Source: Asparagopsis taxiformis (Eukaryota; Rhodophyta; Florideophyceae; Bonnemaisoniales; Bonnemaisoniaceae). From it: a stretch of DNA of 64,000 bases. Both the position numbers and the translations under genes were made by a program. The notes under the pieces were generated by a model. That model worked only from the letters and a program-made list of their open reading frames with translations, was not told the origin of the DNA and searched no databases. Below, in pieces: positions 1 to 64,000 of this stretch (positions are counted from its first letter, which is position 1; each line of letters opens with the position of its first letter). The stretch lies in the NCBI GenBank assembly GCA_030407315.1, contig JALQPE010001730.1, forward strand, positions 117,759 through 181,758, given 5' to 3'.

Positions 1-184
1 GTAACGGTATGTATTCCTAGACTCGAGCACAGCAGCATCCGTTACAGTATTTCTGAAGAATAGAAGTTTACTGGAAAGGTTTCCAATTTCAGGCTATGGT
101 GTACTTCTCGATAAGGGCAACAGGAGAGAACTGATAGCTGCGATTCGTCCATGTTCTACTATATGTTACAAATGGTCGTGAAAA

Positions 185-3100
185 TCATTGCTTGCCGGAG
201 ATACCATTTGAAACTTGCATTGCATATAGATCCCATGAGAATACTCCTACGAGACCTTGCAAAGTCTTGGGTGGCTCCTCAACCCCACCATAGCCATACG
301 GGTACGCATAGTTCTTAGCATTTTCCTTCACCTCAAAATGATAGCAAGATATGAGCTTCTGACCTTTCTTCTCATATTTGGTCAGCGACACATTATGAAT
401 TGAAGTTTGAAGAGCGGTACTTTCTTCCCGTCCTGGAAGAAGCTTTGCAACCCCCACAATGTTACCGTCTATCATGAGGTCCACTATATCCCCTCCTCTG
501 GGAACTTGTCTTTCGTTTCCATCTTCTGTTACTCTTGCAATACAGTCAATCTCTCCACTGCTGTCTGTATTTCTGGAATCCCCTATCTTTCTCTTCTTCG
601 AATCATTTTTCGTTTTGGGAACCTTTGAATACAATATTTCGGCTACAGCTCGAAGTCTTTCATGAGCAATGCGGAAAGTTCGGGCATTCGCCTCAATTAC
701 AACGCATGATCGAGCGGTTCTCATTGATGCAATAGCAGTTGTTAACGTTCCTGAGTACATATCCAAAACAGAACCTCTTTCCGGACAGAAAGTATTGATT
801 AGCTCAGAAAGTAGGGCAATGTTTTTTTCCTCCGTAAGAACCGGGGCCTTTGAGCCAGGAATAACAAGCTTTTCTTTAGAAACAGGTATATCTGACATCG
901 CAGCGAACCTTCTGCTTGTCTTTGAAGGGACAAAATGGTACGGACTCTTCAGATCAGGTTTGAAACCATCTTTAGAAGCCCCTGGTGCCTTTGCGATCAC
1001 TGCAAAGTCACATGCGTTTTGAGGAAAGTTTTCACCTCTGTGGTGTTGTATGGTTCGAGTATCCTTCATTATAACGAAAGGATACTCTGGACCGGAAAAA
1101 CCAATCCGATGAAGCTCACTGTAAAAACTTTCGAAGTTTCGGAACGACAAAAACGAAAGAAACCATCCACCGGGCTTCAGAACTCGTCTCGCGAACTGGC
1201 AAAGAGATTTAATTTCTTTGTCGTCGATAAAATTGTCGTAGTTTGTGGTACGAAGTGCCTGGGACTTCGGAGTACCATATGGCGGATCGGTAAGGATGAA
1301 GTCAAAAAGGGGGTGGTTATCAGTCCATACCGTTTTGTCGAATTCTTGCCATTTCATCTGATAACAAGCAACTCCCATTTGACTCAAGTGATCAATTTTA
1401 TCTTCTGAGTTATTTTCATCTGGAGCAGATCGCTTTGGTCGAGTATTCAGCCTTTCAGAATTCAAACTTGGAACGTTTCCAGCACAGACAATCTCACCTT
1501 GCTTAGTTCCTGTTTTACCGGGATCAGAAACATGTTCCGATTTAGAAATTTTGCTCTCGGAAGGCTTAACAACTTCATTATGCTCTTGTTCAGACCTAGC
1601 GACAGTTTCTGCGCTGACTTCACCCTTTTCTGTTATTTGTTCTTCACCTCCATCATTCTCATTGGGTAAGGCACCCTCTGAAAGATCACCATCAACTTGA
1701 ACAGAATCATACTCTGAAATGCTCCTATTTTGCTCAATGTATTTCTTTTCCTTCATTGGTGCTGCCTCTGGACAGACTTTTCGGTATTGCTTCAAGAGCG
1801 TTTCAAGAATTTCTGTGTCGTTACCAGAGTTAGCAGAAACTTCTGTATCGAACTTAGTCGATCTAAGAAGGTTATTCTTGATTGCTTCCATGCCAGAGGG
1901 CCATGTTTCCTCCTCGATGAGGGACTCGAACTTCCTAGCCTCCCTCAAAGCATGACAAGCGCTTTCGAATTGCTCTACTGTGGCTTTGTAGGATGCTGCT
2001 TTAAACTTATTTGACCTCGAAATTTCTCTGAGGCGATACAGTGTGTTGATCTGATTTTGCTCTGCGTCCGGCCCCGTAGCGTTCATAAACTTGGTAGCTG
2101 ACTTGATCGATGTAATGTTAATGAACCTACGGAACACCCGACAGTCAACTGTGTGCATTGCAGACACGTAGTCACCAATTTTCTCTCCTGATGAGAGGGG
2201 TTCCGCAAGCTCTGGATGTTCCGAGTTCATTATCTTACCAATTTCATGAATGAATTTTAGTGGTAATCGAACAGCCGTAGTAGCTGTTTGTCTCATAGTT
2301 TTATCTTTGAGATGTGTGCATCCATCATATGCAGAGGCAATTTGCTTTGCAGTTGGTTGCTTCCCGTTCGACATCGTCCTTAACCGATCTGATTCTTCGC
2401 GAAGACCAATTAGCGTATCGTACAACGTGGACTCGATGAAAAAGGATGCATCGTGCTTCCTGTTTTGATGCCGTCCCAACTGTTTCAAAACTTGTAAGCT
2501 ATGACCGCCTTTCAGAATAGTAACGGGCCAGAGAAATGACTCCCATACATCTGGGCTCTCATCCATCAGCTCCAGAATGGCGGTGAGTCTATGCATCCCA
2601 TCTACTACACCATACCAAACAGAACGACCTTCTGCTTTTTCGACTGCCTGAGACTCGGAAAGAGGTTTTCCATCGGATCCTTTCATAGATCGGAAGAAGT
2701 CTACTACGTGGCGTTTCAGACCACCAGTGAGTTCGACTACGATCCCGTTATCGGAACCAGCAATGAAACCTTGACCGTATCTGTCGTTATTTACTCGACC
2801 ATTTCTCGTGTCCCGATCGAAGCTAGAACCGTTGAAAATTGCCTTCAATCTCATAACACCAGATCTTGAAATCTGTCGAACAGAGGTTAGAGGGACACAA
2901 GAACGTGGATCCACTCGCATGTTAGTGGAACCCTCCATAACATCCGCGAAAAGCGCCATGATGGATGTGTCTCGTGGTGTGGAACGAGCATCTTGTGTAC
3001 CGGAAATATTCTTTTGTTTGAAAAAAGAGCTGGACATATCTGTGATAGCCGTTTCCAAGCAAGAATTGTTGGGAGGGTGTATATGCATAGAGTGGAACAC
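185..3100 (-). CDS. ParB/Srx-like domain fused to beta-class DNA amino-methyltransferase
   Basis: A 971-residue uninterrupted frame. Residues about 65-200 look like a ParB/sulfiredoxin-type domain, with the nucleotide-binding signature VVDGMHRLTAI at 165-175. A helical region follows (about 200-450), then an acidic linker (450-570). Residues 580-825 are an amino-methyltransferase: catalytic motif IV is TDPPYG (DPPY at 605-608), LKPGGW follows at 641-646, and the SAM-binding motif I, VLDMYSGTLTTAI, lies at 778-790. Motif IV before motif I is the beta-class order, so the product is N6-methyladenine or N4-methylcytosine. The last 110 residues resemble the C-terminal domain of plant Tnp1/En-Spm proteins (weak similarity). 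ParB-methyltransferase fusions are familiar in bacteria and phages and unusual in a nuclear genome. No introns are needed. The true start could be a later Met. I infer a mobile-element protein; the sequence specificity is unknown. Confidence 0.8.
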   Translation of the reverse strand: MFHSMHIHPPNNSCLETAITDMSSSFFKQKNISGTQDARSTPRDTSIMALFADVMEGSTNMRVDPRSCVPLTSVRQISRSGVMRLKAIFNGSSFDRDTRNGRVNNDRYGQGFIAGSDNGIVVELTGGLKRHVVDFFRSMKGSDGKPLSESQAVEKAEGRSVWYGVVDGMHRLTAILELMDESPDVWESFLWPVTILKGGHSLQVLKQLGRHQNRKHDASFFIESTLYDTLIGLREESDRLRTMSNGKQPTAKQIASAYDGCTHLKDKTMRQTATTAVRLPLKFIHEIGKIMNSEHPELAEPLSSGEKIGDYVSAMHTVDCRVFRRFINITSIKSATKFMNATGPDAEQNQINTLYRLREISRSNKFKAASYKATVEQFESACHALREARKFESLIEEETWPSGMEAIKNNLLRSTKFDTEVSANSGNDTEILETLLKQYRKVCPEAAPMKEKKYIEQNRSISEYDSVQVDGDLSEGALPNENDGGEEQITEKGEVSAETVARSEQEHNEVVKPSESKISKSEHVSDPGKTGTKQGEIVCAGNVPSLNSERLNTRPKRSAPDENNSEDKIDHLSQMGVACYQMKWQEFDKTVWTDNHPLFDFILTDPPYGTPKSQALRTTNYDNFIDDKEIKSLCQFARRVLKPGGWFLSFLSFRNFESFYSELHRIGFSGPEYPFVIMKDTRTIQHHRGENFPQNACDFAVIAKAPGASKDGFKPDLKSPYHFVPSKTSRRFAAMSDIPVSKEKLVIPGSKAPVLTEEKNIALLSELINTFCPERGSVLDMYSGTLTTAIASMRTARSCVVIEANARTFRIAHERLRAVAEILYSKVPKTKNDSKKRKIGDSRNTDSSGEIDCIARVTEDGNERQVPRGGDIVDLMIDGNIVGVAKLLPGREESTALQTSIHNVSLTKYEKKGQKLISCYHFEVKENAKNYAYPYGYGGVEEPPKTLQGLVGVFSWDLYAMQVSNGISGKQ

Positions 3101-4264
3101 AAATTGTCCTACCAGATGTTTGGATAATAAGCAACGAAGCGCCGACGTCGGACTCCATGATGATATAAACGGAATAAAGTTCCTGAATAGTTTATTGCTA
3201 CGCTCCCTGATCCGTTAAAGTTATAGACTCTCAGTACAATAACATCTCTTCACGTATAGCACAGGACAGAGTGTCAACTCTGCAAGGATGGTATTCCAGA
3301 GACTTACATGCAGTGTATTATTGCAAACTGGAAAAATTTGCGGTGCAGGACGTCTAATTGCATCACTTGCTGAATATGTGAAGTAGAAATGAAATGAACT
3401 CTGCTGGCTCAGGGTTCGATACCGAAAGGGAGAAGCAAACAGCCCTTCAGGCCACACGAAGCTGAGCGAATGTATGACAAGCCGGCTCCATCTTGTAGTC
3501 AAGGCCATCACTCCACTCTTCGGTCTGGCTAGCCAGTCAGCGTTGAATATCAATATTGGACTATACATCTGACTGCAGACGTATCTAGAGATCCTTTCTC
3601 AACACATGTGGCTAAAATGAATCACTGAAACCGGTAATGAATTTTGAAAGGTGACCTGAACGACAAGTGTTCTCATGATAATGCTTCATATCAAAATGTA
3701 TTTTTAGTAATCCAATTACAAAATGGTAATATTCAGAACTATTTCTGCTCTATTCCTATTTCACAGCTGTAGAAACCTATCCGTCTGATATCAATATTAG
3801 TCGATAGGTTTCAATCTGCTTCAATTTGAGTTTCCACCGTCACCTCGAAGAGCTTAGTTAGTACATCTTTCATGCATCCATTTTACACCTGGTGAAGACA
3901 ATGGCAACCCTACTCCTCAAACTGCTCACATTTCCCTAGCGTTGTATGTTGCAGTCAGATAAGTAGACCTACTTTGAATTCGGAATTCCATACTGAACAC
4001 CACTGGGAGTTCGCCATATGGACTAGCTTCTTATTGTACTGCTTACCGTTGGAAGCAGCAGAACCTAAATAATATTCTGAAAATATTGAATCAATGAAAA
4101 TTTCTTTGAATTGTTTCCGAGTTTGAATACTTTATCTTTATTTCGTATTCAGGATATTGTTCTGGTTCCAGCACCTAGCGTGAATATAACAGTTGGTTGT
4201 CAAAACCAGTATTTGATATTTGCCATACAACGTTGTATGGTACCATAAACGACTTCGTTTCAAA
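3101..4264. other. Intergenic, no gene seen
   Basis: AT-rich sequence between two divergent genes. I see no coding frame with recognisable protein character, no RNA gene and no clear repeat. It probably holds the promoters of both neighbours. Confidence 0.4.
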
Positions 4265-5260
4265 ATGCGTACGAGGTCTGGTCGCCCAACAACAGCGAAA
4301 AAAGTACCGCGCGGGTCGCTCAAGAAGAGCTCGGCGACTAAGGTACCCGTCCAAGCGCAAAAATCCCTACGCGCTGGATCAAGCAAGGATACATCGCCCG
4401 TTATTCAAGATGAGCGCTCCCTAGAAACTGTTACACTCCCAAGTCAAGCGAAGAGGTCAGTATCTCTCACAATTTCACAACGAAGAAGACTATCGAATGC
4501 CAAAGAGCTCTCAGCTCCTTCTCAAATCAAGAAACTTACTACAAAGCATTGCTGTAAGCTAAAATGCTTCCAAAAGGTTGACCGAGATCAGCTTTGTGAT
4601 GATATGAAGAAAGTTGCACATATGAACCAGAAAGATCGACGCCATTTCTTACAATCTTTGTTTGTGCAAGAGTTTGAAACGTACCGTTACGGTGGAAGGA
4701 GAGTTTGCTACAAATTTCTGAACCAAACATTCCGATTTTCAATTGATATGCAGTGGAAAACGAAAATGAAGCTTATTGGTGCGTCTGCCTCTCAACCAGT
4801 TGAATATCCTGATTCGGAACTAGGTTCTGCTTCTGGTAGCGAAAAGCAACCTGAAATTGATGAACAAGATCAGTTGCACCCTGAGGAATCAGATGATATG
4901 GTCAACATTGATGAACAAGATCAGTTGCGCCCCGAGGAATCAGATGATATGGTCAACACGTTTGTTGCTGTGAAAGGGACAGGCTGTTCAGCTGAGGAGC
5001 CTTTCTGGTTAGCAAAGGTTAAAGGTGTAGAAAGGGGAAAAAAGGAAAGAAATTTAGTCAAGATCACAGTTGAATGGATGGAAAAGAAGGATGGAAATGC
5101 CCTAACGTGCCGTTATGAACCATGTTTGAGAAGGAATGGATGCCCTTGGGTCGACCATATCTCTCCTGATAGTGTTATCCTTGAGATCCCGGAGCTTGTA
5201 GATGATCGGCTGGATTCCTATTCGCGTGACTTCTTGACCAAGTTCCTAGACCTAGACTAG
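4265..5260 (+). CDS. Cys-rich transposon-type protein of unknown function
   Basis: An uninterrupted frame starting at the Met at 4265; an upstream in-frame Met at 4220 would add 15 residues. The N-terminus is basic and disordered. In the middle, HCCKLKCFQKV followed by KKVAHMNQKDRRHFLQSLFV and GGRRVCYKFLNQTF matches the Cys-rich N-terminal module often found in animal and algal DDE transposon proteins (remembered family pattern). A 17-residue acidic unit is then duplicated in tandem (51-bp DNA repeat, about 4856-4957). The C-terminal part, with EEPFWLAKVKGVE and a later WVDHISPDSVILEI, resembles the small BAH-like or beta-barrel domain that often ends such transposon proteins. No DDE catalytic core is seen, so this is an accessory or DNA-binding protein, or a derivative of one. 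It lies tail-away from the ParB-methyltransferase gene. Confidence 0.6.
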   Translation: MRTRSGRPTTAKKVPRGSLKKSSATKVPVQAQKSLRAGSSKDTSPVIQDERSLETVTLPSQAKRSVSLTISQRRRLSNAKELSAPSQIKKLTTKHCCKLKCFQKVDRDQLCDDMKKVAHMNQKDRRHFLQSLFVQEFETYRYGGRRVCYKFLNQTFRFSIDMQWKTKMKLIGASASQPVEYPDSELGSASGSEKQPEIDEQDQLHPEESDDMVNIDEQDQLRPEESDDMVNTFVAVKGTGCSAEEPFWLAKVKGVERGKKERNLVKITVEWMEKKDGNALTCRYEPCLRRNGCPWVDHISPDSVILEIPELVDDRLDSYSRDFLTKFLDLD

Positions 5261-5565
5261 AATATTTCTGTGAACCAATAGCAATGTTTCCAAGATCCAC
5301 ACCTATCAAACGCAGCAGAATTCAATTGCGGTTGGAGTATGTTTGAGCGACAAATGAGTAAAATCAACTTAGGCAGAGGATGGCAGCAACGGGGAACGAA
5401 ATATTTACTGTCCAGTGACGTATAATATAACTGTGCACTACGCAGGAACATCATCAGTTCACGTTGGAAAATTTCACTATGTCTTGGGGATGCAATCTGA
5501 CACGACTACATGTCTGACAGCTTCATCAAGACGCTGCAGCGTGCCCAAAATGTTGATAGCTCGTG
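5261..5565. other. Intergenic, no gene seen
   Basis: No supported gene. The PWP2 fragment to the right lacks the usual C-terminal part of that protein, so the break between the two gene blocks lies in or near this stretch. Confidence 0.3.
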
Positions 5566-6692
5566 TTACCAGTCCTCTCCCAAACCGTCATCGATATTTG
5601 ACTCTTCACTGTAAACGAGTACTCCTTCCATAGAAACCGCAGCCCAGAGCCGACCAGTGGGGCAAACGCTAACACAATGGACTTCTGCTTTCATCAGCTT
5701 TTTTCGTCGAAGTAAACTTTCAGAGCGTGCGCCCGGAAGCGACATTTGATCCGCATGCCGCATCTCGCCATAGTCTACATCCTCCTCACTGTCGTCATTG
5801 ATTGCATCCATCGCTTCCCCGCCGAGCGTCACCTTCTTAGAATTCAATTTATCCAATACTCCGTGAGCAGAAGCTGAACGCACACGTTTGCCACCGCCGC
5901 ACTTAACATAATGCCTGCTCATGAGTTTGGCCTCAACAGGAACAACATGCTTTCGACGCCGGCGACATCCATGCAGAGATCGCGGTGCACCATCAGATTG
6001 TAGGTCGTTATATCGAAGACGCCAGCACAACAAAACCCCATCACAAGAGATAGTAAGAGGGGCGCGCTTACCAACGAAGAGTACAGTGTTGATCGCTTCA
6101 CGATGGCCGTATAAGACGAGAGGTCGAACATGAACGCCCGCCCGGTGATCGGAATTTACTGAGAAGACATGCGTTGTTCCAGACGAATCTCCAACTGCCA
6201 CACGATGTGAGTCAGGGCTCCAAGCTATACAGTTATACATGGTGGAGCAGCGGCGCCGACATTAAAGCCATCGTGTTTGTTAATGGCAGCATGGGAGGGG
6301 ATTGGAGTGAGCGGTACTCACCAGATTTCCACCGTATAATCTGATGCGAATGAAGCGAATGCACCAGAAGGAGATATGCGAGGAGCTGTGATTTTAGAGA
6401 GGCGCAGAGACATGCGAGCGGATATCCGTGCGGATGACGACGAAACGAGGTAGCAGCGAGCGAGCTCGTCGACAAGTAGGATCTGTCCAGTCGTTTAGGA
6501 TTGAGAAATGTGCAAGAGAGGATGGGTGGCCTCGAACGAGAGAGTGCGAGTTCGACCTGCAACGAGATCAATTTGAATGAGACGCGCTTCGGTAGTGAGC
6601 AACAAGGTGTTCCCTGATTTCGTGAAAGTCAAACCACCACCTGTGTATCGGGCACCAAGAAGATGACGAATGGAATAGTTTGGAATACCCAT
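5566..6692 (-). pseudogene. PWP2: Truncated PWP2 (UTP1) U3 snoRNP WD40 protein
   Basis: PWP2 is a tandem WD40 protein of the small-subunit processome, acting in 18S rRNA maturation in the nucleolus. The start at 6692 gives MGIPNYSIRHLLGARYTGGG, like the PWP2 N-terminus. WD-repeat pieces follow (IAWSPDSHRVAVGD, LYGHREAINTVLF, SCDGVLLCWRL). The frame then jumps straight to the C-terminal landmark GVLDKLNSKKVT and CPTGRLWAAVSMEGVLVYS, skipping most of the central WD repeats. An in-frame TAA follows HISQS near 6496. A possible intron donor (GTGAGT) follows the DYTVEIW codons near 6317. The terminal 150-200 residues of PWP2 are absent. The losses, the stop and the deletion indicate a decayed copy, not a functional gene. 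Confidence 0.7.
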
Positions 6693-7151
6693 TTTGAGGA
6701 AGATGGGCGCTGAGAACAAAGTTGTTGGTGGTTTGCGAATGTAGCGAACTGAGGTCACGGAAGGATGTCTATCAGGCCACTGTGAGAATGTTGCTGGTGT
6801 TACGACTTCGCCGACGGATTTGAAATAAATTAATTTCGTTGGAACGCCCGTCCACGTGGCCACGGGTACAAAACAAGTGTTGCCAACTCGACAGATCATA
6901 TCAAGAATCGCACTTGACCGGGCGTGATCTTCCTTTACAACTTGGCCATCATCTTGATCTCTTTGCAAACTACTGAAGCTTGCTCCACTTCTAGGTTATG
7001 CATCAACAGCTCGAAAACCTTTCCGATTCATCGGCTGATTCCTTTCATTCTGCACTTTCCATCGCCGAACATCCTTCTATCCCACCTTCACCAACCTTAC
7101 CATCCAACACAACCTTTCCGCCTCATCACACACCGCTCTCTGCGTCCAGGT
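6693..7151. promoter_or_regulatory. Divergent intergenic region between PWP2 and TPS starts
   Basis: The two gene remnants begin head to head 459 bp apart. This looks like an original divergent promoter carried along with both fragments. No specific promoter element was recognised; the call rests on position only. Confidence 0.3.
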
Positions 7152-8345
7152 ATGGGTGAATATGCTGGCAGTATGTCCAATTTGAGGGCATTGCTCAAGG
7201 TTCCGACCGATGATCAGCCACAGGCTCCTAGCCCATCTGGACCGCCTACTTTGCGCAGGAATGGTAGTTCGAATTCTGTGCTGGCAGATTTTTCAAAGCG
7301 GGTTGGTGTTTTGTCGAGGTCCATTTCATTTCTTTCGCCAGCTGGGAAGACAGTCACGCGTTCGAACAGTATATTATCGTTGCTGAGCGGAATACCGACA
7401 GCTTTGCGGGATTCAACAAGTACCGAAAGGCATCTTGGACTGGATGGTGGGGAAGACAAGGTAATGGCAACATTGACGTCGATGGATCCAAGTCGCACGC
7501 CATTGAGCTAACTACCTCTGTTGCCGACTTCCCCATATGGCGTATCAGCGTCACATTGCCCGCCAACCGTCGTATTGAGTACAAGTACGTCTGCATGCCC
7601 GGCAATAAACCCATCGATGCAGGCGCTCAACAGCCCCGCCAACCGCTTAACTCAGATCCGCAATCTTCCGATCCTGACATTGTTCCAGACGCGGACTTCT
7701 GGGAGCAATTCAAAGAAAACAGCTCCGTAAAAACTGAAGGCAGCGCGACCATGGTTGTTGATGGCCAATGTAATGTTTTCAACGACAACGCAGAAGCTCG
7801 CGCTGCAAAAGCTGCTTTCACCCTTGCAGGGCATTCTCGCGAAAAAGAACTCAATACAGAGGCCCAAACCACCCCGACAGTCAGTCCCGTCTCATTCACC
7901 GAACCAGAACAGTGTTCTGGTGTCACGTCATTATCGTCATGTACCGATTGCTAATAACCGCAAAGAAAGATGCGGATGGAAACTGGTCGTTTACCTGGGA
8001 TAACGATGATTTGTATCTCACCTGCACCGGTTTCAAACCGAAGTAAGTTACTTCGCGGGCTCGACGAGCGCAGGATTTCCCCACTCTGGGTGGGAATTCT
8101 CAATACTATAGAGCCCATCATCCCTCGAGAACGCAGTACGATTGAGTCCAAACTTTCCAATGAATTTAATTGTGTCTCCATCTTCATCACGTCCGAGACG
8201 CGGACCAAGTTCTACCAGGGCTTCTGCAAGGGAACCCTATGGCCGATCTTCCACGTGATCACAGATGTCTATGGAAACGACAGCAAGATGAAGTGTTTCG
8301 CTCGCGAGGCATGGCACGCTTTCGTTGCGAGTGACACGGTTGAGG
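7152..8345 (+). pseudogene. CBM20 plus GT20 trehalose-6-phosphate synthase fragment
   Basis: Pieces in different frames form the N-terminal part of a trehalose-6-phosphate synthase (UDP-glucose plus glucose-6-phosphate to trehalose-6-phosphate). From 7152 a Ser-rich leader is read (MGEYAGSMSNLRALLKV). A second frame (about 7430-7650) has a CBM20-like half: AIELTTSVADFPIWRISV and ANRRIEYKYV. A third frame (7921-8043) gives the GT20 start, KKDADGNWSFTWDNDDLYLT. After a 4-nt duplication at 8041-8047, a fourth frame gives KLSNEFNCVSIFIT, FYQGFCKGTLWPIFHVITD and EAWHAF, hallmark GT20 positions. It then stops resembling GT20 at about 8345 and abuts a different glycosyltransferase. The catalytic C-terminal two thirds are missing. 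Fused CBM20-TPS proteins are known from algae. Clearly a dead fragment. Confidence 0.75.
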
Positions 8346-9205
8346 TGTTGAAAATTCTGGAAGACAAGTTTTCCAATGAAACAATTCTGTACATCGAACG
8401 CGCGTGCGTACAATTTGGCGTTCAATAGAGCCACCTTTGATGTCTTCTTCAAGGTGGACTGTGATTATGTCCTGTCGCTCGAGGCTATTGTTAGTCACAA
8501 GCTGCCTGCGACGCAGCCGTTCTTCTATACTGGCTATTACATCAACGCGCGCGATGCAAATGAAATATATCTGAATGGGGCTTTGCTCGTTTCACAGCGT
8601 AATTTCTGGAATGTCGGTGGTTATGATGAACGTATACGCACCTATGGTTACGATGATGAAGACCTTTACCGTCGGCTGGTTTCTACTGGTCTCAAGAGGC
8701 GTAATGTCAGCCATGATCATGTCTCTCATATTGGGCATGAAGATGCATGTCGTAAACAGGAGGGTGTCAAATTCCCACGAGCCCAGATTGATCTCAATTC
8801 ACTTGTGCTGGAACAGTTGAATGACCCCTGGACGTCACGTAGTCACGGGTCAGTATATGAGCCTATTGATGACAACAAGTCGCGTTTGGTTGCGACATAC
8901 TTCCCTCCAGACTTGTTTACGCTTGTTGGCGATGATGAAATCGAAGAGACGTGGCGTACAGCACTAGGGAGACGACTGTGTGACGACTTTGAAATCCCAT
9001 GGGGTGTGATTGGTTGCATGAAGACAAAAATGCTAGAGAGACTTTTGACAAATATGAATGACCGTAAAGCAAGGGCCAATGTGGACGAGGTGATCAAAAG
9101 GAACATTCGGCCGCGTGTGATCATGATACATGTGCAGAGCGGATTGGGGAATCTTCTTCGAGTGATGGGCAGCGGGTTGGCGTCTGCAGCGGCGATGAGC
9201 GAGCC
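8346..9205 (+). pseudogene. DxD glycosyltransferase fragment (GT2/GT7C-like)
   Basis: The frame is clear from RAYNLAFNRA onward (about 8406). FKVDCDYVL carries the DxD metal and sugar-nucleotide motif. LNGALLVSQRNFWNVGGYDE followed by RTYGYDDEDLYRRL matches the galactosyltransferase C-terminal pattern (GT7C-like) found in GT2-type enzymes, which act in Golgi or cell-wall glycan synthesis. At the end, RPRVIMIHVQSGLGNLLRV is the usual start of a second domain in algal relatives, but it breaks off after about 15 residues, where IPK sequence begins. Both ends are therefore truncated: an N-terminal junction with TPS and a C-terminal junction with IPK. The acceptor substrate cannot be told from the sequence. 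Confidence 0.65.
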
Positions 9206-9817
9206 ATTTCCATGTCGCACGCCGGTCAAAAGGTCATCCCCGCCACTTTCAATCTCGTGCCAATCGAGCCCAAACCAAAGCATTCCAAGTCTTCCGATTC
9301 CGATTTTGAACAGGCCGGCGGTCACGACGGCAGCTTCCACAGCGATGGCGCTATACTCGTCAAGAGAGTTGAAGAGCGCGAAGTAAACTTTTATCGAGCC
9401 GCTCAACGCGGCGAGTGGCCCGCTCGCTTAATCCCCGCTTTCAAAGGCACAGTTGACGATGGAAAGGCCATCAAGATCGAGAATCTCACCTATGGCTTCG
9501 AGAGACCCAGCGTCATCGGCCTCAAAATGGGTGTGCAAACCGTTGAGGACGACGAATCCAGCTTGTTGAAAAGAATCATAATGAATGCGCTCGACCGTGT
9601 CACCGGCACCAAAAACGCCGGTTGCAGACTGGAGGGTCTCAGTATGTATCGCACTCTGGAAAATAAACGCTTGAAAGGTATCAAAACGCAAATTCATTCC
9701 ATCTCCGCTCATATGCGTTTGTCCTTGCAAGATGTGCTAACTTTTTTTCTAATCGACGAATCAGGTCAGCGAAGTGGTGTCGCGCTACGTTTTCAGCTCG
9801 CCATCGCGGATATTCTT
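9206..9817 (+). pseudogene. Inositol polyphosphate kinase (IPK family), 5' part
   Basis: This part carries QAGGHDGSFHSDGAILVKRV, EVNFYRAAQ, AIKIENLTYGFERP and the signature PSVIGLKMG at about residues 99-107 from the Met at 9212. The family signature is PxxxDxKxG; here the Asp is Gly (GGC), which should kill phosphotransfer. AGCRLEGLSMYRTLE matches the next conserved block. An 87-nt intron is predicted at 9678-9764. The frame runs to CTT at 9815-9817 and continues, after removal of the TIR element and one TT, with CGC CAA TTC at 21662. IPK enzymes phosphorylate inositol tris- and tetrakis-phosphates. The gene is broken by the insertion and by the active-site change. Confidence 0.75.
9678..9764 (+). 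other. Predicted spliceosomal intron in the IPK gene
   Basis: GTATCA at the 5' end, a TGCTAAC branch-point-like motif about 25 nt before the end, a T-rich tract, and TCAG at the 3' end. The length (87 nt) is a multiple of three, so the frame is the same spliced or unspliced, but the encoded residues do not fit the IPK family. Confidence 0.55.
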
Positions 9818-9851
9818 CGTCTGTGTTTTCGGAAGTGGACGCGGACGTCCA
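9818..9851 (+). repeat. Left terminal inverted repeat
   Basis: Starts CGTCTGTGTT and ends GCGGACGTCCA. It pairs with 21626-21659, with two mismatches. Confidence 0.85.
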
Positions 9852-9940
9852 GTCTCTCTAGTACGGGTCCTAGTCGGCCCCGAGATTTACTAGAACAAAT
9901 GAACGTCCGCGTCCGAAAAAAAATAAAAATTTTTTGGATG

Positions 9941-10241
9941 CGGACGTCCACTTTCTCTAGTACGTTCGGCGGAATACTAGGACCCGACATCCACTTTCTC
10001 TAGTACGTTCGGCGGAATACTAGGACCCGACATCCAATTTCTCTAGTACATTCAGCGGAATACTAGGACCCGACATCCAATTTCTCTAGTACATTCAGCG
10101 GGATCCTAGGACCCGACATCCACTTTCTCTAGTACGTTCGGCGGAATACTAGGACCCGACATCCACTTTCTCTAGTACGTTTGGCGGAGTACTAGGACCC
10201 GACATCCAGTTTTTCTAGTACGTTTGGCCGGATACTAGGAC
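9941..10241 (+). repeat. 43-bp minisatellite, seven copies
   Basis: Seven head-to-tail 43-bp units start at 9941, 9984, 10027, 10070, 10113, 10156 and 10199, with a partial unit at 10242-10252. Each contains ACATCCA or ACGTCCA, TCTCTAGTAC and ATACTAGGAC. The motifs are the same as in the TIR neighbourhood, so this is a subterminal array of the TIR element. Confidence 0.85.
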
Positions 10242-10373
10242 CCGACATCCAGTATACAATATATCAGCAAAAACCCGGAGGGAAGAAATTACAGCGGATG
10301 GTAAATTAAGGGCCCATATCGGACCGTATTTTATTCTCTCATTTACGAAACTGCTCGTATACAATACGTCTCT

Positions 10374-10515
10374 CTAGAATAGGAAATACATATCTGGTCA
10401 GAATAGGAAATAAATACCCGGTTAGAATAGGAAATACGTATCAAGCCAGGATACGGAATATGTATCCAGCTAGAATATGGAATACGTATCCAGCCAGAAT
10501 ACAAAATACCTGTCA
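10374..10515 (+). repeat. About 24-bp tandem repeat, six degenerate copies
   Basis: The consensus resembles GAATAGGAAATACGTATCCAG (with drift), repeated about six times with a period near 24 bp. It lies inside the TIR element. Confidence 0.7.
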
Positions 10516-10539
10516 GCATACCGTCGATCACCCATCTCC

Positions 10540-12330
10540 CTCACTATCGCGTTCTCCCTACCATCCGAACGCCATGCACCACCATCCGCACATACTTCAA
10601 GAACCCTCACGACCTAGATTACAAAAAATCTGCTCCTTCCCAATACCATCCCCGCTTTCCTCGACACCACCCCAGCCCATTAAATCATCAAGACATGAAA
10701 CACGAACATGGTCAGCAAAATCTTACACGACTTGAAACCCACTCTTACTTCTATCGTATGCCTGAAAATATACACATACCAGAAACACCTCACAGCTTCA
10801 TTCCCCATCTTCCTAGATCCCTTCTTCACTCTCCCTGAGTCCTGCCATTCCTGCTTCACCACTCCTGCATCACATACACAACATCAACCCCAACAGTCAG
10901 ATTCAAAAGCAACGCTTACCACGCCAGATATCTTAGAAAATCCCTTACTTACCTCTCATCCATCCTACACACAATACAAACCATGATCCAAAAACCTTGC
11001 AATGAATAATCAAAGTCAGCAGTCCATATCTTCGCAAAACAAGTCTTGGCGCTCAATGAAACTTACCTTCTGTCATCACCATTCCAGCATCACCTGCATA
11101 AAATCGAAATCAACCACAACAGTCGGACTCAAAACCCACATGTCCCTCTCAGCATACTCTCAAAACTTCCGCACTTTCCTTCGCTCGACACAATACGCAC
11201 CATGACTGGATAAGCTTCCAATGAATAAATATCGCATTAACTGCAATAGTCAGATTCGAAACAAACACTTCTCTCGATGCATACCCTCAGAACTCACTTA
11301 CTCTCGTTTCATTCTACACACAATACATACCAAAAGTCGAAAATCTCACAACCAACAAATGAAGTCAACATTCCGCATCTTCGCACCACCGGACTGCGCG
11401 CTAAATGCAACTTACCTTCCGTCATCACCATTCCTGCATCACCTACAAAAAATCGAAATCAACAACAACAGTCGGACTGAAAACCCATGCTTCCCTCGCT
11501 GCATACCCTCAGAACTCACTTACCCTCGTTGTATCCTGCACACAATAGAAACCATAAGTCAAAAATTGTACAAAAAAATGTAGTCAGCATTCCATATCTT
11601 CGCGCAACTTAACTAGGCGCTCAATGTAACTTACCTTCCGTCATCACCATTCCAGAATCACCTACACAAAATCAACATCAACCACAGCAGTCAGACTCAA
11701 AACCCACATTCCACTCACTGCACCCCTCAAATGCTCACCTACCTCCTTTCCACCCTTCAGCAAATATGCACCATGACTCACTAAGCTCCCAATAAATAAA
11801 TATTGCATAAAAGACGACAGTCACATTTAAAACAAACACTTCCCTCGCTTCATACCCTCAGGACGCACTTAACCTCTTCATCTCGTTGCATCATACAAAC
11901 AATACAACCAATAATTCACAAATCGTGCAACGAAAAAATGTAGTCAGCATTCCATTTCATCGCGAAACCCGTCTTTCAGCTCAATGAAACTTACCTTACT
12001 TCATCACTATTCCTGCACCACCTATACAACATCAAAATGAACCAGAACAGTCAGACTAAAAACCCATGCATCCCTTATTGCACACCCGCGAGACTCACTT
12101 ACTTACCTGCCTCCCATGGTTCACAACATGCAAACCATGACTCACGAAGCTTCTAATGAATCAATATCGCATCAACGACAACAGTACGACTCAAAACACA
12201 CGCTTCCCTCGCTGCATACTCTCCAAACTGGCATACTCACCGTCGTTCTATCCTCTACACCAAACAAAGGAAACACGACCAAAGAACCTCAGCCAGTGAC
12301 GGCGGAGAAGTGGAATTCCACAGGTTAACC
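10540..12330 (+). repeat. G-poor degenerate tandem repeat field
   Basis: The plus strand is strikingly poor in G. A block reading CTTACCTTCCGTCATCACCA followed by a CTGCATCACCTACA-type stretch recurs near 11064, 11412, 11631 and 11991, with weaker forms near 10843. The spacing is about 220 or 350 bp. No protein is supported here; the open frames reflect composition. Confidence 0.6.
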
Positions 12331-12804
12331 TGCGGCGTCGACTGGACAGCTTTCAACGTCAGCTTAAGTCCTGCTGTGCATACTCCATATCATCGCCGGT
12401 ATTGAGATTAATAATGGCCCAAGCCATGGTCTCTGAACTCCCGAATGATGAGATCCGGATCGAGAACATCGGAATGGTATAATCATATATATCACAATCC
12501 ATTTGCTTCCCTTAAATGATCCCTGTAATATCCACTGTAAAGCACAAACTTATTCCATGAAGTTCGCAATTAATATAATTTTATTATTTCAAATGAATTA
12601 ATTGAAAATCCATCTCCCACGGCGGTCATTCATCCTTCCAAGCGCACGTTGCCAGCAAAATGTGTGACCTAGCGGTGATGATTGATCGCTCAGGCACATT
12701 CCACCATTGGGCTGCCAGAAGTGAGCACAAAACTGATACCCACAAAACCACGAGAACATTACAAACGAGGTCTCGAACGCACATTTGGAGTACAATATAA
12801 ATAC
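12331..12804. other. Interior of TIR element, no gene seen
   Basis: Mixed-composition sequence between the G-poor field and the inverted repeat. I see nothing I can name. Confidence 0.3.
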
Positions 12805-14926
12805 TATACAACAAACTCTACTCGCTATCTCAGACGACGCGGCTCACAAGTGGCGTAGTCCCAATTTTCCGTAACGCCTTTCCTGATGCTTAAAAGTAAA
12901 AAACACGTCAAAACGTATATCAGAAATGAGTGCGAGAGTTTTCTGCACAGGAGATGCTGAGCCACCAAATTGATTTTTCGGAAATTTTAGAATTTCTGGG
13001 CTGGCCAGCAATGCAATCGAGCTGGACATCCACCGGACGTCCATTTCAGGTTGATCGTGAGAGAGTAGGGCGGGACCATGATGAAACAAGGACCAAGACC
13101 TGTCCCTGACGTGTTGAGCCTGAAATCGACCCTTCGTAAGACGCGATTTTGGCTTACAGTTAGTGCTTACAGAAGCCAGTGATGACCCCGGTCGGGGCAG
13201 CAGCCGGTTCCTGGGGCCGTTGTGGCCAAATTAGACACCTTGATTTGAATTGAAATTTGGGCTATTCTCAAAAACATGCACATGTGAACATGTTTTTGAG
13301 ATGGGGGTCTGCCGTACGGCACAATCGACCCGCCCAAATCGATGATTTTTCACAATTTTTTTCTGCCCGAAATTTTAGAATTTCTGGGCTGGCCAGCAGT
13401 GCAACCGAGCTGGACATCCACAGGACGTCCATTTCAGGTTGGTCGTGTGCTGCCCACATCCATGCATTGCAGCAACTAAGCAGGCGGGCTCACTACTCAT
13501 ACAAAGTGCACGGAATATGAGTAACGTGATGTGTGAGTGTTGTTTGTCGTGAGGATGTAAGGTGGGACCATGATGAAACAGGGAAAAAGATGTCTCCCTA
13601 GCATAACTTGGGCTTGAAGCCTGGAATCGACCCTTCGTGAGATGTGGCTTTGCTTACAGTTGGTGCTTACAGAAGCCAGTGACGGCCCCGGCCGGGGCAG
13701 CAGCCGGTTCCTGGGGCCGTTGTGGCCAAATTAGACACCTTGATTTGAATTGAAATTTGGGCTATTCTCAAAAACATGCACATGTGAACATGTTTTTGAG
13801 ATGGGGGTGTGCCGTACGGCACTTTCGACCGCCCAAATCGATATAATTTTGCAATTTTTTTCTGACTGAAATTTTAGAATTTCTGGGCTCGCCAGCAATG
13901 CAATTGAGCTGGACATTCACCGGACGTCCATTTCAGGTTGGTCGAGTATTGCACATGGATACAGTTTTGCAGCTATTTCTCAGCCCAACATTTTAGAATT
14001 TCAGGGCTGACCAGCAATGTAACCGAGCCGGACTTCCACTGGACGTCCATTTCAAGTTAGGCTAGTGCTGCACATTTGCTCGCATCGCAGCAACTAAGCA
14101 AGTGTTGACAGCACCGAGATGCCATGCAGACAAGGGGGAATCGGCTGCAAACGGCTTCCCTGGTCGGCGGCTGGATGTCTGGATGTGAATGGCTGCAAGC
14201 ATGGAAATCTTGCTACCGCACAGCGCATACACACTGCAGCAGCACATCACTGACGCATGCGAAAGTTGGGTGCTGCAGTGCGTGGTTGTTTGTGTGTTTG
14301 TGTGTTTGTGTGTGTATGACGAACCTTGTGGTATCCCTAGGCGTGCACTGGTTCAAAAAGTTTGGACTGCCCCATCGGTCGTACTTTGGCGCATTTACAT
14401 GCATCGGAGAACGACCAAGGAGGTAGAGCAGCAATCGCTGTTGGCTGAGCGTCCAAACTGGAGGGCTTGGGGCAATGGTTCTATAGCAGTCATTTATAGG
14501 ACGCCCACCGTTGATGACTGAGATCCACGGTGGGTTTAGTATTCATGGTGTTGTCCTGCATTGGCGGACGTCGAAGACGAGTACTTCCGATGTGAAGGCA
14601 TGGATGAGGCCAGCAGGAACGTTTCTGCAAGATGGGCGTGAGTGGGTAAGTGAGCGGGGAGGGGCCGCTCGGGGCGCTTGGTAGCTTCTGGGGCCGTTGT
14701 GGCCAAATTAGAATCAAGCCTATGTCCGGCGGACGTCCTGAATTGCTTTATTTTTTGGGCTATTCTCAAAAACATGCACATGTGAACATGTTTTTGAGAT
14801 GGGGGTGTGCCGTACGGCACTTTCGACCGCCCAAATCGATGTATTTTTGCATTTTTTTTCTGACTGAAATTTTAGAATTTCTGGGCTCGCCAGCAATGCA
14901 ATTGCGCTGGTCATTCACCGGACGTC
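12805..14926 (+). repeat. Left arm of giant inverted repeat
   Basis: Reverse-complement partner of 17551-20218. The inner edge is sharp: it ends in CACCGGACGTC at 14926, facing GACGTCCGGTG at 17551. The arm is built of sub-units carrying GGACGTCCATTTCAGGTTG, a GAAATTTTAGAATTTCTGGG block and a 34-nt hairpin. The outer edge fades near 12805. Confidence 0.8.
13267..13300 (+). repeat. 34-nt near-perfect hairpin, first of seven copies
   Basis: CTCAAAAACATG pairs with CATGTTTTTGAG over 12 bp around a 10-nt loop that is itself nearly palindromic (CACATGTG). Further copies lie at 13767-13800 and 14765-14798 in this orientation, and at 17679-17712, 18720-18753, 19217-19250 and 19718-19751 in the other. 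Confidence 0.85.
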
Positions 14927-17550
14927 CATTTCCATTTCAGATCTACTGGTTGCACTAGGCCTGAAAGTGTTTCTGGATAGGGCCGAATAACGACCTGGGC
15001 AGCACGCACTGCGTAAGATGATCTGTGTGATGCAGACTGCAAGGATTTCTATGGTGATTCTGGCTGGGGAATGTGGTAAGCTTGATTGTTGCGTGGCTTT
15101 GTATCTCCTTGCCTGCCATTTTGCTTGGATATTTACACGAGCGATCAAACCGAAGACGCCGACTCGGCACAACTACCAACTCTCCTAGCTTCGAGTCAGC
15201 GCCATCTAATTGCAACTTGTGACACTCAAGACGAATACGTTGTGCTGATCTCTGCAATGAAAATTGAGTTAGTGCTGCAGTTCTTTTGGTCGATGCCAAT
15301 ATGCAGGGATACTGTTTACACCTTTTGGGAGTCAAGAAGTTCTCAGATTGCAAATCAAATCAGATCATGGTAGAATATCTGACTTTTCTCTCTTCCCTTC
15401 ACCACATCTGCATCCGGAGCTGAGCCAAGCTGAGCTGGAGGGAACCCGGCCGCTGACCCCTGTCATTCTCATAAAAATCTTTAATGCAATACTATTCGTG
15501 TATGGTAATGTAAGTGCTAATGAAAATGTATACAAGTCTAGAATAAACGTTGCAGTGGTTCTTTGTAGCTATCGATACTTGCTAAAAATCTGTAGCTTTT
15601 GCTTCTCGCATGGACGAGTTGCAGTCTTTGTGTTTGTTTCATTTCTGCCACAAACGAGAGGCAATCAGGGTCTGTGTGCACATAGAGAATGATTTAATAT
15701 ATGCGCTCATTGCCGTCGTAGATACTTTTAACAATGGCCAGTACGTTTCTCTCGGCCGCCGCCGGGTACGGTCGGACTGAAAGATCGGGGAGATGTGTGG
15801 AGAGTAGTGTTTGGATAGAGACGAACGTTGTGATGGATGGAATGGTGATGATTTCATGCTGAAGCGATGGGAGATGGATGGATATGGTTGAATGAAATCT
15901 AGTATTCCGAAGGAGGCCTTTTCTCGAGGAAGAGGCATTATATTCTCACAAAGCATGTAGATACTGGTTTCCAGTTTGGTATGCTATTGTAGCTCAATTC
16001 ACATCTTATCTACACGTACGTATGGAGAGAGATCCAAGTGTGCGTGGCACAAGTCCAACGGTGAAACAACGCAGTATGAAACTACCACAGATAAGGCGGC
16101 GTACAAAATCCTCGACTCAAGGCAGCTCTCAGGCTTTCGTGAGCACCGACTTCGTTCCACCAAGATGTTGCGGAAATATGTGCTGGTCTAACTTGATACG
16201 ACCATTGGACAGTTTTGCTCTCTAAGCAATGAGCGAAAAATCAATGATTGCGCGTGTCGTCGGTACGGTCTTGTAATGTTGGCTCAACCAATAACATCTA
16301 ACGTTGAGTTATCCACCCTCCGCCGTGTCGTGTCGTAAATTTGCACAGAAAATTTGTTTCAAATCTTTGCTCCAATTATCAGCTCAAATACGGCATTGAT
16401 CTCCAGCTTCATCTGGACAGAAACACCGATCGCTCGATGTCTGTCTCAGATAAACCGCAGTCAAACGCCATGCGGAAAGTTTCATCGCTTCCCGTTGCGA
16501 CTGAATCTGCAAACGCCACACAAAAATTTGCCCTTTCCGCGTCCGGAACGAACGCCGACTACATGTCGTCAGGTTCCTGATCGACTGGATCGATGGAGCT
16601 TGCTCTGCAGGAGAGCAGGACAGGCGGTTTGTTATGCCTGGACAATTTCCATACCGATCTCCCTTCTTGAGTGCAAAATTACGAGTCTAGAAATTGACCT
16701 GCATCGGCTGCTGTATCACATCTGTGCTAAGGATTGATGATACCCGTACCGCTGAGAAATTGCAGCTCTGGTAACGTGGGGATGATGTGCTGAACACGCA
16801 GAACGCTGATCCATAACGGGACTGCTTCATAGGCATAGTACGGAATGTATTGAGACAGCCCAAGCGAATTCAGGAGGGAGCACCAGGGCAGTGCGCGGTG
16901 ACTCAGCAGATACCAGTGGTGAGTGGTCTAAATGGGGCTACACACGAGTTTGTCAATGAACAGTCTAGTTTAGTTTGGAAATGTGTCGGATGGATGGTAT
17001 GTTGTAAATGTCGACAGATTTGAGGAAGCGATAGAAGCAATCAGCACCGTGTAGTTGCATCAAGGCTTTAGTGGCCATTGCTAGAGAACTTTCTCCAATG
17101 CCCTTATTGCAGGATGGGCAGAAAACCCGGCCGGTTTCGAGATTGAAGAATTCATTGCGCAGATTGAATGAATGCAATTGACGGAGAATGCAGAAGTATA
17201 CAATGGTATCGTTTTGCAGGGTGACGTAGGGGAAACATGTTGGGCTTGTTGGAAATGCTGAGAGCGATGATGAGATCCAGTCGTTTCCGTCGTAGATGGC
17301 AGTGCTTATTTTCTGCACGGCTAGCTTGTCTGCTGGGCGACTGGGCGGTATTGGCGTACGATGAAGCGGGACTGGTGGTGTTTAAATGACATTTTTTGTT
17401 TGAAGATGGATGTATGTGTGCGACTAGAATGTAGTAAGAGCATGAAAATGTTTATGTTTGATGGGCGTCGCATGTTGGGGGACTTTATGTCGTGTGGGGC
17501 AATAATGTATCAGGTATTTGAAGCAGACAGCAATCGCTTGAGCGCATATA
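14927..17550. other. Spacer between the inverted-repeat arms
   Basis: 2.6 kb of mostly non-coding sequence. The only frame with some protein character is 16965-17318 on the minus strand, listed separately. Confidence 0.4.
16965..17318 (-). CDS. Hypothetical protein with a CxxC motif, possible remnant
   Basis: A 117-residue frame with plausible protein composition and a CPSCNKG segment. It might be a degraded fragment of an element protein. I do not recognise it, and it has no supporting context apart from lying in the spacer of the inverted repeat. Confidence 0.25.
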   Translation of the reverse strand: MQKISTAIYDGNDWISSSLSAFPTSPTCFPYVTLQNDTIVYFCILRQLHSFNLRNEFFNLETGRVFCPSCNKGIGESSLAMATKALMQLHGADCFYRFLKSVDIYNIPSIRHISKLN

Positions 17551-20218
17551 GACGTCCGGTGAATGACCAGCGCAATTGCATTGCTGGCGAGCCCAGAAAT
17601 TCTAAAATTTCAGTCAGAAAAAAAATGCAAAAATACATCGATTTGGGCGGTCGAAAGTGCCGTACGGCACACCCCCATCTCAAAAACATGTTCACATGTG
17701 CATGTTTTTGAGAATAGCCCAAAAAATAAAGCAATTCAGGACGTCCGCCGGACATAGGCTTGATTCTAATTTGGCCACAACGGCCCCAGAAGCTACCAAG
17801 CGCCCCGAGCGGCCCCTCCCCGCTCACTTACCCACTCACGCCCATCTTGCAGAAACGTTCCTGCTGGCCTCATCCATGCCTTCACATCCACATCATAATC
17901 CTCTGCTGAGCTGTTCACCTTGGACGCTCACTGGAAGTACTCGTCTTCGACGTCCGCCAATGCAGGACAACACCATGAATACTAAACCCACCGTGGATCT
18001 CAGTCATCAACGGTGGGCGTCCTATAAATGACTGCTATAGAACCATTGCCCCAAGCCCTCCAGTTTGGACGCTCAGCCAACAGCGATTGCTGCTCTACCT
18101 CCTTGGTCGTTCTCCGATGCATGTAAATGCGCCAAAGTACGACCGATGGGGCAGTCCAAACTTTTTGTACCAGTGCACGCCTAGGGATACCACAAGGTTC
18201 GTCATACACACACAAACACACAACACACAAACAACCACGCACTGCAGCACCCAACTTTCGCATGCGTCAGTGATGTGCTGCTGCAGTGTGTATGCGCTGT
18301 GCGGTAGCAAGATTTCCATGCTTGCAGCCATTCACATCCAGACATCCAGCCGCCGACCAGGGAAGCCGTTTGCAGCCGATTCCCCCTTGTCTGCATGGCA
18401 TCTCGGTGCTGTCAACACTTGCTTAGTTGCTGCGATGCGAGCAAATGTGCAGCACTAGCCTAACTTGAAATGGACGTCCAGTGGAAGTCCGGCTCGGTTA
18501 CATTGCTGGTCAGCCCTGAAATTCTAAAATGTTGGGCTGAGAAATAGCTGCAAAACTGTATCCATGTGCAATACTCGACCAACCTGAAATGGACGTCCGG
18601 TGAATGTCCAGCTCAATTGCATTGCTGGCGAGCCCAGAAATTCTAAAATTTCAGTCAGAAAAAAATTGCAAAATTATATCGATTTGGGCGGTCGAAAGTG
18701 CCGTACGGCACACCCCCATCTCAAAAACATGTTCACATGTGCATGTTTTTGAGAATAGCCCAAATTTCAATTCAAATCAAGGTGTCTAATTTGGCCACAA
18801 CGGCCCCAGGAACCGGCTGCTGCCCCGGCCGGGGCCGTCACTGGCTTCTGTAAGCACCAACTGTAAGCAAAGCCACATCTCACGAAGGGTCGATTCCAGG
18901 CTCAGGCTCAATACGCCAGGGCGAAGTTTTGGTCCTTGTTTCGACATGCTCCCACCCCACTTTCTCACGACAAACACTGCTCATCCATCATGCTGCACAT
19001 GCTACGTGCACTTCGTATGAGCAGTGGGCCCGCCTGCGTGGTTGCTGTAATGCGTAGATGTGAGCAGCATACGAACAACCCAGAATGGACGTCTGGTGGA
19101 TGTCCGGCTCAATTGCATTGCTGGCGAGCCCAGAAATTCTAAAATTTCGGGCAGAAAAAAATTGTGAAAAATCATCGATTTGGGCGGGTCGATTGTGCCG
19201 TACGGCAGACCCCCATCTCAAAAACATGTTCACATGTGCATGTTTTTGAGAATAGCCCAAATTTCAATTCAAATCAAGGTGTCTAATTTGGCCACAACGG
19301 CCCCAGGAACCGGCTGCCGCCCCGACCGGGGCCGTCACTGGCTTCGGTAAGCACTAACTGTAAGCCAAAATCGCGTCTTACGAAGGGTCGATTCCAGGCT
19401 TCAAGCCCAAGTTATGCTAGGGAGACATCTTTTTCCCTGTTTCATCATGGTCCCACCTTACATCCTCACGACAAACAACACTCACACATCACGTTACTCA
19501 TATTCCGTGCACTTTGTATGAGTAGTGAGCCCGCCTGCTTAGTTGCTGCAATGCATGGATGTGGGCAGCACACGACCAACCTGAAATGGACGTCCGGTGG
19601 ATGTCCGGCTCAATTGCATTGCTGGCGAGCCCAGAAATTCTAAAATTTCGGGCAGAAAAAAATTGTGAAAAATCATCGATTTGGGCGGGTCGATTGTGCC
19701 GTACGGCAGACCCCCATCTCAAAAACATGTTCACATGTGCATGTTTTTGAGAATAGCCCAAATTTCAATTCAAATCAAGGTGTCTAATTTGGCCACAACG
19801 GCCCCAGGAACCGGCTGCCGCCCCGACCGGGGTCATCACTGGCTTCTGTAAGCACCAACTGTAAGCCAAAATCGCGTCTTACGAAGGGTCGATTTCAGGC
19901 TCAACACGTCAGGGACAGGTCTTGGTCCTTGTTTCATCATGGTCCCGCCCTACTCTCTCACGATCAACCTGAAATGGACGTCCGGTGGATGTCCAGCTCG
20001 ATTGCATTGCTGGCCAGCCCAGAAATTCTAAAATTTCCGAAAAATCAATTTGGTGGCCCAGCATCTCCTGTGCCGAAAATTCCCGCGCTCACTTGTGATA
20101 TACGTCTAGACGTGTTTCGCACTTGTACGCATCAGGGAAGGCGTCACGGAAGGTTGAGACTACGCTACTTGTGTACCGCGTCGTCTGAAATAGCGAGTAG
20201 TGTTTGTTGTATAGTTGT
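17551..20218 (-). repeat. Right arm of giant inverted repeat
   Basis: Inverted copy of 12805-14926. It is about 550 bp longer because one sub-unit of about 500 bp (19217 and 19718 hairpin region) is present twice here and once in the left arm. The two arms still match at near-identity over long stretches around the inner edge, so the duplication that made them, or later gene conversion, is fairly recent. Confidence 0.8.
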
Positions 20219-20399
20219 GGAGTATGCGTCTGGTGGTTTGTAAAGCTTGCAGAACGGGATAGGGATGTGGGTGGCTCCATTTTATGAATACATGAATACA
20301 AATATTCAGGGTTGACGAAGCGGAAAGGCATACGCTCATACATGTATGAGTTTGCATAGTGGAGAAAATATTTACATCGAAATTTACATGGAAGAGATG

Positions 20400-21110
20400 G
20401 AGGTTTTAAGGATGAGGTATGAGAGGAAGAAAATTCTTCTGTGGTATGAGGATGTGTTCTGTGGGGGGTGGATGGAATCTTGGGATGGGATGGTACAGGG
20501 GGAAGTGGAAATGTACGGAGTGCGGGTTTAGATTGGAGTGTGATTCGGAGAGGAGTGCCGACAAGCATATTATGGGGATTGGGGAGACGCTGCGGGGTGT
20601 TGGGGTAGTGAGGGCGGAGGAGGTGTTTAGGTGGGACCGTAGGAGGGTGCGGTTGAAGGCCCCGAGAGGAGGGGGTTTTAGGAAAGTGAGGAGAAAGAGG
20701 TGGGAAGGGGGGTGGCGTCTGTTCTGGCTGTGGTGAGTGGGGATGTGATGGGGAAGAAGAGGGTTATTGTATTTGGGGAGGGAGGGGAGTGGGAGGATGG
20801 GTGCGAAGTGGGGGGTTGATATGTGTTTCAGAGCGGGGAGGTTTCTGGGGAGACGGCGGGGGAGCGGGAGCGTGGGCCGGTGGTGGTGGTGGTGGTGTAT
20901 ACGGTATCGAAGATGCGGATGGCGTGGGGGCATGGAGCAGGTGAGGGAGGGAGGGGTGGAGCAGGTCGAAGAGTAAGCTGCAGGGGAAGTTTGTGGAGAG
21001 GGCGAAGGAGAGGGGTTGAAGGTAGAGGAGAGAGGGTATTGAAGAACAATACGTTGCAAAGGTGATGGGGGAGAGCATGGTCGAGGGGATAGGGGATGTT
21101 TTTCCCTATT
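20400..21110. other. G-rich, strand-biased tract of the TIR element
   Basis: The plus strand is very rich in G and GGA/GGT runs, a compositional mirror of the G-poor field at 10540-12330. A plus frame at 20419-20736 contains WKCTECGFRLEC, which could be a zinc-binding remnant, but the composition makes any frame here suspect. Confidence 0.4.
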
Positions 21111-21625
21111 CTGAGGTAGTATGAGGACTGGTTATAAGAAATCTGTACGGTAGAGCAGAAAAGTAGGTATGGAATGGAGGTGTGCACCGTGGAAGCGGGG
21201 ATAGGTAGCTGAAAATGCGTTCTAGAGTGGTATTGGGGGTGTTTGAGGTACAGTACGGGGGAGGTGAGCACCAAATGGAAGGGGGTGTGAGCGAGAGGAT
21301 GAAAAAATTAAAGACAAAATTGGAGTCGACCGACAAGGAAAAATAGAGTGGTCGCCGTGATGGATGCGGACATCCATGTCGAGCAAGGCGGCAGAAATTT
21401 CTGGGGTCGAAATTTTTGAATTTCTGAACCGGCGCCCGTCCTAGGTTGACATAGACATGGCGGAAGTCCATCCCGAGGGGGACATCCGTGGTACTAGAAA
21501 CAATGAATGTCGTCCTAGTAATACTAGACGTACTAGACCGCATGGACGTCCGGATCTAGGCGGACATCCAAAAATACTGGAGAACATGGACGTCCGCCTA
21601 GTAATACTAGGTGTACTAGAGGTTG

Positions 21626-21659
21626 TGGACGTCCGCGTCCATTTCCGAGAACACAGACG
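21626..21659 (-). repeat. Right terminal inverted repeat
   Basis: Reverse complement of 9818-9851 except at two positions. It is followed by the flanking TT at 21660-21661 and then by resumed IPK coding sequence. Confidence 0.85.
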
Positions 21660-22184
21660 TTCGCCAATTCAGAAAGAATGACAAGTTCCGTTTCATCGGC
21701 TCATCTATTCTGCTCATCTACGACACCGACAATCGCGCCCCCTATACACACTGGGCGCGCGCCCTACACAAGCTGCATACCATCAACCCCAGGGCTCGCT
21801 TGTCCGATCATCAAATATCCATCCTGACGCGTCACGCGTCACGCGCCCTGCGACGTGCGACGTGCGAATGATCGATTTTGCACATACAGGCCGTATGCCC
21901 AAGGGCATGGACCGTGATCAGGGCTACATTACAGGTCTGCATTCGACCCATAACGCGCTCAAGCCCTACGTGCTCATCGAGCAAGGCTGATCTTCTCGAT
22001 GGTCAACGCCATCGTCGACACAATGGAGAAGAGATCAAATGAAGTTGCCGCGTCGCCGGGTGCTGAATTCACCTTTAGCAGCCTGCTCAGCGAACTGCCA
22101 CCCATGGCTCTCGACAGGGACGGTGCGAAGCATACAAAGCGATCAAGTTTCTCGGCCAGTATGAGCAACACAGACACGTCGTGA
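21660..22184 (+). pseudogene. Inositol polyphosphate kinase, 3' part
   Basis: The frame starting CGC CAA TTC at 21662 gives RQFRKNDKFRFIGSSILLIY, the conserved IPK SSLL block. A frameshift lies in a short GACGTGC tandem near 21850-21865. Downstream, another frame gives RMIDFAHTG (family IDFAH motif, metal and nucleotide binding) and DQGYITGLHS, the usual IPK ending. A further frame change near 21988 leads to a Ser-rich tail ending at 22184 that may belong to the same protein. Together with 9206-9817 this makes one IPK gene split by the TIR element, with extra frameshifts showing long decay. Confidence 0.75.
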
Positions 22185-22829
22185 TGTATTGAATGCGACC
22201 TTGGAATGACGGTTGTCATTTTGTACTATAACTATATTTCGTCTACTCTGGCAGGTTTTCTTACGAGGCAGCTATATTTCTACAGGCCCACCAAGCGCGC
22301 CATAAGGATCCTGAGCGTTTAGACAAGGGATATGCACTCACATGTTCCAGTTAAACTATTCATTTTTCTGCCTATGCGCATTAGTGCAATGCATCGGCAG
22401 ACATGAAATGGATCGCTTTCATGCTGCTGCACCAACACGGCGAGCAAGTATTAACAATAGAACCACGGTGCACATATAGTTTTTTATAAAATAAATACAG
22501 ATAATGTTATCAAATACGAACTCTAGTATGGTCAGATTGTTTTGGAAACTACCAATACGGTTCAAACGCAACTTTCAAGGCAGAAGCGAGCAGATTGTCG
22601 ACAGGCTGTCAGGATTGTAAACGAACCAAGCTGCGACTGGTTGTAAGACAAGCTGCGACTGGTTGTAAGACAAACAAATTGGGCTGGGCAGTGATGAACT
22701 TGGAACTGTTAGCGCAATTCCAGCCAATCAGTCAATATGTTCATCTCATTGGCCACAATTCAATCAACTTAAGATTAGTCAATCAACATCGAAAAATTTT
22801 CAGATTCTGTTTCCGGAAGTACATTCTGT
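22185..22829. other. Intergenic, no gene seen
   Basis: AT-rich. A short direct repeat (AGCTGCGACTGGTTGTAAGACA) occurs twice in tandem near 22628-22673. Nothing else was recognised. Confidence 0.4.
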
Positions 22830-24604
22830 TCATATGGAAATCAGTGTTCTGCGAAGTGTCTCGACTGGCTCATTCACCGCAAGCGGTGGTGCATTGAGAG
22901 GGAGACGGAGGAGAACAGATCCCAATTGCTTCTCAGAACCTACCACAGTGGCATCAGGGGTTCCTTGAGCCTGCTCAACTGCAGGAACGGAAGTGGCAGG
23001 AGCAGGAGGGGTAGCAGGAGGGGTGGAAGGGGCGGGAACGGACGCGGCAGGAGGAGGGGTAGCAGGAGGGGTGGAAGGGGCGGGAACGGAAGTGGCAGGA
23101 GGAGGAGGGGTAGTAGGAGCAGGAGTAGAAGGGGTAGAAGGAGTAGAAGGAGTAGAAGGGGTAGAATGAGCACGAGGAGCAGGAGGGGTAGAAGGAGCAG
23201 GAGGGGTAGAAGGGGCAGGAGGAGTAGGACCAGAACGGGTAGAAGGGGTAGAAGGCTCATCTGATTGGGGCGTAGATGGCTTCGGCGCATCTTCAGATGG
23301 CTGTTCATTATGAACAATGACCCTTTGGTCTTCTTCCATGTCCACAACGCCCGTGGAAAAGCGAAGCTGCTCATACATTTCGTCGGAGACGAGAGCATGC
23401 TTCGTACCGCTTTTGTCGTCGGTATTGAAGTGCAGGAGGGTCTCAGCGATACTGTTCGCAATGACAGTCTCGGTTCCTGACCCATTGTTCTTGAGCTCGG
23501 AGTAGAAATGTTCGAGCGGAGGCTCCATCATTTTGTGAGCAGCAACCGGCTCGGACATCTTGAAAACTTCAATCAAAACACGAACGAAAGGATTACCAAA
23601 TCCTCTTGTCGTCCTACTCAACTGACGCAGATCTCGCATGCGTGTCCAGAGAGCTGTTATGAGCAGGATGAACCTTTGCTGATACTCCGAGCCGCGACGG
23701 AAGTCTGCCATGAAAACGAGATCCATGTTGCAGCCATACATGTCTACGGACTGCTTGAAGACATCGTCGTTGATGTCACGGCCTTCTTTAACGGCCCTTT
23801 CCTGTTCCGCAGCGAGAATGTCCTTGGTGAACATGCTCGGTACGGAACTCCAGAACTCAAGCGCTTTGTTGTTCACAGTCCGGAAGCCTTTCGCAGCAGT
23901 CACGTGCTTGTTGATGGCTTGCCCAGTTTCGATATCGACAACTGGCTGTCCATGATGACCTGAATGCACTTCCGATTCGGTTCACCCAGCATGTCCTTGG
24001 TCTTGAGCAGTTGGACCACAGAACACACTCGGTCTGCCAAAGAAACAAGGGCAACATCATGTGTGAGTGTGTTTGCTTGAATGGACAGCCCGAGTACTTC
24101 AAAAGGTGTGAAGTACTCATCGGAAACTTCTTCTGTCCCTGGGCGCCTGATCAAAGCCACATCGATGTTCCTGAATGAAGCAGCATACGGATTTTGCCCT
24201 TCCGGGTCTTCACGAATGCACTTATGGAGAGCCGCAACGCGATGGCCACCATCGATGTAAAACGTTTGACGGGTGGGGGTTGTGCTGCCTTCACTAGGAA
24301 GGAGCAGTTTGCAGGCAAAGATTCGGGATATCGAGGAGGTGAATCCTTCCCTCAAGAACTTCTCCTTCAGCTCAAGCACTCTCCCTTCCCTAATATGACG
24401 AGAGAATAGGGGGGGTCTGTGCAAATCCAAGGGAGACAGCCTGTGGTCAGCTTTGGGACAGTCTGACAACTGAACCTCGGCGGTGACAGAGTTATCGTGA
24501 CCAGGGCTGCGAGAAGGGGCGCGAGAGCGAGCGGAGGCCCGACCGCGAGTCGAAGCGCGAGCAGGGGCGGGGGCAGAGGGTTTGGAGCGAGTGCGAGGAG
24601 CCAT
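22830..24604 (-). pseudogene. ParB/Srx-like protein with Pro/Thr-rich tail, one frameshift
   Basis: Translation starts at 24604 with a basic Arg/Ala/Ser-rich leader. The ParB-like domain spans residues about 50-200, with YIDGGHRVAALHKC containing the IDGGHR signature at 117-122. LSLADRVCSV-type and RRPGTE segments match the second ParB-like gene at 26428-29391 block by block. One frame change is needed near 23945 (after VIMDSQ, continuing VVDIETGQAINKHVTAAKGF). The second frame then continues to 22830 with FRTVNNKALEFWSSVPSMF, again shared with the neighbour. The C-terminal 130 residues are PSTP/PATP low-complexity repeats (22960-23260), without any enzyme domain. The frameshift may be a mutation or an assembly error, since no slippery site is evident. 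Confidence 0.65.
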
Positions 24605-25074
24605 TGAAGGATGAGGGAAAGCAGGAATGGAGAGAAGCTTGATTGAGTGTACGACCCCGATAACGACGATACAGAGACGATTAAGATAGATTTATTTCGC
24701 TACTGCAGTCTGATAAAGGATCAAACGTGAACAATCCGTTTCAACTCTGATTTCAATTTTTGTTTATTTCTAGACCACTTGACTCAGATCAAGAGTAATA
24801 CTCGAAATTCAGTTAATTTCTGCGGCCAAATACAATCGCTATACGACGAGTTCATACTCAAAGTGGCTAAACAGGTACGAGTTGGTCATGGTGATTACCC
24901 CAAAACCACTCAAGTAATAACTACATAATGCTGAAGTCACATACTTCCCAGCATTTTGCACCAACTCGTGGAGCTGATGCGTACATACCAAATGCGTCTG
25001 TATTCAACATGAACCACGAATAAGTGGGCTTCGACCAATGAGTGCACTGCACCTGGCTTGCGAAACTACGAATT
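24605..25074. other. Intergenic, upstream of ParB-like gene
   Basis: AT-rich. Presumably contains the promoter of the 24604 gene. Nothing specific recognised. Confidence 0.3.
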
Positions 25075-25557
25075 ATACCCGGTATTATTTTGGTCCCCCA
25101 AACGCCAGGTGCACCAACCCCATTGGCCGGCGGTTGTCCGGACAACCTCGGCCAATGGGGTTGGTGCACTTGGTCTACACCGACCCAAAATAATACCGGG
25201 TATTATTTTGGCCTCCCAAAAGCCAGGTGCTCCAACGCCATTGGCCAAGGTTGTCCAGACTACCACCGGCCAATGGGGTTGGTGCACTTGGTCTAAACCG
25301 ACCCAAAATAATACCCGGTATTATTTTGGTCCCCCAAAAGCCAGGTGCACCAACCCCATTGGCCGGCGGTTGTCCGGACAACCTCGGCCAATGGGGTTGG
25401 CGCACTTGGTCTATACCGACCCAAAATAATACCGGGTATTATTTTGGCCTCCCAAAAGCCAGGTGCACCAACGCCATTGGCTGAGGTTATCCGGGGTACA
25501 CCCAGGCAATGGGGTTGGTGCACTTGGTCTACACCCACCCAACTTTATACCCGGCCA
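25075..25557 (+). repeat. 118-bp palindrome-rich tandem array, four copies
   Basis: Four units with GGTATTATTTTGG starting at 25081, 25199, 25317 and 25435, an exact 118-bp period. Units 1 and 3 resemble each other more than 2 and 4, giving a 236-bp higher-order repeat. Each unit alternates two palindromes: one around AATAATACC/GGTATTATT and one pairing ACCAACCCCATTGGCC with GGCCAATGGGGTTGGT. Open frames in all directions here are a consequence of the repeat. Confidence 0.85.
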
Positions 25558-25865
25558 GACTCCTGTTCTCAGGAACTGAAAATTTTACCGGGGATAGTGA
25601 ACGATGTAATATAATACCAGGTTTTACTATCTACTATCGTTTCTTGCATCTACTGAAGAGGTTTAGAATTTGCAGCTCCTGTAGGTAGAGCTTTCTGTGG
25701 AGAATAGCTTTCTGCATGTGGTGTTTGTTACATTTGTGAAATTGATCTGACTATATAAAGAATCCATGCAGTATCTCTTTTATCATGTTCTATTGGAATT
25801 GTGTTTATTACTCTACGGATTCATACCCAACTAAGGCTTCAACACGGCTGGACAGATGCCCTTCA
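25558..25865. other. Intergenic, no gene seen
   Basis: AT-rich tail between the palindromic array and the 3' end of the dioxygenase-like remnant. Nothing recognised. Confidence 0.3.
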
Positions 25866-26460
25866 TCACTTCAATTTCGAATTGCCCTCCCAATGTCCAA
25901 CGACATATTCTCCTTCTTCACTTTGATGCTGCTCAGTTTTGAGGAATATGTGAGATCGGATCGGGAACTTGTATTGAAGACCCTTATTGCTCTCAAATCC
26001 TTCCTCGTGGTGATAAACATCCCCTCGGCAGACAAGAACAGAATATGGTGGTACTTCACACCTCTTCATTGGAACTCTGTATAACTCTCTGTTGGGATGG
26101 GATAAACAGACATGACTGTAGGGTGCAAGCACGAGTCCGAATCCATCTGCGCCGCTTGACATCATGCCAAGTAGGATGGCGGAGAAGGGGGACTGTTAAC
26201 TTCATCGATTCCCACTTCATAGTCTGTATGTCCAGCACGAGGTTTAGTCCGCTCTCCAGTCAGCACTAAAGTAGTTCCAGTGCTGGGGAAGGCCATCGGG
26301 TCCTTCCCACTAGTCCTCAATTCCAAACCTTCCGCACAAATACCTAGACCGAGCTCAACAATCATCTTCTTCCGATAGAGATTATTATTGTTATCCTCGA
26401 GGTCATCACATAAGCTCTTCCGCTTTGTTATAAAGATTCCTCTGCCCTTCTCACCTTCTT
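25866..26460 (-). pseudogene. Predicted 2-oxoglutarate/Fe(II) dioxygenase-like domain, frameshifted
   Basis: Directly downstream of the ParB-like gene at 26428-29391, in shifted frames. The first frame (about 26460-26162) reads GRGIFITKRKSL, YRKKMIVELGLGICAEGLEL and TKPRAGHTDYEV, which has an HxD metal-binding pair. After a further shift near 26165 the second frame reads SSGADGFGLVLAPYSHVCL, VPPYSVLVCRGDVYHHEEGF (candidate distal His) and YKFPIRSHIFL (candidate Arg for 2-oxoglutarate). The order HxD, then GDxxHxxxG, then a basic residue in the last strand fits a double-stranded beta-helix dioxygenase. Such enzymes include TET/JBP and AlkB, but I cannot assign a subfamily. A GTGAGA donor-like site at the end of the upstream frame leaves splicing possible. 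Confidence 0.5.
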
Positions 26461-29391
26461 CATCAGAGTTTTTCCATCCATCATAGCCATGCACCACGGT
26501 GTCCAGTCCGGATCTCTGCGGGTGTCACCGGATTCAGAGTTCTTCTTGGCATCCTCGAGACGTTCCTCAAACAACGCAGAAAAATGAAGGAGCAGTTCGT
26601 GGATCGCATCTGCAGTAGTAGAAGACTTGAATATTCCGTCCAGAATTGTAAACCCAACCAAGTCTATTTCATTTCGTTTCTCTCGGAAATAAGCCCTCGA
26701 GAGAAACTCAGCGGAAACATTTTGTGCCGAATAGGCACTCGCTGCTGCTTCAGCGACCTCGGCTCGAAGCGTATCGACCAGTTTCCCATTCACATAGTAT
26801 TTCATTCGACTGTCGGGATGAATGATAACAGGCAGTTTCGCTTCTATACCTTCCTCCACATCTTTGTCAGGGACATCATTTTGTTGCCTGTCCGAATACT
26901 GACCTCCTTGAACCGCGTGGACTGCAGCGTCTTTGCCGGATTGCAAATTTGCGTCTTCACGCATCTTTTGCTTCTTCTTCTGCCGCGGCCTGCTGGTATC
27001 CTCTCCCACCAGGTCAATAACCTCTTGAGGGGTGACATCCACCAATTTCCGTTTGGATCTTAGAATCATTGGCGGCGTCTCCGTATTCCTCGGCTTTGCC
27101 TTTAAGGGCACGAAACCACTGCTGTGCTTGGCTTTCATCAACTTCCTAGGCGTAGAACTGGTAACAGGTGTTTCCGTGTCCTCCAGCTCAGGTAAAACAG
27201 GTAGGCCGACATCCGCTGTAGATAACATAGCGTCTCCAGTGCCATCACCCTGATTTCGTACACCTTTCATCGGGTCCTCCGTTGTCCTTCCAGAAGAATG
27301 TTCAGGACATTCTTCGCGGACATCTTTCGTTCCAGACCCATCGCTCTTCCTAGATTCAGGACCTCCTTCACTATCTCGACCAGTTCTTGGATGACCAACT
27401 GACATATTCGCCGGCGACTTTCCACCCTGCTCTGGTCTGAGCGTGGCACTTCCGGCTGCCACTGGGCTAGGTGATTGTTGCAGGTCATTTTCATCACCGT
27501 GGTCATTTCTTCCTCGATTTGCACCAGTTGGTTCAAGCTCTTGAGTTCCTACGTTCTTCTGCAACACATCCCCAACATCACAATCTCCAGGTTTCGAAGA
27601 ATTGTTCTCGGTTGGCGCAGTAGGCACTGCGCGGTCCGTTGTAACCTGCTTTGCGCTTTCGGAATCTGCCGCTTTCCCTGTCGCCTCTTCACCAACCTGT
27701 GTTGCAGCACCGACCTCAGCGTTAACACGATCCGATATTTCCAGACTGCCCTGTGTCTGCTGTTGGGTAAGTACATTTGGACTCTGTACCACGTCCGAGC
27801 GATCAATGGCAGCATTTGAAGTATCACCATACGATGCGGATTGTTGTCGTGGTTGAGGTGCAGTATTCCCTTCCAAGGATTTTCGCCTAGTCCGCCTTTC
27901 CTGCATACCTATTTCAGGCGCGACGGAATGGTCGAGAGAGTCATCCGATAGAATTGGGCCGTTGAAAACCACATAACGGATTTCTTTCATCATAGACCGC
28001 GTCAATGCTGCACGTATACCTCTCCCAGTTGGTGCGTCGGAAGGATAGAAATCTTTGAGGACAGTCAAAATGCGATATCGTATGGTTTTTCGTGTTCGTC
28101 CACCTGGCTCCGGTACTTCATGTAACTTCCTGAAACATGGATGAGGTGAGGAATGCCAGGAGTTTTCTTTCCGTACAGCTTTCTCAAGTATGTCATATAT
28201 TTCACACATGCTGTAGCACCACTTTTGCGCGCATGTCTTTAGACTTATACTACCATCTCCTTTCCTACGTTTCCACATCGTCCACATTGCAGTGAGCTCT
28301 AGAATGACAAGTTTGGTGTCCACCGAAGCTTTTCGAATCGCAGAAGCGAATAGGACGTCCACAGTGCATCCCTGCATATTCTTCGAGTCTGGCGGACTAG
28401 TTTCAGTTGCAAATCGACTTGGGATAGCTGACCAATGTTCGAACGCCGGGTTATTTACGTCTCCGAAGCCCTGCGCAATCGAAACGTACTTCATCATGAT
28501 TCCTTCCTGACAACCTGGAATGACCTTGTTCTCGACTACAACTTTTGTGCACACATTTACCTTCGCCTTCATCAAGCCCTTCATCATCATGAACTTCATG
28601 ACCGTACAGACGTGGTCAGCAATAGAAACTTCTATCACGTCATGAGTCTTTTCGTTCAGCTTCTGCGATATTCGCATCACTTCAAGAGGATGAAACATTT
28701 CACGGGTTCCAGGTGGTCGGATGAAGTCAACGCTAATGCTCCTCAGTCTCCATCGATCAGCAACTGTCGGTTTGTTTTCCACAATCGACTGCAAAGCGCT
28801 GATACGATGACCTCCATCAATGCACTGCAGTTTCTTCCGTCCGTCTGACCCCATTGTTTCACAGATGGTCATTCGGGTGCCAGTTTCCAGAAACCCCTCG
28901 GTAGATATTTTGCTGACCAGATCGCGCACTCTGGCCTCCTGCACAAGACGAGAAGTTGATTCCGGTTTGGCAACATCTAGCGGATTGATCATTTTAGGTT
29001 CAGTCCTGCATTCGACAATGTTGATGTCAATCCCCATCACAGACTCTTCTGATGCTTCCATGCCAGCAGGACTCCCCTCGCCTTCACGGACGTTAGACCT
29101 CTCCCTGTTTTTCGATTTCACCGTCCCAGGAGTAGATGGAAAGCGTAGAGTGTTTTTCCCAGATGGTGATATATCACCAAGGGTTTTTGCTGCCTCTATC
29201 ATGACAGCGTCTCCTCCCTGAATGGGTGTCTGGCTATCTGCCGTCTCCCTTCCCGCTGCAGACGGAGCCCCTCCATCAGCAGAACCTCCGGAGGGTGTTT
29301 TATCACCGCCTACCGTCGTTGCAAGTCTCTCTGCAACGCTTTCGACGGTATCCTTTGGTTCCGCAGCGCGCTCAGTGTCGCTTCCGGCCAT
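26428..29391 (-). CDS. ParB/Srx-like protein, long disordered linker
   Basis: A 987-residue frame. The first 130 residues are low-complexity. The ParB-like domain covers about 135-330: RDLVSKISTEGF, then CIDGGHRISAL at 190-200 (IDGGHR signature), DFIRPPGTRE and SIADHVCTVMKF. A helical region follows with VAQGFGDVN-type and ALEHWS-type blocks shared with the 22830-24604 protein. Residues 500-880 are polar and disordered, with a basic segment near RQKKKQKM. The end (EIDLVGFTILDGIF and DPDWTPWCMAMMDG) looks like the start of a folded domain. It is cut by a stop at 26428, and the continuation in another frame is dioxygenase-like. The gene lies downstream of, and on the same strand as, the transposase gene at 30099-44635. 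Confidence 0.75.
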   Translation of the reverse strand: MAGSDTERAAEPKDTVESVAERLATTVGGDKTPSGGSADGGAPSAAGRETADSQTPIQGGDAVMIEAAKTLGDISPSGKNTLRFPSTPGTVKSKNRERSNVREGEGSPAGMEASEESVMGIDINIVECRTEPKMINPLDVAKPESTSRLVQEARVRDLVSKISTEGFLETGTRMTICETMGSDGRKKLQCIDGGHRISALQSIVENKPTVADRWRLRSISVDFIRPPGTREMFHPLEVMRISQKLNEKTHDVIEVSIADHVCTVMKFMMMKGLMKAKVNVCTKVVVENKVIPGCQEGIMMKYVSIAQGFGDVNNPAFEHWSAIPSRFATETSPPDSKNMQGCTVDVLFASAIRKASVDTKLVILELTAMWTMWKRRKGDGSISLKTCAQKWCYSMCEIYDILEKAVRKENSWHSSPHPCFRKLHEVPEPGGRTRKTIRYRILTVLKDFYPSDAPTGRGIRAALTRSMMKEIRYVVFNGPILSDDSLDHSVAPEIGMQERRTRRKSLEGNTAPQPRQQSASYGDTSNAAIDRSDVVQSPNVLTQQQTQGSLEISDRVNAEVGAATQVGEEATGKAADSESAKQVTTDRAVPTAPTENNSSKPGDCDVGDVLQKNVGTQELEPTGANRGRNDHGDENDLQQSPSPVAAGSATLRPEQGGKSPANMSVGHPRTGRDSEGGPESRKSDGSGTKDVREECPEHSSGRTTEDPMKGVRNQGDGTGDAMLSTADVGLPVLPELEDTETPVTSSTPRKLMKAKHSSGFVPLKAKPRNTETPPMILRSKRKLVDVTPQEVIDLVGEDTSRPRQKKKQKMREDANLQSGKDAAVHAVQGGQYSDRQQNDVPDKDVEEGIEAKLPVIIHPDSRMKYYVNGKLVDTLRAEVAEAAASAYSAQNVSAEFLSRAYFREKRNEIDLVGFTILDGIFKSSTTADAIHELLLHFSALFEERLEDAKKNSESGDTRRDPDWTPWCMAMMDGKTLMKKVRRAEESL

Positions 29392-29647
29392 TGCAAAGAT
29401 TTGGACGCGTAGAGAAGCCGTTCAGGATGACAAAGATACCTTTTCTCTCCGACTACACGATCAAGAGATATTCCTCTTTCAAGGTGGTATTTGGCGGGAA
29501 ACGATCTCCCTACACGTCTAAACGTGAAATATCAGTTATTGATTCACCTTCCACGCGCTCCAATTGTATTCGGCCATCTGTCATTCCTCGACGAAGGACT
29601 TCCCACACACAATTCCTTCGTTCCCAAAACCATCCCATTGCCATGAA
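29392..29647. other. Upstream region of ParB-like gene
   Basis: Short leader or promoter zone of the minus-strand gene. No element recognised. Confidence 0.3.
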
Positions 29648-29850
29648 TCATAGTACTCCACTTTTCACTGGAGCCAGAAAACTATACCGGGTATTATTTT
29701 CCACTTCATTGGCCAGGTGCCGGCTCCCCATTGGCCAGCAGACAGCCATCAGTCACAATACTCCACTTGTCACTGGAGCCAGAAAACTATACCGGGTATT
29801 ATTTTCCACTTCATTGGCCAGGTGCCGGCTCTCCATTGGATTATGCGAAC
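29648..29850 (+). repeat. 105-bp tandem duplication
   Basis: Two copies in tandem, with ACCGGGTATTATTTT at 29686 and again at 29791 and ATTGGCCAGGTGCCGGCTC downstream of each. The motif ACCGGGTATTATTTT and the ATTGGCCA words are shared with the array at 25075-25557. Confidence 0.8.
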
Positions 29851-30098
29851 TCAACTTTGTGGAACTAGGAGTCCTGCAACTCGCGGCTCCATCTCTAGTA
29901 CCAATGGCGTCATACGTACGTAAGTGCGTACGCTCTTCGCAAAACACACTTTATTTGTGCGCATGGAACAAAATCCCACTCTATTCTTCAAACGACATGT
30001 ACAAATTTTGTATAGCATTTGTTGGAAGACTTGATCAGGACTGCTGCTAAATGAATTACGAAAGTTTACTGATGTATTAAACACTGTGCTGGAACACT

Positions 30099-31307
30099 CT
30101 ATGCTGAACGTGGTGGGTATCCATCTTCTCTAGTTAAGACGCTCACTTCACCACCAGAAAGAATATCACTATTGTGCTCTACAATACCACTTTGTCTATC
30201 GTATGAACAAACTCCTGACTCGCAGTTATGTACGTGCAAAACTTCTCGGACCCCGTCGTTCATTTCAACGTGAACTATAGTATCATTCCCACCTTTCCGG
30301 TACATACCGTCTCCAGTGCATGTCAAGGGAATGCAGACAGCATATGGAGTTTTCTGCTTCCATTTCTTTGCCTTCTTCTCCTCTCCTCGCTCTACCACAA
30401 TAAAAAAGGACAATGTGACGAAAAGGACACGTCTAGAACATGTGAATTCCTCCATGCTCGTCCTGCTATGGGCGGGTACTACTATACCAGCATCATACCA
30501 TCCATCTTTGCACACTGCTTGAATGATGCTTCCAGGTTCAGCACGCCCTAACCTCGATTCGCTCTCAGATCCCTCATGACTAGTGCGCACTCTTTGTGCA
30601 GCAGTGAGCCACCATAGTCGTTCACCATGTTGAGACCCGTTTACCTGTCTGGTTCTGAGAAAAGTTTCAGAAGCTTTACGTATCCTTGCCATCATGACGG
30701 TTTCTTCTGCCGGAACATTTTTCGCGTCTTCAACAGATTCCCCTCGCCACCGCGTGATTGGACAGTGGGTGCTCACCATAGTACTGCTCCTCTCTGATAT
30801 GAGACGGAATACAGGACTTAAGAAGCATCTTTTTGCTGCCTCTTCTGTCGCATGTGGACTCTCCGAAATTCCTTTTCCTAGTGCAAAATACACGCGTCTG
30901 CAATCGGCAGACGTCCATTGTTTTGTATTGTGACCTACCGCACCCAGCGTGATGGCTATTCGTGCGAGCCAGTCATCGGCCATGATGAGCTCCATTGATG
31001 ACAGATGTTCATTCTTATGGTTCGAGTTTCGAACCCCTCTTTTAAGAGGCTGGTGCATTCTCTCGAAGAAAAGCTCTTCCACATGTTTCGCAGCTCCAAA
31101 AGCTGGTAATGTATGTACGCAAAATTCTATCAACCGATGCAAGTTCGGTTTGTCCAGATGTTTCATTGCAATAGGATCCTTCTTGCATACCTCATGCAGT
31201 TCTTTCATATAGTCTGAAACAAGAGCTAGAATGTGGTCATGACGTCCGCCATTCTCGGCCTCGAACCTCCTGGTTGACTCAAGTCCATCTATCCACCATG
31301 TTGGGAT
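30099..31307 (-). pseudogene. tnp2/CACTA-like transposase, C-terminal part (beyond the insertion)
   Basis: Continues, in frame, the protein encoded by 42143-44635 after removal of the Ty3 element and one GGGAT. It reads IPTWWIDGLESTRR, then HRLIEFCVHTLPAFGAAKHV and EELFFERMHQPLKRG, the His-rich, helical C-terminal part typical of large tnp2-type transposases. A basic and small-domain tail follows, ending at 30099. The apparent longer frame that begins at 31466 is a chimera of antisense LTR and transposase and is not a real start. Confidence 0.75.
31303..31307 (+). other. Target-site duplication GGGAT, left copy
   Basis: GGGAT at 31303-31307 is repeated at 42138-42142, directly outside the two LTRs. 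Confidence 0.9.
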
Positions 31308-31970
31308 TGTAGTATACGTGGCAATTCCGAAATTGCAAATATTTACGTTTTCCGCGGAATTCGAATTTCGGCGGACACGACCGGCGACAGCAATGCACGA
31401 ACATTGCTGGCGCATGCGCGCGCGCAACCGGCACACGTGTGCAACGAACGTACTGGCAACGGCCAACGGACCAACGGGTCCCTACGTGTGACCCACAAGG
31501 TCCTTTCCCATTCGGGGACGTTACGAACAGTGTTTACACTGTAAAGCGATGCCATCGTGGCCATATAGGTATTGGCATCGTGCCGGGAGGGAAAGGGGAC
31601 AAGACAACGATCGAGCGACGGCTCTAGTCTACGACTGACTTCTACGTTTACGTTTACGTTTGGCCTAACGAGGCTTCGTCTCCGTCGAGCTGCGTACTCC
31701 CTACCCATCGCCGCACGTAAGGCTGATTGCGTGTAGTGCCTCCGGGCTTGGTCGAGAGCGCCTCCGGTGACGTACCACCTCGTGTGCTAACGTAATCCTC
31801 GCGTGGATTGTTGCGTCGTGACGCTCGTGTCTACTCGCTAACCACTCTACCTTCTACCGTTCTAACAATACAGTCAAACACCAGCGGGTGGACTGCTCGT
31901 TTCGTTTCGTAAGGACAGCGTGTCCACTGGCTCGTACCAGCTACTACGTCTAACGAACTATCGTTCCACA
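31308..31970 (+). repeat. 5' LTR of Ty3 element
   Basis: Starts TGTAGTATACG and ends GTTCCACA, so has TG...CA termini. 663 bp, matching 41475-42137 with no difference seen. Confidence 0.93.
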
Positions 31971-31971
31971 C

Positions 31972-31984
31972 TGGTCTCTCGACC
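31972..31984 (+). other. Primer-binding site, possibly tRNA-Tyr
   Basis: TGGTCTCTCGACC one base after the LTR would pair with a tRNA ending GGUCGAGAGACCA. A G72/A73 acceptor end is characteristic of eukaryotic tRNA-Tyr; this identification is an inference. Confidence 0.55.
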
Positions 31985-32069
31985 TAGAAGTTGCTACGAG
32001 CATAACGACAACCAACGAGGTTGAGCTCTTTTACGTTAACGAAAAGCTACGTGCTACAGACGACGGTCT

Positions 32070-33662
32070 ATGAATTACGCTGTGTCGAATTCCAGCGCGT
32101 CGCCCAGGCAACCGTTGCCAACGTCAGCGGACGCCGAAGCCGACGTGGCCTTTTCAGCAGAAGCGATCTTCGCGACTGATCGATCTATCCCGCCGGATAT
32201 CGAGGCGATCGGCCAGCTACCACGTACGGTAAGCCCGTTTGAGTCCGTGAGCATGGACCCCGCAACGCGCGGTCAGCTCAACGAAGGGAACGTGACTCCC
32301 ACGGCACTACGCGTAGTGTACGAAGACCTTCGAGGTCACATCGAGAGGGCGAGCGACGCGGCCGTCGACGAAGCCGTAAGGCAGAGACTCGGAGTCTCGG
32401 AGCGCGAAGCTCGTGCGTTACGTGAACGCTCAGCGACCCTCGAACGGGAAAACGAAGATTTACGAAACCGCCTCTCCGCCGTGGAGGGAAGACTCGACTC
32501 GTTTGTCGTAGTATTCAACGAAATCGTCGCCGGACGTTCCGCTCCGCCGAGCGGAAGCGATCCGAATTACGAAGAAGGCTCGCGCGCCTATAACTCGCAA
32601 TCCTCCCCGGCCGTTCCGGGAGGATACCCACCAACACCCGGTCCGACGACCCCGACAACGTACGGAAGGGGGGCGACAGTGCAACGAGCCATCGCCAACC
32701 CCAACGAGACGCCACGAAGGCAATTACGTTTTAACGATACGCCAGACCACGCGCGGTCGGCGGACGCAGCACGAGCTGCGCAATTCGATACGAGAGCTCC
32801 CCCGCCACGTGAGACGTACATTCCGTGGCTGGGTACGTTCGGCACGACGGACACGCGAGTCCACGAAAACGAACGTGCCGACGCGGTACGCTTACCAGGG
32901 AACGCCCTCGGACCCGTTTGCCACGCGTTGGCAGAGCACACGACAATGCTCGACGCATTTGCGAACGTGGTATCGTACCGCATGTACCGACTTAACGATG
33001 TACGTGAACATCTCTACGTGAACGAGAGTCAAAGCGTACATAAGCTCAAACGTGAGCTGGAGGGGCTTTTCCCTACGTTAAAGCCGTTCTCCGGCCGGAA
33101 TCCGATTACGTTACTCGGATTCCTCGCCCAAATACGTGATGGGTTCAGCACACTCGGAGTGTGCGAGGGAGTGGCAGTACGTGCGCTGCACTTCTTCCTC
33201 GACGGGGACGCCCGACGGTTCTACGATTCCCAGTGTACGACTGGCGTGATCACGACTGATCCGACGAAGAGGTTCTCGTGGCCTCACGTAATCAACGCGT
33301 TGATCAAACGATACCTGCAAGACGACGTGCTGCAGGAGGCCTACGAAAAGGTCACGATGATCACGCAGAGTCCTAACGAGGACGAGAATCAGTACGCTGA
33401 TAGACTCGACACCGCCACGCGGGCGTGTAACTACGTGTTTACGGATCGACTCCTCGTTCACCACTACGTGCGTGGTTTGCTGCCCTCGACGCGGGCAGCC
33501 GTGACGGAACGACTCCGGTCACTCCCCGAACGAGAGAGGAACGACCTTCCGTGCACGTACGGCAGCTGTCGCGTCAGCCGCGAAACCGAAAGTGCGGTTT
33601 CCGGTGAAGCCTACGTTGGCTATTTCCGACCACGAGTCGAGGAAGTTCGCGGACTACGATGA
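32070..33662 (+). CDS. gag: Ty3 gag, N-terminal and capsid part
   Basis: Structural polyprotein that forms the virus-like particle. Residues about 95-165 form a coiled coil (REARALRERSATLEREN). A Pro/Thr-rich linker follows. The capsid-like region spans 320-510 (LKPFSGRNPITLLGFLAQIR, ALHFFLDGDARRFYD, DENQYADRLDTATRACNY), the standard Ty3 gag pattern. The frame ends with a stop at 33660-33662, but the next frame carries the expected continuation including the zinc knuckle. A +1 shift (or a 1-nt indel) is therefore needed somewhere in 33505-33660, plausibly near 33545-33560. Confidence 0.85.
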   Translation: MNYAVSNSSASPRQPLPTSADAEADVAFSAEAIFATDRSIPPDIEAIGQLPRTVSPFESVSMDPATRGQLNEGNVTPTALRVVYEDLRGHIERASDAAVDEAVRQRLGVSEREARALRERSATLERENEDLRNRLSAVEGRLDSFVVVFNEIVAGRSAPPSGSDPNYEEGSRAYNSQSSPAVPGGYPPTPGPTTPTTYGRGATVQRAIANPNETPRRQLRFNDTPDHARSADAARAAQFDTRAPPPRETYIPWLGTFGTTDTRVHENERADAVRLPGNALGPVCHALAEHTTMLDAFANVVSYRMYRLNDVREHLYVNESQSVHKLKRELEGLFPTLKPFSGRNPITLLGFLAQIRDGFSTLGVCEGVAVRALHFFLDGDARRFYDSQCTTGVITTDPTKRFSWPHVINALIKRYLQDDVLQEAYEKVTMITQSPNEDENQYADRLDTATRACNYVFTDRLLVHHYVRGLLPSTRAAVTERLRSLPERERNDLPCTYGSCRVSRETESAVSGEAYVGYFRPRVEEVRGLR

Positions 33663-34434
33663 GTCCGCGTACTTACGTAACGAACGGGCTAGCGAGCCCA
33701 GTTACCACGATGGTAACCCGAACATCCCCGCGAGGGACGACGACGACGTGTCGCTCGCTGCGGTTCACGTTGCCGAGAATTTGGAGGCGATCCTCTTCAC
33801 GAACGGGCTGCCGCCCAACGATACGAAAACGGCAAACGAAAAGCCGGACGAGCTCGAAGCTCGATTGAACCGTCCATGCGAGGACGTGCCGAAGCTCACG
33901 AGCGAGCAGACGCAATTGGCGCACTCCGTAATCCCGAATGATTACTGGACGCTGTCGTGTTGGTCATGCCGCGAAGATGGCCACTCGACGTTTACGTGTC
34001 CGCGTCTGACGCCAGATCAACGGATCTTTTTCGCGTACAAGTACTACCTCTTCCACGTGAAGAGCAACCCACGTCAGGCTGAGTACTTCCGCCAACGAAT
34101 GGCCAAGCGTCACCAGGAACGACCTGATGAGCGAGGGAACGTGACCCCGCGGAGGTACGGCACGCCGCCTACGATACTCCGAAACCCCAATCGTGACGGG
34201 GGAAGGCCCTTCGACAGGCGCCGCGGAGACTTTCGTAATGACCGACGTGACCCCCGCCCGTGGGCGAACGAACGAAATGGCCAGCGTAATGGCCGCAGCG
34301 GAGTCTACGTGACGACCTCCGCTGACGAAACACCACTCGAGGTGGAAACGAGTCACGATGACGAACGAGCTTCGTGGGCTCACGACGACGACGTGTCGAA
34401 CGGCCCCGCGCCGGGAAACGACCAGGCGATGTAG
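33592..34434 (+). CDS. gag: Ty3 gag, C-terminal part with CCHC zinc knuckle
   Basis: Open from 33505 in this frame; listed from its first Met at 33592. CWSCREDGHSTFTC is a CX2CX4HX4C zinc knuckle that would bind the element RNA. An Arg-rich RNA-binding tail follows. The frame ends at TAG 34432-34434, inside the downstream hairpin of the frameshift site. Pol overlaps in the -1 frame. Confidence 0.85.
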   Translation: MRFPVKPTLAISDHESRKFADYDESAYLRNERASEPSYHDGNPNIPARDDDDVSLAAVHVAENLEAILFTNGLPPNDTKTANEKPDELEARLNRPCEDVPKLTSEQTQLAHSVIPNDYWTLSCWSCREDGHSTFTCPRLTPDQRIFFAYKYYLFHVKSNPRQAEYFRQRMAKRHQERPDERGNVTPRRYGTPPTILRNPNRDGGRPFDRRRGDFRNDRRDPRPWANERNGQRNGRSGVYVTTSADETPLEVETSHDDERASWAHDDDVSNGPAPGNDQAM

Positions 34435-37400
34435 GCCACGAGCCACCCACATCGCCTGAACCCTTACGTAAAAGGGGGACGACCGACGTCGATGATTGGT
34501 CCTCCGCAGGCTCACCGACGAACGAGAGTTACGTAAAGCTCACGGCCGCGAAGGCCAACTCGAGTCACACGACACCCGACGTGGGGGAAGAAACGAAGTC
34601 CGACGGGACGAACGAACCTCACACGAAGAGGAAGCCTCGCAGACGAGCGAGACGCGCTACCCGGAAGCACGACGCTTCCGAGCGCGAGAAAGCCAAACAC
34701 GCGGCTTATACGAAGCGTGTCGACGCAAAAGAAGCCATACGGGCTCACACGACGAAGCGACGAACCGCTAACGAAGACGTAGACCGCGCGCCGGTCAGGA
34801 CCGAACCGTTGGTCCTCGACGGGCATACGTGCCTACTTGCGTCGAAGCATTATATCGTGTCCGGAACGATCGGACTAGACCTCAACGTGATGAGGGCGAT
34901 TACCATCGCGATGGATACGTGCAGCGGCTACAACTTGATACGAACAAGTTTACTACCCTACGACTGGGTCGACCGCTGTCTACGTGACGAAGAGCTGCCG
35001 AAGCTCGGAGACGCCAACGGGCGACGTTTGCCTATCGAAGGCGCCATCCTGCTTCGTGTCAGGTTGGGGAACTCGCTGTTCCGCGTAAAATTCTTCGTAG
35101 CCAACACGCTGGCTGTTCCCGTTATAATGGGTACGTCGTTCATGTCGAAGCATGTCGATGCTATACGCTGTCGAGCGCAGACAATCGACCTCCATCGGGG
35201 GGATACGATACCCATTATCGCGGAGGGCGATACGACGACTCCGTACGAGGAGGGGGAAGAGACGAATCCAAACGTGGAACACCCGAGACGCCGCGAGCGT
35301 AACGCGGCCTCGAATAGGCCGAGCCGAACGTTCTCGGTTCGCCTGACGAAGTACACGCGTGTACCGGCGATGTCGCAGCGGACCGTCAACGTGACGACGG
35401 ATGCGACCGGACTCGTGTTCCTCGAGCCGAAAGCGTCGGTGCAATTCCGGCATGGGCTGCGCATAGCCAACGGAGTGGTCGACGTAGGACCGAGAGAGAC
35501 GTTCTCTATTATCGTGTCGAACTTCACGAAGAAGGACCGCGAATTGCCGAAAGGCGCGACGATTGCGTACGCGGTACGCTCCCCGTTGGGAATCGTCCCA
35601 CTCAAGCGTGAGGGCGGCGAAGCCCTCGCGAAGGTTTTGAACCTACCGCTAGTCGACGCGACGACGCGGACAACTACGAACGGGTTGGGCGACGCAACGC
35701 CAGACCCGTTGGTCAACGAAAAGGGGAACGACCCCGCCACGGATTGGCAGTCGACAATCGATTTGTCGCACCTCGACGACGAGGATTTACGAAAGCGCAT
35801 CAACGAGATGCTAGCTACACATTCGTCAATGTGGACGAGCGGACGCCTCGGCGAAATCAATGCTACGGAGCATCGAATCGAACTCGAACCGGGCACGCGG
35901 CCCATACGTTCAATGCCCTATCGTCAGGGTCCGGCTCTACGTACGATAGCCGAGGAGCAGATCACGAAGATGCTCAACGAAGGGGTTATCGAACCCGCGT
36001 CCAGCGAATGGGCGTCACCAATCGTGTTGGTGCCGAAGAAGGACGGATCCTTACGTTTCTGTGTCGACTACAGACGTTTGAACGCGAAAACGATCGCTGA
36101 TTCGTACCCGCTTCCTCGTATGGAAGACTGCCTCGATTCGTTGGGCGACGCCGCCATCTTCACGACACTCGATTGTAACGCCGGTTACTGGCAAGTGCCC
36201 GTCTCCGCCGAGGACCGTGATAAGACAACGTTTACGTCTTTCATGGGAACGTATCGCTACGTGCGAATGCCATTCGGGCTACGAAATGCCCCCGCTACGT
36301 TTCAGCGGACGTTGGACATCATCCTCTCCGGAGTACGTTGGCAATCGTGCCTGGTCTACTTAGACGACGTAATCGTCTTTTCGAAAGACCTCGAGTCTCA
36401 CCTGGGTCACGTTGACCAGGTGCTTTCCCTGCTACGCGCAGCGGGAGTAACGTTAAAGCTCACGAAGTGCTCGTTCTTTCAACCACGAGTTGACTACCTG
36501 GGGCACGTGATTACCCCAGGGAAGCTGCACGTTGCAGCACGGAACAAGGAAGCCTTTCGTACGGCTACGTTCCCACGCGACAAGACGCAATGTCGATCGT
36601 TTTTGGGCGCGGCCAACGTTTACCGCCGTTTCGTAAAGGCGTATGCCGAGATCGCTCGGCCACTCAACACGATGTTGAAGAAGGACGCCTCCCCCGATTG
36701 GACGAATCCAACTAACGCGCAAACGAATGCGTTCGAAACGTTGAAGACAATACTGGTGTCGCCACCAGTATTGCACCTTCCGAAGGCGGGACGTCCGTTC
36801 ATGATCGATACCGACGCGTCGGCGTATCAGCTGGGAGCTACGTTGCTCCAGCAGCAGAACGAGGACAAGCCCAACGAATGGGTGCCGATTGGGTACTGGT
36901 CGAAGACCCTCAACGAAACCGAACGCGGTTACTCGGCAACGGAGCGCGAGTGTTACTCCGTCGTCTGGGCGATAACGTCGCTCCGACCCTACGTAGAGGG
37001 TCAGCGATTTACCGTACGTACGGATCACGAAGCCTTACGTTGGCTGATGACGTTAACGGACGCGTCCGGACGACTACTACGATGGAGGCTACGCGTTGCC
37101 GAATTCGATTTCGAAGTTACGTACAGGCCTGGGCGCGTGCACCAGGTACCTGACGCTTTATCACGCGTGATATCTACGTATGACGACGGTCGACCCGTCG
37201 ACGATGACGTACCATCGTACGGGGACGCAGTCCTCGTGACGACTCGCAGTCGGCGACAACCCACACGAAATGGGCAAGGACGAACGACGTCCGTACGTAA
37301 AAAGGCAACGAATGCCAGGGGTCACGACGACCCGTCGAACGAGACTCGTGATGAACGAACATCGGCCACGACGGCTGGCCACGATGGCTTCGAGTTCAAC

Positions 37401-38963
37401 CGCGACGCGACGCTCGATGACGTTCTCGACGAGGAACCGGATTTCCTCGACGAACAGCGCGCTGCCGAAGACGATTCGGCACGCGTGCCACCAGCTGACG
37501 TCCAGCTTCCCATTACGAGGGACGAGCTTATCGAAGCTCAACGCGAGGACGCGTTCTGTCAAACGATACTGACACGACAGTCCGAGACGCAGGACGCTGC
37601 ATTCTTCGAAGGCCACGATGGCCTACTCCGACGCCGGAACCCTCACGATGAGGAACGTACACAAATCGTTGTGCCGGCTTCGTTACGGCCGCGGCTGCTG
37701 GAGTTAACGCACCACCACGTCCTCGCTGGACATCCCGGGCAAACGCGTATGTACTATACCCTACGGAGGACGTACTACTGGCCCGCGATGGCCGCCGACA
37801 TCCATGCAACGGTACGAAACTGCGTTGGATGTGCGAAGAACCGCGTGAAGCTTCGCAAACGGACGAACCCGTTACGTTTATTTCCGGCTACGGAGCCGCT
37901 GCGAGACCTATGTATCGACATACTAGGTCCGCTTACGAAGACCACGCGTGGTAACCGATTTATCCTCGTGATAACGGACCGCTTCACGAAGCTGACTAGA
38001 GTCGTACCTCTACGAAATATCGATTCCGCCAACGTGGCGAGCGCGTTCGTCAACGCGTGGGTCTTCTCGTATGGACCCCCACGGACGCTCATAAGCGACA
38101 ACGGAAAGCAGTTCGCTGCTAAGTTTTTCCAGCGCGTCTGCAACGAAATCGGCGTGACGAACGTCTTTACGTCGACGTACCACCCCCAAACGAACGGGCA
38201 GGTGGAGCGCTACAACAGGACGATCCTGGCGATGCTACGCAATTACGTGAACGAAAACCAGAACGACTGGGATCGATACGCATCGGCGTTAACGTTTGCG
38301 TACAACACGCATGTGCATTCGAGCACGGGCACGACGCCCTTCGATTTGATTCTCACGAATCCACCGCCACCGTTGGCGCTACACACGTCGGTAACGAACC
38401 GCGAACTACCCGACGGGGGAGGGCGAGCCACTTACGTTCGTGAGCTCGCCACAACGATGGATAACGCGTATCGAACGCTGAAGGCCGCGCAGGCACGTTA
38501 CAAACGAAATTTCGACAAGCGAGTCCGTGTCTCGAATCGAAACATCCGCGCGGGAGAATACGTATTCATCGACCCGACGGACGGGACCACGAAGGGCACG
38601 AAGCTCGGCAACCACGCGTTGGGACCGTTCCGCGTACTACGTAACGACGTACGAACGTTCGTCATCCAACGAGGAGACGTAGTTGAACGTGTCAACTCGG
38701 ACCGCGTTGCGTACGCGCCAACGCCGGCGAACGCGCCCCCGCCGGAGCCATACGATGCCACCGAGGCAGACCTCGACAAGAACCGCGATGGTCCGGCGTA
38801 TGTAGTAGAAGACCTACTAAACCATCGCGTAAACGATGACGGCACCCTAGACTTCCTCGTGAAGTGGGTCGGGTATCGTAACCCTACGTGGGAGCCCCGC
38901 CGGAACGTATCTGAAGAGAGCGTCTCTCGATACTTCGCACGCGTGCGACGAGCAACAACGTGA
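34374..38963 (+). CDS. pol: Ty3 pol polyprotein: PR-RT-RH-IN-chromodomain
   Basis: The 1529-residue frame is entered by -1 frameshift near residue 15, not from its own Met. The aspartic protease active site is MDTCSGYNLI at 180-189. The reverse transcriptase spans about 500-720, with SPIVLVPKKDGSLRFCVDYR, MPFGLRNAPATFQR and the catalytic YLDD at 662-665. RNase H begins MIDTDASAYQLGA near 810. The integrase has an HHCC zinc domain (about 1113-1155), then the D-D-E core with CIDILGPL, ISDNGKQF and TNGQVERYNR (about 1180-1280). A C-terminal chromodomain (about 1475-1522) reads VEDLLNHRVNDD, FLVKWVGYRNPTWEP. All catalytic residues visible are intact, so the copy could be active. Confidence 0.93.
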   Translation: MGSRRRRVERPRAGKRPGDVGHEPPTSPEPLRKRGTTDVDDWSSAGSPTNESYVKLTAAKANSSHTTPDVGEETKSDGTNEPHTKRKPRRRARRATRKHDASEREKAKHAAYTKRVDAKEAIRAHTTKRRTANEDVDRAPVRTEPLVLDGHTCLLASKHYIVSGTIGLDLNVMRAITIAMDTCSGYNLIRTSLLPYDWVDRCLRDEELPKLGDANGRRLPIEGAILLRVRLGNSLFRVKFFVANTLAVPVIMGTSFMSKHVDAIRCRAQTIDLHRGDTIPIIAEGDTTTPYEEGEETNPNVEHPRRRERNAASNRPSRTFSVRLTKYTRVPAMSQRTVNVTTDATGLVFLEPKASVQFRHGLRIANGVVDVGPRETFSIIVSNFTKKDRELPKGATIAYAVRSPLGIVPLKREGGEALAKVLNLPLVDATTRTTTNGLGDATPDPLVNEKGNDPATDWQSTIDLSHLDDEDLRKRINEMLATHSSMWTSGRLGEINATEHRIELEPGTRPIRSMPYRQGPALRTIAEEQITKMLNEGVIEPASSEWASPIVLVPKKDGSLRFCVDYRRLNAKTIADSYPLPRMEDCLDSLGDAAIFTTLDCNAGYWQVPVSAEDRDKTTFTSFMGTYRYVRMPFGLRNAPATFQRTLDIILSGVRWQSCLVYLDDVIVFSKDLESHLGHVDQVLSLLRAAGVTLKLTKCSFFQPRVDYLGHVITPGKLHVAARNKEAFRTATFPRDKTQCRSFLGAANVYRRFVKAYAEIARPLNTMLKKDASPDWTNPTNAQTNAFETLKTILVSPPVLHLPKAGRPFMIDTDASAYQLGATLLQQQNEDKPNEWVPIGYWSKTLNETERGYSATERECYSVVWAITSLRPYVEGQRFTVRTDHEALRWLMTLTDASGRLLRWRLRVAEFDFEVTYRPGRVHQVPDALSRVISTYDDGRPVDDDVPSYGDAVLVTTRSRRQPTRNGQGRTTSVRKKATNARGHDDPSNETRDERTSATTAGHDGFEFNRDATLDDVLDEEPDFLDEQRAAEDDSARVPPADVQLPITRDELIEAQREDAFCQTILTRQSETQDAAFFEGHDGLLRRRNPHDEERTQIVVPASLRPRLLELTHHHVLAGHPGQTRMYYTLRRTYYWPAMAADIHATVRNCVGCAKNRVKLRKRTNPLRLFPATEPLRDLCIDILGPLTKTTRGNRFILVITDRFTKLTRVVPLRNIDSANVASAFVNAWVFSYGPPRTLISDNGKQFAAKFFQRVCNEIGVTNVFTSTYHPQTNGQVERYNRTILAMLRNYVNENQNDWDRYASALTFAYNTHVHSSTGTTPFDLILTNPPPPLALHTSVTNRELPDGGGRATYVRELATTMDNAYRTLKAAQARYKRNFDKRVRVSNRNIRAGEYVFIDPTDGTTKGTKLGNHALGPFRVLRNDVRTFVIQRGDVVERVNSDRVAYAPTPANAPPPEPYDATEADLDKNRDGPAYVVEDLLNHRVNDDGTLDFLVKWVGYRNPTWEPRRNVSEESVSRYFARVRRATT
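34413..34458 (+). promoter_or_regulatory. Programmed -1 ribosomal frameshift signal (gag to pol)
   Basis: Slippery heptamer GGGAAAC at 34413-34419 is read G GGA AAC in the gag frame and becomes GGG AAA in the pol frame. Three nucleotides later a perfect 10-bp stem pairs 34423-34432 (CAGGCGATGT) with 34449-34458 (ACATCGCCTG). The gag stop codon starts in the stem. The spacer is shorter than the usual 5-9 nt, but opening two base pairs would correct this. Confidence 0.8.
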
Positions 38964-41474
38964 AAGGCCACGACGGCCCCCGAAAACGCACACGAGCGTC
39001 GGGTTAAGCGCACGCGTGCGCGACGTTGCACGATGCAACAAACGAAGGCGACGAGCCGCACGAACGAGAAGCGAAGGCACAACGAGTGGCCGGGACGTCC
39101 ACCCTTGCGTTGGGGGGGCGCGATGCGTGCTAGAGCCGTCGCTCTTTTCGTTTTCGACACCATACGATGGTGGAGGCACGAGCGCCAACGAAAGATTGGA
39201 CGACGAGTCCACGCGCGGACGATTCACACGATGTGAAGAGCCACGACTGGCTCGACAGTGTTGACCGTCCCACGGGCAAAGGTGACGACACCACGGGCCA
39301 CGGACGGACAACACGTCAGATTTTTCGCGCGAAAAATTATACGTGGGCCAGCGGGCCATGGACGCACGGTACGAAAAATCGGGCCGATTACAGTGCGCTA
39401 ATCCGGCCAAATCTCGGGACACGCGTGCCCCGAAAATTTCGTAATTTCGGCATGTCACGTGAGCCATCGTACGTCCCCGTGGACAACCGCTGACAACGAG
39501 TCGCATCGACCAACGAGGTCAACGCCAAACAGCTCGCGAGCTAACGGCAACGTGACGCCGGAAGGCGGAGAAACGACGTAGGACGGACGCGTCCCCAACG
39601 AAGATGGCAACGGCCTCGTTACGAAACTCCCCGCACGAAGCGGAACGAAGCTATACGTTAGCCGACGAATTAGACCAACGGGTCTCAGCGCACGAAACGC
39701 GCGAGTAAAGCGTGCGAACGACGAGCCAACGAGGCCGCGACGACGGGCGGCGAACCGTATCGCCACCGTGAGGCACGACGCCGAACGCGGTAGCCACGTA
39801 CGGCAACCACGGAACGACACAACGGTGTCCTGCCACGCGGGCATAACGAACGACGCGCGGAAGCGAAAAGCCCGCCGGCCAGTCGAACGCACGTAACGAA
39901 ACACGAATACGCAACGGCGTCCAAGCGGTAGCCAACGTAAACGGCACAGCTGAAGGCAACGTCTGCCGACGAACTTGGCTCACGAGGCAGCCTCAAACGC
40001 CCGCGGGCATGCGAAACGACCCCGTCAATCGCGTCCCCGTCGGGTTCGCAAGGCGAATAAACGAAATTACGCAACGGCGTAGAGGGCGAGCATTACGTAT
40101 GCCCAGGTGCACGTCACACCACATAACGAATGAGCTAACGAAACGCTCCTCGGACGCCGCAGCGAACGTCGCTACCACGCGAAGTGGACTATCGCAACGA
40201 TTGCGCCACCGGCTAACGTGAAGCCGCGGCAAACGCGAAGCGCGACGGCGCTAATAACGTTAACGGCTATACGAAAAGCCAAGCCCGCCGGCAAAAACGT
40301 TGTCTAGGGAACCACGACGCACTGCCGCGTACACGCAACGGCGTGAAACGTCAAGCCAACTCACGCGCGAGTCGGCCTGACGCTTAGCGAATTTTTCGTC
40401 CGGCTCACCGGAGCGAATTAAATTGGCACCGACGTGCTACGTGCCAGAGAGCTCGAATGCTCAACGGAATTCGACACCCGACGGGGTTATCCGCACGAGG
40501 GGCGACGGCGGAAACGAACTCCGAGATAGTTACAAAATGATATCGCCACTGGCCAACGTGAAGCCGCGGCAACGCGAAGCGCGACGGCGCTAATGACGTC
40601 AACGGCTATACGAAAAGCCAAGCCCGCCGGCCACCACGTTGTCAACGAAACCGCAACGTACTGCGACGAATTACTGCGTACACGCCACGGCGTAGAACGT
40701 CAAACCGACTCACGTGCGCGTCGGTCTGATGTTCGACGAATTTTCCACCTAGCTCATCGGAGCAAATTAAAATTAGCACCGACGTGCTACGCGCTAAAGA
40801 GCTCGAATGCTCAACGGAATTTGACACCCGACGGGGTTATCCGGACGAGAAACGACGGCGGAAACGATTTCTGAGTTAGTTACTAAATGATACGCACGCC
40901 AACGGGCTCTACGGTCGAGGTTAACGTACCACTCGCAGTGAAAAGCCGCCGCTACGCGCCGCCGCTTTGCCGAATAATCGCGTGTGTTACGAACCTGCCA
41001 ACGGGCACGCGCCGCCGCGAACTCGAAGCACGGGCTACGTAAGCCTTACGACACCCGACGGGGTAGACGCCACAACAAAAAAATTGTGGGGAGGGGCTTA
41101 ACGCTAACCCCTCCCCCGCTGCAGACGACCTGCCAACACGTATTACGAAGCTCAACGGAGCCATGCGATTACGCAAAGAAACAAACGAAGGTTTACGAAG
41201 CAGCTCGATGCTAAAAGCCTACGAGGCCTACGACTAACCACGGAACGACGCCAACGGGCGGGCCGCGATGATTACGAAAGAGCCGGAGCGCACGCGCGCG
41301 CTCCGGCGCCGTGGCGATTCGATCAGCCAACCGGGCCGCGTACGTTTAAACGAGATTTTTCGGGACAACTGCCACGTCCGCAGTTGTACCCGAAAAGGCG
41401 CCACGGCCCCGTGTCTCAGGCGCGTCCTGAAGGGCCTCGCGTGGCCGGGACGTCCACGTGTGGGGGTGGGGCTG
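38964..41474 (+). other. Long 3' untranslated region of Ty3 element
   Basis: 2.5 kb without a convincing gene, rich in AACG/ACG words and in short repeats such as GACACCCGACGGGGT. It ends in a purine tract, GTGGGGGTGGGGCTG at 41460-41474, immediately before the 3' LTR, which serves as the polypurine tract. Confidence 0.7.
40204..40893 (+). repeat. Tandem duplication of about 340 bp in the Ty3 3' region
   Basis: Copy 1 is 40204-40543 and copy 2 is 40544-about 40893. Both run from CGCCAC(C/T)GGC through AACGTGAAGCCGCGGC to CGACACCCGACGGGGTTAT or its variant and a TTAGTTAC-like end. They have diverged visibly, so the duplication is older than this insertion and belongs to the family. Confidence 0.75.
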
Positions 41475-42137
41475 TGTAGTATACGTGGCAATTCCGAAAT
41501 TGCAAATATTTACGTTTTCCGCGGAATTCGAATTTCGGCGGACACGACCGGCGACAGCAATGCACGAACATTGCTGGCGCATGCGCGCGCGCAACCGGCA
41601 CACGTGTGCAACGAACGTACTGGCAACGGCCAACGGACCAACGGGTCCCTACGTGTGACCCACAAGGTCCTTTCCCATTCGGGGACGTTACGAACAGTGT
41701 TTACACTGTAAAGCGATGCCATCGTGGCCATATAGGTATTGGCATCGTGCCGGGAGGGAAAGGGGACAAGACAACGATCGAGCGACGGCTCTAGTCTACG
41801 ACTGACTTCTACGTTTACGTTTACGTTTGGCCTAACGAGGCTTCGTCTCCGTCGAGCTGCGTACTCCCTACCCATCGCCGCACGTAAGGCTGATTGCGTG
41901 TAGTGCCTCCGGGCTTGGTCGAGAGCGCCTCCGGTGACGTACCACCTCGTGTGCTAACGTAATCCTCGCGTGGATTGTTGCGTCGTGACGCTCGTGTCTA
42001 CTCGCTAACCACTCTACCTTCTACCGTTCTAACAATACAGTCAAACACCAGCGGGTGGACTGCTCGTTTCGTTTCGTAAGGACAGCGTGTCCACTGGCTC
42101 GTACCAGCTACTACGTCTAACGAACTATCGTTCCACA
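41475..42137 (+). repeat. 3' LTR of Ty3 element
   Basis: 663 bp, same sequence as 31308-31970. Followed by the second GGGAT at 42138-42142. Confidence 0.93.
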
Positions 42138-44635
42138 GGGATGAATCGAATGCTGGCAACAACCATTTGAAACTTTTTCAGCAAACGAAGAATACGTTCA
42201 AGTTTTTCATACCCGTCCTAAGAGTTCCCGATGACGATACGAAATGCCGAATAAAATGCTTGGGGAGCTACAACGAGAACAGCGAATATATCGCTCATGT
42301 TCATCGATAATAGGTAGTTCTGCCCGAATACCTGACTCTGACTACTCAAACAGAACATTCGGAGGGTATTCAGTAGAACTGTTTCCGCAACATTTCGAAG
42401 TACAGGTGTTGCTGCGGTGATTGTCGCATTCATCACATCTTGAGCCAGTCCGGAGAGCAGATGGTCTGGGGCAACTACAGCAGAACGATATGGATCGAAT
42501 TGACAAGGAACAACTGGAACTCCTTCTTCGTTTGTAGGAACTCCTCTCCGCACACGATTAAGGGATTCACTCAAATTATGGAGTGCCTTATTCTTAATCG
42601 GATCTAGGCTTAGTCCAAGAACTTTGAGCTGATCTTGCGATGCGACTTCACTCACAAGCTTGTTTCGGTGCATTCCTCGGGCATGCGTACTCATCTGACT
42701 GTTTAGCAATGCTGTGTATGCATTTCGTGAACCTCCACTGCTGCTCATATCTTGCTTTTCGAAAATGCAGCTATGGCATGGTGTATTACTGGTGTGTCCA
42801 CGGACATCCAGAGTATGCGAAACAGCTGGGTAATCTCCGATAAATCCAACAGGATCCAGGAATATGACCACATCTTCTCCATTTGCATCTTTCGCTGGAA
42901 AACCGTCTGTACTTCCCTTCACAATGTCGGGTACAACTCTCTCAATTACAACATTTGTTGAAACTCCCGGGGGAACGAATCCAAGAACGCGGACTGCGTG
43001 GAAGCTTGCTCTCTTGCTTGGCTGTATGCCTAATGGAAGCATATAGCAGCCACCAAAACTTCCTTTCCGGTTTGTGAACGGCTGGAAGTCATCAGCATAT
43101 AGCAGAAATCGGTATACGATATATTTACTGCCATCTGAAAGATTCCCCTCACTGCAGGCATCCATACGTTTAGAGCCGGGGTGCCATCTAGACCTCTTGT
43201 CTGGAGCTCCTATGAGCTGGACGTCTTTCACCCGAATTTGTTCGCGATGTAGCTGCCCAGTTGCTCCCCTTGTGGAGCAAATGAGAAAAGTCGCATGTTC
43301 AGAGCGTCCCTTTTTCAGATGTCTGTTCACGAGTAGTAACTCTTCAAATGTGCTCCCATCAGACTTACTTTTTGGCCGAAACAGAGTGATAGCGTCACCT
43401 GCCCGAATATCATTGTTGCAATGTTCTCCGTCGAGCGTTGTGGTGGAGACGACACGCCTCGCATTTCTTTTCTCAGTTTCTTCCATTGCATCGATTTGCG
43501 GGCCTATCAAATCTTCCATATTTGATTCTTGTTGTTCTTCTCCGGTTGCAAGATAACTTGCAATGATGATAGCTTCAATTCTCCAGTCACTCCTTGCTGT
43601 AAAACTTCTTCTGCTCCTAGAATTCTTTCCAATTTCGATGTTCTTTCCCTGTTTCGTTCTGGCTCCTCCCAGCTTAGCCACCAGGGCCTCTTGATTTGTC
43701 GTCGGCATACATATGATCCTCAAATCGTCTCCATGTCGGGCGTATACCTTTCTGTGCATCTTGTGACCGTCATGATCTGATGCACTTACCGAAATGCGAT
43801 GGAATGGGTCATTCAGAACAGCTGAACGGCATTTGACAATGAAAGAGTTTTCAATACTTTCTGAAGCAATTTGATATGCTTCATCTTCTCTTTCATCACT
43901 ACTATCCCTTTTACTAGACTTTATGCAGTCCAGAATGGGTCCGGTCTGTATATCCCTTTCCGCCCATGTGCTCGGTAGCACGACTCGTACCGATGTAGTA
44001 CAATGAGCTCTACGGCTACTAGACAGTCCTGGAGACATCTTTCCAAGCCTAGAGCCGCTTTTTGTTACATCTATTTCACACGTTGTATCCATGCTTTGTG
44101 GGAAACATGTTTTCAGAATGAACGGTAAAATGACTTTCCTCATGTACGAGTCGCTGGGTGCTTGATCCGAAATGTCCCGCTTGAAATTAGACATCTCACG
44201 CATACCTTCATAGTCCTTGCGTTTCATCCGTAGCGTTCCACTAAGCAATATTATTGCAGAGAATACTGGCCAGGTCAGCAGTTTATCCACAAGTCCGCGG
44301 TCATCTTCCGCTGCCTCTTCTCCGTCGTGGTCATCACAGCTCTCGGCCGAGCTTTCCTCAGAGCCTATCGTTTCTTCTTCTCTGGTAACTTTTCCAGCCT
44401 CAAAAAATCCAATGTGCTCTTCTCCATTGCCACTAGAAATATTCTCGTCTTCAGCAGATGCTTTTCCGACGTTTTCGTCCGGTATATCGGCGTGAACCTC
44501 GAATGTTTCGTTCGAAACTAGCGGGGTTTCCCCATTTTCGTGCCTTGTCCCACTTTCGTATGGGATTGGCAATGATTCAAACCTTCTCCGGGTTCTTCGA
44601 GGTGTACCTTTCTTCCGAACAGCTGTTCGTTTCAT
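42138..44635 (-). pseudogene. tnp2/CACTA-like transposase, N-terminal part, split by Ty3 and by an in-frame TAG
   Basis: From Met at 44635, 805 residues are read to a TAG at 42218-42220. The same frame then continues DGYEKLERILRLLKKF and so on to the insertion point at 42142 and beyond it into 31307-30099, about 1230 codons overall. The acidic N-terminus is followed by VFSAIILLSGTLRM-type helical sequence. The core has YRFLLYADDFQPF (about 505-517, first Asp pair), then FLDPVGFIGDYPAVSHTLDV and GHTSNTPCHSC (about 590-621), the GDxPA...CxxC pattern of tnp2/En-Spm transposases, and FDPYRSAVVAPDHLLSGLAQ. Dead now because of the insertion. The TAG may be a nonsense mutation or a readthrough site. 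Confidence 0.75.
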
Positions 44636-45589
44636 CTCTTCTCTTTGGATTCGAGAGAACCTTGCACAAATTGTGGATTAATGTCAACTAGTAGGCAACT
44701 AATAAGATGGTATCCGTCTCTTTTTAACCAGGCCACTGTAATAGTTTATAGTACCTATATTTTCTTACCGTTACATCTTATCGAAAACTTCACACTGACT
44801 AGTTTCCTACCTAACTCAAGGAACAGGTGACTTGATTTCCCATGTTGGGTTCTTCAGCGATCTTTAATGCCTCCAACGATTCCTGCTTCCTTTTCTGAAT
44901 GAAATACACGAATCATTTACAATTTAGCTTCAGTACATGGTATAATAGGCCTCAATAGTAATCTTGTTATGGTAATAAACTATATATAGATGAGAACACG
45001 GTTGCAATTCTCTTTCGGATTGTCTACTACTCTAATTTACAGCATTTATTCGATGTTTCTCCTTCAGTATGCAGCTAAACATCAATACCAAGACTTTTAG
45101 GTTGGTTTGACATTGCGTAGGGGCATGATTTCTATTTCTGCTAATTTATCACGTCCAGAAAATTTGACAGATCATCCGCTGCCAAATCATCTGCCACATC
45201 ATCGTCTGCCAAATCATCTGCCTTCCAGTTACGACGAGGTCATTATGAGTGGATGAGCTGTCTATTTAAGGCTGTTGATGCGCGACGTATAGGACCATTT
45301 CATCATCCGGTTATCATGAAGATGACAGGTAAGGCTGGTACGTTGTCGAGTAGGTATCTTTCCCCTCTCTCATTTCTTTCCACATGTTTTCCATGGAAGA
45401 CAGTGCACTAACCATGAGTATCGTTCTTCACTGATCCTATTAGATCACACTTGGTTATCCCTATACACTTCTATGAAGACCACCGAGAGAGATACTCCAT
45501 TCTGCCCGACATTTCGTAGCCAGATGCCTGAACATGCGGCTGGAATGGCATTTCCACCTCATTCTATCGTCCTGAACATCAATTGTAGG
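44636..45589. other. Non-coding flank, AT-rich
   Basis: Upstream of the transposase gene, so it should contain its promoter. Some direct repetition of GCCAAATCATCTGCC near 45178-45225. No gene recognised. Confidence 0.4.
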
Positions 45590-46770
45590 CACTAGAAAGT
45601 ATTACCCTAGGCATCATATTCTACTACTTTCCCGTTCTGTCCGAGTCAGTACCGCCAGGCACTACAATTTACTGGTTCAGTATAGACTTCCCGGCAGTAA
45701 ATTGTACTGTCTCAAGCACTAGTTCCAGGTAGTACACTGCACTGCCACAGGCAGTAACTGGTACTGTCCTATGCCCCTGTCGAGTACAACACTATCAGAC
45801 AGTACTTTACGCTGATCTGGACAGCTCTATAATACATCAAAATCTACTACTTTTTGTAGTGCTGTAGGGCAGCAATTCACATATCCTGGAGCAGTACAGC
45901 GTGGCAGTGATTTACACATACGCAAGTAGTAGAGCACGGCGGCACTTTCCACCACGGCAAGTAGCACGGTACGGTAGCACTTTTCGTATCATAAAGCAGT
46001 ACTATCAGGCAGCTTTTCCCAGAGACTACCAGCACCTCATTTCATTGCTTTCACACATTTCGTCAGACATCATAATTTACTGTCCCCACTCGCTTCCACA
46101 GGCAGTAGAATACATAGCCTCGAAGCATGTCTGCTGTCATCATATTCCACTACATTACTCTACTGCCAGAACATAGACTTGTCACTACCTGTAAGTACAA
46201 AAAAAAGCAGCACCACACAGCAGCAGAAATTACTGCTTTGTCCAATAATAGAATACAGTACATTTCTCTGCCTCTGCCATGACTTGCAGGCAGTATCATA
46301 CAGTACATCGGGGCACTACCTAAATATAGCAAAATGTGCTGCCGTCATTCGGGCCCGCAGCCAGCACAGCACGCTGCCGGAAACACTAGCTTCTACTGCC
46401 ACACGGTGCATCCCACGCCACCAAATAGTACTGCCGTGGGCCATATTCCTGGACAGCATATTTTACTCCCTCCCCGTGCTGCCCAAGTCAGCACAATATA
46501 CTACTTTATTTTACAGGCCAATGTAGCACAAATCACTGCCAGAAAGACAATCTAAATCCAGCAACTATCACTGCCTCCCACCACTGCCTCACGTCATACA
46601 TCCAGGCAGTACTTTCTACTGCCGTCGGCAGCACATGGCCACTGCCTCCGGGCAGTGCACTGTACTGCCGGCAAGTAGGGCATTAATTTATATTTTTACA
46701 GTACTAAATTTTACTGCCTCAGGCAGTAAATTTTACTGCCGTACAGTACTGCCCCAGGCCCGATTTCAGA
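45590..46770. repeat. GGCAGTA/TACTGCC palindrome field
   Basis: More than 1 kb in which GGCAGTA, CAGTACT and TACTGCC recur every 20-50 bp in both orientations, culminating in back-to-back palindromes near 46700-46752 (for example CAGGCAGTAAATTTTACTGCC). The density and inverted arrangement resemble a subterminal protein-binding array of a DNA transposon. The end that it belongs to is not defined. Confidence 0.6.
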
Positions 46771-47097
46771 CACAGTAGTGTACGCTGCTGCTGCAAGAGA
46801 CCGCCCGCCGTCTCACGCGCCCCGACTCCGCACGCGTACAATAGGCGCGTCGTACATGGGTCCCCCGAACGGCGACGCAGACATCTGGCAAGTACGGTTT
46901 CAAGCCGCGGGCCGCGCGCCCTTACTGTGACGTGGTAGCGCACCAGCTGTACGCAACGAAGCTTCGGCCGCGCCGCCGCGCGAATGATTCGCGATTCGAG
47001 GGAAGCGCCAAGGGTAAAGGAACGAAAGGCGAACACAAAGCAAGACAAGTTTATTCTAAGGAGGTGCAGCGAAGCAGGCGACAAGGCGGAACGAGAA
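46771..47097. other. GC-rich left edge of truncated LTR element
   Basis: The base composition changes abruptly from AT-rich repeats to GC-rich sequence near 46790. No LTR or target duplication was found here, so the element is cut off at this end. Confidence 0.4.
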
Positions 47098-49902
47098 CTA
47101 AGACGGTGGTGCGCGCGTGTCGCCGTCTCGACGCGTGCGACGGCTCGACGAACTACCCGCAGTACCGCGCGAACGAGCACGGCTTGAAGCCGTATCTGCC
47201 TGGTGACCGCGTCGCCGCTCGGGATTCAACACCCGAACGACGCGCCCATCATGTACGCCAATTCGAAGTGGAGGAATGCTTGCCGGACCCGCCGAGGCTG
47301 CAGCCGCACGCGAGCGCGTCGTAGGGCGAGCGCCGCCGCGCCCCACGCCAACGCCCTCGGAGGCGCCACGCACCGATGCTTCCGCGCGCAGCCCACTTAC
47401 AGACTGCGTTTCACCGGCCGACTCTTGTTCGTCAACCGACCCCGCGGGGGACCGCTGCAGGTAACCCACGACGTTATTCAACGCCGTACCCAAACGGTGC
47501 GCGCGCTCGATAGTATCTTGGACTTGTTGTACGGTCTCCCGCTCGCGCGCTTGGTACTCATCGCGCACCGCGGTAAGGCGACTAGCCGCTCGCTCCCTCT
47601 CGGCCCCAAGGTTAGTTTCGACTTCGACAAGCGCCCGTTCCGCCGTTTCGCGCGCCACCGAAGCCGCGTCGCAGCGAGTTTGAAGTTCCGTCACCTTAAC
47701 GCGAAGGTCTTCTTCGCTTCTCCTGTGCGCGCCCGCCCGACGCATCATCGTATTGATGTCTTTCTGCATGCGTTCGATACGCACCGCATCTTCGTCGACC
47801 TTACGTTTTAACGCCACCTCGCGGACCTCGGTCTTTGTAAGCGCCTCCCTCGCCCCTTGCAAAAGCGACAGAGCCTCGTCTCGCGTCTTGTGCGCGACGT
47901 CGCGCGCCCGATTCGCTTCGTCGAGGCGGACTAAGGCGTCGTCGCGAGCTTGCGCAATGGACGTCACGCGCGACAACGCTTCTTCGCGGGCTCGTTCGGC
48001 CGCAGCCAGTCGAGTTCGCAGTTCAGCCGTATCTGGTGCAATCGATGCCACGCCCTCAGCGACCGCGGCCGCATTTGCTATCGCGTCGTCAACCACGGCC
48101 GAAACTACGTTGGCTGCAGCACCCGCAGCGTCCCCACTAGCGCCCGCCTCGCCCGACGCCTCCGCAGTACTTTGACCCTGAGTGGCCTTCTTTAGTTCCT
48201 CCAGTTCGTTGTATACCTTGACGTACTCCGCCCGCAGCGCTGCGTCAAGCTGAGTAACGTCGATCGGAGCTCGAGGTGGCTCCGAAAATAGCGAATACCG
48301 ACCGTCTCGAAAGCGCCGACGTTCTACGGCAAGCAACGCCGCCATGCCGAGGTATTGCGCGTACTCTCGCGAGTTGGTCGCACGCATCACATGTAGCTCG
48401 TTGGTGGATAACGCGGACAATACGGCATCGACGGTCACGACGTCATTGGCTTCTAAATGCGCGAACGCGCTGCGCGACGGGTTTTGCGGCGATTTTAACA
48501 GCAGATGCGGAATCTCTGTGTGACGATGGACACCGAGCGAACCGTGCGCCCAGTCCACACTGCCGCGTTCCGCGTTCCACGGCAACCATTGGCCGCCTTC
48601 GTTGAAATCGATACCCGGCGCGACGTCTAAGACGGGCGTTTCATCCCATGCGCAAGCGCGATGTTCCGATAGAAGACTTTCCAAATGTGCCGTAGAATAC
48701 GAACCGCCGCGCACGACCGCCGGCGCGCCGACGCGCTCGATCCCAGCGATAAGTTTATCGCTTAAGCGTACTATGCGACGCTCGACGTAAGCGATATGGA
48801 GCCACGCACAGGCTACCATTACGACCCATTCGCTTAAAGCAACGGCCCAGAAGTACGAACGCGTTTCGACAGGAACGTTAAGACCAAGGAGGACAGACGG
48901 CGCGTAATGGAAGACGCAAGGCAAAGGGACCGACAAGGATTCGGGTGCTTCAGGCCAGTCGCGCGCGTCGTAACGAGGGAAGAAAGCGCCGATACGATCT
49001 TCAGGGAATTCACGGAACTCGACGTCGCGGTGCGTGACGAAGTATCCGGACGTGCGACGCAAGCGTAATTCGCGGCGCGCCTCGGGGCGCATACTCGCGT
49101 CGAGAAACCAAGGTTCGCTCGTTGCCCCCTCGTGTTCCACGTCGTTCTACGGAACGCCCCCGTCTAATAAGAAGCCAGCGCTTGGTGCTGCCGCCCACGG
49201 ATCGAGATGCGCGAATTCGTCGCGACGCATTGTACGGAGCCTCGCCAAGTGGCGTACGAGCCGCTCGTCAGCAGCGTCTTCGAGGAAATAGGCGTCGCAT
49301 GGCAGGTTCGCGGGTACGGCCAAATCGCACAACGCCGATTCACGTCGCGCGTCCCATACCGTTTGCGCGTTGCGATGACCGGGCAGGACGGCGTAGCGAT
49401 TAACGTCGGCGATGCGGTCCCATTGAAAGCGGCGCGGATAATACTGTAACCGGCTTAGCTCCGACCACGTTGGCAGCGTACGCGGCAGAAAGCGAAACGC
49501 GGACGGATCTTCATAACGAGCGCGCGGCGTCGGGATGGGAGCATTTTGCGCGGCCGACGGAAGGGATACGGAGGAAGGAGCGGGTATGGAGCGGAGAGGA
49601 ACGCCGATAGAAGAATGACCGCCAGTCACAGACGCCGGCGTACCCGTGACGTCCACGGTCTCGACGACGTTTGTTGTCGCATCGACGCTGTTCGCATCGG
49701 AACCGCTCGCGACCGCCGGAACAGGCGCACTGATGGATGATTCCTGGGCTAAGGGAAGGTAGAACGGGCTCTCAGGACTTTCAGGCAAAGGAGTTGCGAA
49801 GCGCGGAGCGGCAGTCGGCGTGTGAGTAGGCGTCGTCATTTCGTCGCCGGGAGCGACGCCGGCACGAAGCCAGCCAGGAAGAGATTCGTCGTCGTGCGCC
49901 AT
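47098..49902 (-). CDS. Coiled-coil, gag-like protein with an in-frame TAG
   Basis: From the Met at 49902 a Pro/Thr-rich leader is followed by RFLPRTLPTWSELSRLQYYP and a folded-looking region. A TAG stands at 49147-49149, and the identical frame continues for 680 more residues to 47098. The second part has a folded region (about 20-300), an Ala-rich linker, then a long coiled coil (about 365-560, heptads such as EEALSRVTSIAQARDDALVR). It ends in an Arg/Ser-rich basic tail. No zinc knuckle, protease or RT is present. The position just downstream of an LTR on the same strand, the coiled coil and the basic tail suggest a gag-like structural protein of a truncated retroelement. I do not recognise the family. 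Confidence 0.55.
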
Positions 49903-50091
49903 CGCGACGAAGGAGCGGGCGACGATGGCGAAACGGAGAACGTGAGTAGAGAAGAGAGAACGAAAGAGGAAGGAAAGTGACAGCGAAGGAGAAGAACGAG
50001 GAAAGAGAAAAGCAGACGCGAGAAGAAGCAACGGAAGGTATGCGTGAGAAGATGACGCGCGAGGACGAGCTGTGGAGTTAGTCGGGGGGAG

Positions 50092-50893
50092 TGTGGTACA
50101 ATTTATTCGGTCGACGCGCGCGCGCTCGTAACGACTGCGTCTGGCTGAGTCCGCATGCATCCGCGAATTAGTTAGTTAGTAAGCGAGCGTACGCGTAGCG
50201 ATTCGATTACGTGTCACGGCGCGCCTGAGCGAACGCGTGCGCGCGAACGAACGTGCGAGCTTGGCGCCACGTGTAGCGTTTTTGCGAATTTCCCTTTATT
50301 TTCCCTTTTTGGGTTTTTTATGACGAAAGTCTTTTTCCCAAATATTTCCCTTTTTTCTGCGTGCGAGCGAGCGGCCGCCGGCCGGCTGCGCAAGGACAAC
50401 CTGTCCTAGGTAGTTAGCTACTAATGGTTGTTCTGCTTCGCACCTTACCAATAAACAGCCAGCATCATCGCAGCTACGAGTTAAGCGTTTAGCGAATCGC
50501 GAGGACCGATTGCGTTACAACGTTTCGTGCGGGTTGCTCACGATCGCCGACGTTCGCGTGCGCGCTGCGCATAAACCGATCGTCGAACCGCGTCGCACCG
50601 CGATAGCGCGCGTTGCGTCGCACGCCACTAGGCCAGAGATTTACGACCCCTGTGTGGATCGCGTTGTGCTCGAGTTTACTCGGTGATCTCACCCTGAGAT
50701 CACGGCTTGCGCCGGCCCGCGAATCCCGTGTTTCGATCGTTCCCTACGCGTTCCGCCGTTGTACCACCCGTTCGCCAGCGCGACCGAGCGACGCGCGAAC
50801 GCAAGTTCAACCAGCGCGTTACGGTTCACCTCGCCCTGACACGGCTGCAATTCTAGAACTCCCTTAGCGATCGCCACCCCGGCTGGTCCTACA
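50092..50893 (-). repeat. LTR of a second retroelement family
   Basis: 802 bp. On the minus strand it starts TGTAGGACCAGCC and ends GTACCACA. Homologous along its whole length to the solo LTR at 52222-53021, which lies in the opposite orientation. No target duplication flanks this copy. The gag-like gene lies just inside on the minus strand, so this is probably its 5' LTR. GTCGGGGGGAG on the plus strand beside it would also make a polypurine tract, so the orientation is not certain. Confidence 0.75.
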
Positions 50894-51342
50894 GCAATGA
50901 CCTCGCGGGTAGGCGAGTGTCGTTAACTGGGCTCTGGTTGGTCAACTAACTGGATATTTATTCCTAACCACTAACCCTAGGTTACAGTAGACTTAGTATA
51001 AATACGCCGCTGGAATAGCCAGTAGGCACGGTTTCTAGAGTAACGTAAACTCAAGTGGAATTACGACCCATTGGAACAGTGTTCGCATACCTAACGTTTA
51101 ACCCTCTCCGGGAAAACCTTAGGGTTAGCCAACAGCTCGACGGATTACGTCACTTGCTCCATTAATACGCACCTCGCGTGAGCGCTATAATCGCATAACC
51201 CCTCCGGGTAGCGATACCTTCTCTCATACGAGATTACCGGCTGGGTACGTTATGAGGTTCATCTGCTCTACCACCTCCTCTACCGAGGCTCGGGACACCT
51301 GTCGGGTGGTTTGCCGCTCCTGCAGATTTTCTACCTGCTACA
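50894..51342 (-). repeat. Unassigned element end (TGTAGCAGG...)
   Basis: GC-richer segment beginning, on the minus strand, TGTAGCAGGTAG at 51342, where the coding sequence of the gene at 51343 onward breaks off. It is probably part of an LTR or leader of another retroelement into which, or next to which, the 50092-50893 LTR came. No second copy was found in the window. Confidence 0.4.
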
Positions 51343-52221
51343 CACTTGAACTTGGTTGTGATGAGATTGGCATGAAATCATGAAACAGATACAAGCGTCT
51401 TTTCGAGCCAAAGTCTCGTTCATCATATCCGGTGTTGTCTGTACCATCCACATCGATAGTTTTAGAAGTCAGACGAAGAAAATTGTCATCTGGTTGCTCT
51501 GTGTCCAGCTTCGCAGCAGTAAACATAATGTATTCACGCTTAGATTCTGCTGTTAATTCTCCGTCTTCTGCATAACTTAAAAATTGTGGGAACATTCCGG
51601 GGTCATTCTGACCAGATCTTTGCCAATTCTCTCTCGGTCTGCTGCAATCTGCTCTTGCATCGCTGAAAACACTTTGCAGATTTGCTGCAGAGCGAAAAAT
51701 TTGCGGCATGGCAGTCGATTCAACCCCATCCACACGACCAGATATGTTTAACCCCTTTGTCAACACAACAATGTTGAATTGTCTTTGAACAACAACCCAG
51801 TATGATTCCCTAGTTCTCCCAGCATCCAAATCCTTTCTTGTCATCTCCTCCTCTTTTGCCTTAATAACTGCAGCCTTTGCAATGCCATCATCTCGAAATA
51901 TCAAAATTAGAGGAGCAAATTCGTCTAAGCTAAAACTTTTCTTTTGCATACCTTGTACATCGAATTCAGTATGTTCCACAGTATGACCTTTCCTGTTCTT
52001 TTCTAGAGAGACTTCACCAACAGAGTTATTCCGGAACAACTAATTCAACCTTTGTTCCAACTTTTGAACCATCATAGCACGTTCTTTTGAGTCTAGTAAA
52101 TTGAGGAGCGAATCTATTCCTGTATATGACCTCTGAAGCGAAGTTTTTAGTCTCACTCGGAGCTCGAAATCATCAACGCTAGGTGCGTACGGATTTCGTT
52201 TAGTCTCTTCCAGAAGATTTG
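51343..52221 (-). pseudogene. Unknown protein, C-terminal part, with an in-frame TAG
   Basis: Continues in frame from 53022 onward once the solo LTR is removed: SSKERAN joins LLEETKRNPYAPSVDDFEL. The frame runs through a helical stretch ending KLEQRLN, a TAG at 52040-52042, then LFRNNSVGEVSLEKNRKG and on to 51343, where a retroelement begins. In the last part, WQRSGQNDPGMFPQFLSYAE resembles a block I associate with algal transposon proteins, but I do not recognise a family. Coding composition is good on both sides of the TAG. Confidence 0.5.
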
Positions 52222-53021
52222 TGTAGGACCAGCCGTAATGGCGATCGCTAGGGGAGTTCTAGAATTGTTAGCCTTGTCAGGGCGAGGTGAACCGGATCGC
52301 GCTAGTGAACTTGCGTTTCGCGGGTCGCTTGGTCGCGGTGGCGATCGGGTGGTACAACGGCGGAACGCGCAGGGATCGATCGAAACACGGGATTCGCATG
52401 CCGGCGCAAGCCATGATCTTAGGATGAGATCACTGAGTAAACTCGAGCTCAACACAATCCACTCAGGGGTCGTAAATCCCTGGCCTAGTGGCGTGCGACA
52501 CAACGCGCGCTATCGCGGTGCGACTCAGTTCGACAATCGGTTTATGCGCAGCGCGCACGCGAACGTCGGCGATCGTGAGCAACCTCTCACACAACGTTTC
52601 AACGCAATCGGTCCTCGCGTTTCGCTAAACGCTTCGCTCGTAGCTGCGATGATGCTGGCTGTTTATTGGTAAGGTGCAAAGCAGAACAACCATTAGTAGC
52701 TAACTACTCAGGACAGGTTGTCCTTGCGCAGCCGGCCGGCGGCCGCGCGCTCGCACGCAAAAAGGGAAATATTTGGGAAAAAGACTTTCGTCATAAAAAA
52801 CCCAAAAAGGGAAAATAAAGGGAAATCCGTAAAAATCGCTACACGTGGCACCGGGCTCGCGGTTTCGTGGCAACGTTCGCGCGCACGCGCTCGCATCGAG
52901 GCTCCGTGACACGTAATCAAGACGCTACGCGTACACTCGCTTACTAAGGCGGATGCACGCGAATCCAACTCGACACAATCACCGCGAACGCGCGCGCGTC
53001 GACAAAATAAATTGCGCCACA
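52222..53021 (+). mobile_element. Solo LTR with ATTTG target duplication
   Basis: 800 bp starting TGTAGGACC and ending GCGCCACA. ATTTG at 52217-52221 and 53022-53026. Homologous to 50092-50893 in inverse orientation. Left behind by LTR-LTR recombination. Confidence 0.9.
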
Positions 53022-53335
53022 ATTTGCTCTTTCTTTGGATGATGCTACCAAGTTGAGCACGGATCTAGCAACCAAAACCTCCTTTCTCCCACTCACAGTC
53101 ATGTTCAAATGCTTGTTGATATTTCGCAAATCGTTTTGTTTGCAAGATGTGAGAAATGAATACAGCCTATGGAGCTGTATTTCACCATTTCTCTTGACTT
53201 CTGGGCTTTTCTGCCCACCACAAAGACTGCTTTGAGGCTTTTTCTGTTCTGAATCACTGTCTTCACTATATGTTTTTCTGCATTCACACCAATCGATGTA
53301 GCTGTATTGGTTGGAATGTTCTCAAGTACGGAGTC
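53022..53335 (-). pseudogene. Unknown protein, N-terminal part, before the solo LTR
   Basis: The minus-strand frame is open from a TGA near 53335 and reads YIDWCECRKTYSEDSDSEQ, then IQLHRLYSFLTSCKQND and LVASSKERAN, where the solo LTR cuts it. The start of the gene lies further upstream, probably in another frame (53340-53547 has a Lys/Gln-rich open frame), so at least one frameshift or intron is implied. Function unknown. Confidence 0.4.
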
Positions 53336-53559
53336 TGTTTGGCTGGTGCGAAGTTCAGAGCAAAGTGCATTTGGTAATAGAGATGCTGGTGTTTCCGACT
53401 TGCTTCGTTTATTTGCAGGTCTTTTTTGTGTTTTTGGTGCGATTTGGATAGGGTCACATGTTCCCGGCTTTTAGACCACAATCTTCGCTCCTTGTACTTC
53501 AGGTTCGTCGCCGTGTTCATTCTCTCTTCTTGAAACTTGCTTTTCACACATGACTATCA

Positions 53560-56400
53560 AGATTAGAATACTTCACTGCTGTTGAATTAGAATGCAGGGT
53601 GGAGTTTGGGGGGTTCCACAGGGTTTTTGTGATGGAACGGCAGAGTGTTGGTGTGAAGATTCAAATGATAGACAGTCTGTATTTGTTCTGGGAGGTTCTT
53701 GGGGAGTCTGGGATACTGAAGAACACCTCTAACCGAGTCGGTTTTCCTCAGCTGGAACCAGTAGTGGTAGGACAAGTGGAGAGGTTCTGTAGATTTCACA
53801 CTTTATTATTTATCAATACCACTACTCCATCGTAATATTATCTCCCAATGATATCCTTCTATTTCCTGCTTGCGTGCGAGCAAGCAATCAGAATCGAGTT
53901 CGAAGACCGGCCCTGAGCCGCTTATCAGTTGGCGCAACAATGCTCTAAATTTGTGGAGATAATCGTCTCTCCTGTCTTTTACTGATCGCCGTCATTGGCG
54001 GCCGACGGTGAAATACTAATTGTACAGTGTACAGATATAGGGTGTATAAGTTATTCCTCAAAATTAGAAGTAGGTTATGTTCTCTTTACAGACTGCCAGT
54101 AGAAGTCGATACTTGTTTACAGTACAGTCAGGATTCCTGACTGCAATTGACCAATCACCCCAACACAATAGTTGCTGTCCCCAATGCCATTTGCAATTCA
54201 CTTCCAGTACATTCTGTAGTTTATTTAGCTCGTCGTGAATGATAGCAAGGCATTCTGTTAGTCAAGTATAAATTCACCTGATTGCCATATGTATATTGAC
54301 AATATATCACCTACACATAGATCTACGGAACGTATAAACTTCACTCTCACAGATAATGCAGGTTGATGAGTCTAAATCATGCAGATCAAAACACGTCGCG
54401 AATTAACGTTCCTCCTCACCAATCCGCAGAATACAAATCGCCCAAAGTGCTATAGCTTATCTATCTGCATCTCCTGTGATACCTCCATCATGAATAATTC
54501 CAACAGAATCTCCAGTGTGGCACAAGGTATCGTTTCCGAATAATTTTCAGGTACAGCCAGTCTTTAATCACGATCTCCTTCAACATCATCGTGAATCATC
54601 CCATAAGGATGATCATATCATATCAAAGTGCCAGACGCACAGCGTTTCATAAAAAATTGATTCAAGATCAGCGCTCTGATACCTTTACGTTCCCAAACTT
54701 CCCCCGACTCAATCTGGAAGTCGCTCTCATACCCACTTCATCCAAACCATGACAAATCCAGTTGTCTAAATAAAAGTATCTGGGTCCCCCTCCGAGTACA
54801 CGACTAGCACCATATTCAGGCATAATGTAGCCAGCCATATTGTGATGCACATTATACTATACATGTGATGGGTATATATCTGAAAATCCGGCAGCAAAGC
54901 GTTTCCCTCTCGTTACTCTAACTACCCGTACAGCGACATGTCGGGATGGGATTAGCGAAGAACGGAAGTTAAGCGCGTAGTGCGGTGAATTATTGACACA
55001 GCCATTTGATCTCTGAAGTGGTTGAACCGACATCGTCTATTCGCGCGATATGGCACATTTCTCACATCATCGATTGATCTTCCGTGTAGACAATACTGGT
55101 GTCCCAGCTTCACTACATGTCGCGTTGTTGAGATGTGGAGAAAATGCCCTACCGTGTCCCTTCTAGTTGAATCGGAATCGGGTAGCTTTGAGTTCCGTCC
55201 ACCCAGTCAAGTAGCAACTGGTAATAGAGAATGCTGATCGTACTACGGGAACATTCAATGCGTCGACAAAGGCAGGTATCAAAAAGCATGCTCGGCGATT
55301 TCCACTCGATTACGAATGTCGCTGAATCCCGCGCGTAATATCTGTCCCGAACGAAACCGATTCGCGCACGTACTGAACGTGCCCCGTGTAGAACGAGGAA
55401 GGTGAATTTCACTGGCAGATGTCGGGATGTCTATCCGATGAGATTTTCATTGTGCAAAGTCGCGGAATTTTGCAGTTCATGTCTGATCGGGTCGAAGTTG
55501 AACCGCGCGTAGTGAATGTTTGTTAGATTCGATTGAAAAAGGGGATGTGGCGCTCGCTGGCATGATCTGGGTGAGCTTGTTGAGTATAGTCCCTCCGGGC
55601 CGGTTGCGTAGTCACGGGCTGTTCAAAGATATCGGCTGCACACCCCAGGGATGCAGAAAAGTTGATGGATATGTTTATCCCAGAGTTGTGAGTTGAGTAA
55701 TTGCACAGTTCATAACGAGAAATAATAATTTGTTTCATATTTTGTCAATTACGCAATTTTGATATGCAAATGAGAATATATTTAGATCCATGTTTTAGAT
55801 ATGGCTAATCAGCTCGCAACGATGGGATGTCCAAAAGATATGCCCCAGCAAATCATTCCATCTTGTTAAAAGCCCAAATATTTTTATTTAAAATTTGAAC
55901 TTGTGATCAGCGTCCTCGGTTCGCAGTGGTGCTCCGTTGCAAAGATGCTATCCTGAGAGTGGCCCGCGTATCGAGTGCAGTGCGCATGGCGTATGCTCAG
56001 GTACTGAATCCTCCACACAATTTCTTCGTGGTAGTCAGATAGGGAGATTTTCGGATTAAAACGTTGTGCAACGTGGAAAACGAAAGACCACAACGAACCG
56101 GCGCTCAGATCAATAGATACCGGACATGATGTTCACGTGTACTTGTTTTATTGACTGTGTCCGTGCTAATTGAATTTAAATGCAGTCAAAAATAGAATTT
56201 CGAATCATAAATCCAATTATATCTCATATCTCCCGTGCCGGCCACGGGTCACATGCTAGCCAAAGGCTGACAAACTGCAGCAGTTCCCAAACGCAGACGT
56301 CAATAACGCTCTGGATGTTCTTTTTCTGACCGGTAGTGCAGTTGATGCTGTATCGGTTACTGTTAGTCCAGGGGGAACCGCGACCAGAGCATCGCAAATA
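53560..56400. other. Intergenic, no supported gene
   Basis: Mostly AT-rich sequence without a convincing frame, RNA gene or tandem repeat. 54340-54440 weakly resembles 56580-56660 (a TCTAAATCATxC-type stretch and TCACCAATC), perhaps related gene remnants. Confidence 0.35.
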
Positions 56401-56823
56401 CTACGACACACGGCTTGATATTTTTGCTGTACAATTCACCACCGCGATAATTTGTCCACGATTCCACTTGTTATGAATGATCTCAAGACATACCATCACA
56501 TGATTTTCATGCATCTCTACGCAATATATCTCCACAGTATCCATCAGCAGATTCAATATATCCCCTTCATTGAAACCCCGAGTCAATGGCTCTAAATCAT
56601 CCTGGTAAAAACGCACCACGCGTATACAATGATGATCTTCATCACCAATCTACACGGCAAATCGATATGTCAATTTCTACCCACTTGCACACTATTGTAC
56701 ATCTGCGTTAATCCCTCATAGTTTCCCCGGTAAAGTCACGTGAACAGCCTTTTCTTTCGCAAAGGTTGGAATTTGTTTCTTCAGCTGCGGCAAGTCTTTG
56801 ACGATGAATTCCTTCATCACCAT
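56401..56823 (-). CDS. Hypothetical two-exon protein
   Basis: A candidate first exon at 56716-56823 reads MVMKEFIVKDLPQLKKQIPT and ends near TLPGKL. A second frame, 56401 to about 56650, reads IGDEDHHCIRVVRFYQDDLE and continues to 56401. Both have normal protein composition, and the gap between them would be an intron of about 70 nt, though splice sites were not settled. Further upstream, 57006-57236 has another possible exon (ILTLNVCKHPGDTEKVSLLI). I do not recognise the product; the gene model is tentative. Confidence 0.3.
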
Positions 56824-57320
56824 TTTGCTGTGTCATTCTGGATGGATGATTGCATCAATTCAGATTGTTTATCGCACAGCAAAGCCATGCCTTCAAGAGA
56901 AATATTCCCTCAGAATTGTCGCCTCGTTTCGTTCACATACTTCCCGAAATTTCTGCAATGCCTCATGTCCACAAACCGATGAACAAAACTCGAAAAATGC
57001 GCCTATCACCATACCTCTTCACGTATACAGCAGAAACCCATTTCTACTAAACACATTATCATCATAGTACACGCAATATACGTGAGGAGCAAATCAGCAT
57101 CACTGTATTTCAGTCCCATTCGCTCCCGTATCAGCAAACTTACCTTCTCTGTATCCCCAGGATGCTTACAAACATTCAGCGTCAAAATTTGTGACGGTAG
57201 CCCTAAAGTCCCCTCGAAGCCCGCTTCTATGGACACAGATATCCTTTACAAACCAACATCCACCTCCAAGACACTGCGACTTCCAGTAGCTGCGACCATT
57301 CGAATCTTCAGCACGTCAAA

Positions 57321-58044
57321 ATGGCATCATTGGCCCTGTCCATCTTTCTTCTACTCATTCCAATCGCAGCCTCCCAAACATCATGTTAACCAGGCTTCTT
57401 CCTTACCAGAACAGGCAACTGTGAGCCATGTCCAAAAGTAACTTTCCAGTCGCAGGCCGGTCAAACCTCGTGCGTACCATGTCTGGACACTGAGACTGCA
57501 CAAGTTGAGGGTAGTACAGAGTGCAGGCCATGCGGCGTGAACCAAATTGCCAATGTGCGCAGGACAGCTTGTTTATGTCGACCAGGAACGGGGCAAATTC
57601 GACCTAGCGACCCTTGTGAAATATGTCTACCGGGAACGTACAATGAACGACATAACAATGGTAGAATTTCACATTGTTCACCATGCGATACTGGAACTTT
57701 CCAACCTGATTCCGGTCAAACCACATGTCTTGAATGTCCACCTGGATCTTTCGCTAATTTCCAAGCTGAAACATGCCGCCAATGCCCCCCGGGGAGGTAG
57801 CCATCGGATCCGGCTGCGGTAAATGTCCGCCAGGCAAGCAATACCTCATGAAAAGATATGACTGTATTGCGTGCAGGTCTGGAAAGTTCAAGGCGACTGA
57901 AGGCCAGAAGAGATGCCAAAAATGTCCGTCGGGCGCATTTGCTGATTCGGGCGCCGCTGAATGCACTAGATGTCCACCAGGACAGGCGTTGATGGGACGT
58001 GGTAAAAAAGCCACATGTGGTAGTTGCCCGCTAGGTACTTCCTA
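57321..58044 (+). pseudogene. Secreted Cys-rich repeat protein (GCC2/GCC3 type), broken
   Basis: The Met at 57321 begins a good signal peptide (MASLALSIFLLLIPIAAS). An in-frame TAA stands where SC-x-PGFFLT is expected, then the frame continues with four or five Cys-rich units of the pattern CxxCPPGxF (for example CLECPPGSFANFQAETC and CQKCPSGAFADSGAAEC). A one-base shift in a C/G run near 57790 moves the frame. The coding sequence is cut at 58044 by the copia LTR. Such repeats form ephrin-receptor-like, disulfide-rich stalks of surface or secreted proteins. The TAA, the frameshift and the insertion make it a pseudogene. Confidence 0.7.
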
Positions 58045-58617
58045 TGTAGATACACGCAATACTAACATGTGTAGATACACGCAATACTGACAAATGTGAT
58101 TTTTAGTTTCAATCCGGACTCTATGCTTTACTTCCTGCTGACACGTAACATGATATCGAGTATGACATGAAATACTATTTATCACAAGCGTAATAATCAC
58201 AGGAGAGTATTTACGAGAGTCTGTCGCAGCACAGAACGTAGTAGTATATAAGCAGATAGATGTAGCTATTGTTGAGAAGGCATCAGGATATACAAAAGCA
58301 AGACACAACCAAAACAATTGTACTTTGTTACACAGCCATTCTTGCGCCCACTTGCTCTGGACGGAACGTCCCAGTAATTGGTGCATAGTGTGAAGGTCTA
58401 CCATCGTTGATTACTCCGAGTATAACGCTCTGAAATAACAAGAAGGGAGCCACTGAAGTCAGGCGATTACTCCGGCCAATTATTGATTGTCCTGAAATAA
58501 CGCAGACCGAAGAAAGGAAGATTACTGGAAGATACTCTAACGTGGATTCTTGAGTTATCATAGCAACTTCCTAAGACACAAATTACACGTCAAGATCGTT
58601 CTAAGTCTCGCGACAGT
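58045..58617 (+). repeat. 5' LTR of copia element
   Basis: Begins TGTAGATACACGCAATAC, a block repeated in tandem after 26 bp. Homologous to 63437-64000. The 3' edge is set at GCGACA near 58617 and is uncertain because the second copy leaves the window. Confidence 0.7.
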
Positions 58618-58691
58618 TATATAACTATTTTGCGAATCTGAAGCATATATGCTAGAGAAGCAAGAGAAGCTATAACCAAGCGATACAACAG

Positions 58692-60451
58692 ATGAATCAG
58701 AACGATAACGATGTGCATGTTGCAGATGATAACATCGAAATCACTGGTCTTGGCATACAAAGCGAAGGCGCAAAATCTAGCAGCAATAGGTCACGCACAC
58801 CTGCATCAGATGCAAGAAGAGAGGAGTTAAGTGAAAATGACATGGACGATGATAATGAGCCTTTACCGCCAGACAAAGGAGCAAATAGAGATTTATGGAA
58901 CCAGTACAAGTTGAATGTGGACAACTATGTAAATCGTTGGTGTAAACGATATGAAGAATTGGGTATTACGGAAGGAGACGCAATATGGTGTGATTTCACC
59001 TGCAATTTCTCTAAGCCAGTCATTGAAAATTTCACGTCATCCCAAGCAATGAAGTTGCGTAAAGCACTAACATCTAGAGGAGTAAGGATTCTGTGCAAGA
59101 GGGGCTACCCAGTCCGTACGGCACTCTTGGCATGTTGGGAGATGGAAAAAGTCCCTCTGATGAACGAAAAATCAACCGAAGATCATGAGATCGAAGAAGC
59201 TGATACTGCTCTTGATGCAGCTGAGGTGGCAGTTGAAGCTGCAGAGATGGAGAAGTCTATATCGAACCGTTTCGAAAAGGATTATGAAAAGATCAAAATT
59301 GACACAAGTATGAGAGGTAATCTTCCTGGGAACAGAAATATTGCGACGACTGGATACAAACTTGCTCTGATGTATCAAGTAGCAGATCATCAGGCATGCA
59401 AGGACTCCTAAAGGCCTTTGGTTTCCGTCAAAAGTACGGAGGTCAATGGGATGAAGATATAATGGGAGTTATTGAGATTTACGAATTAGCTGCTGATATG
59501 TGCAACATCACGAATGATGAGATGCTGAAGGGACTTCCAATAATGTTGGATGGTGCAGCTTTGTCATACTATGCCTCACACATCAATGGAAAGGTTGGTA
59601 ACTACAAGGAGGCAATTGATCTACTTCTTTCGTGGTTTACGTCTGACGAACAAAGATCTAGGCTTCTGCAAGAATGGCATGACACTAGGCTTACCAAATG
59701 GTTTGAGCGCAGCCCTGACAAATCTCAACTGGCAGTATTCAGAGAGATGTCAGCACATCTTGGAAAAATACAACGTCAATTAGACAGGCGATATCGTGAG
59801 GATATTTTTCTTAGGGATCAATTGATCACAGCAGCAGATATACCTGATGTCAAAAGAGTACTGAAGATACAATTACCCGCCACAGCACATGATGCAAACC
59901 AGAAAATTGCATCTATGTTGTCAAGTGAGATGGGATCCGCTCAAAACTACAGCTTTTCGACCAAGGAAGCCGATGCATATTTTGGTATTGGACAGAAATA
60001 TAGAGGAAAAGCTGAAAGAAACATCAAGAGATACCCTAATAGAATGCAACGATCTAATCGGAGAAACAAGCTTTCAAGAGTGAAGGGATGTTGGGTGTGT
60101 GGTGAACCACATATGGCAAATAAGTTCCACTCACGTGTAGAAGTTGAAAAGGCAGTGCAACGTCTTCGAGGCGAGAAAGCATTCGTGGCAATTGAGGATG
60201 TTTTCAACGTTTTGATGGCAAACGAAGATGACAGTAGTTTGGATTATGACGAAGATCATGCAGATTCATCAGAATACAACTCTGGGTTACATGTGGATGA
60301 GATTAAGGATCTAAACGTTGAATTGGAGGCACACTTGGCAAACAAGGTATACCTACATAGTTGTGGATTCCTTACTAATTTGAAAGATGAGATGGATAGG
60401 ATGGAAACTGCACTCGTCAGTACTGAAAGACATCTGAGTTCAATGGGATAG
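58692..60451 (+). pseudogene. gag: Copia gag in two frames
   Basis: The first frame (58692-59411, 239 residues) is acidic with a helical middle. The second (59396-60451) continues LLKAFGFRQKYGGQWDEDI and carries a CWVCGEPHMANKFH zinc-knuckle-like motif whose last ligand is His, not Cys, and then an acidic tail. A frame change is needed near 59395. It would package element RNA if intact. Confidence 0.7.
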
Positions 60452-63259
60452 TAATTGACACTGGTGCAAACAGACTAAGCATTATGAGTCTTAACCAGTA
60501 CAGGTCATACTGTCGGGAATTTGGAATTGTTGCAGACATTCAATCGGATGGAAGAAATATACATGGTCTTGGTAGCAAACTCAAGACTATTGGTACTACA
60601 TCCATCGCAATCCCATTTCCAGAATTTGGCTTAACATGTGACATTGTATTTCACATCTTGCGTGAGGATTGCAAATCCCTATTGAGTAGACGAGATCTCA
60701 AGAATACTGGGATAGACTTGAGTGTCCAACGCGATTGCCTGCTCTACAAGGGAACAGCTATACCCTTAGCAGTCAAGAATGATCTTCTAGTCTATGAATG
60801 GACGCCAGACATTGCACTGTTTACATATGACGAATTGAAGAAGCTCCATCGCGCGTTTCGGTCATCCTTCTGTGAGTGCTCTTTATAATCTATTGAAACG
60901 AGCAAGAAAGGATGAATGTCATACAGATGTACGCGATGCTATCCAAACCTTGACTGAGAGATGTCGAGTATGTACTGAGCTGGCCACAAAACCTAAAAGG
61001 TTTAAACTGACTGTTGGTAGTGAAGATGGCAGGTTTAACAGTATTGTCGCTGCTGACATCATGTACATAGACAACAAACCTATTCTACATGTTGTTGATG
61101 AGGCCACACATTTTTCAGCTGCCACATTCTTAAGGAATGTATCTTCAGAGCATGTATGGAATGCATTTATCCGAATATGGTCTAATGTTTATATGGGGCC
61201 TCCAGACTATCTACGAATTGATCAAGGATCCCAATTCATATCCCGTGAGTTTAAAGGATCTGCCGAAGTCTCTGGAATACAACTACTTACTAGTCCAGTT
61301 GAGAATCCTTCATCAATGACACATGTCGAACGCTATCATGCTCCACTCCGCAGAGCATTTCTCAAGCTAAATTGGCCCTTCCTAAAGATCAGCCGCAAGA
61401 CATACTACAGATGGCGCTTCACTGTGTGAATAGCACAGTCGGACCAGAGGGATTATGTCCAACATTGTGCGTGTTCGGAGCTTTGCCAAAACCTGCGAGA
61501 AATACTCCCGCCCCACAGCATATAGAACGTGCCAAAGCAATTGACGAGGCTATGAAGGACGTTCAGAAAGAACAAGCAACCCGGAGATTAAAATTTGCAG
61601 AAAAGTATCGAGGGCCGTTCGGGAAGGAGAACAACAAATTAGAACGCTTACACTACGGAGCTCCAGTTCGGGTATATAGGGCAAAGACGAACAAGTGGGA
61701 AGGACCATTCAAATTTGTGTCATCGAAGGAGAAACAGTGGTTGTACAGCTTCCAAATGGTAGGAAGATATTCCGCACACATGTTGTCAAACCAGACAACT
61801 CCATGGATGATGTAATTTTGCAATGCACTGACAACAGAAATTGCTTCACAACGGACGAGAACGATGAGTATCGAAGCGGAAATTTCAAAGGAGATCTTGG
61901 TTTTGTTGTAGAGATGAAGGATTTCTCGGCGTCACGACAGAAAGAAATTGATGGTTTACTGCAACAAGGTGTGTTTAAAGTTGTACCAAGATCCACAGTA
62001 CCACGAGGAAAGCGAATATATGGAATGCGATGGGTGGACACAATGAAGAAACGTAACGATGGAAAATTCACCGCAAAATCACGACTGGTCGCACAGAACT
62101 ATCGTGACCATGAGAGCAGGTGCATACCAACAAAAGCACCGACTATTTCTAGATTCGGCCAACGCCTGGCACTATGCATGGCAGCCCTATTCCCCGAGCA
62201 AAAACCTTATACTCGAGATGTAACTCAGGCCTATATTCAGAGCCGTGACAGACTTCTGCGGAAAGTGTACTTAAAAACCACCGTCAGAGATGCAAATTCC
62301 TTCCGACAAAGTACTCTTGGCAGTTAAGCCTCTATATGGAATTCCTGAATCGGGATTACATTGGTATATTACTTATCGAGATCATCATATACAACGATTG
62401 GACATGAATATGTGCAAAGCGGACAACTGTATCCTCTACCGCACGCACACGACCTCACATTCAAAAGCCCCTGATCTTACCATTCTACAAGTGGATGATA
62501 CTTTTGGACTCGGTGACGATAAATTCCTAGATGAAGAGGAAAGAGAATCGTCTAAGTTTAAGACGAAACCGAGAAAGTGCTTAAAACTTGGAGAATGTTG
62601 TGATTTTAACGGATCTACAATAACACGCGAAAGACAAGGAACTTATTTATTAAGCCAAGCTCAGAACTAACTTCCATGTCCGTTCCTACTTCAAAAGATG
62701 AATCAATAAGCGCTCGAGCCAAATACAGTATATTGCTACCACATGCAGACCAGACTTGGCAGTCCTACTCAACTTCTGTCCGCATGTCTCGAAACTGAGA
62801 CCTCTAAATCCGAGAATATGCTCAAGAAACTAATACGTTATTGCAATAATACCAGCCAAGATGGAATACGATTCATTCCACAAGACTTGGAATCCATTCA
62901 TTTGGTCTTGTTCACCGATTCTTCGTTTGGAAATAATGACCTCTCGTCACAAACTGGTTTTCTAATCGTATTGATGGACAAGCACAAATCTGCGAACATC
63001 GTTCATTATGGGAGTAAGAAGTGCCGAAGAGTTACGCGTTCTGTTATGGCAGCAGAGGTACTCTCTCTGGTGCAGGTTTGATGAGGCATATATTGCAAAA
63101 CACACGATACAAGAGATACTTAATCGGGAAATACCATTGGATGCTTATGTCGATTCGCGTACAACTTTTAATTGTGTGGCTAAGAACTCAGCGACTCTTG
63201 AAAAGAGATTGAAAATCGACATTGCAGCTATCCGTCAAGCCCCTATGAACAAGGAATAA
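60448..63259 (+). pseudogene. pol: Copia pol: PR-INT-RT-RH, frameshifted
   Basis: The protease active site IDTGANRLSIMS is at about 60455-60490, in the -1 frame relative to gag. Pre-integrase and integrase: LHRAFR then, after a 1-nt shift near 60869, SALYNLLKRARKDE, CRVC, the DIMYIDNKPILHVVDEATHF region and RIDQGSQFISREFKG (about 60870-61330). Reverse transcriptase: IYGMRWVDTMKKRNDGKFTA and DVTQAYIQSRDRLLRKVYL (61990-62280). After another shift, LLAVKPLYGIPESGLHWY and LQVDDTFGLG (62290-62520) follow, a QVDD variant of the usual YVDD. RNase H: LFTDSSFGNNDLSSQTGF and MAAEVLSL (62900-63080). Not functional as it stands. Confidence 0.8.
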
Positions 63260-63436
63260 GACAATTGTGGATTCCGGACAACAAAATCCTGCAGATGGTC
63301 CTCACCAAGTCTAACATACTCAAAGACGACCATCCTTTGAAGATTCTATTGCGTGAGAACAGAATTGAATTACTCCAACAGGATGGGCAGAAATGGAATG
63401 ACAGACACATTTGTCAATCAGAGAAAAATGCTCGTG

Positions 63437-64000
63437 TGTAGATACACGCAATACTAACATGTGTAGATACACGCAATACTGACAAATGTGATTTTTTAGT
63501 TTCAATCCGGACTCTATGCTTTACTTCCTGCTGACACGTAACATGATATCGAGTATGACATGAAATACTATTTATCACAAGCGTAATAATCACAGGAGAG
63601 TATTTACGAGAGTCTGTCGCAGCACAGAACGTAGTGTAGTATTAAAGCAGATAGAATGTAGCTATTGTTGAGAAGGTATCAAGGATATACAAAAGCAAGA
63701 CAACAACCAAACAATTGTACTTTGTTACACAGCCATTCTTGCGCCCACTTGCTCTGGACGGAACGTCCCAGTAATTGGTGCATAGTGTGAAGGTCTACCA
63801 TCGTTGATTACTCCGAGTATAACGCTCTGAAATAACAAGAAGGGAGCCACTGAAGCAGGCGATTACTCCGGCCAATATTGATTGTCCTGAAATAACGCAG
63901 ACCGAAGAAAGGAAGATTACTGGAAGATACTCTAACGTGGATTCTTGAGTTATCATAGCAACTTCCTAAGACACAAATTACACGTCAAAGATCGTTCTAA
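63437..64000 (+). repeat. 3' LTR of copia element, incomplete
   Basis: Matches 58045 onward with a few substitutions and 1- to 5-nt indels. Truncated by the end of the window. Confidence 0.85.

Follow-up and report, generated by a model that had tools for sequence, protein, structure and literature searches.

A ParB-methyltransferase gene carried by a multi-copy DNA transposon in the nuclear genome of the red alga Asparagopsis taxiformis

Known Systems with ParB and Methyltransferase Domains

The closest described system is the Sola1-1_Ec32 transposon of Ectocarpus, which, according to PMC12477816, is a large DNA transposon (21.5 kb) that carries a ParB-like domain and an N6A/N4C methyltransferase in one protein of about 1,000 residues (1,104 aa), encoded opposite to the transposase strand and suggested there to mark the element itself. 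In the same paper, similar transposon proteins are cited from green and red algae (references 50, 51), the red algal case being that of Petroll et al. 2025 in Bostrychia. Sola elements are characterized, in PMC10741241, by 4-bp target duplications and a DDD transposase. Among bacteria, Bce_0392 of Bacillus cereus likewise combines a ParB domain with an adenine methylase, as described in PMC5512222.

Other proteins resemble one half of the fusion. The bacterial N6-adenine methyltransferases CcrM, M1.HpyAVI, and M.BceJIV have the same catalytic fold at about 20% identity, and bacterial ParB, Noc, and KorB have the same N-terminal fold, from which the sequence in element A is too distant for Pfam. 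We know of no ParB half in CcrM, M1.HpyAVI, or M.BceJIV, and to our knowledge the bdelloid rotifer N4-cytosine methyltransferase (8s9m) is neither a transposon gene nor joined to a ParB half.

The gene described here lies in a 64,000-nucleotide stretch of contig JALQPE010001730.1 (the window) and belongs to a transposon designated element A. As in the algal accessory genes, a single protein contains the two domains and is encoded within a DNA transposon that has terminal repeats, and the suggested role is the same, but the frame of 971 codons, the element of about 14 kb, and the location on the same strand as the DUF7869 gene differ from Ectocarpus in a comparison made by description. A sequence-only reading of this DNA had attributed such fusions to phages and bacteria; they are also in print from algal transposons, and the fusion itself is not new. 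A ParB-methyltransferase in an algal DNA transposon is a kind already described, and what may be new is the set of variants around it.

The ParB-Methyltransferase Gene

The gene is a single open reading frame on the minus strand with 971 codons counted from a GTG, and its upstream extension is also open. GTG as a start is a convention of the bacterial code. The N-terminus of the homologue P0001 aligns to M22 of the frame, which makes a protein of ~950 aa from the ATG at 3035-3037 likelier than one of 971, and translation probably starts at this ATG. The domain map, in window coordinates, is as follows.

185..3100, minus strand: ParB-methyltransferase gene of element A; likely start ATG 3035-3037, ~950 aa
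2450..2935, minus strand: ParB/sulfiredoxin-type fold spanning roughly aa 56-217, with DGMHRLTA at 2579-2602
1931..2431, minus strand: helical part (about aa 224-390) located where ParB proteins have their DNA-binding domain
1400..1705, minus strand: disordered linker, about aa 466-567; pLDDT mostly <50
626..1393, minus strand: amino-methyltransferase domain of the beta class, spanning aa 570-825, with DPPY at 1277-1288
203..493, minus strand: C-terminal domain (roughly aa 870-966) that matches no Pfam family and is folded in the predicted model

The methyltransferase half is identified by Pfam N6_N4_Mtase (PF01555) at aa 600-813 with an E-value of 6.2e-14 and 52.9 bits against a curated cut-off of 26.7, and the same model is matched in 17 of the 18 family members scanned. 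On the coding strand, the catalytic DPPY (1277-1288) comes before the SAM-binding GTLTTA (734-751); DPPY ahead of the SAM-binding motif is the beta-class order, which assigns the domain to this class. The best structural matches of the methyltransferase model are CcrM and other bacterial 6mA enzymes. The profile search thus places the DPPY region inside the amino-methyltransferase family, and together with the motif order and the structure matches it bears out the amino-methyltransferase half of the original proposal.

Assignment of the N-terminal half comes from structure. The predicted structure of aa 41-469 has a pLDDT of 85 and a pTM of 0.82. A plain Foldseek search with this half returns ParB (6sdk) as its best match at an E-value of 0.047 and nothing at E <= 0.001, while VIA-align, which re-aligns only Foldseek's own candidates (498 chains aligned, 50 rows), places ParB, Noc, PadC, KorB, and sulfiredoxin within rows 1-18. 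On this structural evidence, mainly that of VIA-align, the N-terminal half is predicted to adopt a ParB/sulfiredoxin-superfamily fold, in support of the ParB-type half of the same proposal. The ParB profile check suggested in the sequence-only reading gave no match: scans of the 18 family members with Pfam and NCBIfam contain no ParB model (17 Pfam families listed). A weak match to the Pfam family DndB, which shares the DGxHR feature, is found in four of the 18 (best E 0.0084).

The C-terminal 111 aa have zero Pfam matches up to an E-value of 10. A resemblance of this end to plant Tnp1/En-Spm proteins (DUF8039), raised in the sequence-only reading, therefore finds no backing in Pfam, in a library that may lack DUF8039.

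Relatives and Selection

A database search (7,991 candidates scored) yields 17 proteins from short contigs that are 31-70% identical to the fusion, 16 of which carry the Pfam methyltransferase. Five diverged copies from the same genome (L060-L064) serve for the selection test, the near-identical copies being little informative. Compared with L061-L063, which stand for three diverged families, dN is 0.14-0.19 for the ParB fold and 0.10-0.13 for the methyltransferase, the most constrained part, against a dS that is 1.9 or already saturated. The linker (dN 0.49-0.77) and the C-terminal domain (dN 0.33-0.39) change about three to eight and about two to four times faster, respectively. L060 is alignable over aa 22-482 only and agrees, with a ParB dN of 0.13. 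L064, with nine stops and a ratio of about 0.6, seems to be a decayed copy, and L060-L063 have one to three stops apiece. As judged from these substitution rates, both domains are maintained by purifying selection over most of the family's history. The 17 database relatives, 16 with the Pfam methyltransferase, and the low dN in both domains argue that the fusion is not due to chance, and the joining of a ParB-type DNA-binding fold to an adenine-type DNA methyltransferase is confirmed as a real gene.

The catalytic motif varies among the 16 domain-bearing homologues: 11 have [DN]PP[YF], one has DPSY, and four have EPPP, EPPS, or NPPP. These four also lack the R of DGxHR, and P0010 lacks that R yet keeps NPPY. 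The degenerate motifs favor a DNA-binding protein whose methyltransferase is dead or dispensable, but in the present gene DPPY is intact and the methyltransferase is the domain under the strongest constraint, so that we regard loss of the enzymatic function as quite improbable.

Phage records share the methyltransferase part of the protein. Sixty-five match, none reaching 80% of the query, and the 20 matches listed span aa 599-838 only, at 24-28% identity. Among the 10 of 126 plasmid records listed, the match is to the methyltransferase only and concerns the SET-bearing protein of element B (below). Pattern scans of GTDB (84,980 prokaryote genomes, 29 stretches) and of IMG/VR (28 stretches), with patterns taken from the ParB part of the close alignment and a reach limited to close relatives, confirm zero relatives. 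With the listed phage matches confined to the methyltransferase part and no close relative confirmed in either scan, descent of the entire protein directly from a phage or a prokaryote was rejected.

A methyltransferase phylogeny, one of the checks put forward at the outset, was computed from 25 rows with a midpoint root, three phage rows being the sole outside sequences and several rows having been cut too long prior to column trimming. All 19 non-SET rows fall together (96/96), apart from the three SET rows, which form a set of their own. Being unrooted, the tree is consistent with either the SET type or the phage sequences as the nearer neighbors of the non-SET group, and with one capture as well as with two.

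The Carrier Transposon

Element A is a DNA transposon of about 14 kb once a nested element, C, is subtracted. Its features within the window, other than the ParB-methyltransferase gene, are listed below.

1..22848, no strand: element A, carrier transposon, split by element C; its start is at C1609:114798, 2,961 bases left of the window
22746..22848, minus strand: right-hand terminal inverted repeat of A; 47 bp match the left repeat exactly, and similarity extends to ~103 bp
9820..21659, no strand: nested high-copy element C within A; the A copies C947 and C1581, without C, join 9819 to 21660
4220..5260, plus strand: ORF related to the N- and C-terminal parts of A's DUF7869 protein, without the middle; BLASTP E 9e-14, 1e-13
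5566..6240, minus strand: WD40-repeat ORF in A, possible captured host gene; PF00400 E 5.4e-6
8376..9386, plus strand: galactosyltransferase-like ORF in A, possible captured host gene; PF02709 E 1.9e-8
9212..10003, plus strand: inositol polyphosphate kinase-like ORF in A; its Pfam match (PF03770 E 2.1e-10, aa 87-186) is to the left of the C insertion point

Both ends of element A have the same 47 bases, starting AACACTGATTTCC, with similarity continuing to about position 103, and flank searches show sharp boundaries common to the copies. Among the 40 of 291 candidates that were scored, at least 18 are full-length copies of the ParB-methyltransferase gene, each on its own contig and 98-100% identical. 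This number overstates the independent insertions because shared flanks (the left one between C1581 and C837, the right one between C1570 and C1571) indicate that some contig pairs are probably one locus represented twice. Seven left flanks were read, of which six are distinct. Both ends were read for four copies. Three of these are flanked by 4-bp target duplications (CTGC, ATCA, and TTTG, with CTGC belonging to the copy in the window), and the fourth, C2895, has unequal flanks, TTAA versus CCGC. The full frame is open in three of the 18 full-length copies, including that of the window, and broken in the assembly in the other 15, some perhaps through homopolymer sequencing error. The first 2.2 kb of element C have 23 other copies at 100%.

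These data make it almost certain that the ParB-methyltransferase is a gene of a multi-copy DNA transposon in a eukaryotic nuclear genome. The sequence-only reading had placed it among transposons; the association is correct, but the gene does not merely lie among such elements, it belongs to one. Contamination by bacterial or phage DNA, or a recent lone transfer, would accord with the prokaryote-typical domains and with the methyltransferase part shared with phages. Against it stand the full-length copies on 18 contigs, the eukaryotic LTR elements in the window, and the scans of 84,980 prokaryote genomes and IMG/VR, in which no close relative was confirmed. It was rejected on copy structure, namely the 18 contigs, the sharp common ends, and the element boundaries, and is exceedingly unlikely. 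The eukaryotic setting presumed earlier is likewise supported by a Gypsy element and by the WD40, galactosyltransferase-like, and inositol-kinase-like neighbor frames. The stretch holding these three frames is complete in five other contigs, two of which are probably one locus, and all three have the appearance of genes captured from the host.

Element A agrees with Sola elements in the 4-bp length of its target duplication, in its size, and in its cargo, and may be of this type. The target duplication of En/Spm (CACTA) elements is 3 bp, and a carrier of this kind is not supported by the 4-bp duplications.

Pairing with a DUF7869 Gene

Directly downstream of the ParB-methyltransferase, on the same strand and just outside the left window edge, is an 863-codon frame with DUF7869 (E 5.5e-49). 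Its position, together with acidic residues noticed on visual inspection, makes its product the probable transposase of element A. Pairing of methyltransferase and DUF7869 genes recurs. At least seven of the 16 high-scoring non-SET methyltransferase matches have a DUF7869 match ~4.3 kb off in divergent orientation, and for at least seven of 26 A-type places, picked by the author from the 58 rows of the gene-copy search, a DUF7869 match lies on the same strand no more than 10 kb away. Chance alone would give 0.02 per site. In other groups the pairing is seen in at least one of 91, one of 15, and one of 28. All of these figures are lower bounds drawn from the best 150 of 2,605 methyltransferase and the best 150 of 502 DUF7869 candidates. 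The DUF7869 neighbor of the gene under study is not itself among the best 150 of 502.

This physical pairing, found in two families, is what would be expected if the protein were part of the transposition machinery, with the ParB half nicking or positioning the ends and methylation timing the reaction instead of serving as an epigenetic mark. Hemimethylation times some bacterial elements. Nonspecific nicking by the ParB domain of the Bacillus ParB-methylase, as reported in PMC5512222, points the same way. Most scored DUF7869 matches, however, are without a scored methyltransferase nearby (best 150 of each list), which weakly suggests that the pairing may not be obligatory, and we consider a role in transposition itself unlikely.

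Proposed Function

The preferred reading is that the ParB-methyltransferase is an accessory gene of the ~14-kb transposon that marks the element's own DNA, which, taken as a whole, we hold to be rather probable; self-marking considered by itself is given about the same modest preference. The ParB half, with its nucleotide-binding fold and helical DNA-binding part, would most likely recognize or load onto the DNA of element A, the CcrM-like half would methylate adenine there (N4 of cytosine being less likely), and marked copies would escape host silencing or remain competent for expression or transposition, this being the most likely pay-off. In this scheme we infer which DNA is targeted, which base is modified, that catalysis takes place in the cell, and that the element benefits. 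Within element A, no palindrome of >=10 bases is present twice and there are no parS-like arrays, which leaves the terminal repeats as the sole candidate target of the ParB half.

Counted for self-marking is the published parallel of Ectocarpus Sola1-1. Counted against it are the lack of a repeated palindrome in element A, the 15 broken copies of 18, the stops in L060-L063, the degenerate motifs in four of 16 homologues, the loss of R in P0010, and the unequal flanks of C2895.

A broader alternative is a genome-wide methyltransferase that marks host DNA and alters host expression. The very many copies could supply the enzyme in trans (2,605 first-look candidates, with 150 of the 150 scored matching), but the presence of a DNA-binding ParB half in the protein hints at a targeted enzyme, and such a broad role appears improbable.

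Publications on algal transposons have suggested that such elements may mark their own DNA by methylation of the bacterial type. The suggestion becomes testable in this genome, which provides many near-identical copies, several carrier types, and 2,333 exact palindromes as candidate sites. If it is true, selfish DNA would have turned prokaryotic ParB and restriction-modification parts into editors of the eukaryotic epigenome.

Element B and Its Palindrome Arrays

Element A is inserted in another element, B, where it splits a minus-strand B gene of C1609 into halves at window positions 22849-24604 and just left of A. Among the 25 of 928 candidates that were scored, at least 20 are further copies of element B: nineteen match the 3.9 kb to the left of A at 99%, and a twentieth does so in two pieces. 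Its features in the window are as follows.

22849..24604, minus strand: first ParB-like (IDGGHR) gene of B, interrupted by A; other half left of the window
25071..25554, no strand: palindrome array of B; four AATAATACC[C/G]GGTATTATT, three exact and one with a mismatch, 118-bp spacing; mean 0 in 100 shuffles
26428..29391, minus strand: second ParB-like gene of B, 987 codons; frame broken ahead of the dioxygenase-like end in the window copy
29640..29839, no strand: two palindromes of B, 2 mismatches each, upstream of the second ParB-like gene

An unsplit copy at C285 reveals part of the gene content of element B: (i) a 1,174-codon frame composed of a ParB-like start (phrog ParB, E 6.2e-5), N6_N4_Mtase (E 1.2e-13), and SET (E 2.2e-5), and (ii) two ParB-like proteins whose C-termini share HTD, GDxYH, and R. 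These two C-termini have no Pfam match and, by eye, look like 2-oxoglutarate dioxygenases. A database search with the second protein gives one match, 99% identical.

All eight exact palindromes of C285 (15.9 kb) lie outside the five frames counted as genes, in three clusters with neighbors 91 to 118 bases apart. Six palindromes, three exact and three imperfect, occur in the window, compared with a mean of 0 in 100 shuffles. Genome-wide, AATAATACC[C/G]GGTATTATT has 2,333 exact sites versus 0 for the reversed control, a count taken over all elements and host DNA alike. Among the 71 loci, an exact palindrome is found in L032, L058, and L059 only.

Palindrome arrays between the genes of an element with three ParB-like proteins invite comparison with parS and may be candidate binding sites, with a terminator or structural role as an alternative. 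More tentatively, element B could be a transposon with its own ParB-parS-like self-recognition, in which the ParB-methyltransferase-SET protein and the two ParB-like proteins with dioxygenase-like ends would read 19-25-bp intergenic palindromes and write, or perhaps erase, DNA and histone marks on B. If this were true, the ParB-methyltransferase of element A would be a simpler cousin of the same strategy. The SET fusion and the palindrome arrays may go beyond the known kind, and the putative parS-like arrangement is the newer, testable lead.

Another SET type, which shares about 43% identity with that of B, is commoner and accounts for 14 of the 30 methyltransferase loci L002-L031, with the SET domain reached in 11 of these 14.

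SET fusions and possible dioxygenase-type ends

High-copy elements encode two related types of SET fusion protein, the second of which has a putative ParB-like start and reaches the SET domain in 11 of its 14 loci. One such protein could potentially write both DNA marks and histone marks. Further ParB-like proteins end in residues of dioxygenase type (HTD, GDxYH, and R, judged by eye), and these C-termini found no match in profile searches.

L058 5388-8909 (C285, an unsplit element B copy), ParB-DNA methyltransferase-SET fusion
L015-L019 and L023-L031, related SET-fusion type
Window 26428-29391, L032 4648-5796, and P0018, ParB-like proteins with dioxygenase-type C-terminal residues

Palindrome arrays

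The palindrome of element B occurs at 2,333 exact sites across the genome, compared with none for the reversed control pattern, and forms arrays between the element B genes.

Window 25071-25554 and 29640-29839, palindrome arrays
L058 2997-9345 and L059 3133-3387, palindrome arrays

Relatives of the gene and neighboring retroelements

A tandem array of a relative of the window ParB-methyltransferase gene lies at C481:29208-43412, with four matches at 75% identity and a regular 4.3-kb spacing. Among the near-identical copies of the window gene itself (L036-L053), short frame-breaking changes distinguish many, and these differences may in part be assembly error. The sole own-genome match to the ParB_N Pfam model is L001 (C1526:6082-9339), on a 14.7-kb contig, which is possibly of bacterial or organellar origin.

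Retroelement sequences also lie in the window, and the Gypsy-type one is apparently nested within the large element. On visual inspection, the ORFs on either side of it (30099-31466 and 42218-44635) resemble portions of a transposase, but they had no match in a Pfam search.

Window 32070-38963, LTR retrotransposon of Gypsy type carrying a chromodomain
Window 61695-62327, fragment of a Copia-type reverse transcriptase (RVT_2, score under the curated cut-off)
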